Assembly: GCA_030694365.1 (NCBI GenBank)
Contig: JAUXYM010000018.1
Span: forward strand, 1-38,254
DNA length: 38,254 nt
Direction of reading: 5' to 3'
From: Nevskia sp.
GTDB taxonomy: Bacteria; Pseudomonadota; Gammaproteobacteria; Nevskiales; Nevskiaceae
The translations under genes and the position numbers were made by a program. Under the pieces are notes generated by a model that saw nothing but the letters and a program-made list of their open reading frames with translations, ran no database searches and was not told the origin of the DNA. This document shows, piece after piece, positions 1-38,254 of the stretch. The stretch's first letter is position 1; the number at the start of each line of letters is the position of its first letter.

Positions 1-11
1 CGCAACGAAGT

Positions 12-184
12 CCCGGCGGCCCAGAGACATTACTTGGGGCCGCAACCCTTCGGGGCGGGATCGTTTTTGCCCATTGCTGCCTCTCTCGTCGCGTCAATGG
101 GTCGGCCATTGCCCGCTCCTCGTTCGTTGCACTGGGCAAAAACGACCTCCGCCGCAGCGATCAAAGTAATGCCAACAGACCCTG
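12..184 (-). ncRNA. ssrS: 6S RNA candidate (ssrS-like), downstream of zapA
   Basis: The stretch beyond the zapA stop folds as one long interrupted hairpin, which is the 6S RNA shape. An outer 8-bp stem pairs 28-35 with 164-171. A 13-bp perfect stem pairs 61-73 with 133-145. A terminal hairpin pairs 95-100 with 106-111, and bulged bubbles lie between these stems. 6S RNA mimics an open promoter and binds sigma70 RNA polymerase in stationary phase. In many gammaproteobacteria it lies directly downstream of zapA on the same strand, which is the arrangement here. The fold reads equally well on either strand, so strand is inferred from context and the ends are approximate. I identified it from structure and position, not from close primary-sequence identity. 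It could be another structured RNA. Confidence 0.55.
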
Positions 185-245
185 GGTTTTCAAGGGTGAT
201 TGATGAATTTCATCGACGCCTTGAAGCTGACCGTTCAGCGGCCCG

Positions 246-584
246 TCACCGGGCTTTCGTTTCCTCGACCTGGTCGAGCGTCTGGTCGATGTCGGACGAC
301 ATTTGCTTGAGCCGGTCGAGGCTTTCCTGATCGGGCTTGAGTAGCGATGGATCGCCTTTCAGCGCCAGCAGCTCGCGAGCCAGATTCAGCGCGGTCATCA
401 CCGCGATGCGCTCGGCACCGAGTGCCTTGCCGCGACGGCGGATCGCGGTCATCCGCTCGTTGAGATAATCGGCCGAAGCGACCAGGCCATCGTGCTCGTC
501 CGGTGGACAGGTCACCGCGTACTCGCGGGCCATGATCCGCACGGTGACGGTCATCGGGTCGTTCTTGTCGGCAGCTTTGCTCAT
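246..584 (-). CDS. zapA: Cell division protein ZapA
   Basis: A 112-residue protein of the ZapA family. ZapA binds FtsZ in the cytoplasm and crosslinks protofilaments to stabilise the Z ring. The N-terminal half carries the family globular domain: a beta-strand section with VTVRIMAREYAV at about residues 12-23, then the helix containing ADYLNERM near residue 38. The C-terminal half is a long helix (GAERIAVMTALNLARELL, then repeated D/Q/L heptads) matching the tetramerising coiled coil. The ATG at 584 is preceded by an AGGTGGAAAG stretch that can serve as the ribosome site. It starts 8 bases after the upstream coiled-coil gene, so the two are probably cotranscribed. Length and gene order are normal for the family. 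Confidence 0.93.
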   Translation of the reverse strand: MSKAADKNDPMTVTVRIMAREYAVTCPPDEHDGLVASADYLNERMTAIRRRGKALGAERIAVMTALNLARELLALKGDPSLLKPDQESLDRLKQMSSDIDQTLDQVEETKAR

Positions 585-592
585 CTTTCCAC

Positions 593-787
593 CTAACTAT
601 TGGGATCCGATTCGATGACGCGAATGCGCTCGACGATGCCTTCGATACGACGTTTCAGTTCGGCGTTCAGTGCCAGCAGCCGATCCCGTTCCTGCAGCGC
701 CCGTTTCTTTTCCAGGCGCTCCTGCCGCCAGGCGGCGATCAGGCGCTGCACGCGCGCTTCCAACTGGGCGACTTCGCTCGGGAGCAT
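593..787 (-). CDS. Small coiled-coil protein, TIGR02449/ZapB-like
   Basis: A 64-residue, almost wholly helical protein. It has a heptad pattern (VAQLEARVQRLIAAW, then LLALNAELKRRIEGIVERIRVIE) and is rich in Arg, Glu and Leu. Proteins of this size and composition encoded directly upstream of zapA are known as the TIGR02449 family and resemble the division factor ZapB, which bridges ZapA to the nucleoid. That role is inferred. The ATG at 787 is preferred over an in-frame TTG at 799 because it starts the conserved coiled coil; neither has a strong Shine-Dalgarno. A TATACT hexamer about 20 bases upstream could be a -10 element, giving a very short leader. Confidence 0.75.
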   Translation of the reverse strand: MLPSEVAQLEARVQRLIAAWRQERLEKKRALQERDRLLALNAELKRRIEGIVERIRVIESDPNS

Positions 788-821
788 GGTGGCAGACAAG
801 GACGGATGGCAAAAAGTATAA

Positions 822-849
822 CGCGGGCGTGCCTTGCGACACGCCCGCG
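822..849 (-). terminator. Stem-loop with T-rich tail between the protease and ZapB-like genes
   Basis: A perfect 10-bp stem (822-831 with 840-849) encloses an 8-base loop. Read on the minus strand it is followed by TTATACTTTTT, so it resembles an intrinsic terminator for the protease transcript. The tail also contains the TATACT that could be the -10 box of the next gene, so termination and re-initiation may be packed together here. Confidence 0.5.
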
Positions 850-855
850 CTTTGG

Positions 856-945
856 TGAAGCAGTGGCTAGTGGTCAGTGGCTAGTGATCAGTAAACGCCA
901 CACTTCTTGCTGACCACTAACCACGGACCACGGACCACTGCTTCA
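856..945. repeat. Degenerate AGTGG-type repeat block with 11-bp inverted ends
   Basis: The left arm at 856-866 is a perfect inverted copy of 935-945, which abuts the protease stop codon. Inside, a 12-base direct repeat (CAGTGGCTAGTG) occurs at 861-872 and 875-886, and reverse-complement variants (GGACCAC, GACCACTAACCAC) fill 910-938. The block can form an imperfect long hairpin immediately after the protease gene. Short repeats of this kind are scattered through many gammaproteobacterial genomes. There is no coding potential. Confidence 0.7.
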
Positions 946-2418
946 TCACGGCTCCAGGATCACGAAGAACGCGGTCTGGCCCCTGAGCACCTGCATCAGC
1001 AACTGGCCATCCTTCTGCGCCGCCAGGCGCTCGAACTCGGCGACGGTGGTCACCGGTCGGCGGTTGACGCTGAGGATCACGTCATTCGGACGCAGGCCGT
1101 TCTTGGCCGCGACCGAGCGCGGATCGACAGTGAGCACCTGCACGCCCTTGACCCCCGCAGCACGCTGGGCATCGGCGTTCGGGCCGGTCAACGGGCCGAA
1201 GGTGGCACCGGCGAGCGCCGGATGCAGCTTGTCGGCCGAGGCCTTCTCGTTGTCGATGTTCTTGCCGACGGTGACGGTGACGTCCTTCGACTTGCCGTCG
1301 CGCAGGATCTTCATGTTGACCTTGTCGCCGACCCGCAGCAGGCCAACCATGTAGCGCAGTTGCGCGAAATCCTTGATCGCCTTGCCGTTCGCTTCAACGA
1401 CGATGTCGCCATCCTGCAGGCCGCCCTTCGAGGCCGGTGAATCCGGCACCACCTTGCCGATCAGCGCACCCTTGCCGTCCGGCACGTTGAAGGCCTTGGC
1501 CAGTTCCGGCGTCAGTTCCTGACCACCCTGGATGCCGATGCGGCCACGCACCACCGAACCGTTTTCGATCAGCTGCGCCATCACGCTCTTGACCAGATTG
1601 GTCGGGATCGCGAAGCCGATGCCGATGTTGCCGCCGGAGCGCGACAGGATCTGGCTGTTGATGCCGATCAGTTCGCCTCTGAGGTTGACCAGTGCGCCGC
1701 CAGAGTTGCCCGGGTTGATCGAGGCGTCGGTTTGGATGAAGTCTTCATAGCCTTCGCCGAGGCCCTGGCGGCCGAGGCCGGAAACGATGCCCGAAGTCAC
1801 CGTCTGGCGCAGGCCGAACGGCGAGCCGATGGCGACCACGAAATCGCCGACTTCGAGCTTGTCGCTGTCGGCGATCACCAGCGCCTTCAGGTTCTTGGCG
1901 TCGATCTGCAGTACGGCGAGATCGGTGTCCGGATCGGTGCCGACCAGCTTCGCCGGCAGTTCGCGATCATCGGACAGACGCACGGTGATCTTTTCGGCGT
2001 CGGCGACCACGTGGTTGTTGGTGATCACATAGCCCTTCGCGGAATCGACGATCACGCCGGAGCCGATCGCCTGCGGCGCTTCGCGCTCCTGAGGGGCCTG
2101 CTGGCCAGGACCTTGACCCTGACCGTCCGGGGTCTCGAAGAAGCGGCGGAAGAACGGATCGTTGAGTAGCGGGTTCTGTTGCTGCGGCTGAGCCTTGGCA
2201 ATCACCGAGATATTGACCACGGCCGGCAGCACCGGCTTCAGCATTGGTGCCAGCGACGGCATCTGGCCGTTGGCGGCCGGCGAGGCGAGCAGGGAAGTCG
2301 GCACATCGGCGCGCAGCGGTGCTGGCGCGGTCGTCGAAAGGCTCAGCGTCGCTGCGGTCGCCAGCAGACCGGCAGCGCCGGCCACGGCAGCCGTCTTCAT
2401 GAAGGAGCGGAGATTCAT
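946..2418 (-). CDS. Do/DegP-family periplasmic serine protease (MucD-like)
   Basis: A 490-residue HtrA-family protease. The N-terminus is a signal peptide with a long Ala/Leu-rich core (about residues 9-30) followed by an Ala/Pro spacer. The trypsin-like domain carries the full triad: His136 in TNNHVV, Asp166 in DPDTDLAVL, Ser239 in GNSGGAL. Two PDZ domains follow, around residues 285-375 (GALIGKVVPDSPASKGGL) and 400-490 (VLTVDPRSVAAKNGLRPND). This architecture degrades or refolds misfolded periplasmic proteins. A Gln/Pro-rich loop at about 76-115 resembles the regulatory LA loop of DegP/DegQ. It lies downstream of sohB on the same strand (120-base gap). The choice among MucD, DegP and DegQ cannot be made safely by eye. 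Confidence 0.93.
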   Translation of the reverse strand: MNLRSFMKTAAVAGAAGLLATAATLSLSTTAPAPLRADVPTSLLASPAANGQMPSLAPMLKPVLPAVVNISVIAKAQPQQQNPLLNDPFFRRFFETPDGQGQGPGQQAPQEREAPQAIGSGVIVDSAKGYVITNNHVVADAEKITVRLSDDRELPAKLVGTDPDTDLAVLQIDAKNLKALVIADSDKLEVGDFVVAIGSPFGLRQTVTSGIVSGLGRQGLGEGYEDFIQTDASINPGNSGGALVNLRGELIGINSQILSRSGGNIGIGFAIPTNLVKSVMAQLIENGSVVRGRIGIQGGQELTPELAKAFNVPDGKGALIGKVVPDSPASKGGLQDGDIVVEANGKAIKDFAQLRYMVGLLRVGDKVNMKILRDGKSKDVTVTVGKNIDNEKASADKLHPALAGATFGPLTGPNADAQRAAGVKGVQVLTVDPRSVAAKNGLRPNDVILSVNRRPVTTVAEFERLAAQKDGQLLMQVLRGQTAFFVILEP

Positions 2419-2540
2419 CGTGCGTTGTCCTGGGGATGTCTATTTCGTTCGGTGCGAACGTGGCGGTACGACCATGACGGTGACTGCAAGTTTCACGTCG
2501 CCACCACAATGTTGGCGCTGCGGTGTCGACGTGCAGGCGT

Positions 2541-3632
2541 TCAGGGCAGTCGGTTCAGACGAGTGGCATCGAGTGCCGACAGGCTTCGCGCCAGCCCGGC
2601 CGGTGCCCATTTGCCAGCGGCACTCAGACTGGATCGCAGTCCGGCAACGCGCGACAGCGTGCCGATCAACTGCTCGCGAAGGCCGCGCTTGACCCGGTAT
2701 TTCAGTTCATAGACTTCGCGTTCCTTGCAGGCATCGAGCAGCAGATCGTCGCTGGTCTGCAGGCGATCGACCAGGCCGAGTTCCTGCGCCTGGGTGCCGT
2801 ACCAGTGCTCGCCGGTCGCGACTTTGTCGATGACCAGTTGCTTGCGGTTGTCGGAGACGAAGGCCTTGAACAGGCTGTGAATCTCTTCCAGCTCCTGCTT
2901 GAACTTGGCGCGCGCGGCGTCGGTGTTCTCGCCGAACATGGTCAGGGTGCGCTTGTACTCGCCGGCGGTGTGCAGTTCGACATCGACCTGGTGCTTGTCG
3001 AGCAGGCGGTGGAAGTTCGGCATCTGGGCGACCACGCCGATCGAGCCGATCACCGCGAACGGCGCGGCAACGATCTCGTCGGCGACGCAGGCCATCATGT
3101 AGCCGCCACTGGCGGCGACCTTGTCGATCGCCACGATCAGCCGGTAGCCGCGATCGCGGATGCGCTTCAACTGGGAGGCGGCCAGGCCGTAGGAATGGAC
3201 GATGCCGCCGCCGCTTTCCAGACGTACCAGCACCGCGTCATCGGGACGGGCCACCTGCAGCAAGGCGCTGATCTCCTCGCGCAGCGCGCCGACCTGCGAG
3301 GCTTCGATGTCGCCATCGAAATCGAGCACGAACAGCCTTGGCTTCGCGGGCGCTTCCTCGCCGCGCTTGGCGGCTTTCTTCTTGGCCTTGGCGTCGGCCT
3401 TGCGCTGCTTGTCGGCCGCCTTGTGCTCGGCTTCGCTCATCAGGTCGAGATTTAGCACTTCGGCCATGTCTTTCAGCCGCTCGTTGATGTGCTTCACTTC
3501 CAGCCGCTCGCCGACCTGGCCGCGGCCCTCGCGGATCAGATTGGCGATCAGCACGATCAGCGCGCCGATGGCAACGAGCCAGGTGATGGTCTTGGCGAAG
3601 TACAGGCCGTACTGCAGCAGCAGGTCTTGCAT
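2541..3632 (-). CDS. sohB: Inner-membrane serine protease SohB (S49 family)
   Basis: A 363-residue protein with one N-terminal membrane segment (about residues 13-33), a Lys/Ala-rich linker (70-98) and an S49 peptidase domain. The Ser-Lys dyad is visible: Ser175 in VAASGGYMM and Lys227 in TAGEYKRTLT, with the oxyanion-region VLVRLESGGG near residue 140. S49 enzymes cleave membrane or signal-peptide fragments; SohB is the single-domain relative of SppA in gammaproteobacteria. Length matches SohB rather than the double-length SppA. It precedes the Do-like protease in the same direction, which groups two envelope quality-control proteases. Confidence 0.93.
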   Translation of the reverse strand: MQDLLLQYGLYFAKTITWLVAIGALIVLIANLIREGRGQVGERLEVKHINERLKDMAEVLNLDLMSEAEHKAADKQRKADAKAKKKAAKRGEEAPAKPRLFVLDFDGDIEASQVGALREEISALLQVARPDDAVLVRLESGGGIVHSYGLAASQLKRIRDRGYRLIVAIDKVAASGGYMMACVADEIVAAPFAVIGSIGVVAQMPNFHRLLDKHQVDVELHTAGEYKRTLTMFGENTDAARAKFKQELEEIHSLFKAFVSDNRKQLVIDKVATGEHWYGTQAQELGLVDRLQTSDDLLLDACKEREVYELKYRVKRGLREQLIGTLSRVAGLRSSLSAAGKWAPAGLARSLSALDATRLNRLP

Positions 3633-3927
3633 GGAGTTTTTCCGGGCTCGCCCCAGGCAGGGCCAGACCCATGATGAAGGCTATGAGGGAAGCGGGGAAC
3701 GAAGCGACGACGAAAGGAAAGCGTCGCGCGAGTCTGCCCGGGTGGCCGGTGATCAAATCCCGCGCAGTCCGAGCATGGAGGCAGTAAGCGGGGATTCAAC
3801 GGATGGCGGTACCGGATTGCGCCGAAAGGTTACTTGCATGGTGTCGGCAAGCGTCTGATTCGGTTAAATTCGCGGATGCTGGAATGGCTGCCATTTTTGC
3901 TGCCGCTACCCTCGCCCGAGCACTCGC
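3633..3927. other. Divergent intergenic region between sohB and the TSP3/OmpA-like gene
   Basis: About 295 bases separate the divergent starts. They should hold both promoters. I see no coding frame with a supported start, no strong terminator and no convincing -35/-10 pair; a TTAAAT near 3865 is the only weak -10-like hexamer for the plus-strand gene. Confidence 0.4.
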
Positions 3928-5547
3928 ATGACCTCTTTCTCTCGATCGATCAACGCCATCCTCGCCGCGCTGCTTGCGGCTTCCGTCGCTGGCGTCGCTA
4001 TCGCCCAGCCACCATTGATCGATCGAGACGGCGACGGCGTTCCGGACGATAACGACGAGTGCCCTTACAGCGCGGCTGGCACAAAGGTGGACGCCGAAGG
4101 CTGTTCAACTTCTACCGATGCCGACAGTGACGGCGTACTCGACAAGATCGATCTCTGCCCGTATTCGACGATCGGCATCTGGGTCGACGCCCAAGGCTGC
4201 GCGCTTGACGAAGATTTCGACGGCGTCGCCAATGGCAGGGATCAATGCCCGAACAGCGCTTACGGCGAGAGGGTCGACGCCAGCGGCTGCGAGATCGTCA
4301 CTCCGGGCAGCACGAAGAAAGCAGTCTCCAATAAAGACGAGCCGGTGCCGGTCACCGGACTCGCGCCGCCAACGGGGCTGGCCAAAGTCATCGTGAAGAC
4401 CAATCCGAACTATGTCGACGAGAACGAGCTGTACGCAGCGCCGCCGCCCCGGTCCGAAGCCAGGGTCGCGCAACCGGTAGTCGTCCCGGTGCCAGTGCCG
4501 CTTGCGCCCTCGGTGCCTCCCGCTCCAGTCGCGGCCGCTGCTGCCAAGTCGGCCGAAGCGGTGATCATTCAGGTCGCGCCGAGCCGCGCTGCTGAGCCTG
4601 CAGCCTCGGTGCCGGCGGCAGCTGTCGCTGCGAGCACCCCGAAGCCAGCCCCGACGCCTGCTGTAGCGATCCCCTTGGTGTCGACGCCGGGTGCTGCCAG
4701 CATCCCGGCGCCGGCAGTCACGGCCGCACCGGCGATACGCGAAAAGCCGGTGGCCGAGCCGGTGGTGCTGACGTCGGAACAGGCGCGCGCCAACGCCGAG
4801 CAGCGAGCCACGATGTCGTCTGCCGCCACGGATCGCACGCCGTCGTTGCCGAAAGCTGCGACGGGCACCTTGCCGGTGCCGTCGCTGCCGGCCGACCAAT
4901 TCCCGCCGGGATACAGGCCGAACCGGGTTTCGCCGCAGGTCAACGTTCCGACCAGCGCGGTCCCCGGCCCCGTTGCCAGCACCACCCGCAAGCCCCCCGT
5001 CACGGCCATCCCGGCGGCGTCGGGAGCCGCCGTGCAGGCCCCCACCGCTATGCCTGCTCCGGTTGTCGCCGTCACGCCGGCGGCGCCGCGCGCACCATTC
5101 AAGCCAGAGCCGGTGCCCGCTATTCCGGTGCCGAGTGCGCGGGCCGGGGGGCCGGTGATCGCCTTTGCGCCGGCGGCGGATGGGGCACCACGCGCCGCCG
5201 TGATCGCGCCGCCGCCGGTTCAGGACGATGGCGCTGAAACGCTGGCCGAAATTAGCTTCGCCGCAGGTTCAGCGCAGGTGAGCCCCGAAGCGACGCAGCG
5301 AGTGCGTCAGCTTTCCAGCACGGTCTCGTCGCGGCTGTCGGATAGTCCGGCGCTGGAGCTGCGCCTGTCGGGTCGCCGGCATGCCGGCGAGTCGGTCGAG
5401 ATCGAAGCCAGCCGCGGCCTGGCGCTGCGCAAGGCCTTTATCGATGAAGGCATCGAAGACGTGCGGATTCACATCGTCGTCATCGACGGCCCAGACGCCG
5501 CCGTCGGCGACTACCGGGTGGCGGTGCAGTTGTTCGCAGGGCAGTAG
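3928..5547 (+). CDS. Secreted TSP3-repeat protein with Pro/Ala linker and OmpA-like C-terminus
   Basis: A 539-residue exported protein. The signal peptide ends near AIAQ (residues 24-27). Three thrombospondin type 3-like calcium-binding repeats follow at about 32-60, 64-91 and 94-121 (DRDGDGVPD, DADSDGVLD, DEDFDGVAN), each with paired Cys. Residues about 150-430 form a low-complexity Pro/Ala/Val linker. The last 105 residues (from about 434, starting ISFAAGSAQVSPEA) resemble the OmpA/MotB peptidoglycan-binding fold, but the usual NxxLSxxRA signature is degenerate (VEIEASRGLALRKAFI). TSP3-OmpA proteins usually span the outer membrane or anchor it to the wall. Here there is no recognisable beta-barrel, so a periplasm-spanning tether is the better inference. 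Confidence 0.75.
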   Translation: MTSFSRSINAILAALLAASVAGVAIAQPPLIDRDGDGVPDDNDECPYSAAGTKVDAEGCSTSTDADSDGVLDKIDLCPYSTIGIWVDAQGCALDEDFDGVANGRDQCPNSAYGERVDASGCEIVTPGSTKKAVSNKDEPVPVTGLAPPTGLAKVIVKTNPNYVDENELYAAPPPRSEARVAQPVVVPVPVPLAPSVPPAPVAAAAAKSAEAVIIQVAPSRAAEPAASVPAAAVAASTPKPAPTPAVAIPLVSTPGAASIPAPAVTAAPAIREKPVAEPVVLTSEQARANAEQRATMSSAATDRTPSLPKAATGTLPVPSLPADQFPPGYRPNRVSPQVNVPTSAVPGPVASTTRKPPVTAIPAASGAAVQAPTAMPAPVVAVTPAAPRAPFKPEPVPAIPVPSARAGGPVIAFAPAADGAPRAAVIAPPPVQDDGAETLAEISFAAGSAQVSPEATQRVRQLSSTVSSRLSDSPALELRLSGRRHAGESVEIEASRGLALRKAFIDEGIEDVRIHIVVIDGPDAAVGDYRVAVQLFAGQ

Positions 5548-5563
5548 CAGGATCGATCCCGTA

Positions 5564-5594
5564 CTCGGGCATCTGGCCCAGCCGGATGCCCGAG
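5564..5594. terminator. Bidirectional stem-loop between convergent genes
   Basis: A perfect 10-bp stem (5564-5573 with 5585-5594) and an 11-base loop lie between the end of the TSP3/OmpA-like gene and the end of hemH, which converge. There is no strong T-tract, so termination is inferred from position. Confidence 0.5.
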
Positions 5595-5607
5595 TGATCG
5601 CCGAGCT

Positions 5608-6711
5608 TCAGCGTCCGCCGCGAAACGCCGCCGCAAGCGCCGTGGCACGGGCTAGTCGGGTTTCCGCTTCCCCCGCTTGCGCGACCGGCAGCAGCCAGCC
5701 ATACAACTGGGCTTCGAGCATGCCGGCGAGCATGTCGATGTGTTCGTCGTGCTCGTTCAGCGCCGGGATATAGCGGAAGCGCTCGCCTCCGTGGGCGATG
5801 AAATCCTCGCCGCAGCCGATCGAGATTTCCTCCAGCGTTTCCAGACAGTCGGCCGCGAAGCCGGGGCAGATGACGTCGACGGTCCGGATGCCGCGCCCGG
5901 CCAGCGCACGCACCGTTGCATCGGTGTACGGCTGCACCCACGGGGCCTTGCCGAAGCGGCTCTGGAAGCTGATCGAGTACCCGTCCTGGCTCAGTTCCAG
6001 CGCCTCGGCGAGCAGCCGGCCGGTCTTCTGGCACTGGCAGTAGTACGGGTCGCCTTGGGTGACGTAATGCTGCGGCACGCCATGGAAGGACATCAGCAGA
6101 TGTTCGCCACGGCCGTTGGCGTCCCAGTGCCGGCGCACGCTGTTGGACAGTGCGGCGATATGGCTGGGGTGATCGTGATAGCAGCCGACGGTGCGCAGCT
6201 CCGGCATCCAGCGGCGCTTCTGCACTTCGGCGAATACCGCGTCGTAGCAGGCGGCGGTGGTCGAGCCGGAATACTGCGGATACATCGGCAGCACGACGAT
6301 CCGTCGCACGCCCTGCTGTTCGAGTTCGGCGACGGCGGCTTCGACACTCGGATTGCCGTAGGTCATTGCCAGCGCCACCGGCACGTCCTGACCGTATTGC
6401 GCAGCCAGTTTGATCTTCAGCTTCGCCGCCTGGCGCTTGGAAAAGATCACCAGCGGCGAACCCTCGTCCATCCAGATCGAGCCATAGGCATGCACCAGCC
6501 GCTTCGGCCGGAACGGCACGATGAACAAGTACAGGATCGGCAGCCACAGCAGCCGCGGCAGTTCGACCACCCGCGGGTCGCCAAGAAACTGGGCGAGATA
6601 GCGGCGGATCGCAGGTCTCGTAGGCGCATCGGGCGAGCCGAGGTTCATCAGCAGCACGCCGGTCTTGCCGGAAGCGCGGTGGGCGAGGTCGGACAGCTTG
6701 GGCGGGTTCAT
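5608..6711 (-). CDS. hemH: Ferrochelatase
   Basis: A 367-residue ferrochelatase that inserts Fe2+ into protoporphyrin IX, the last step of protoheme synthesis. Family features are visible: GVLLMNLGSPDAP at about 18-30, LPMYPQYSGSTT around 141-152, catalytic His210 in MSFHGVP, the QSRFGKAPW segment near 250-258, and Glu291 in CLETLEEI. Two Cys near CQCQKTGR (225-227) lie in a loop where some bacterial enzymes differ; a [2Fe-2S] cluster cannot be claimed from this. It begins 39 bases downstream of the AGCS transporter stop on the same strand and may be transcribed with it. The start at 6711 gives the usual N-terminus but has a weak ribosome site. Confidence 0.96.
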   Translation of the reverse strand: MNPPKLSDLAHRASGKTGVLLMNLGSPDAPTRPAIRRYLAQFLGDPRVVELPRLLWLPILYLFIVPFRPKRLVHAYGSIWMDEGSPLVIFSKRQAAKLKIKLAAQYGQDVPVALAMTYGNPSVEAAVAELEQQGVRRIVVLPMYPQYSGSTTAACYDAVFAEVQKRRWMPELRTVGCYHDHPSHIAALSNSVRRHWDANGRGEHLLMSFHGVPQHYVTQGDPYYCQCQKTGRLLAEALELSQDGYSISFQSRFGKAPWVQPYTDATVRALAGRGIRTVDVICPGFAADCLETLEEISIGCGEDFIAHGGERFRYIPALNEHDEHIDMLAGMLEAQLYGWLLPVAQAGEAETRLARATALAAAFRGGR

Positions 6712-6750
6712 GCCGGATCAGAAGTGGAACGGCGCACAGTGTAGTCTCGG

Positions 6751-8409
6751 TCAGCGCCGGATTTCGCCAGCCGCCAGCCGCCGGAAATAGCCGTGATACG
6801 CCGCCATCGCCTTGTGGCCGAGCACCAGCATCAGCGGCAGGTTGATCAGGTACATGAAGCCGAGGCCGACGGTCGAGATGGCGTCGAGCTGGCCGCTGGT
6901 CTGGATAAAGCCGAAGCAGGCGACGGCCGCCGCCACGCACCAGGTGATGCGGTAGGGCGTGATCGCGCGAGGACCGATGAGGTAGATCACGCCCTGCTCG
7001 CCGTAGTAGCCGTAGCTGATGATGCAGGACAGGCCGAACACCCAGACGGCGATGGTGATCAGCCAGCGGCCCAGGCCGGGATGAACCTTGTCGAAACCCT
7101 TGGCGACCAGGGTGGAGCCGCGATAGTCGGCATAGACGCCGGTGTCGAGGATGGTCGGTGCCGTGGCACTGGCCAGCGGCATCCAGCTGACCGAATGGGC
7201 ATCGTCGCCGAGCACGCCGTACAGCCGCGTGCGAGTGCCGGCCGCGTCGACCATCACGAACAGCGGCGCACCGGCTTTCCAATCCTCTCTGCTCGGGCCG
7301 GATTGATCGGGAATGGTCGCGAGGTCTGGCTGCCACTGTCCGATGGCGGTCGCGACGATCGCTGGCGGCGTGGTCCAGACCGCTGCCGGGGCGCGATTCC
7401 AGATGCCGGTAGCCAGCACCACGAGACCGGTCACGGTGCAGACGAAGATGGTGTCGATGAACGGCTCGAGCCCGGCGACCACACCCTCAGTCACCGGCTC
7501 CGGTGTCTTCACCGCAGCGTGGGCGATCGGTGCCGTGCCGAGCCCGGCTTCGCTGGAAAACAGCGCTCGCTTCATGCCCCACATGAAGGCACCGCCGAGC
7601 GAGCCGCCGGCAAAGGCACCCGCGCCTTCGGTTGGCGAGAAGGCGCTGCTGACGATCAAGGAAAACAGCGCCGGCAGGCTTTCAGATTCGTGGAGGATCA
7701 CGTAGATGCCGACGATCACATAGACGCCGCACTTGAACGGCACCAGGGTCTTGGTGACGTTGCCGATGCGTTTGATGCCGCCGAGGATCACCGCGCCGGC
7801 AACGCTGGCGAGGATCACGCCGGTGATCCATGTGGGGACACCGAAATACTCACGGGTGGTGTCGGCGACGCTCCAGGTCTGGAACATGTTGCCGCCGGTG
7901 AACGCGAACAGCAGCAGCGCGAAACAGAAGAACACGCCGACGACTCGGCCGAACGGTTTCAGCTTCGGGTTCAGTTCGGCGAGCCCGTCACGGGCCACGT
8001 ACATCGCGCCGCCATGCGGATTTCCGGGCTCGGAAGTATCGCGATAGAGCAGCGACAAGGTCACTTCGGTGGTCTTCAGGGCCATGCCGACCAAGCCGAC
8101 CACCCACATCCAGAACACCGCGCCAGGCCCGCCGAAATCGACCGCGATCGCCATGCCGGCAATCGCGCCGAGGCCGACCGTGCCGGACATCGCTGCGGTC
8201 AGCGCCTGGAAGTGCGTCAGCGCCCCTTCGCCGTGCGAAGTGTCGATGCCGCGGCCGGCCACCAGCGCGATGCCGTGGGTCAGGGAACGGTACTGGCAGA
8301 ACTTGCTCCAGGCCGAAAACAGCACACCGATCGCCAGCAGGGCGAGCAGCATCGGCGCCGACAGCAGCGTGTTGTTGACGGCATCGATCGCCGCCCAGAA
8401 CTGATTCAT
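6751..8409 (-). CDS. Alanine/glycine:cation symporter (AGCS family) with an enlarged extracytoplasmic loop
   Basis: A 552-residue polytopic membrane protein of the sodium:alanine symporter family. Signature regions include GTVGLGAIAGMA (about 76-87) and RALFSSEAGLGTAP (about 281-294). About ten hydrophobic segments are seen. It is longer than many family members because a hydrophilic stretch of roughly 110 residues (about 338-446) lies between two late membrane helices. That stretch is not hydrophobic and probably faces the periplasm. The AGCS family imports alanine or glycine with Na+ or H+; the exact substrate is not readable. It lies 43 bases below an APC-family permease on the same strand, so the two probably form a transport operon with hemH behind. 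Confidence 0.88.
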   Translation of the reverse strand: MNQFWAAIDAVNNTLLSAPMLLALLAIGVLFSAWSKFCQYRSLTHGIALVAGRGIDTSHGEGALTHFQALTAAMSGTVGLGAIAGMAIAVDFGGPGAVFWMWVVGLVGMALKTTEVTLSLLYRDTSEPGNPHGGAMYVARDGLAELNPKLKPFGRVVGVFFCFALLLFAFTGGNMFQTWSVADTTREYFGVPTWITGVILASVAGAVILGGIKRIGNVTKTLVPFKCGVYVIVGIYVILHESESLPALFSLIVSSAFSPTEGAGAFAGGSLGGAFMWGMKRALFSSEAGLGTAPIAHAAVKTPEPVTEGVVAGLEPFIDTIFVCTVTGLVVLATGIWNRAPAAVWTTPPAIVATAIGQWQPDLATIPDQSGPSREDWKAGAPLFVMVDAAGTRTRLYGVLGDDAHSVSWMPLASATAPTILDTGVYADYRGSTLVAKGFDKVHPGLGRWLITIAVWVFGLSCIISYGYYGEQGVIYLIGPRAITPYRITWCVAAAVACFGFIQTSGQLDAISTVGLGFMYLINLPLMLVLGHKAMAAYHGYFRRLAAGEIRR

Positions 8410-8452
8410 CGTCGTACCCCAGTGCTACAGACGGGTGCTGCGGAACGACGGA

Positions 8453-9871
8453 TCAGGCAGTGCGGGCAAGCACGGCGTGGCGGCGCGAATAGCCGAAGTA
8501 GATCGCCTGGCCGATCAGCAGCCAGATCGCGAACGCCGTCCAGGTGGTCTGGCCGAGGCGGGTCATCAGATAACCGCAGGAGAGCACGCCGAGCACCGGC
8601 AGCAGCGGCCCGAACGGTGCCTTGAACGGACGCTTCAAGTCTGGCCGGGTACGGCGCAGCACCAGCACGCCGACGCAGGCGATGACGAACGCGCCGAGCG
8701 TGCCGATGTTCGCGGTATCGGCCAGTTCGCCGAGCGGCACGAAGCCGCCGAGCAGCAGCATCACGCCGCCAGCGGCGATGATCGAGCCGACCGGTGTCCG
8801 CGTCGTCGGATGCAGGCGGGCGAAGAACGGCGGCAGCAAGCCGTCGCGGGAGATCGCGAACAGCACGCGGGTCAGGCCGTAGAACATCACCAGCATCACC
8901 GTGGTCAGGCCGGCGATGGCACCGATCGAGATCAGGCCGGCTGCCGTCTTCTGGCCGATCTGCAGCAGTGAATAGGCGACTGGTGAACCGACGTTCAGAG
9001 ATGAGTACGGCACGATGCCGGTGAGCAGACCGGAGACCACGATGTACAGAATGGTGCAGGCACCGAGCGAACCGAGAATGCCGATCGGCAGGTCGCGCGA
9101 GGGCTTCCTGGTTTCCTCGGCGGCGGTCGAAACAGCATCGAAGCCGAGGTAGGCGAAGAAGATCTTCGAAGCACCGTCGAACACGCCGCCCCAGCCGAAG
9201 TGCGAAGTGCCGTCGGCATCGATGACTTGCTCGGGAATGAACGGATGCCAGAGCGTCGGGTCGACATGGAACACGGCGACGCCGATGAACAGGAAGATGG
9301 TTGCCAGCTTCACCGCGACGATCACCGCATTGAACATCGCGCCGATCTTGGTGCCGGTGACCAGCACGATGCCGAGCGTGGCGATGATCAGCACCGCCGG
9401 CAGATTGACCAGTCCCGGATGCTGGGGGTCGAGAAAGCTGTGAGTCAGCGCCGCCGGCAGGCCGGAGCCGATCGCCTGCAGCCCGTTGTTCAGATACTCC
9501 GACCAGCCCGCCGATATCGCCGGCACCGCGACTGCATATTCGAGCACCAGCATCCAGCCAATGATCCAGGCCGGCCATTCGCCGAGCCCTGCGTAGCCGT
9601 AACCGTAGGCACTGCCGGCACCTCCGATCGACGACGATAGTTCAGCGTAGGACAGGGCAGCGAAAGTGCAGGCCAGGCCGGCCACGATGAACGACAGCAC
9701 CACGGCCGGTCCGGCGTTGACGGCTGCCGCCTTGCCGGTGAGCACGAAGATGCCGGTGCCGATGATTGCGCCAATGCCGAGCATCACCAGATCGAACGCG
9801 TTCAGGCTGCGCTTGAGGCCGGTTTGTTTCTCCAGATCGGTCTCGATCGGCTTGGTGCGGAACAGGCTCAT
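8453..9871 (-). CDS. APC-superfamily amino acid permease (cationic amino acid transporter type)
   Basis: A 472-residue integral membrane protein with about twelve hydrophobic segments. The first helix has the APC substrate-binding signature GIGAIIGTGIFVLTG (about residues 33-47), followed by the helix-2 region PAVVLSFIVAG. The overall pattern and KPFKAPFG-like late loop (RPFKAPFGPLLP) fit the YfnA/CAT-type group that takes up neutral or basic amino acids. The ATG at 9871 is chosen over a TTG at 9874 because AGGGGAGTG sits at proper spacing before it. The following AGCS gene begins 43 bases downstream. Substrate specificity is inferred only at family level. Confidence 0.9.
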   Translation of the reverse strand: MSLFRTKPIETDLEKQTGLKRSLNAFDLVMLGIGAIIGTGIFVLTGKAAAVNAGPAVVLSFIVAGLACTFAALSYAELSSSIGGAGSAYGYGYAGLGEWPAWIIGWMLVLEYAVAVPAISAGWSEYLNNGLQAIGSGLPAALTHSFLDPQHPGLVNLPAVLIIATLGIVLVTGTKIGAMFNAVIVAVKLATIFLFIGVAVFHVDPTLWHPFIPEQVIDADGTSHFGWGGVFDGASKIFFAYLGFDAVSTAAEETRKPSRDLPIGILGSLGACTILYIVVSGLLTGIVPYSSLNVGSPVAYSLLQIGQKTAAGLISIGAIAGLTTVMLVMFYGLTRVLFAISRDGLLPPFFARLHPTTRTPVGSIIAAGGVMLLLGGFVPLGELADTANIGTLGAFVIACVGVLVLRRTRPDLKRPFKAPFGPLLPVLGVLSCGYLMTRLGQTTWTAFAIWLLIGQAIYFGYSRRHAVLARTA

Positions 9872-10052
9872 CAATCACTCCCCTTGGAATTTTCACCGGC
9901 GGCAGCACGGCGCTTGGTAGGTGGGAAGTATGCCGATGGGGGCTGGTTTCAGTAAGCGGCCCCGCAAGCAGCCGGGCAATATCTTGTCATCGCTACCTCC
10001 ACCTGACAGTGGCGATCGCCTGATCGGCAAAAAATTTCCTCTGCTAGCGGCG

Positions 10053-11627
10053 TCAATGCTGGAGGCCGAGGGTGAAGAAAGCGACCTGGCTGGCATCGCC
10101 AGCGGAATTGCCCTTGTTTACGGAGCCGCCGTTATAGGCGCCAGCCTTGAAATAGACCCCGACCCTGTTCCAGGACGAGGCCGTCTGCCGGTTGACGGTG
10201 CGGCCGTTGACCGTCACTGAAATGTTGGAGCCGATCCACTGAATCCGGTAGTCGATCCGGTCGCCGATCCCGATATTGCTGGCGACCTGCACCGTCGTGG
10301 CAGCACTGCCGTTCGGGCTGTTGTAGAACTTCGCCCGGACCGCTCGCTGCGCTTCGTCGTAGGTCAGCAGCAACAGGATCGGCCCGCGCGCGTGGATCTG
10401 CCCGATGATCACGCTTTTCCTGTCTATCGGCGTCCTGTCGACACGACAACTGGCGGTCAGCGTGCCGCCAACGCCATTGGTCCATTCGGTTGGGCCGGAC
10501 AGCTTGTACAACTCGCGCAATTCCGTTCGCGTGTTGTCGGAGCCTTCTCCCGGCGTGGTGGTGGCTCCGTTCGAGGGCGCGTTGAAAACCACTGCGCCGC
10601 TCGCATCCGTGTACAGGAACTTCGATGAATATCCGGGCGGGCCGATGAGCTGCATTGGCGAGATGTCGCCCGCAAGGCCGCTGGTGCCGCCGGCACTGTT
10701 GATGGGGAGCGTCAGCCTCCAGTTGGTGAAATTCAGCACCTCGGCTGGACTGGGCCGGCCACTCGTTGAACCGGCAGTGGTCACCGTGAAGGGTGCCCGA
10801 ACGCCGCCGACGGTTACTGTGGCGGTGACCGCAGTGCTGTTCTGACTTGATGCCGTGACTTGTGCGCTGACCCGGTCATAGAGACGGACCGTTCCCGCCA
10901 GCGCCGTGATGGGTCCGTCATTGATCCTGTAAAGCCCGCCCGAGACGCTGATCGGCGACGGTGCGTTGATGCCGGCGATGGTCGTCGGCGCGCTGACATA
11001 AGTGCGACTAAGAGTGGCGTTTGAGACCGGCGCGAATGAAAAGCTGTCTGGCACAGTGTCTGTCGCTGCCGCCGTGGTGACTCTGAATGCGCTCGCTACG
11101 CCACCAACGGTGAGGGTGGCAGTGACCGTTGTGCTGGCGCGGGTCGACGCCCTGACGCGAACGACAACCCTGTCGTTGAGGTTGACCGTTCCAGCCGCTG
11201 TCCGGTACGACTCGTTGTTGATCTTGTAGGTGCCGACCGTGATGCTGACCGGGGAAGGCCCGGTGATGCCGGTGATGACGATCGCCTCACTGGCGTAGTC
11301 GATATCCGGCGCGGCGTTGTTGACTGCGGTGAACGAAAACTGGTTTGGCGTGGTGTCGACGGCCTGCGTATGGAGAGCCTCCTGGCCTGGTCCGGCATCG
11401 GCCCCTAGCGGGCAGAGCAGCATCAGTGCCAACGCGACGAAACCGCAGTACTTATTCAGGAATGACAGCGCTGTTCTGGCTGGCGCGAAGCGCACGGCCA
11501 CCGGGTTTAGCTGCCGGGTCGGAGTTGCCGAACACGCATAAGCGAGGCGCACCAAGGAGTCCCATCGCCCGCTTTTCATGCTCCGTGCAGCGGCAATCAT
11601 TATCCAGCCGGATTCAAAGTCAGACAT
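10053..11627 (-). CDS. Secreted PL7-family alginate lyase with two N-terminal beta-sandwich-like modules (copy 1)
   Basis: A 524-residue protein. The C-terminal domain (about 296-524) has the three PL7 alginate lyase motifs: RTELRE at 367-372, QIH at 410-412 and YFKAGAYN at 492-499, which supply the catalytic Arg/Gln/His/Tyr set. The enzyme would beta-eliminate alginate; QIH is usually linked with activity on guluronate-containing blocks. Upstream are two homologous modules of about 95 residues (about 92-187 and 188-288; shared patterns FSF..VNNA, ITGPSPISV.GG.Y.IN, GTV...DRV, VTATVTVGG), which look like Ig-type sandwiches. The ATG at 11627 has a GGGGAT ribosome site conserved with copy 2. 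The hydrophobic export segment lies only at about residues 60-78, so either the signal is preceded by a long extension or the start is further downstream. Confidence 0.88.
   Translation of the reverse strand: MSDFESGWIMIAAARSMKSGRWDSLVRLAYACSATPTRQLNPVAVRFAPARTALSFLNKYCGFVALALMLLCPLGADAGPGQEALHTQAVDTTPNQFSFTAVNNAAPDIDYASEAIVITGITGPSPVSITVGTYKINNESYRTAAGTVNLNDRVVVRVRASTRASTTVTATLTVGGVASAFRVTTAAATDTVPDSFSFAPVSNATLSRTYVSAPTTIAGINAPSPISVSGGLYRINDGPITALAGTVRLYDRVSAQVTASSQNSTAVTATVTVGGVRAPFTVTTAGSTSGRPSPAEVLNFTNWRLTLPINSAGGTSGLAGDISPMQLIGPPGYSSKFLYTDASGAVVFNAPSNGATTTPGEGSDNTRTELRELYKLSGPTEWTNGVGGTLTASCRVDRTPIDRKSVIIGQIHARGPILLLLTYDEAQRAVRAKFYNSPNGSAATTVQVASNIGIGDRIDYRIQWIGSNISVTVNGRTVNRQTASSWNRVGVYFKAGAYNGGSVNKGNSAGDASQVAFFTLGLQH
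10411..10553. repeat. Near-identical tract shared with copy 2 of the PL7 pair (left member)
   Basis: This 143-bp stretch matches 12353-12495 with two differences by eye, while flanking parts of the two genes are far more diverged. It encodes the segment around RTELRELYKLSGPTEW and the following strand. It looks like a recent gene-conversion patch between the tandem paralogues. Confidence 0.85.
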
Positions 11628-11994
11628 ATAATCCCCGCACATCTGGCCCTTACTTGGTCAATTTCCAGCGCTGGCTACGGCCGAAGGCGTCACGGACTTG
11701 CCTTTGGTCTATCGAGCGGTCAAGCACAAGCCCAGCGAAATTCATGCCATCAGTTGGCTCAGGCACGGCAGGTGCAGATGATAGATTATCGCTATGACGG
11801 ATGGCAGACGGGGCCGCGTTTCCGATTTTCCGGGCTGAGGTTGATCGGCGGCGAAATCGGTAGGCAGATCACCTCGTGTCGTTTGGCGGCCATGGTCTAC
11901 CGAGTCGAAGCCGTCTTTCCGCCCCAAGCCAGCCGCACCCGCTACGCTGCCAGCTCCGACCGCCCCCCGCTCAGATGCCTCCACCCATTCGGAC
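11628..11994. other. Spacer between the two PL7 genes
   Basis: The first ~150 bases upstream of copy 1 resemble the region upstream of copy 2 (shared GGGGATTA-ATG leader, a TCTATCGAGC motif and GTCATAGC/TCTGCA blocks), so the duplication included the regulatory region. The rest, about 11800-11990, shows no gene with a supported start; no terminator is obvious. Confidence 0.5.
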
Positions 11995-13569
11995 TCAATG
12001 CTGGAGGTCGAGGTTGAAAAAGGCGACTTGGCCGGCGTCTCCTGCAGGATTGCCCCTGTTCGCGGAGCCAGCGTTGTAGGTGCCGGCCTTGAAGTAGACG
12101 CCTACACCGTTCCACGACGACGAGGTCTGACGATTGACTGTCCGGCCATTGACCGTTACCGAAATATTGGCCCCGATCCACTGGATTCGATAGTCGATCC
12201 GGTCGCCGATCCCGATGTTGCTGGCGATCTGCACCGTCGGGCCGTCGCTGCTGTTCGGGCCCTTGTAAAATTTCGCTTGGACGATCCGCTTCGCTTCGTC
12301 ATAGGTCAGCAGCAACAGAATCGAAGAGACCCCGTGAATCTGTCCGATGACCACGCTTTTCCTGGCTATCGGCGTCCTGTCGACACGACAACTGGCGGTC
12401 AGCGTGCCGCCAACGCCGTTGGTCCATTCGGTTGGGCCGGACAGCTTGTACAACTCGCGCAATTCCGTTCGCGTGTTGTCGGAGCCTTCTCCCGGAGTGG
12501 AGGTGGCACCGTTTGACGGCGCGTAGAAGACCACCGCGCCGTTGGCATCCGTATAGAGGTACTGGGAGGTATAGCCGGGGGGGCGGACGAGTGCCGAAGG
12601 CATGATTGTGGTGGCCAGGCCGGTGGTGCCGCCGCCGCTGGTCACCGGCAGCGTCAGTCTCCAGTTGCTGAAATTCAGCACCTCGGCGGGACGGGGCCGA
12701 TCGGTTGCCGAACCAGCGGTAGTGACTGTGAACGGTGCGCGAACGCCGCCGATGGTTACCGTCGCGGTTACCGCAGTGCCTTTCTGGCTCGATGCCGTGA
12801 CCTGCAAACTGACCCGGTCATTGACATTGACCGTTCCGGCCTGCGCCGTGGCCGGCCCGTTGTTGATCTTGTAAAGCCCGCCCTCGACGCTGATCGGCGA
12901 TGGGCCGGTGATTCCGGTGATCGTCGCTGGGGTGCTGACATAGGTCGCTGAAAGCGCGGCGTTGTTCACTGGCGCGAACGAGAAACTGTCGGGCACCCTG
13001 TCGTCTGTCGTCGAGCCCGCAGTCGTCACCGTGAAGCTCGCCGAAACGCCGCCGATGGTCAGCGTCGCGGCCGCCGCTGTGCCGTTGGCGCTCGACGACC
13101 AGACCACGACGCGCACCCGGTCGTTGGCGTTGACCGTGCCGGCCACGCTGGTGAAGCTGCCGGCATTGATCCGGTAGCGGCCGCCGGTGACGCTGATCGG
13201 CGACGGCCCGGTGATGCCGGTGACGATGATCGGCCCGGCAACGTAGCGAATGCCCGGCGTGGCGTTGTTGACGGGGGTGAACGAAAAGGGGGCCGGCGTG
13301 GTGTCGACGACCTGCGTCTGCCAGGCCCCCGGTCCTGGCCAGGCACTGGCACTGAATGGGCATAGCAGCGCCAGCGCGGCAAGGTGGCTGCATCGGGTCA
13401 GGAATGTCAGCGCCGTTGTGGACGGCACCAAGCGCGCGGTCACCGGGCTCGGTTCCGGGGCCGGCGTCGCCGAATGCGCCTCAGCGAGGCGCTCTTGGGC
13501 TCTCCATCGTGCGCATTTCATCGCTCGCACAGTTATGGTCCGTCCCCAGCCCGATTCCGACGTATTCAT
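11995..13569 (-). CDS. Secreted PL7-family alginate lyase with two N-terminal beta-sandwich-like modules (copy 2)
   Basis: A 524-residue paralogue of the downstream lyase, identical in length and layout. Two ~95-residue modules are followed by a PL7 domain with RTELRE (367-372), QIH and YFKAGTYN. The start at 13569 (MNTSESGW) is chosen because the preceding GGGGATTAC leader matches that of copy 1; a longer frame to 13635 lacks such support. A hydrophobic export segment (HLAALALLCPFSASA) precedes the modules by about 30 residues. The two proteins differ most in module 1 and around the lyase loop after QIH (GVSSIL against ARGPIL), so they may differ in product profile. Adjacent duplication suggests alginate or a similar uronate polymer matters to this organism, but no alginate importer or PL6/PL17 gene is in the window. 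Confidence 0.88.
   Translation of the reverse strand: MNTSESGWGRTITVRAMKCARWRAQERLAEAHSATPAPEPSPVTARLVPSTTALTFLTRCSHLAALALLCPFSASAWPGPGAWQTQVVDTTPAPFSFTPVNNATPGIRYVAGPIIVTGITGPSPISVTGGRYRINAGSFTSVAGTVNANDRVRVVVWSSSANGTAAAATLTIGGVSASFTVTTAGSTTDDRVPDSFSFAPVNNAALSATYVSTPATITGITGPSPISVEGGLYKINNGPATAQAGTVNVNDRVSLQVTASSQKGTAVTATVTIGGVRAPFTVTTAGSATDRPRPAEVLNFSNWRLTLPVTSGGGTTGLATTIMPSALVRPPGYTSQYLYTDANGAVVFYAPSNGATSTPGEGSDNTRTELRELYKLSGPTEWTNGVGGTLTASCRVDRTPIARKSVVIGQIHGVSSILLLLTYDEAKRIVQAKFYKGPNSSDGPTVQIASNIGIGDRIDYRIQWIGANISVTVNGRTVNRQTSSSWNGVGVYFKAGTYNAGSANRGNPAGDAGQVAFFNLDLQH
12353..12495. repeat. Near-identical tract shared with copy 1 of the PL7 pair (right member)
   Basis: Partner of 10411-10553, at a constant offset of 1942 bases. 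Identity drops abruptly on the downstream side after the CTTCTCCCGG block. Confidence 0.85.
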
Positions 13570-13871
13570 GTAATCCCCGTACTTCCGGCCTCTAGCTTCT
13601 TTGAAAATTTCAGCTCTGGTCACGGCCGGAGGCATGAAGATCTTGTTTCCGATCTATCGAGCCGCCGAACACGGCCGCCTCGAAATCGACGCCAGCAGTC
13701 AGGCCAGGAACGTCAGGCTTGCAGAATATATTCTGGCTATGACAAATCGAGGACAGAGCGGCGTGGCAATTCAGTGACCGACTGTCTCTCGATCACTACC
13801 GGAAAAATTTCCAGTAAAGATTTTCTGTCAATGGCCGAAAAGCACTACATCCAGGGATTAGGGGTAGTGTC

Positions 13872-15770
13872 ATGCCGTTCAGGTTTTTCGCCGTCTCGTG
13901 GTGGCTTGCCGTCAGCCTCGTGGCGGGTTGCGGCGGTGGTGGCGGTGCAAACCCGACATCGTTACCGGCCGGTGGTGCGCCGGTAGAGCCAGCGGCCCCG
14001 GCACCAGCACCCGCGCCGACACCGATTCCCGCACCGATTCCAGCGCCCGCGCCGCCACCGACTCCTGCCCCGGAACCGACGCCGGTGCCAGAAGTGATTC
14101 CAGCGCCAGCGCCCGCCCCAGCCCCAGCCCCAGCCCCAGCCCCAGCCCCAGCCCCAGCCCCGACACCGACCCCGGCTCCTGCGCCGCTGCCCCCGCCGGT
14201 TTTGCCGATTCCACCGGTGCCTGCGGTGTCGGCCGCCGATGCCGTGCGTCTGCTCGAACAGGCCACATTCGGCCCGAACTTGGCGGCGGTCGCTGATCTG
14301 CAGGCCAGTTCCATAGAAAGCTGGATCGACCGCCAGCTGGCGTTGCCGGCGACCGGCTATGCCGGCTATCCGGTGGTCGATGCGGCGCAGAGTGTCGGCT
14401 GTCCGGCGACCGCCAGCGCGACCTGCGATCGCGACAACTATTCGCTGTTCCCGATCCAGACCCGCTTCTTCCGCAATGCCATGACCGGCCCGGACCAGTT
14501 GCGCCAGCGGGTGGCGTTTGCGCTGTCGCAGATCTTCGTCGTCTCTGGCAACGAAGTGGCAGTGACCTACGCGATGGCCGGCTATCAGCAGATGCTGCTG
14601 GACAGCGCTTTCGGCAGCTATCGGCAATTGCTGGAGCGGGTCACGGTCAGCCCGGTGATGGGGCGCTATCTGGACATGGCCAACAACGATCGGCCGAACC
14701 CGGCGAGCGGCGTCGAGCCGAACGAGAACTACGCGCGCGAAGTGCTGCAACTGTTCTCGCTCGGCGTCTACGCGCTGAACCCGGACGGCAGCCCGATGCT
14801 GGACGGCCAGGGCCGGACGCTGCCGAGCTACGACCAGGACACGGTCGAAGGCTTCGCCCACGTGTTCACAGGCTGGACTTATCCGCCGAAGCCGGGCCGC
14901 GCGATCCACTGGAACAGCCCGCGCCATTTCGATGGCCCGATGGTGGCGGTGCCAGACTGGCACGACACCGGGGCCAAGCAACTGCTCAACGGTGTGGTGC
15001 TGCCGGCGGGCCAGAACCAGGATCAGGACCTCGCCCAGGCGCTGGACAACATCGCCAGCCATCCGAATGTCGGGCCGTTCATCGGCAAGCAACTGATCCA
15101 GCATCTGGTGACCAGCAACCCGAGCCCGGCCTACGTCGCCCGGATCAGTGCGGTGTTCGATCACGACAGCAGCGGCCAGCGCGGCAATCTCGGTGCGGTG
15201 GTGCGGGCGATCCTGCTCGACCCGGAGGCGCGCGGCGACCGGAAGACCGATCCGGACTACGGCAAGCTGCGCGAGCCCGGCCTGTTCCTGGCCAACATGA
15301 TGCGCGGCATCGGTGGCAGCAGTGACGGCGTCTACCTGCGTGCACGCAGCGCGCTGATGGGCCAGAACCTCTATCAGGCGCCGTCGGTGTTCAGCTTTTA
15401 TCCGTCCGACTACCCGATCCAGGGCACCGAGCTGGTCGGGCCGAGCTTCGGCCTCTACACCGCCGGCACGGCGTTCGAGCGGATCAACCTGCTGGCCCGC
15501 TTGCTGACCGGGCCGGTGACGGCCGATTCGACGGTGACCGGTGCCATCGGCACTCAGCTCGACATCAGCGCCTGGCAAGCCTTGGCCAGTGATTCCTCAA
15601 CGCTGCTCGACCACATCGATCGGCTGTTCTTCCACGGTGCGATGTCGTTCGCGTCGCGCCTCAACATCCAGACCGCGCTGAGCACGATCCCCGCCACCGA
15701 CCCCGGGTCGCGCGCACGCGCTGCGCTCTATCTGGCGCTGAGCTCGGCGCAGTACCAGCTTGCCCAATGA
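13872..15770 (+). CDS. DUF1800-domain lipoprotein
   Basis: A 632-residue protein. The N-terminus has a lipobox (SLVAGC, Cys20) followed by a Gly run, so it is probably a lipoprotein. Residues about 37-125 are a Pro/Ala/Thr linker containing an uninterrupted Ala-Pro run encoded by a hexanucleotide repeat. The remainder matches the DUF1800 pattern: AVRLLEQATFGP near the start, LRQRVAFALSQIFVVS, ANENYAREV-like PNENYAREVLQLFSLG, VFTGWTYPP and a C-terminal LSSAQYQLAQ. DUF1800 proteins are exported and almost always encoded beside a DUF1501 protein, as here. The biochemical role is not established. The next gene starts 12 bases downstream, so the two form an operon. Confidence 0.9.
   Translation: MPFRFFAVSWWLAVSLVAGCGGGGGANPTSLPAGGAPVEPAAPAPAPAPTPIPAPIPAPAPPPTPAPEPTPVPEVIPAPAPAPAPAPAPAPAPAPAPTPTPAPAPLPPPVLPIPPVPAVSAADAVRLLEQATFGPNLAAVADLQASSIESWIDRQLALPATGYAGYPVVDAAQSVGCPATASATCDRDNYSLFPIQTRFFRNAMTGPDQLRQRVAFALSQIFVVSGNEVAVTYAMAGYQQMLLDSAFGSYRQLLERVTVSPVMGRYLDMANNDRPNPASGVEPNENYAREVLQLFSLGVYALNPDGSPMLDGQGRTLPSYDQDTVEGFAHVFTGWTYPPKPGRAIHWNSPRHFDGPMVAVPDWHDTGAKQLLNGVVLPAGQNQDQDLAQALDNIASHPNVGPFIGKQLIQHLVTSNPSPAYVARISAVFDHDSSGQRGNLGAVVRAILLDPEARGDRKTDPDYGKLREPGLFLANMMRGIGGSSDGVYLRARSALMGQNLYQAPSVFSFYPSDYPIQGTELVGPSFGLYTAGTAFERINLLARLLTGPVTADSTVTGAIGTQLDISAWQALASDSSTLLDHIDRLFFHGAMSFASRLNIQTALSTIPATDPGSRARAALYLALSSAQYQLAQ
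14116..14162 (+). repeat. In-frame CCCCAG hexanucleotide repeat
   Basis: About 7-8 uninterrupted copies of a 6-bp unit encode alternating Ala-Pro in the DUF1800 protein linker. Because the unit is a multiple of three, slippage would change linker length without breaking the frame. Confidence 0.9.
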
Positions 15771-15782
15771 CCTGAGCCGCAA

Positions 15783-17177
15783 ATGAGCCCTTCCATGCAG
15801 ACCCCGATCAATCACACGCGCCGCAAGCTCCTTTCCGGTCTCGGCAGCGGCCTGCTGCTCAATACGCTGCCGAGTTTCCCTGTGCAGGCGCAGACCTTCG
15901 GCGATTACAAGGCGCTGGTCTGCGTGTTCCTGCTCGGCGGCAACGACGGCAACAACCTGATCGTGCCCCACGACACGGCTGGCTACGGCAAGTACTCGGC
16001 GATCCGCGGTGATTACACGCGCAGCACCGGCGCCATCGGCCTGCCGCAGTCGGAGCTGCTGGCCTTGCCGCCGATCACTGGCAATGCCGCGTTCGGTGCC
16101 CATCCGGCGCTCGGTGAATTGCAGCAGGTGTGGAACGCCGGCGATCTGGCCGTACTGTTCAATGTCGGCCCGCTGGCCCGGCCGCTGACCAAGGCCGGCT
16201 ACGGCAATCGCGCGCTGACGCCGGACAACCTGTTTTCGCATGCCGATCAGCAAAGCCAGTGGCAATCCGCCGTCAGCCAGGGCATTTCGCGGACCGGCTG
16301 GGGCGGTCGGCTGGCCGATGCGGTGCGTTCAGCCAACGGTGCGTCATCGGTGCCGCCGCTGATCGCCTGGGGTTGCAATGATCTGTTCGCGATCGGCAAT
16401 TCGACCATGTCGCTGTCGGTGCCATCGTCGGGCAGCTTCGGGCTGAGCAACTTCGGCGGCAGCTATCGCAGCACTCTGTCGAACTCGATGAACCAATTGC
16501 TGCAGACCGATCGCAGCAACCGGCTGCGCGCCTCGGCGCAGGACACGGTCAGCGCGGCGCTGACCAGCAGCGGCGCGCTGAGCCCGATCCTCAGCGGCAC
16601 TTCGTCATCGATCAACGGTTTGTTCCCCAGCCAGGTCACCGGCCAGGCCACCGGCATCGCCCAGCAGCTGCTGCAGACCGCCCGGATGATCGAAGCGCGC
16701 AACACGCTGGGGGTATCGCGGCAGATTTTCTATGTCGCGCTCGGCGGCTTCGATACCCACAACAACCAGATCGAGACGCAAGCCGCGCTGCTCGGCGAAC
16801 TGAGCCCGGCACTGAAGGCCTTCCAGGATGCGATGGCGCAACTCGGCCTCGCCGATCAGGTGACCACCTTCACGCTGTCCGATTTCGGCCGCACCCTGAA
16901 GCCGGCCTCCGGCGGCGGCAGCGATCACGCCTGGGGCAACCATCATCTGATCATGGGCGGTGCCGTGCGCGGGCAGCGCTTCTACGGGCAGTTCCCCGAG
17001 CACGCACTCGGTGGCCCGGACGACGTCAGCAGCGAAGGCCGCTGGCTGCCGACCACTTCGGTCGACCAGTACGGTGCCACCCTGGCGCGCTGGTTCGGCG
17101 CGTCGGAAGCCGATCTGGCGACGATCTTCCCGAGCCTGCAGCAGTTTCCGACCACCGATCTGGGCTTTCTTGGCTGA
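15783..17177 (+). CDS. DUF1501-domain exported protein
   Basis: A 464-residue protein of the DUF1501 family (alkaline-phosphatase-like superfamily). The N-terminus has a twin-arginine type signal (HTRRKLLSGLGSGLL) ending near VQAQ, so export is probably through Tat. Family motifs include CVFLLGGNDGNNLIVPHD near residues 46-63, ALGGFDTHNNQ around 319-329, TLSDFGRTLKP around 363-373 and SDHAWGNHHLIMGG just after. The His/Asp pattern suggests metal binding, but no reaction is established. It follows the DUF1800 lipoprotein gene by 12 bases; these pairs are typically coexpressed. A second in-frame ATG at 15795 (MQTPIN) is an alternative start that keeps the Tat signal. Confidence 0.9.
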   Translation: MSPSMQTPINHTRRKLLSGLGSGLLLNTLPSFPVQAQTFGDYKALVCVFLLGGNDGNNLIVPHDTAGYGKYSAIRGDYTRSTGAIGLPQSELLALPPITGNAAFGAHPALGELQQVWNAGDLAVLFNVGPLARPLTKAGYGNRALTPDNLFSHADQQSQWQSAVSQGISRTGWGGRLADAVRSANGASSVPPLIAWGCNDLFAIGNSTMSLSVPSSGSFGLSNFGGSYRSTLSNSMNQLLQTDRSNRLRASAQDTVSAALTSSGALSPILSGTSSSINGLFPSQVTGQATGIAQQLLQTARMIEARNTLGVSRQIFYVALGGFDTHNNQIETQAALLGELSPALKAFQDAMAQLGLADQVTTFTLSDFGRTLKPASGGGSDHAWGNHHLIMGGAVRGQRFYGQFPEHALGGPDDVSSEGRWLPTTSVDQYGATLARWFGASEADLATIFPSLQQFPTTDLGFLG

Positions 17178-17217
17178 CGGTTAGAGTGTTCTTAAGTTGA
17201 ATGAACACCTAAAGTTC

Positions 17218-17298
17218 CGTCATGCCCGCGCAGGCGGGCATCCAGTTTGGGCCTTGAGCGCCGCATCAGAACTGGATTCCGCCTGCGCGGGAATGACG
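17218..17298. repeat. Inverted pair of REP-like palindromic units
   Basis: Two ~29-base units (17218-17247 and 17270-17298) are near-identical inverted copies. Each starts GTCAT, contains its own hairpin (GCCCGCGCAGGCGGGC in the first) and ends at the CCAGTT side facing the centre. The pair sits between the convergent DUF1501 and thiolase genes and could act as a bidirectional terminator. A weak 6-bp hairpin (17186-17191 with 17203-17208) precedes it. Confidence 0.85.
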
Positions 17299-17349
17299 AG
17301 TGCTTTGTAAGGATTTGAAGGAAAGTGCGCGGCCGAGAAGGCTGCGCCA

Positions 17350-18630
17350 TCAGGCTTCGATGATCGCCGTCACGCTCATGCCGCCGGCAGTGCAGATCGA
17401 GATCAGGCCGCGACCGCCGCCGTTCTCTGAAATGATCTTCGCGAGGGTGGCGACGATGCGCGCGCCGGTCGCCGCGAACGGATGGCCGACACCGAGCGAG
17501 GAGCCGCGAATGTTCATCCGCGAGCGGTCGATTTCGCCCAGCGGCTTGTCGAGGCCCAGACGTTCCTTGCAGAACTTCGGATCGTTCCAGGCCTTCAGGG
17601 TACACAGCACCTGGGCGGCGAAGGCTTCGTGGATTTCGTAGAAATCGAAGTCCTGCAGCTTCAATCCCGTACGCGCCAGCATCCGCGGCACAGCAAACGC
17701 CGGGGCGATCAGCAAGCCGTCCTTGCGACCGGAGGCGAAGTCGACGGCGGCGGTTTCATAAGCCGTGAGATACGCCAGCGGCTTGTGGCCATGCGCCCGG
17801 GCCCAGTCTTCCGAGGCCAGCAGCACGGCAGCTGCGCCATCGGTCAGCGGCGTCGAGTTGCCGGCGGTCAGCGTGCCGTTGAGCTTGTCGAACGCGGGCT
17901 TCAGGGTCGCCAGCTTGGCCAGCGTGGTGTCGCCGCGCAGATTGTTGTCGCGGGACAGTCCCGCGTAGGGCACCACCAGATCGCCGAAGAAACCGGAGTC
18001 GTAGGCGAGCGCGGCCTTCTGATGCGATTCCAGCGCCAACTGGTCCTGCTCTTCGCGCGGGATGCCCCATTGCTTGGCCATCATTTCGCAGTGCGCACCC
18101 ATGCTCAGGCGGGTGCGCGGCTCGTTGTTGCCAGGAATCAGCGGCACCAGATGTGCCGGCCGGAACTTGGCAAAGGCTTTCAGGCGCGCGGCGGTGGTCT
18201 TGGCGCGATTGGCTTCGAGCAGGATCTTGCGCAGGCCTTCGCCAACGCCGATCGGGGCATCCGATGCGGTATCGACACCGGCGCCGATGCCCGATTCGAT
18301 CTGCCCGAGCGCGATCTTCGAGCCGACCGTCATCACCGTTTCCAGGCTGGTGCCGCAGGCCTGCTGCAGGTCATAGGCCGGGGTCTCCGCGGACAGGCCG
18401 GAGGACAGCACGCATTCGCGGGTCAGATTGAAATCCCGCGAGTGCTTGAGCACGGCACCGGCCGCGACTTCGCCCAGGCGTTCGCCGTGCAACTGGTACT
18501 TGTCGACCGTGGCTTTCAGCGCGGCGGTCAGCATGTCGCTGTTGCTGCGGGTGGCGTAGGCGCCGTTGGAGCGGGCGAACGGAATGCGCGCGCCCCCGAG
18601 GATGGCGACTTTGCGGCCGTAGGGTTTCAT
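17350..18630 (-). CDS. Acetyl-CoA acyltransferase / thiolase (FadI-like)
   Basis: A 426-residue thiolase. The nucleophile is Cys92 in QQACGTSLE. The remaining catalytic residues are His334 in HEAFAAQ, His383 in GHPFAATGAR and Cys413 in CTAGGMSV. Length and the N-terminal RKVAILGGARIPFARSNGAY resemble the FadI/trifunctional-beta type, which cleaves 3-ketoacyl-CoA in beta-oxidation. It is not beside a fadJ-type partner here. It lies downstream, in the same direction, of the alkane-oxidation remnant (120-base gap). A thiolase would suit fatty acids coming from alkanes, but this link is inference. All catalytic residues are intact, unlike the neighbouring locus. Confidence 0.92.
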   Translation of the reverse strand: MKPYGRKVAILGGARIPFARSNGAYATRSNSDMLTAALKATVDKYQLHGERLGEVAAGAVLKHSRDFNLTRECVLSSGLSAETPAYDLQQACGTSLETVMTVGSKIALGQIESGIGAGVDTASDAPIGVGEGLRKILLEANRAKTTAARLKAFAKFRPAHLVPLIPGNNEPRTRLSMGAHCEMMAKQWGIPREEQDQLALESHQKAALAYDSGFFGDLVVPYAGLSRDNNLRGDTTLAKLATLKPAFDKLNGTLTAGNSTPLTDGAAAVLLASEDWARAHGHKPLAYLTAYETAAVDFASGRKDGLLIAPAFAVPRMLARTGLKLQDFDFYEIHEAFAAQVLCTLKAWNDPKFCKERLGLDKPLGEIDRSRMNIRGSSLGVGHPFAATGARIVATLAKIISENGGGRGLISICTAGGMSVTAIIEA

Positions 18631-18749
18631 CGACGAATTCTCCGAGCTGGGCTGGCTGGGCTGGGGCGACCGAAGTCGGCAGCGGCCGGGGTGGGCAGCG
18701 TATTGCGGCGCAGCATTCTAGCGCCGTTGCAGAGAAAGAATACGAGTGT

Positions 18750-19634
18750 TTACTGAAATACGCTGCCGAACGTGCCGTCGCTCAAAGTGTGTTCCATCCA
18801 TTGCTTGCGCAGCACGAAGGTATCGAGCGGGAACAGCCAGCTGAACAGCGGCTTGGCGGTGAAGGCGTACTCGCGGTCGAGTTCGTCGGTGAAGCGCCAC
18901 TGGGCGCTGGCGACGGTGAATGGCTCGGGCCCGAATTCCAGTTGGTCCTCGAGGTGCGTCACCCGCAGCCAGCGTTGGCCGTCGTGGAACATGCGCATGT
19001 AGGCCGAGCCGCCGCTGGTCGAGATGCCGCAGATGCCGGACAGCGCCATGCCGTTGTCGAAGATCGGCCAGGCCAGGCGATAGTGCTGCAGTGCGTCCCA
19101 GTTGCGCGGGCCGGCGGCGATATCGCGGAAGCCCTTGCCGTTCAACTCCATCCGGGTGCCGCGGTGGATCAGATGGCCGCTGACGTTCGAGGTGCCCTCG
19201 AGATGGATGTGGGCAATCTCGCGAGCGAAGGAGCCTTCCTCGTCCTGAGTCATGGCGATGCAGTCTTCCATCGGCTGCAATTCATCCCAGACCAGGTCGA
19301 GCGAGAAATCCGGCGTCGCGAAGCTGATCCGGGTGCGCTGCAGCGGCACTTCGGCGCGGACGCGCATGCCGGCCAGTTCCAGACCATCGACCGGGCGGCT
19401 GGTCGTGTACGGCAAGTTCAGGTTGGTGCGGGTGAAGATCGGCAGGCCGTCCTTGAAGGCGATCAGCCAGGTGTTTGCCTCTGGCGCGTTTTCCAGCAGG
19501 CCGATGCGGATCAGCACGCCGGTGCGGGTCGCCGGGTCGTAGGCGTTGTAGTAGTAGCTCTGGCTCCAGCGCGGATTGCCGTTGCCGGAGATCAGGCCTT
19601 CGTACTGTGCGTAGTCGTGGTGCCGATGGCTCAT
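18750..19634 (-). CDS. Conserved protein, possibly lipocalin/AttH-like fold
   Basis: A 294-residue protein with no signal peptide or membrane segment, rich in aromatic residues and beta-strand patterns (RWSQSYYYNAYDP near the start, LVWDELQPMED in the middle, GGSAYMRMFHDGQRW later). The overall pattern recalls the CrtC/AttH-type lipocalin-like proteins often found in hydrophobic-substrate oxidation clusters, and I give that as a weak resemblance only. It is the last gene of the CYP153-type operon and starts 19 bases after the corrected end of the small gene upstream. It is open from end to end, in contrast to its neighbours. The function is unknown. Confidence 0.65.
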   Translation of the reverse strand: MSHRHHDYAQYEGLISGNGNPRWSQSYYYNAYDPATRTGVLIRIGLLENAPEANTWLIAFKDGLPIFTRTNLNLPYTTSRPVDGLELAGMRVRAEVPLQRTRISFATPDFSLDLVWDELQPMEDCIAMTQDEEGSFAREIAHIHLEGTSNVSGHLIHRGTRMELNGKGFRDIAAGPRNWDALQHYRLAWPIFDNGMALSGICGISTSGGSAYMRMFHDGQRWLRVTHLEDQLEFGPEPFTVASAQWRFTDELDREYAFTAKPLFSWLFPLDTFVLRKQWMEHTLSDGTFGSVFQ

Positions 19635-19653
19635 GTCGGGGGCTCGGTGCGGT

Positions 19654-19951
19654 TCAGGATGGTGACGCGGCCAGCAGCGCGCGGATCGGCGGTACGGCAG
19701 TCGGGTCGGCCTCCCAGCCCTGCGGAGTGACCAGGGCGGCTGCCGCGCATACGCTTGTCCGGCATGGTCGGATCGTTCGGCGAGATCAGCAGGTGATCGG
19801 CGTGCACTTCGAGCAGGGTGCCGACGAAGGGGAAATCGTCGAAGCGGTCGGGAATCCGGTAGCTGACCATATCGCCCGGTTTGAAGCTGACGGCGTCGAA
19901 ATTGAAGCTGAACGGGCAGGCGTCGCCGCCGGTCGTGCCAAGGTTCTGCAT
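19654..19951 (-). pseudogene. Small conserved protein of the CYP153-type operon, frameshifted
   Basis: The ATG at 19951 has a good AGGAG site. The first ~70 codons read sensibly (FKPGDMVSYRIPDRFDDFPF, then LLISPNDPTMPDKRMRG). Around 19735-19745 the sensible reading moves to another frame (AALVTPQGWEADPTAVPP) and ends at 19654, giving an expected product of about 98 residues. The total length is one base over a multiple of three, consistent with a single inserted base. I do not recognise the family. The gene lies between the GMC remnant and the lipocalin-like gene. A sequencing error could produce the same picture. Confidence 0.6.
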
Positions 19952-20055
19952 GTCGTTTCTCCTATTCGCGGGCCTGTCTCGGGCCTATTCGCGGACCTGG
20001 CGCGGTGCCGGTCGGCAAACGCCTCGCCGTGCTTTGCGGCGAGGTCGTGCTGGGT

Positions 20056-21660
20056 CTAGTTCAGGGGCTTGCCGAGAATCAGCTCGGCACCTTTCTCGGC
20101 AATCATCATCGCCGGGAAGTTGGTGTTGCCGCTGGTGATGTTCGGCATGATCTACGCGTCGATGACGCGCAGAGCATCGATGCCGCGCACGCGCAGCGAT
20201 GAGTCGACCACCGCCATCTCGTCCGAGCCCATCCTGCAACTGCCGACCGGGTGGTACAGCGAGTTGGCGTTGGCGCGGATGTAGGCGTTCAGGTCGCCGT
20301 CGGAATGGGCGGAGGTGCCGGGCGCGTACTCGCTGCCGCGAAAAGCCTCGTAGGCGCGCTGGGCAATGATTTCGCGGCTCAGCCGGATGCCGTCGTGCAG
20401 CACCCGCAGGTCATCGGGATCGGAGAAATATTGCGGATCGATGGCCGGTGCCTGGGTCGGATCGCTGGAGCGGATCTTCACCGTGCCGACGCTCCGTGGC
20501 TGGCTGCCGTTCATCACCGCCATGAAGCCTTCTTCCTGGATGATCTCGCGGCCGTGGTCGTTGTACATGATCGGCACTGAATAGATCTGCAGGTCCGGAT
20601 AGGCGAGTTCCGGCTGCGATTTCAGGTGCGCCGAGGCTTCCAGCGCGCTGACCACGGTCGGGCCGGAGCGGTTGATTGAAGTACTGGGCCAGCGGCTTCA
20701 CCACCGCCAGCGGCTTCAGCGTGCCGAGCAGCGAATACGGCTGCGTGCAGCGCTGCTTCACGGCGATGGCGATGTGATCGCGCATGTTGCGACCGACGCC
20801 GGGCAGGGCGTGGCGCACCGGGATCCCATGCGGACTGATGTCGCACGGATCGCCGATGCCGGACAGCTACAGCACCTGCACCGAGTTGATGACGCCGCCG
20901 GACAGGATCACTTCACGCGTCGCGCGCAGCGTGTGCAGGTGGCCGCCCTTCCGATATTCGATGCCGACCGCTTTGCTGCCTTCCAGCAGCACGCGAGTCG
21001 CCAGCGCGCCGGTGATCACCGTCAGGTTCGGCCGGTTCAGCACCGGGCGCAGGTAGCGCGCCGAAGCGCTGTGCCGTTCGCCCTTCGCGTAGTTGCCCTG
21101 CATCTGGGCAACCCCGAGCGGGCTGACTTCGTTGACGTCCTTGTTGAACGGATGGCCGGCCTGGATGCCGACTTCGATCCAGGCGCGGGAGGTCGGATTC
21201 ATGGTCGCAAGCGCGGGCATGCTGATCGAGATCGGCCCGCTGCGGCCGCGATACTTCGGGTCGCCGGCCGGGAAATCCTCGAGGCGTTTGAAGTAGGGCA
21301 GCAGCTGGTCATAGGACCAGCCGGCATTCCCGAGTGCCGCCCACTGGTCGTAGTCGCCTTGATTGCCGCGCGACACCACCATGCCGTTGATCGCACTGGA
21401 GCCGCCCAGCACCTTGCCGCGCGGGAAGTACATGCGCCGGCCGCCGAGCCCGGGCTGCGGCTCGGACTCGAAGTTCCAGTTGCCCTTGCCGGTTTTCATC
21501 AGCGCGAAAAAGCCGGCCGGCATCGCGTACAGGAAGCTCGAATCCCGGCCGCCGGCTTCGAGCAGGTCACCCGGTGGTTCGGATCCGCGCTCAGGCGGTT
21601 GGCAAGGACGCAACCGGCGGAGCCGGTGCCGACGATGATGAAATCTGCGTTAGCGGTCAT
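20056..21660 (-). pseudogene. GMC-family alcohol/choline dehydrogenase remnant (AlkJ/BetA type)
   Basis: A complete GMC flavoprotein can be followed through frames. It starts [20 protein letters not shown] (FAD Rossmann motif), continues through [10 protein letters not shown] and PRGKVLGGSSAINGMV, and ends with the C-terminal NSLYHPVGSCRMG and SGNTNFPAMM signatures. There are four lesions: a frameshift near 21565 (one C missing from a CCC run), an amber codon at 20867-20869 where VLQLSGIGDP would need Gln, a frameshift near 20676, and an amber codon at 20152-20154 in the final VIDA-IMP motif. Intact, it would oxidise alcohols to aldehydes, the second step after terminal alkane hydroxylation. 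It starts 13 bases after the ferredoxin stop. Confidence 0.88.
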
Positions 21661-21673
21661 GAAAAGCGGTGGC

Positions 21674-21997
21674 TCAATGCTGGTCCGTCGGCATCCGCAG
21701 CACCAGGCCTTCGTGCTCATCCGCCAGCTCGATCTGGCAGGCCAGACGGCTGAACGGCGTCGAGCCATCGGTCAGGGCCAGCATTTCGGCTTCGATGCCG
21801 GCGCGGGCCGGGCCGATTCTTTCCAGCCAGTTCTGATCGACCCAGACATGGCAGTTGCCACAGTCGGCAACGCCGCCGCAGTCGCCATCGATGCCGGGAA
21901 TGCGGTGCTGCACGGCGGTCTGCATCGCGGAGCTGCGGCTGTCGGCGTCGAAGCAGTGCTCGGTGCCGATGGGCGTGATGTAGGTGATTTTCGGCAT
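21674..21997 (-). CDS. [2Fe-2S] ferredoxin, adrenodoxin type
   Basis: A 107-residue ferredoxin. The cluster ligands are Cys40, Cys46, Cys49 and Cys87 in the Cx5Cx2C...C spacing ([12 protein letters not shown], then LACQI), as in putidaredoxin/adrenodoxin proteins that pass electrons to bacterial class I P450s. It sits 26 bases after the CYP153-type gene and 13 bases before the GMC gene, so it is the electron donor of this operon. No ferredoxin reductase is present in the window. The coding frame and all ligands are intact. The ATG at 21997 has only a modest GAGAACG ribosome site. Confidence 0.92.
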
Positions 21998-22023
21998 GGT
22001 CGTTCTCGGGTTTGTTGGCAGGT

Positions 22024-23301
22024 TCAGGCGTGCAGGCGAACCTGCATCTCGACATAGCCGTGGATCAGGTTCGACGGCACGCGCACCGGTTCGCCGAGTA
22101 CTTCGATCCGCGAATAGCGCGTGAGCATCTCTTCCCACAGCACCTTGATCTGCATTTCGGCCAGACGATTGCCGAGGCAGCAGTGGATGCCGAAGCCGAA
22201 CGACAGGTGATGCCGGGCGCGCGGCCGGTCGACGATGAAATCCTGCGGCCGCTCGATGACCTCCTCGTCGCGATTGCCGGACAGGTACCGCATCACCACC
22301 TTGTCGCCCTTCTTGATCTGCTGGCAGCGGAACTCGACATCTTCGATCGCGGTGCGGCGCATGTGCGAGATCGGCGTCTGCCAGAGGATCACTTCGGGCA
22401 CCACGCTGGCCAGCAGCGAGGGATCGGCCTTGGCCTTCGCGAACTCGGCCGGATAGAGATGAGCGGCCATGGCGCTGCCGGACATCGAGCTGCGGGTGGT
22501 GTCGTTGCCGCCGACGATCAGCAGCACCAGCATGCCGAGGAAGTCGGTCGGGGTCATAGCCTGCATGGCCGGGGAATGCGCCAGCATCGAAATCAGGTCG
22601 GCCTTCGGCGGCAGCTTCTGGCGCTCGTCCCACAGGTTCTGGAAGTAGGCGAGGCAGTCCATCAGCTCGGCGGTGCGCTATTCCCAGGTATCGACCAGGC
22701 CGTAGCCCAGACGCGTGGTGACCATATCCGACCAGCGGGTCAGCTTGGCGCGGTCCGCAAACGGGAAATCGAGCAGCGTGGCCAGCATCATCGTGGTCAG
22801 CGGGATCGACACCGCTTCGACCCAGTTGAGGGTCTCGTTGACTGGCAGGCGGTCGAACAGATCCTTGGTGCGGCTGCGGATCAGGCTCTCGAATCGCAGC
22901 AGGTTGGCCGGGGCGACGATCGGGCTGACCGCCATGCGGTGCACGTCGTGCACCGGCGGGTCCATGCCGAGGAAATTCGGCATGTAGATACCGCCTTCAA
23001 CCGCGTTCAGCGTGGTGTCGTCGAGCACGAAGCTGCCGTTGCTGTGATCGGACGAGAACTGCTTGTGGTTGGTGTCGATCGCGACGATGTCGTGGAATTT
23101 GGTGATCGACCAGTACGGGCCGTAGAGGCTGGCCTTGCACCAATGCACCAAATGCACCGGGGCCTCGCGACGCAGGCGCACGAAGTACGGCTGCAGGGCC
23201 TCCTGCTGGTAGAGCGTAACGTCGCTGACATCGATTTCGTCCAACGGCGTCGAGCGGGCGCGTTCGGTATGGTCAAGGGGCGGCTGCACGGCTGCGTTCA
23301 T
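22024..23301 (-). pseudogene. CYP153-type alkane hydroxylase P450, interrupted by an amber codon
   Basis: A 425-codon reading from an ATG with an AGGAGA site resembles CYP153 terminal alkane hydroxylases: [24 protein letters not shown] (I-helix), ISHMRRTA, and the heme loop [16 protein letters not shown] with Cys375. An in-frame TAG at 22678-22680 falls where CYP153A proteins have Gln (EEQRMAEL against WE-stop-RTAEL), so CAG to TAG is likely. The K-helix ExxR has become EVIL, with Leu (CTC, 22384-22386) replacing the near-invariant Arg. The heme-loop position before the Cys ligand is Cys where CYP153A6 has Arg. CYP153 enzymes use a ferredoxin, which is encoded just downstream. Two independent inactivating changes argue for real decay. 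Confidence 0.88.
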
Positions 23302-23423
23302 CGGGCGTCTCCTGCGGGGCTGGCTGGATCTGTTGTTCGGAAGTGAGTTTGGGATGGGCGATCAAGCCCGTACCTGTACTTTCAGGCAGGCTGGCGGCTT
23401 GCCGGTTCGGCGAAGCTGCTGCA

Positions 23424-25731
23424 ATGTCTGAAGCGCTGCCCGCGCAGAGCCATGGCGAGCCACCGGCGTTCATCTTCAGGAGCCTGCGCACCCGGGCGCT
23501 GGAACGGTTGCTGACGGCGGAAGGACGGGCTGCGAATCGACATGCGGATCGACGCGCTGATCGACGCTCTCAAGCGGGCACCCGGGCCGCTGAGCCTGTT
23601 TCTCGACAACCTGCAGAGCTGCACCGATGCCGCGCTCGGCCGGCTGATCGACTGCCTGTGCTTCCACACGCGCGGCGACGTGGAACTGGTATTCAGCAGC
23701 AACCGCGAACTGCCGTTCGATGTTTCTCGCGCGCGGCTCGAAGGCCTGTTGTGGCCGATCACGGCGAGCGATCTCGGTTTCGATGCCGGTGAGGTCGCCG
23801 CGCTGCTGGGGCCACCGCTGTGCGCGGCGATCGGGGCCGAAGGTGTGGAGCAGGTCACGGCGCGCACCGAAGGCTGGCCGGCGGCGGTGCGGATGGCGCC
23901 GATCATTCTCAGCCAGGCCGAGCAGCCCAAGCTCGCGTGCAAGGACTTTTCCGGCTCGGATGAAGCGCTCGCGCAATTGCTGAACCGCCAGGTGCTGTCC
24001 GGCTTCACCGATGGTTTGCGCGAGTTCCTGTACTGCCTGGCGCAACTGCGCATCTTCAGCGTCGAGCTGTGCGTGCAGGCGATCGGCGGTGCCGATGTCA
24101 ATGCGCACCTGGCCTGCCTGATCGAGCGCAACGTGTTCGTCATTCCGCTCGACCAGACGCGCAGCCGCTATCGTCTGCACGGCCTGATCCGCGATCATCT
24201 GCGCCACGAGGCCGGGAGGCTGCTGAGCGCCGAGCGCCGTCAGGGTCTGCTGATCCGTGCCGCAGGCTGTTGCGAAAAGTCCGGTGACTGGCGCGATGCC
24301 GTCGACTACGCGCTGGCCTCGGGATCGAGCGGCACGGCGAGCCAGATCCTCGAACAGATTGCGCCGAGCTTCGTGCGCGATCGCGGCGACGTGCTGCAGT
24401 ACATTCGCTGGCTCGACGCGCTGCATACGCAAGGTCGGCAAGCCGGGCCGGAAGCCGAATACTGGTTCGCCTGGGCGCTGGCCTTCCATCGCCGCTATGA
24501 CGACGCGCGCAAGCACAGTGCCGCGCTCGCCAGCCGGGTGCAGCGCCTGCCTGCCGCCAGTCATGACCGCGATCTGCAACGCCGCATCGCCATCCTGCGG
24601 ACCTCGATCGACAGCCTGACCGATCACCTCGACGACGCCTTGGCGCGGTGCCAGCGACTGGCTGAAAGAAGCCGCCGAAGGCCGGGACGATGCTTTCAAC
24701 CGCACCACGGCGCACTGCATCGTCAGCGGCTATCACGCCAAAGCGGCATCGTCGGCACCATGGCGCTGGTCGCCGCCCGCGCGGCGGTGGGCATGGGCTT
24801 GAGCGAGGAGGCGAGGGTCTTGCTCGACGCCGGCCTGCGCGAATCGAGAACCCACGGTTTTCTAGAAGCGGCGGCCTGCGGGCTCGAAGCTGCCGTGCTG
24901 CTTGGGGACGGCGTCCAGCCGCTGGGCCTGCTGCGCGAGATCGCTGCTGCGTATCCGCCACGGTTGTCGCTGATGCTGTCCTGCTTCCTCGCCCGAAGGC
25001 TGGTCCGGCTCGGGCGGATCGAGGACGCCAAGGCCGAAGCGGCGAGGATCGGCATCACCATCGATGCCGCCGGCCGCCAGTCCCGAACCCGGCCGTCGCC
25101 CGGCATCGCGCTGAGCGAATCGCTGATCGCGGCAGTGCGCATCGAACTGCTGATCGCCAGCAACCGCCATCCGCAGGCGACTCTGCTGATCGCCGAGGAA
25201 CTGCGCCGCGCCAAAGCCGACGACTGCGCCGCGCGGCAGGTCGAACTGGCGCTGGACAGTGCCGCGATCGCCGTTCGTGCCGATCACCCGGCGCTCGCGG
25301 TCCGCCCTATCACGCGGGCGGTGACGCTGTCGGCGAGCCGCCGGATCGTCCGTCCGTTCGATGATCACATCGACACCTTGAGCCAGGTGATCGCCGCAAC
25401 CCGAGCCTCGGCCTGGGGTTTCGCGAGTGATGACGAGCGCCGCTTCTTCGCCGACTGTTGTCGCCGGCTGCCCGCTGCGGACAGCCAGGCACAGGCCCGG
25501 ATCGTCGCGCTGCATGAGGCGCCACGTTTGCTCGGCAATCCAACGCCGCGCGAACTGGAACTGCTCGGCTATATCGACGCCGGGCTGTCGAACCAGCAAC
25601 TCGCCGATCGCAGCGACGTGAGCTTGACCACGATCAAACGGCATCTGCACAACCTGTACGGCAAGCTCGGCGTGTCCAGCCGCTCGGCGGCGCTGGCCAA
25701 GGCGAGGGTGCTCAAGCTGCTGGCGCGCTAG
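23424..25731 (+). pseudogene. MalT/AlkS-type LuxR regulator remnant
   Basis: The remnant of a large ATP-binding LuxR-family activator. The C-terminus has a good helix-turn-helix (PTPRELELLGYIDAGLSNQQ, then VSLTTIKRHLHNLYGKLGV). The longest open frame begins at 23542, just before the Walker B-like LFLDNLQSC. The piece from the ATG at 23424 (FIFRSLRTRALERLLTAEGR) looks like the normal N-terminus in a different frame, so the segment holding Walker A (roughly 100 residues) is missing. Around 24655-24755 the sensible reading leaves the frame (WLKEAAEGRDDAFNRTTAHC in another frame) and returns, and the helical repeat region is short. AlkS of Pseudomonas, a MalT-type regulator, controls alkane genes. 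The divergent position here suggests the same role. Confidence 0.75.
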
Positions 25732-26710
25732 CGCTCGTCGGTGGTTGTCGCTGCACGGTTTCAACCGGACCCGCCGCCGGTACTGCGGTGACATAGACCA
25801 CCGCCAAGCCATCGCGATAAGGGGCCGACCAATGCTCATCCGCCGCCAGCGCGCCATCCAGCGGCGAGCCGTTGCGGATGATCACGGCGTTGATCCGATA
25901 GCGTGTCAGCAGCGCCTGCCAGCCGGCTTGCAGGCTGTCGATGCGCATGTAGTCGTCGAAGATCCGGTCACGATAGAGGTCGACGCGGCCGTCGATGAAC
26001 ACGGTCTGCTGCGGATGCAGGCTCTGGATCAGGAAGTCGCCCCAGCCGAAATCGTTGTACAGCCGGGTGCCGGGCGGCAGCTTCGCCAGATAGCGGCTGG
26101 CCAGTTCCGGATAGGGCAGGCGGCCGTCGGTGCGAGGGGCTTTTGTCGATTGCGACTGCGGCGGCGCAGCGATCAGCATACCGATCGACAAAGCCAGCAG
26201 CGGCAGCCACCACAGGCGGCGAGTCGCGCCACTGCCTGAACACCGCCAGCGGCTCAAAACCAGCGACAGCACCGCCAGCAGGAGCGAGGCGAGGATCTGT
26301 GGCCGCACGCCCCAGGTCGGCGCGGCGAACATCAGGAAGGCCAGCAGCAGGATCAGGCTCAAGCGCCGGCCGGCACCGTGCTCGCGCAGCAGCCGCCAGA
26401 CCAGAAGTGCCGTCGCCGCCTGCACCAGGCCGCACAGCAGCATCGGCCCGCCATAGCCCAGTCGCCGGTTCAGGCCTTGAATCGGCCATTGCTGCAGCCA
26501 TTCATGATCAAGCCAAGGCCGGCCTTGTGCGGTATGTGAAAACGGGTCGGTCTGCGGAATGCCGTTGGCAGCGATCCATTCGCCGGCTTTCAGATGTCAC
26601 CAGTAATCGACATCGCTCGGTGCCGCGATCACCAGGCAGCCGGCCAGCGCGATCAGCAGCAGGGTCAACAGCGTGTAGCCGTGCAGCGGCGGCGGTTTGG
26701 CGAAACTCAT
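25712..26710 (-). pseudogene. Polytopic membrane protein (glycosyltransferase-like family), interrupted
   Basis: Reading from the ATG at 26710 (MSFAKPPPLHGYTLL) gives a first membrane helix, then DVDYW followed by TGA at 26597-26599, then in the same frame LKAGEWIAANGIPQTDPFSH. Related proteins have a second aromatic residue here (DYWWHLKAG), so TGG to TGA is likely. The C-terminal part has the family block NDFGWGDFLIQSL and VFIDGRVDLYRD. The total of about 332 codons is short for this kind of protein and the middle holds few membrane helices, so an internal deletion is also likely. The 3' end overlaps the convergent regulator gene by 20 bases. The function is not known. Confidence 0.6.
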
Positions 26711-26806
26711 GGCTTTACTTGCGGGCGGTTGGCGATCTTCAGGCTGCGGGCAGCGGCGGTTTGGGCGGTGTTTCGACGGTTTCGGCAAATAAAGCCGGAA
26801 TGCCCC

Positions 26807-26835
26807 TTGAATCTCGAAAGGCCACCCGCAAGAAT
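26807..26835 (+). promoter_or_regulatory. Candidate sigma70-type promoter for groES-groEL
   Basis: TTGAAT and AAGAAT are separated by about 17 bases directly upstream of the CIRCE-like operator. A CCTTGAA at the same -35 site also fits the sigma32 consensus, but no clear CCCCAT-type -10 follows. Positions are approximate. Confidence 0.45.
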
Positions 26836-26861
26836 TAGCAGCCTCCGGGAGAGAGTGCTAA
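26835..26861 (+). promoter_or_regulatory. CIRCE-like HrcA operator upstream of groES
   Basis: TTAGCAGCC, nine bases, GAGTGCTAA. The right arm matches the CIRCE consensus exactly and the left arm has two changes (TTAGCACTC expected). It lies about 85 bases before the groES start, overlapping the expected transcription start, where HrcA represses groE in many bacteria. HrcA itself is not in the window. Confidence 0.85.
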
Positions 26862-26945
26862 CAACGAATGATCCGACGTGCCTAGTGTGCGAACGGTCTA
26901 CCGCCCTCCCGGAATTATCAGCAACCCAAATCAGGAGTCGAGAAT

Positions 26946-27236
26946 ATGAGCCTGCGTCCCTTGCATGACCGCGTCATCGTCAAGCGTCTCGAAGAAGAAA
27001 AGAAGTCCCTCGGCGGCATCATCATCCCGGATTCGGCTGCCGAAAAGCCGCTGAAGGCGGAAGTGGTTGCCGTCGGCCCGGGCAAGCGCAGCGACGACGG
27101 CAAGATCCACGCCGTCGACGTCAAGATCGGCGACACCATCCTGATCGGCAAGTACTCGGGTACCGAAGTGAAGGTCGACGGCAAGGATCTGGTGATCCTT
27201 CGCGAAGACGACATCCTTGCCGTGTTCGGCAAGTGA
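26946..27236 (+). CDS. groES: Co-chaperonin GroES
   Basis: A 96-residue GroES, the heptameric lid of the GroEL chaperonin in the cytoplasm. It starts [19 protein letters not shown]. The mobile loop is at about residues 17-33 ([13 protein letters not shown]), followed by VVAVGPGKR and the closing [11 protein letters not shown]. Length is standard. An AGGAG site precedes the ATG. It is followed after 78 bases by groEL, and a REP-like hairpin lies in that gap. Transcription is probably controlled by the CIRCE-like site upstream. Confidence 0.98.
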
Positions 27237-27242
27237 CCTTGA

Positions 27243-28955
<1,713 letters not shown>

Positions 28956-28986
28956 GTCTCTCGGTTCCCCGCTTCATGAAGTAACG

Positions 28987-29012
28987 AAAAGGCCCCGGAA
29001 ACGGGGCCTTTT
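28987..29012 (+). terminator. Rho-independent terminator of groES-groEL
   Basis: A perfect 10-bp stem (AAAAGGCCCC with GGGGCCTTTT) and a short GGAAAC loop region, ending in TTTT, lie 31 bases after the groEL stop. It is symmetric and could also stop minus-strand transcripts. Confidence 0.92.
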
Positions 29013-29031
29013 CTGTGGTGGCGATCATGGT

Positions 29032-29178
29032 CTAGGGATTCACCAGCAGCGGTAATGCGATGAACCGCAGCGCCTTGCACTCGATGGTCGTCACGACCAT
29101 CTTCCGGCGCAGCGAGAAATAGGTGTCGGCGGCCTTCCGGCCGTTCGGTTCGGCGCTGCGGCGCAGTACGCAGCACAT
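29032..29178 (-). CDS. Possible 48-residue small protein
   Basis: An open frame from ATG 29178 to TAG 29032 encodes a basic, Cys-containing peptide (MCCVLRRSAEPNGRKAADTY at the start, ending LPLLVNP). A GAAAG lies just before the ATG. It follows the TIGR02450 gene by 65 bases on the same strand and ends before the groEL terminator. I do not recognise it. It could equally be a remnant or chance frame in high-GC DNA. Confidence 0.2.
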   Translation of the reverse strand: MCCVLRRSAEPNGRKAADTYFSLRRKMVVTTIECKALRFIALPLLVNP

Positions 29179-29243
29179 CTTTCAGTGATGTAGCGGGTGC
29201 TCGCAGATCACCGCGCATTCCGCTACGGCAGCATCGTTGCTGC

Positions 29244-29480
29244 TCACAGCCAGCCTCGCCGCCAGCACGTCTGATCCAGAAGCGTGCGCCAATGCAGGGT
29301 TTGCACGCGGCCGGAATGCGCGGCCTGCAGTTCGATGTCGGCAATCGTGGTCGTCGGCGGGTCCGGCTCGATCACCCGGGTGACGATGAAGTGCTTCTCC
29401 TTGTTCACCGGCCGCACGGCGGTCCATTTGCTCGACAGCAGTTTCTTCGGGCTCAGCGGCGTCGGGTCGGCTTGGGTCAT
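29244..29480 (-). CDS. TIGR02450 family small protein
   Basis: A 78-residue cytoplasmic protein matching the Trp-containing TIGR02450 family: LSPKKLLSSKWTAVRPVNKE near residues 9-28, then KHFIVTRVI and a closing LHWRTLLDQTCWRRGW. The function is unknown. The ATG at 29480 is preferred to an upstream start at 29522 because the conserved block begins shortly after it. It is transcribed divergently from the Hsp70-like gene. Confidence 0.85.
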   Translation of the reverse strand: MTQADPTPLSPKKLLSSKWTAVRPVNKEKHFIVTRVIEPDPPTTTIADIELQAAHSGRVQTLHWRTLLDQTCWRRGWL

Positions 29481-29599
29481 CGTGGTTCGAGTGTAAGCGG
29501 CGGGCGCTTCGCCGGCGGTCATCGCAGCCGGCGCGAGGGCGAGTAAACTGCGCGGCCGTTTTCCGCGCCGGGCCGCAAGGCTTGCTGCGTGGCATCACT

Positions 29600-29621
29600 C
29601 GTAGCCCGCCCGTAGCCCGCC
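29600..29621 (+). repeat. 11-bp tandem duplication abutting the Hsp70 start codon
   Basis: CGTAGCCCGCC occurs twice head to tail (29600-29610 and 29611-29621), ending directly before the ATG at 29622. It occupies the place of the ribosome site and no Shine-Dalgarno is visible there. Confidence 0.85.
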
Positions 29622-30890
29622 ATGACTTCCTACGCTGCCATCGATTTTGGCACCTCGAACTCCGCCGTCTGCATCGGCACTGCTGAAAACCGGGCCGAAG
29701 GCGCGCGCCTGGTGCCACTCGAAGGCGAGCGCGAAACGCTGCCGACCGCCGTGTTCTTCAACGCCGACGAGCATCACGTGGCCTACGGCCGCCAGGCGAT
29801 CAGCGAATACCAGGCCGGCTACGGCGGGCGGCTGATGCGCTCGCTGAAAAGCCTGCTCGGCAGCGAGCTGATCAATGAAACGACGATCATCGAAGGCCAG
29901 CCGGTGGCCTATCGGGACATCATCAGCCGTTTCCTGACTCATCTGAAGCGCGCCGCAGAAGCGGCGGCCGGTGGCGAGCTGAGCCATGTCGTGCTCGGCC
30001 GGCCGGTGCATTTCGTCGATGACAATCCGGAGCGCGACCAGCTCGCCGAAAACACCTTGCGGGAGCTGGCGGAGCAGGTCGGTTTCCGCGATGTGCGCTT
30101 CCAGTACGAGCCGATCGCGGCGGCGCTCGACTACGAACGCCGGCTCGATCGCGATCGCCTGGTGCTGGTCGCCGATATCGGCGGCGGCACCTCGGATTTC
30201 TCGGTGGTTCGCCTGGGGCCGGCTCGCGCGCAGCGGCTCGATCGCAGCGAGGACGTGCTGGCCAACGGCGGTATCCACATCGCCGGCACCGATTTCGATC
30301 AGTACCTGTCCTTGCGCTCGGCGATGACCTGCCTGGGTCTCGGCGCGCTCGGAAGAGGCGGCAAGCAGGTGCCGTCACAGATCTATTTCGAGCTGTCGAC
30401 CTGGCACCAGATCAACTTCCTGTACACGCGCAAGGCGCTGGCCAGTGCCGCGACCCTGGATATTTTCTACGACCAGGCCGTGCACCATCGGCGGCTGATG
30501 AAGGTGCTGCGCGAGCGCGAGGGGCATCGCATTGCCGGGCTGGTCGAAGACGCCAAGGTGCAGGTCGCCGACGGGGGCAGCACGCACCTCGATCTCGGTT
30601 TCATCGAAGCCGGGCTCGGCCTCGATGTCGATGGCGAGCTGCTGGCGCGGGCGATCGAGGGGGCGATCGACAAGATCGTGCAGACCGCCGTCGCCACGGT
30701 CATCGAAGCCGGCCTTGCCCCTGAGGCGATCGACGCGATCTATTTCACCGGCGGCTCCACCGGCATTCGCGCGCTGCGGACGGCCTTGTCGACCGCGTTC
30801 GCGAAAGCCGATTCGGTCAACGGCGATCCGTTCGCCAGCGTGGCGCGCGGGCTGGGCGTCTACGCCGCCCGCCTGTTCGGCAGGCGTTGA
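29622..30890 (+). CDS. Hsp70-family protein, YegD-like
   Basis: A 422-residue protein containing only the actin/Hsp70 nucleotide-binding domain. Phosphate-binding motifs are AIDFGTSNSAV (about 5-15) and LVADIGGGTSDFSVV (about 182-196). The adenosine-binding IYFTGGSTGIRALR lies near 371-384, and FQYEPIAAALDYE is the connecting motif. There is no substrate-binding or lid domain, unlike DnaK, which fits the YegD group of putative chaperones. The function of that group is not settled. It is transcribed divergently from TIGR02450, with about 140 bases between starts. Confidence 0.9.
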   Translation: MTSYAAIDFGTSNSAVCIGTAENRAEGARLVPLEGERETLPTAVFFNADEHHVAYGRQAISEYQAGYGGRLMRSLKSLLGSELINETTIIEGQPVAYRDIISRFLTHLKRAAEAAAGGELSHVVLGRPVHFVDDNPERDQLAENTLRELAEQVGFRDVRFQYEPIAAALDYERRLDRDRLVLVADIGGGTSDFSVVRLGPARAQRLDRSEDVLANGGIHIAGTDFDQYLSLRSAMTCLGLGALGRGGKQVPSQIYFELSTWHQINFLYTRKALASAATLDIFYDQAVHHRRLMKVLREREGHRIAGLVEDAKVQVADGGSTHLDLGFIEAGLGLDVDGELLARAIEGAIDKIVQTAVATVIEAGLAPEAIDAIYFTGGSTGIRALRTALSTAFAKADSVNGDPFASVARGLGVYAARLFGRR

Positions 30891-31005
30891 GCCGCTTACC
30901 GGGCGAGATTGGGGCCAGCCTCGGGTCAGTCTTGCTCTGGCCTATGATCGCGGCAGGCCTGCCGAGCAGAGCGGGTCGCCGCCGATGTGCGAGAGGAGAC
31001 TGACA

Positions 31006-32240
31006 ATGACCGAGCGCGACAGCGCCTATCCGCCCGCCCGGCTGGCTTGGGCGACGGTGGCGATCCTGATGGTCGCCTACGTGTTCTCGTTCATCGACCG
31101 GCAGATCCTCAATCTGCTGGTGGCGCCGGTACGCCGCGATCTGCAGATCAGCGACACCCAGATGAGCTATCTGCTGGGCCTGTCGTTCGCGCTGTTCTAC
31201 ACCGTGTGCGGCATCCCGATCGGCCGGCTGGCGGATACCCGATCGCGGCGCGGCATCATCGCCGTCGGCATCGTGGTCTGATGACCGCTGGCTGCGGCGT
31301 GGCGCGCAGCTATCTGGGCTTCCTGTTGTTCCGGATCGGCGTCGGCGTCGGGGAGGCCACCCTGTCGCCCAGCGCCTACTCGCTGATCGCCGACAGCTTC
31401 CCGAAGGAAACACGCGCCACTGCGATCAGCGTCTATGCCACCGGCATCTACATCGGCTCCGGCCTCGCCGGGCTGGTGTTCAGCCTGGCGATCCTGGCGA
31501 TCCGCGAACCCTCGCGCAAAGGCATCGGTGCCGGTATCGAGGTGCCGCTGAAGGAGGCCGCCGCCTGGCTGCACGCCAATCGCCGCACCGTGCTGCATCA
31601 CAACGTAGGCGTGGCGATGGTGTCGTTCGCCGCCTACGGCGCAGCGGCCTGGGTGCCGAGTTTCTTCATCCGCAGCTATGGCTGGGACGCGCCGACCACT
31701 GGCATCGTCTATGGCGCGATCATGGCGATCTTCGGCTCGGCCGGCATCGTCTCCGGCGGCCGGCTGGCTGATCGCTGGCTGAGGCGGGGATGGGTCGATG
31801 CCGGCATGCGCGTCTGCCTGCTCGGCGCGTTATGCAGCATTCCGTTCGGCCTGATGTTTCCGCTGGCGGCAACGCCGGAACGGGCGGCGCTGCTGCTGGC
31901 ACCGTCGATCTTCTTTCTGGCGATGCCGTTTGGTGTCGCGCCGGCGGCGATCCAGGAAATCATGCCGAACTGCCTGCGTAGCCAGGCGTCGGCGGTCTAT
32001 CTGTTTCTGGTCAATCTGATCGGGCTCGGTCTGGGACCGATGGCGGTCGCCTGGTGTACCGACTACGTGTTTCACGACGACCAGGCGGTGCGCTACGGCC
32101 TGATGCTGGTGCTGCCGATGGCGGCCTCGATCGGCAGCTTGCTGCTCGCCAGCGGCTTGCCGCATTACCGCGCCGGCATCGAGCGGCTGAAGGGCTGGAG
32201 GCTGCCGGCCGCCAAGCCAGCCGCCCAGCCGGCAGCTTGA
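31006..32240 (+). pseudogene. MFS transporter, frameshifted and shortened
   Basis: ATG 31006 is preceded by GAGAGGAG. The first 91 codons encode the start of a major facilitator (SFIDRQILNLLVAPVRRDLQ, then the loop motif GIPIGRLADTRSRR). At 31274 the frame hits TGA right after GIVV, while the continuation LMTAGCGVARSYLGFLLFRI, then GVGEATLSPSAYSL, is in another frame. A short deletion, possibly 7 bases between TG repeats, would explain this. In the second part IYIGSGLAGLVFSLAILAIR joins two membrane helices directly where this family has an extra helix and loop, so about 40 residues also seem lost. The substrate is unknown. panE starts 4 bases after its stop. Confidence 0.75.
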
Positions 32241-32244
32241 TGCG

Positions 32245-33276
32245 ATGAGTCAGGCCGAGCCGGAAATCTGCGTCTACGGTGCCGGCAGTGTCGGCTGCTA
32301 CCTCGGTGCCCGCCTGCTCGCGACCGGTGCCCGGCTGCACTTCGTCGGCCGCCCGCGCATTGGCGACGAGCTTGCGCAGTACGGCTTGCTGAGTACTGAT
32401 CTGCATGGTGCCGAGCATCAGGTCGCGCCGGGAATCGCGAGTTTCAGTGTCGATCCCGATGCGGTCCGCGCCGCCGATGTCGTGCTGGTCACGGTGAAAT
32501 CGGCAGCCACGGTGCAGGCCGCGCAGGAGCTGGCGTTGCGGCTGAAGCCCGGCGCGCGGGTGATCAGTTTCCAGAACGGCGTCGGTAACGCTGAACTGTT
32601 GCGCAGGCATTTGCCTGGCGTGACCGTGCTCGCCGGCATGGTGCCGTTCAATGTGCTGGCGCGCGGGCAGGGACGTTTCCATCAGGGCTCCGAGGGTGCC
32701 TTGGCAGTCGAGGCCGATGCGGCGCTGGCGCCGCTGCTGCCGGCGTTCGCGCGCAGCGGCCTGCCCTTGGTGCAGCACGTCGACATGCGGGCGGTGCAGT
32801 GGTCGAAAATGCTGCTGAAACTCAACAATGCGATCAATGCGCTGAGCGGCCTGCCGCTGAAGGCGGAGCTGTCGCAGCGCGGTTTCAGGCGGTGCCTGGC
32901 CGCCGCACAGCGCGAAACGCTGAGCCTGCTGAAGGCGGCGAACATTCCGCTGGCCAGGCTGACCAAGGTCAATCCGCAATGGCTGCCGATGCTGCTGTCG
33001 GTGCCGGACTTCCTGTTCCGCAGGCTGGCCAGACAGATGGTGGCGATCGATCCGCTGGCGCGCTCGTCAACCTGGGAAGACCTCGAAGCCGGGCGGACCA
33101 CCGAAGTCGACTGGTTCAACGGCGAAGTGGTGAAACTGGCCGCAGCGCTGGGTCGGGAAGCGCCGATCAACGCGGCCTTGGTGGCGCTGGTCAAAGCCGC
33201 CGAGCGCGGCGGCCGGCGGGACTGGACCGCGGACGCCTTGTACCGGGCAATCAGCCAGACCGCAGTTTCGCGCTAG
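32245..33276 (+). CDS. 2-dehydropantoate 2-reductase family protein (PanE/ApbA)
   Basis: A 343-residue NADPH-dependent reductase of the ketopantoate reductase family. The Rossmann motif is VYGAGSVGCYLGARL (about 10-24). LVTVKS (81-86) and SFQNGVGN (108-115) follow, and the probable catalytic Lys188 is in WSKMLLKLNNAINAL. The C-terminal helical domain has the family block STWEDLEAGRTTEVDWFNGE. Ketopantoate reductase makes pantoate for coenzyme A; several paralogues of this family act on other 2-keto acids, so I do not assign panE outright. It starts 4 bases after the transporter remnant and ends 12 bases from the convergent phnA. Confidence 0.85.
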   Translation: MSQAEPEICVYGAGSVGCYLGARLLATGARLHFVGRPRIGDELAQYGLLSTDLHGAEHQVAPGIASFSVDPDAVRAADVVLVTVKSAATVQAAQELALRLKPGARVISFQNGVGNAELLRRHLPGVTVLAGMVPFNVLARGQGRFHQGSEGALAVEADAALAPLLPAFARSGLPLVQHVDMRAVQWSKMLLKLNNAINALSGLPLKAELSQRGFRRCLAAAQRETLSLLKAANIPLARLTKVNPQWLPMLLSVPDFLFRRLARQMVAIDPLARSSTWEDLEAGRTTEVDWFNGEVVKLAAALGREAPINAALVALVKAAERGGRRDWTADALYRAISQTAVSR

Positions 33277-33288
33277 CCAGCGGAAGGC

Positions 33289-33636
33289 TCAGGCCTTCTT
33301 CATGTACATCGCTTTCAGCAGGTACGGCGTGCCGTCGACCTTGCAGTCGATGTCGTGATCGCCGCCGACCAGACGAATGCTCTTGATCTTGGTGCCGGCC
33401 TTCAGGGTGATCGACGTGCCCTTGACCTTCAGATCCTTGATCAGCACGCAGCTATCGCCATCGGCCAGCAGATTGCCGTTGGCGTCCTTGACCACCAGCG
33501 CCTCGTCGTCGTCCGCTGCTTCGACCGCCGTGGCGATCGGCCATTCGTGCGCGCAATCGGCGCAGATGTAATTAGCGCCGTCCGGATAGGTGTTCTCCAT
33601 CGCGCAGACGGGGCAGGGCGGAATCGTCGTGGTCAT
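33289..33636 (-). CDS. phnA: PhnA-type zinc-ribbon protein
   Basis: A 115-residue protein with an N-terminal zinc ribbon (CPVC near residues 8-11, then CADC near 25-28) and a C-terminal domain with [20 protein letters not shown] and [10 protein letters not shown]. This is the PhnA/YjdM family, named from the phosphonate locus although a phosphonate role is unproven for most members. The ATG at 33636 puts the conserved ribbon at the N-terminus; a longer frame to 33672 adds an unconserved Arg/Pro start. Confidence 0.92.
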
Positions 33637-33704
33637 CGGAGCGTGGCGGAGAGTGGGTGGGCGGCCGCGCATTCTACGGGCGGCCCGCCGCCGCTGACGC
33701 CGGA

Positions 33705-33744
33705 GACGAAGCTCGGCACTGGGGGCTCAGTGCCGGGCTTCGTC
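33705..33744. terminator. Strong 16-bp stem-loop
   Basis: Positions 33705-33720 pair with 33729-33744 (one G-T pair) around an 8-base loop, and TTTTT follows 10 bases later on the plus strand. It lies between the small minus-strand gene and phnA and probably separates their transcripts. Confidence 0.6.
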
Positions 33745-33779
33745 GCGGGGGATGTTTTTAGTGCTGTGGCGCGCCGTGT

Positions 33780-33938
33780 TCAGCGTGAATGGTTCTGGGT
33801 CGAGGTCGGCGTGCCCGGGTTCGGGTTGCCGGAAGTCGACGGGGCATGCAGGCGCTGCCGGTTGCTGGTCTGACGCTGCTCGCGGTGACGTTCGGCGGCG
33901 GCACGGAGGACACGGGATGCGGCGATCGAAATCATCAT
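33780..33938 (-). CDS. Small basic protein of unknown function
   Basis: A 52-residue Arg/Gln/Pro-rich protein (MMISIAASRVLRAAAERHRE at the start; the tail is rich in Asn/Pro/Thr). I do not recognise it. Support comes from a strong AAGGAGAATTGCC ribosome site just before tandem ATG codons at 33938 and 33935, and from the stem-loop that follows the stop. The N-terminal half is an amphipathic helix; the C-terminal half looks disordered. Confidence 0.5.
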   Translation of the reverse strand: MMISIAASRVLRAAAERHREQRQTSNRQRLHAPSTSGNPNPGTPTSTQNHSR

Positions 33939-34117
33939 GGCAATTCTCCTTGGGCAGGCCGGCGTGGCACCGGTATGAGCGCAAGACTGCCTGCGCAGGC
34001 CGTAGCTGAGCCGCCGGTCACGATGAACGCGCCGCCTTGGCGAACCAGCGGCGACGCTCGGAAATGACCGGCAGCGCTGGCCGGATCGGCGGTGTTTCCA
34101 GCCGCCGGCGATGCCCG

Positions 34118-35017
34118 CTACTGCGCCTGCAGATGCTCGACCAACCAGTCGCACGCGCCGGGACCGGCGGCCGCGAAGTTGTCGATGTAGGCCGCGAAAT
34201 GGCCGCCGGGCATGGTGATCAGCTTCTTCGGCTGACGGGCGTCCTCGTAAGCCGCCAGCGCCAGATCGGCGATGGTCAGATGGTCCTCGCGCTGCACCAG
34301 CATCAGCAGTGGCGTCGGGCTGATCAAGGAGATGTACGCGCCGGGGTCGTATTCCATGAACATTTCCACCGAGCGCAGGGTCACCTCGTTGATCCAGGTA
34401 TCGGTATGGCGGCCGGCGACATTGACCATGAAGTCGTAGCTGTCCTCGGTCGGCAAGGCGCAGGGACTGCCATCGTTCGACACCACGGCCAAGCGCATCG
34501 GCGGCAAGCCAGCATGGCGGGCGCGGCGGTCGGCATCGAACATCGCCCGCATGCCGGCCATCAGATGAGCCGGGATCACCCGCTGCGCATTGCGCGGGCC
34601 GTCGACCAGCGGCACCTGCGAGACCACGCACTTGACACGGCGATCGATCGCGCCGACCACCAGCACATGGCCGCCGCTGTAGCTGGAGCCGAACACGCCG
34701 ATCCGCGAGGCATCGGTTTCCGGCAAGGTTTCGGCAAAGGTGATCGCATCGCGATAGCCGTTGATCTGCGCCCAGGGATCGATTTCCTGGCGCGGCTCGC
34801 CATCGCTGGCACCGAGGTTGCGATGGTCGTAGACCAGCGTAGCGATGCCGGATTTCGCGAACAGCTCGGCGTACTTGTCGAGGAAGATTTCCTTGGTCGC
34901 CGAAAAGCCGTGGGCCATGACCACGGTCGGCACCGGGCCGCTGACGCCGTCCGGAAGGAAATGCCAGCCGCGCAGGGTGACGCCGTCACTGGTCCTGAAT
35001 TCGATGTTCTTGCGCAT
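34118..35017 (-). CDS. Alpha/beta hydrolase
   Basis: A 299-residue cytoplasmic alpha/beta hydrolase of the dienelactone hydrolase/X-Pro dipeptidase-like group. It shows VVMAHGFSATKE (oxyanion region, about 32-43), LVYDHRNLGASDG, the nucleophile elbow FGSSYSGGH, and a C-terminal MPGGHFAAY with the expected catalytic His. The elbow has Ser in place of the first Gly of GxSxG, which the family tolerates. The ATG at 35017 has GAGGAGAAG before it and is chosen over a longer frame to 35080. The substrate is unknown. Confidence 0.85.
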   Translation of the reverse strand: MRKNIEFRTSDGVTLRGWHFLPDGVSGPVPTVVMAHGFSATKEIFLDKYAELFAKSGIATLVYDHRNLGASDGEPRQEIDPWAQINGYRDAITFAETLPETDASRIGVFGSSYSGGHVLVVGAIDRRVKCVVSQVPLVDGPRNAQRVIPAHLMAGMRAMFDADRRARHAGLPPMRLAVVSNDGSPCALPTEDSYDFMVNVAGRHTDTWINEVTLRSVEMFMEYDPGAYISLISPTPLLMLVQREDHLTIADLALAAYEDARQPKKLITMPGGHFAAYIDNFAAAGPGACDWLVEHLQAQ

Positions 35018-35118
35018 GCGGCTTCTCCTCGCGGGTTTTATTGTCTGCCGAGCCTCGCGAGCGCCACCCGGTTGCGCCATACCCGATCGGGTGGCGAGAC
35101 CGGGTGGGGTCTGCCGGG

Positions 35119-35466
35119 TCAGACGCCGAGCAGTTCGACTTCGAATAGCAGCGTGGCATTCGGCGGAATCGCGCCGCCGGCACCGCTGGCGCCGTAGCCG
35201 AGATCGGACGGAATCACCAGACGACGGCTGCCGCCGACCTTCATGCCTTGCACGCCTTCATCCCAGCCGCGGATCACGCGACCGCCGCCGAGCGGAAACG
35301 CGAACGGCTGGCCGCGATCCTTGCTGGAATCGAATTTCTTGCCGGCAACGCCGTCCTTGTACAGCCAGCCGGTGTAGTGAACGCTGACCCGCTGGCCGGC
35401 GACTGCTTCGGCGCCGGTGCCTTCGATGGTGTCTTCATACTGCAGGCCGGATGGCGTGGTGATCAT
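35119..35466 (-). CDS. FKBP-type peptidyl-prolyl cis-trans isomerase
   Basis: A 115-residue single-domain FKBP with no signal peptide. The fold-defining residues are present: [60 protein letters not shown] and [10 protein letters not shown]. It catalyses proline isomerisation in the cytoplasm. It lies about 100 bases upstream of the hydrolase gene on the same strand. Close homologues are often simply called FkpA-like or FKBP; no specific name is justified. Confidence 0.95.
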
Positions 35467-35581
35467 CGTGTTGCGTCCTGTGGAATGACCTTGCGGTCGG
35501 GCGGCGAAGAATAGCGGGCTGCGCGGTGCTTCGAGCAGGTCCGGTCATCGGCTGCGGCGGGCAGATCGTTCACAATGGGAG

Positions 35582-36439
35582 ATGAAAATCCCTCGCGGCC
35601 TCGAACCGCTGATTGAAGACGGCATCATCGACGCGGTGATCCGCCCACTGAAGAGCGGCAAGGAAGCCTCGGTTTATGTCGTTGCCTGTGGCGCGATCAT
35701 CCGCTGTGCCAAGGTTTACAAGGAAGCCGAGAAGCGCGGTTTCCACAAACTCGCCGAGTATCAGGAAGGCCGCCGCGCCCGCGGCAGCCGCGATCAGCGG
35801 GCGATGGGCAAGCGCTCCAAGCACGGCCGCAAGCAGCAGGAAGAAGCCTGGAAGAACGCCGAGGTCGATGCGCTGTATCGGCTCGAAGCGGCTGGCGTGC
35901 GGGTGCCGAAGCCGCACGGCTATTTCGATGGCGTGCTGGTCATGGAACTGGTCGACGACGGCAACGGTGCGCCGGCACCGCGCCTGAACGATGTGACGCC
36001 GACAGCGGACGAAGCGCGCGCCTGGCACGCCTTCCTGATGAACCAGATCGTGCGCATGCTCTGCGCCGGCCTGATCCACGGCGATCTGTCGGAATTCAAC
36101 GTGCTGCTGGGGCCGGATGGCCCGGTGATCATCGATCTGCCGCAGGCGATCGATGCCTCGGGCAACAACAATGCCTTCCGGATGCTGGCGCGGGACGTCG
36201 AGAACATCACCGCCTACTGTGGCCGGCAGGCGCCGGAACTGCGCAAGACCTGGTTCGCGCATGAAATCTGGGCGCTGTTCGAAGCTGCCGAATTGCGACC
36301 AGACAGCGTGCTTACCGGCGAATTCACCTTCCCCGAAGGCGCGGCCGACGTCGACGGCGTGCTCGAACAGATCGAGGAAGCGCGCTGGGAAGCCGAAGCC
36401 CGCCAGCGCGGCCGCGAGCAGGCCGAAGAAGAGGATTGA
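35582..36439 (+). CDS. RIO-type atypical serine kinase
   Basis: A 285-residue RIO1-family kinase. The ATP-binding strand and Lys are in LKSGKEASVYVV and CAKVYKE (about 23-47), the catalytic loop is GLIHGDLSEFNVLL (about 158-171) and the metal-binding motif is VIIDLPQAID (DLP replacing DFG). An acidic/basic C-terminal helix ends the protein. Bacterial RIO kinases of this type occur in many gammaproteobacteria; their targets are mostly unknown. The first ATG at 35582 follows GGGAG closely. Confidence 0.9.
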   Translation: MKIPRGLEPLIEDGIIDAVIRPLKSGKEASVYVVACGAIIRCAKVYKEAEKRGFHKLAEYQEGRRARGSRDQRAMGKRSKHGRKQQEEAWKNAEVDALYRLEAAGVRVPKPHGYFDGVLVMELVDDGNGAPAPRLNDVTPTADEARAWHAFLMNQIVRMLCAGLIHGDLSEFNVLLGPDGPVIIDLPQAIDASGNNNAFRMLARDVENITAYCGRQAPELRKTWFAHEIWALFEAAELRPDSVLTGEFTFPEGAADVDGVLEQIEEARWEAEARQRGREQAEEED

Positions 36440-36445
36440 TCGGCC

Positions 36446-36473
36446 GTTGGAAAGCGCTTGTGCGCTTTCCGAC
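36446..36473. terminator. Bidirectional terminator between convergent RIO kinase and ParA-like genes
   Basis: A 12-bp stem (36446-36457 with 36462-36473, one wobble pair) has a TTGT loop and a core of GGAAAGCGC/GCGCTTTCC. It sits 6 bases after the kinase stop and 8 bases before the ParA-like stop. Confidence 0.8.
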
Positions 36474-36481
36474 TTCAGTGC

Positions 36482-37177
36482 TTACAGATCGAGCTTTTCG
36501 AGCTGCTTGTAAGCCTTGCCGAGCCAGATCTTGACCCGCTGGCGTTCGAGCAGGCCGAGACCGGTCAGCTCCTTGTCGGCATTGTTCGCGGCGGCCCAGA
36601 AGCTGGTGCTGCGGGCGTCGATCCGCGTCATCGCCGATTCGTGCAGGCGCGGCATGGTGATGATGTCGGCTGCTAGACCCTGCGCCCGCTCGCGTTCGCC
36701 GGACTGATCGAAGATGCCGAAGTCATCGCCGCGAAGCTGGTTCAGCACCAGCACATAGTCGAGATGGTCGTCGAAGCGGTCGATCAGCTTGCGCAGCAGA
36801 TCGACCGAGTCCTTGCCCGAATCCATCACATGCCAGTAGCGCACGCGGATATCGAGTTCAGTGGCCAGTTCGAGGGCGCCGGAATCGTCCATCCAGGTCA
36901 CCAGCGGCAGATGAGTCTGAGCGGCGAGATCGACGATGACGGGGCGATCCGGATGATCGGCGGCCGCTTCCATCACACGATCCAGGCTCTCGAAATCGTC
37001 GATGACGATCGGCGACGCGTAGCCGGCATAAAAGCGTAGCAAGGCACCGTGCGAGCGGTCGGAGTCGAAGCCGATGAAGGGCTTGCCGTGGTCGATCAGG
37101 TACTGCGCAAGCAGGCGCGCGACCAGCGATTTGCCGACCCCGCCTTTCTCGCCGCCGATGAAATGAATGGTTGCCAT
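36482..37177 (-). CDS. ParA/MinD-like P-loop ATPase, orphan
   Basis: A 231-residue protein with a deviant Walker A motif GGEKGGVGKSLVARLL (about residues 8-23), then FIGFDSDRSHGALLRFY and a Walker B-like VIVDLAAQTHLPL (about 81-93). There is no DNA-binding N-terminal extension, no parB partner and no parS-like site nearby, so chromosome or plasmid segregation is unlikely. Such orphans often position or regulate other cargo. The ATG at 37177 starts the conserved strand; a GGAG lies about 12 bases upstream. Confidence 0.85.
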   Translation of the reverse strand: MATIHFIGGEKGGVGKSLVARLLAQYLIDHGKPFIGFDSDRSHGALLRFYAGYASPIVIDDFESLDRVMEAAADHPDRPVIVDLAAQTHLPLVTWMDDSGALELATELDIRVRYWHVMDSGKDSVDLLRKLIDRFDDHLDYVLVLNQLRGDDFGIFDQSGERERAQGLAADIITMPRLHESAMTRIDARSTSFWAAANNADKELTGLGLLERQRVKIWLGKAYKQLEKLDL

Positions 37178-37328
37178 GCCTGTAACTCCGTGGAGGACGC
37201 CGTGCTCGGCAGTCGGTCGTTGTAAGGGTGCTGCGCCTGCAAGCATGGCTCGTGCCGTCGGCCTTGAGCAGCAGTGCGCGGTCGCTATTGTCGCTGGCTG
37301 CGGAGCAATAAGGCACAGAATTGTGTGA

Positions 37329-37997
37329 TCAATCGAAATGGAAGCTCGCGAACTCGTCGACGTTTGCCCGGTCCGAACGCAGCTGATTGACCGGAGCTTC
37401 CGGGTCGGCGTAGCCGAGCGCCATGCCGCAATAGATCAGTTCCTGTTCGTCGAGCTGGAAATGTCCCTTCAGCGTCGTGCGCAACGTGCCCCAGATTTCC
37501 TGGAAGCAGGACGCCACGCCGCGCTCGGTCGCCGCCAGCGCCACCGACTGCATGAACATGCCGAGATGTGCCCATTGACCGTATCCCATACGTTCGTCGA
37601 TCACGAAGAACAGCGCCGCCGGAGCATCGAAGAACTCGAAGTTGCGAGCGAGCTGTCGCAGCCGAGCCGGCTTGTTGTCCCGACCGATCCCGAGCAGGGC
37701 ATACATGTCCTCGCCCACCTTGTAGCGACGGCTACGGTACGGCTCCCCCAGATTGGCCGGATACATCGGCCTGTCGACATCTTCCGCCGGTAGCATGCCG
37801 GGATAGTTCCGAGCCAGGCCCTTGACTGCCGCCTGGGCCGAGCCGGCAACGGCAATCACCTTCCAGGGCTGCATGTTGCCGCCGGAGGGTGACCAGCGGG
37901 CGGTGTTGAGGATGTCGCGGATCGTGGCCTCGGAAACCGGTCTGGGAAGGAAGGCTCGTGTCGAGATCCGAGCTTGCAGTGCTTCGGTAACCGTCAT
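37329..37997 (-). CDS. Nitroreductase family oxidoreductase
   Basis: A 222-residue FMN-dependent nitroreductase-like protein. Flavin-contact motifs are RISTRAFLPRPV (about 10-21), ARWSPSGGNMQPWKVIAV (about 33-50), and the late GVASCFQEIWG and CGMALGYADPEAPVN. These enzymes use NAD(P)H to reduce nitroaromatics, quinones or enones. The physiological substrate cannot be read from sequence. It is upstream of the ParA-like gene on the same strand with a gap of about 150 bases. Confidence 0.92.
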   Translation of the reverse strand: MTVTEALQARISTRAFLPRPVSEATIRDILNTARWSPSGGNMQPWKVIAVAGSAQAAVKGLARNYPGMLPAEDVDRPMYPANLGEPYRSRRYKVGEDMYALLGIGRDNKPARLRQLARNFEFFDAPAALFFVIDERMGYGQWAHLGMFMQSVALAATERGVASCFQEIWGTLRTTLKGHFQLDEQELIYCGMALGYADPEAPVNQLRSDRANVDEFASFHFD

Positions 37998-38122
37998 GGG
38001 GGAGTCGTCGTCTGTTGGGCGAAATGCCGACCACGCAGTATCGGCATCAATACAGAAGTTGTCGCGTCGACGGCTGATTTCAGGAATCAGCAGATATTTT
38101 CAAGAAAAGGTCCATTTCTGCG

Positions 38123-38150
38123 TTGACAGCGTAGCGAACGGGCCTATAAT
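38123..38150 (+). promoter_or_regulatory. Consensus sigma70 promoter P1 (stable-RNA type)
   Basis: TTGACA (38123-38128) and TATAAT (38145-38150) are both perfect, with a 16-base spacer. A GC-rich discriminator (TCGCCCCC) follows, typical of stringently controlled rRNA promoters. Confidence 0.9.
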
Positions 38151-38227
38151 TCGCCCCCTTGCAGCGGCTACCGCTGAGGGGGTTTGGGAAGGTGGAGTTG
38201 GCTTCGAGGGCTGGTTGAGCTGAGGAG

Positions 38228-38254
38228 TTGACAGGGGATGAAAGTCCTCTATAA
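38228..38254 (+). promoter_or_regulatory. Consensus sigma70 promoter P2, cut by the window edge
   Basis: TTGACA (38228-38233), a 16-base spacer and TATAA (38250-38254) at the last bases of the window. Spacing is identical to P1, 105 bases upstream. Confidence 0.8.

Follow-up and report, generated by a model that had tools for sequence, protein, structure and literature searches.

Probable recent pseudogenisation of a CYP153-type operon in a draft Nevskia genome

The window, a stretch of 38,254 nucleotides from a draft Nevskia genome, holds what is very probably a recently pseudogenised CYP153-type operon. The locus consists of genes for a P450, a ferredoxin, a GMC oxidoreductase, a small conserved protein and a DUF7064/DUF7065 protein, together with a divergent MalT-like regulator (Table 1). 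All six genes were found where a first-pass annotation of the DNA had placed them. The CYP153-type identity of the locus and the MalT-like character of its regulator, both proposed in that annotation, were borne out by Pfam, PDB similarity and alignment. The same holds for its claim that several genes had been inactivated by lesions of several kinds, as the P450, GMC and regulator genes are broken by stops, frameshifts and deletions.

In the intact state, to judge from established CYP153 biology, the P450 and ferredoxin would carry out terminal hydroxylation of an alkane or comparable chain, with the resulting alcohol oxidised by the GMC enzyme and the operon turned on by an ATP-dependent MalT-like regulator. 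Lesions were read from frameshift-aware alignments to the Nevskia genome G002 for four genes, to G011 and G015 for the regulator and to an alphaproteobacterial metagenome-assembled genome (MAG) for the GMC gene. The lesion set is that of one draft assembly, with one genome per species compared.

Table 1. Features of the locus and its flanks (positions in the window)
Feature	Position	Strand	Remarks
Acetyl-CoA acyltransferase (thiolase)	17350-18630	-	open flank, control; follows the operon in G011 too
CYP153-type operon and divergent MalT-like regulator	18750-25731		
DUF7064/DUF7065 gene, last of operon	18750-19634	-	Pfam; 294 aa; 3' end altered
Small conserved gene	19631-19951	-	conserved over its first 72 codons; 34 unrelated residues stand in place of the last 12 of the relatives
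GMC oxidoreductase pseudogene	20062-21651	-	frameshifts near 21564 and 20677; TAG at 20869-20867 and 20154-20152
2Fe-2S ferredoxin	21677-21997	-	uninterrupted frame; 84% identity with G002; cluster cysteines present
CYP153-type P450 pseudogene	22027-23301	-	TAG at 22680-22678, otherwise a single frame; alignment to G002
MalT-like LuxR-family regulator pseudogene, divergent	23346-25731	+	Pfam, NCBIfam, alignment to G011 and G015 (over 23346-25728)
Membrane-protein pseudogene, between regulator and groES	25735-26710	-	TGA at about 26597-26599; probable internal deletion
groES-groEL	26946-28955	+	open flank; lies on this side in G011 and G015 too

Results

Four members of the genus, G010, G002, G011 and G015 (L024-L027), have orthologous loci with open frames at 86-93% identity. 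These loci share the divergent regulator, P450 and ferredoxin with the window, while the small gene is matched in three of the four and the DUF7064/DUF7065 gene in two. They differ from the window in that the ferredoxin is followed by a gene for a FadL-type porin (PF03349), in the place taken by the GMC gene in the window. A more distant locus with open frames, from Acetobacteraceae bog_937 (L057), encodes a P450 and a ferredoxin 67% and 52% identical to those of G002, and a GMC protein 64-65% identical to the window pieces. Its DUF7064 gene (69%) lies nearby but upstream, unlike that of the window, and its 13 kb gave no match to the regulator or the small gene at E 1e-6. According to an excerpt of PMC6850023, ABO_0200-0203 of Alcanivorax borkumensis form a putative operon of ferredoxin, CYP153, AlkJ2 and ferredoxin reductase genes, and the P450, dehydrogenase and reductase proteins, but not the ferredoxin, were detected on alkanes. 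As in the window, a P450 is grouped there with a ferredoxin and an alcohol dehydrogenase gene; in the window operon, by contrast, no reductase gene was seen and the P450 and GMC genes are broken.

The P450 of the window is 88% identical to the open G002 orthologue, which matches the PDB entries for CYP153A7 (3rwl, E 7e-178) and CYP153D17 (5h1z, E 4e-115). The ExxR motif and the haem-thiolate cysteine loop are expected in a working P450. Five changes are absent from the orthologues: P191L, R299L, G319C, W331R and R367C (G002 numbering). R299, W331 and R367 are invariant in all 76 other CYP153-type loci, and the window has Leu, Arg and Cys in their place. The first of these replacements removes the arginine of the ExxR motif, in agreement with the annotated loss of a key residue; the haem cysteine is retained, and R367 is the invariant arginine adjoining it on the N-terminal side. 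Across 149 sites at which at least 97% of the 76 loci agree, the window P450 departs at 17, of which 12 are common to G002 and G010 and five are extra, compared to three beyond the common 12 in G011 and two in G015. One of the five extra changes, at site 191, lies where both open paralogues of the genome differ too. Given the replacement of the ExxR arginine and of two further invariant residues, the P450 would very probably be non-functional even with the stop read through.

In the GMC gene, both Pfam domains, GMC_oxred_N and GMC_oxred_C, are present on pieces split by the two frameshifts and two stops; these lesions were read at 65% identity against the L057 protein, the only reference and one from another class. 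All three stops inside the P450 and GMC genes are TAG, as would be expected if the proteins were still made, with TAG recoded as an amino acid or frameshifts programmed. The probability of such recoding is vanishingly small, as TAG terminates three of the 20 long open reading frames listed in the window (some of which may not be genes), the neighbouring membrane-protein gene is broken by TGA, and recoding would rescue neither the deletions nor the frameshifts nor the lost ExxR motif. Stop recoding was rejected on stop usage in the window and the deletions.

The regulator carries three lesions: a 72-residue deletion with a frameshift near 23532, a +1 frameshift near 24640, and a 65-residue deletion with a frameshift at 24740. 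The first removes the P-loop stretch, which is present in G011 and G015; the G002 orthologue scores an AAA domain. The C-terminal LuxR-type helix-turn-helix is recognisable (PF00196, E 2.4e-11). Identity with MalT itself was considered and rejected, since the G002 orthologue reaches 191 bits against an NCBIfam equivalog cut-off of 537; the regulator is MalT-like only.

The two last genes of the operon are altered at their ends. G002 conserves the 12 residues that are replaced in the small gene, as G010 and G012 very nearly do. The small gene has no family in Pfam or NCBIfam, and the peptide read after it has no convincing match among the compared loci, the window's own locus apart. The terminal gene had been taken as intact, but its product has 294 residues versus 307 in G002 and G010 and ends in a different short stretch.

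As read from the sequence, decay extends past the operon into the neighbouring membrane-protein gene. This gene has no Pfam family. Its alignment to a G013 protein of 33-35% identity is poor and leaves about 160 residues without a match, so that part of the unmatched stretch may be divergence. L026 and L027 have only about 120 bases at this position. The control genes on either side, thiolase and groES, have no lesions.

The lesions were weighed against consensus mistakes of assembly or sequencing by counting breaks in a reference-free coding parse. Two penalty settings are reported; another setting, under which it cost less to split a gene than to read across a lesion, picked up just three breaks. 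The parse found 10 breaks in 8.05 kb of the region (1.97 expected) and none or one in the remaining 30.2 kb of the window. Outside the region, the genome has 109 breaks in 445.7 kb, close to the 51 in 220 kb of G002 (10 contigs, 100% complete). With a looser parse, 20-kb stretches elsewhere in the genome show 10 and 9 apparent breaks (L179, L171). The assembly is a draft of 124 contigs, and the genus includes at least one MAG that seems prone to errors, namely G011, itself a reference, with 91 apparent breaks in 97.4 kb. However, the loss of 72 and 65 codons by deletion and the replacement of invariant residues are atypical of errors and, together with the ordinary break rate elsewhere, make such mistakes a very improbable source of the lesions. 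No stop was found among the aldehyde dehydrogenase and fatty-acid desaturase matches listed for six genomes, a result that carries little information on frameshifts.

Dating of the lesions, which the annotation had proposed, points to a recent decay, late on the window branch. In codon models, omega on this branch was 0.097 (six taxa) or 0.102 (eight taxa) for the P450 and 0.149 for the regulator, and neutrality (omega=1) was rejected for both (2dlnL 43.5 and 29.1). Omega was not significantly above background in any operon gene, and the open control thiolase was itself raised (0.068 versus 0.027, p=0.012).

The ferredoxin looks to be the sole whole gene of the locus: a Fer2 domain is found (PF00111, E 8.4e-5) and its four cluster cysteines align with those of G002. 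Its intact frame and cysteines, and a point estimate of omega well under 1 for the window branch, would suit selection on the ferredoxin, and perhaps also on the DUF7064/DUF7065 gene, to serve another oxygenase. That estimate, 0.134 against a background of 0.072 (p=0.26), fits 'kept' and 'not yet hit' alike, and the dead P450 has a similarly low omega because the decay is recent. Furthermore, ferredoxin matches also lie at each of the two surviving CYP153-type loci, the regulator of the ferredoxin's operon is broken, and escape by chance is likely, at an arithmetic estimate of about 0.6 for a 321-bp gene at 10 lesions per about 6.7 kb. Retention for another oxygenase is accordingly quite improbable.

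Discussion

Recent pseudogenisation of the operon is best explained by a loss of selection late on the branch, probably through redundancy, as two other CYP153-type genes are open. These P450s, on contigs C49 and C65, keep the ExxR and haem motifs and have ferredoxin matches nearby, and a distant MalT-like open reading frame of 869 residues adjoins the one on C65. With this equipment, terminal hydroxylation may remain in the organism.

The first-pass annotation had gone further and suggested loss of the whole trait. On such a reading the lineage would have given up alkane oxidation altogether, leaving the locus as one relic. This claim stands only in part. In its favour, an AlkB-like query had no matches in the window genome, versus one to six each of at least 34% identity in six of the seven compared genus members (G002, G010, G011, G012, G014 and G015); these proteins, assigned by PDB similarity, have no NCBIfam name. 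On contig C94, the gene of a second MalT-like regulator is broken, having lost 225 residues to a deletion and carrying frameshifts and a TAG as well, and aldehyde dehydrogenase matches number seven, compared to 11-19 in the other genomes. On the other hand, the C49 and C65 genes are open, the genome is 89% complete, and the 2.8-Mb genome G004 has only a 27% AlkB-like match. On balance, abandonment of the whole trait is rather unlikely. The AlkB comparison had been prompted by a count of desaturases; the desaturase match on contig C33 did not match the AlkB-like query.

The same operon has decayed in Nevskia nzgw585 (G014; L052/L064), where the N-terminal part of the P450 and the body of the regulator are missing, the haem loop is deleted and the ferredoxin is shortened. 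No lesion is shared with the window and the FadL gene is still open, on a contig with a coverage of only 3.46. These observations tentatively raise the possibility, which we consider somewhat short of an even chance, that the genus Nevskia is shedding its alkane-oxidation equipment in repeated, parallel events, with two or more lineages losing the CYP153 locus independently and, in the present one, AlkB and two MalT-like regulators of alkane loci gone or broken and only two CYP153-type genes left. Among the listed titles and abstract openings on CYP153 and Nevskia alkane genes, none describes a decayed CYP153 locus in Nevskia. CYP153 decay has been suspected before in a Sphingomonas, in which two of five CYP153 genes may be pseudogenes (excerpt of PMC6850023).

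The case itself is one of ordinary pseudogenisation, mildly interesting as a recurrent loss. Similarity-based counts of CYP153 genes would score both the window genome and G014 as carriers of what is a dead locus. If parallel loss is not real, the finding is routine. If it is, the genus would provide a comparative series of open, dying and absent loci on the dispensability of alkane oxidation, and the end of a hydrocarbon lifestyle would have been caught in progress.

Gene Content and Lesions

The locus lies in a 3.08-Mb draft genome (124 contigs, 89% complete), flanked by a thiolase gene on one side and groES-groEL on the other. The same arrangement is found in the Nevskia member G011, and in G015, another member with an open orthologous locus, the groES side is conserved and the thiolase lies about 10 kb farther away. 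Pfam- and alignment-based gene calls confirmed the CYP153-type operon and divergent MalT-like regulator proposed in the first-pass annotation. The operon encodes, in order, the P450, a 2Fe-2S ferredoxin, a GMC oxidoreductase, a small protein for which a Pfam search returned no family, and a DUF7064/7065 protein, and a LuxR-type regulator is divergent to it. The open regulator of the Nevskia member G002 scores as MalT-like, far below the MalT cut-off.

Features in and near the locus (window positions except the last row)
Feature	Positions	Strand
Alginate-lyase-type gene (PF08787)	10053-11642	-
Alginate-lyase-type gene (PF08787)	11995-13635	-
DUF1800 and DUF1501 genes	13872-17177	+
Thiolase	17350-18630	
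CYP153-type operon and regulator	18750-25731	
Stretch open in another frame	19660-19736	-
P450 stop codon (TAG)	22680-22678	-
Start of P450 gene	23301	-
Membrane-protein pseudogene	25735-26710	
groES-groEL	26946-28955	
Regulator pseudogene, contig C94	L172:4147-6184	

Proteins of open relatives were aligned to the window DNA with a frameshift-tolerant aligner, and the varied multi-gene decay described in the first-pass annotation was borne out by stops, frameshifts and deletions in the P450, GMC and regulator genes. The P450 (368 of 418 residues identical to G002) carries one TAG, and the GMC gene (345/530 identical to that of L057, an Acetobacteraceae MAG locus) has two frameshifts and two TAGs. 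Compared to G011, the regulator (595/769 identical) has deletions of 72 and 65 residues, each with a frameshift, and one further frameshift; the first deletion takes out the P-loop stretch, and alignment to G015 placed the lesions at the identical three places. The small gene is conserved over its first 72 residues and replaced thereafter, and the ferredoxin (90/107 identical) is lesion-free. The terminal DUF7064 gene, previously considered intact, is conserved up to its final residues and then has a different short end, which continues at the nucleotide level into sequence that in G011 precedes the thiolase gene, a pattern expected of a deletion junction. Decay extends somewhat further than described in the first-pass annotation: the membrane-protein gene on the regulator side has one TGA and about 160 residues unmatched to its reference, a distant protein from G013. 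A stretch of about 75 bases following the small gene is open in another frame and could be the remaining end of a gene otherwise deleted; it had no convincing match among the loci compared.

The proposed loss of a key residue was also supported, in the P450. At 149 positions at least 97% conserved across 76 other CYP153-type loci (80 minus orthologue rows L054, L055, L056 and L064, with L057 and the Nevskia paralogue record L122 retained), the window P450 departs at 17, 12 of which also depart in G002 and G010. That leaves P191L, R299L, G319C, W331R and R367C. R299, W331 and R367 are invariant (76/76), and P191 is conserved in only 74/76 and differs in both open paralogues of the same genome. 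Beyond the shared 12, G011 departs at three positions and G015 at two, one being common to both.

Local Decay or Sequencing Noise

Apparent breaks were counted by a codon-usage parse trained per genome, with looser and stricter settings (counts given in that order). The 8.05-kb region at 18.7-26.75 kb has 10 and 8 breaks, compared to 1 and 0 in the remaining 30.2 kb of the window and 109 and 54 in the 445.7 kb of the genome outside the region, which include those 30.2 kb. Counts were 51 and 26 in G002 (220 kb), 32 and 22 in G014 (100 kb), 18 and 6 in G015 (100 kb), and 91 and 74 in G011 (97.4 kb), a count high enough to weaken G011 as a reference. With the looser setting, breaks per kb in G011 (L138, L139, L198, L199, L026) are roughly 3-5 times those of G002, G014 and G015, which suggests poor base quality of the G011 assembly. 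Other busy 20-kb stretches of the window's genome reach 10 (L179), 9 (L171) and 8 (L172, containing a second broken regulator) in the looser parse, and at most 6 in the stricter one. Poisson tails for the region's breaks are 4e-5 and 9e-6, for a region selected because it looked broken. The breaks at the locus are local and not noise.

Timing and Selection

Codon models (uncorrected p-values) gave a window-branch omega for the P450 of 0.102 with eight taxa (background 0.091, p=0.69) and 0.097 with six (0.072, p=0.30), with an upper limit slightly above 0.16. Window-branch and background values were 0.149 and 0.117 for the regulator (p=0.29), 0.165 and 0.095 for the small gene (p=0.49), 0.098 and 0.062 for the DUF7064 gene (p=0.28), and 0.068 and 0.027 for the open thiolase (p=0.012, three taxa). 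Omega=1 on the window branch was rejected for the P450 (2dlnL 43.5) and the regulator (2dlnL 29.1). Values so far from 1 indicate constraint over most of the branch and late damage; by our own arithmetic, a mixture reading has decay occupying a few percent of it. The lesions could therefore be dated by relatives, as had been proposed, to late on the branch. The accompanying dN/dS test of ferredoxin retention (0.134 versus 0.072, p=0.26) is compatible with the gene being kept or not, because on a branch constrained until late a low omega is no proof of retention. Collectively, the locus is a case of real, recent and ordinary pseudogenisation.

A Second Decayed Locus

The C-terminal half of the P450 was used to search 18 genus members, including the window's genome. 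Matches of 86-93% were found in four (G010, G002, G011, G015), 70% in G012 and a partial 88% in G014 (Nevskia nzgw585); 11 of the 18 had no match above 62%. In G014, only the end part of the regulator remains and the ferredoxin has lost 20 residues. Its P450 lacks the N-terminal part and 35 residues around the haem loop, lost at a short repeat, and has a frameshift near its end and Lys for the ExxR Glu (omega 0.194, p=0.0016, uncorrected). The locus comparison found no lesion common to G014 and the window. This decay is less secure, as the contig coverage is 3.46. The P450 tree groups G014 with G002/G010, the window apart (supports 0.79-0.98), whereas the ferredoxin tree, from a short alignment, joins the window and G014 (0.70); the branching order is thus not firm.

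The Intact System

Following the ferredoxin is GMC in the window and a FadL-type porin in G002, G010, G011, G014 and G015. At E 1e-60, a search of 18 genus members detected FadL in seven, the window's genome not among them. The closest GMC among those compared (64-65% identical) belongs to a P450-ferredoxin-GMC locus in an alphaproteobacterial bog MAG, with a DUF7064 gene nearby; the best among 60 other genomes of the genus, family and order is 53%. GMC may have been gained in the window's lineage or lost in the other members. In known CYP153 systems, the P450 hydroxylates the chain terminus, with ferredoxin passing electrons. By analogy, the intact P450 and ferredoxin would perform terminal hydroxylation of a presumed alkane-type substrate, and GMC would then oxidise the alcohol. 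A putative Alcanivorax operon described in PMC6850023 comprises ferredoxin, CYP153, alcohol dehydrogenase and reductase, and it too brings the P450, ferredoxin and alcohol dehydrogenase together.

Other Genes in the Window

The adjacent alginate-lyase-type genes (70% identical over 529 residues, with repeated stretches ahead of the lyase domain) look like a tandem duplication. The DUF1800 and DUF1501 genes adjoin and are both open, a pairing common in bacteria.

Alkane Oxidation as a Trait

The first-pass annotation proposed loss of the whole trait. In its favor, an AlkB-like query from G015 (PDB alkane 1-monooxygenase matches 8sbb, E 1e-22, and 8f6t, E 6.5e-21) had no match in the window's 89% complete genome. 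Matches of at least 34% identity numbered 3 in G002, 6 in G010, 2 in G011, 5 in G014 (one shortened), 3 in G015 and 1 in G012, and G004 had a single match at 27%; a survey (PMC9535955) lists a Nevskia species with seven alkB/M copies. In G011 and G015, though not in G002 or G014, an AlkB-like gene has a paralogous MalT-like regulator beside it; the counterpart of this regulator on C94 of the window's genome is wrecked, with 225 residues missing, frameshifts and one TAG. Its surviving part is 90% identical to the G002 orthologue, and the place expected for the P-loop region reads as low-complexity sequence with many Asp, Glu, Asn and Ala residues. Against full loss, P450s on contigs C49 and C65 (48% and 53% identical to the G002 P450) are open and retain their motifs, with ferredoxin matches nearby, and the C65 P450 is adjoined by an 869-residue ORF that shares 26% identity with the regulator of G002. 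With these P450s, ferredoxin matches and MalT-like ORF present, the proposal is half right: alkane oxidation is reduced in this organism, and its loss in full is the less likely reading.
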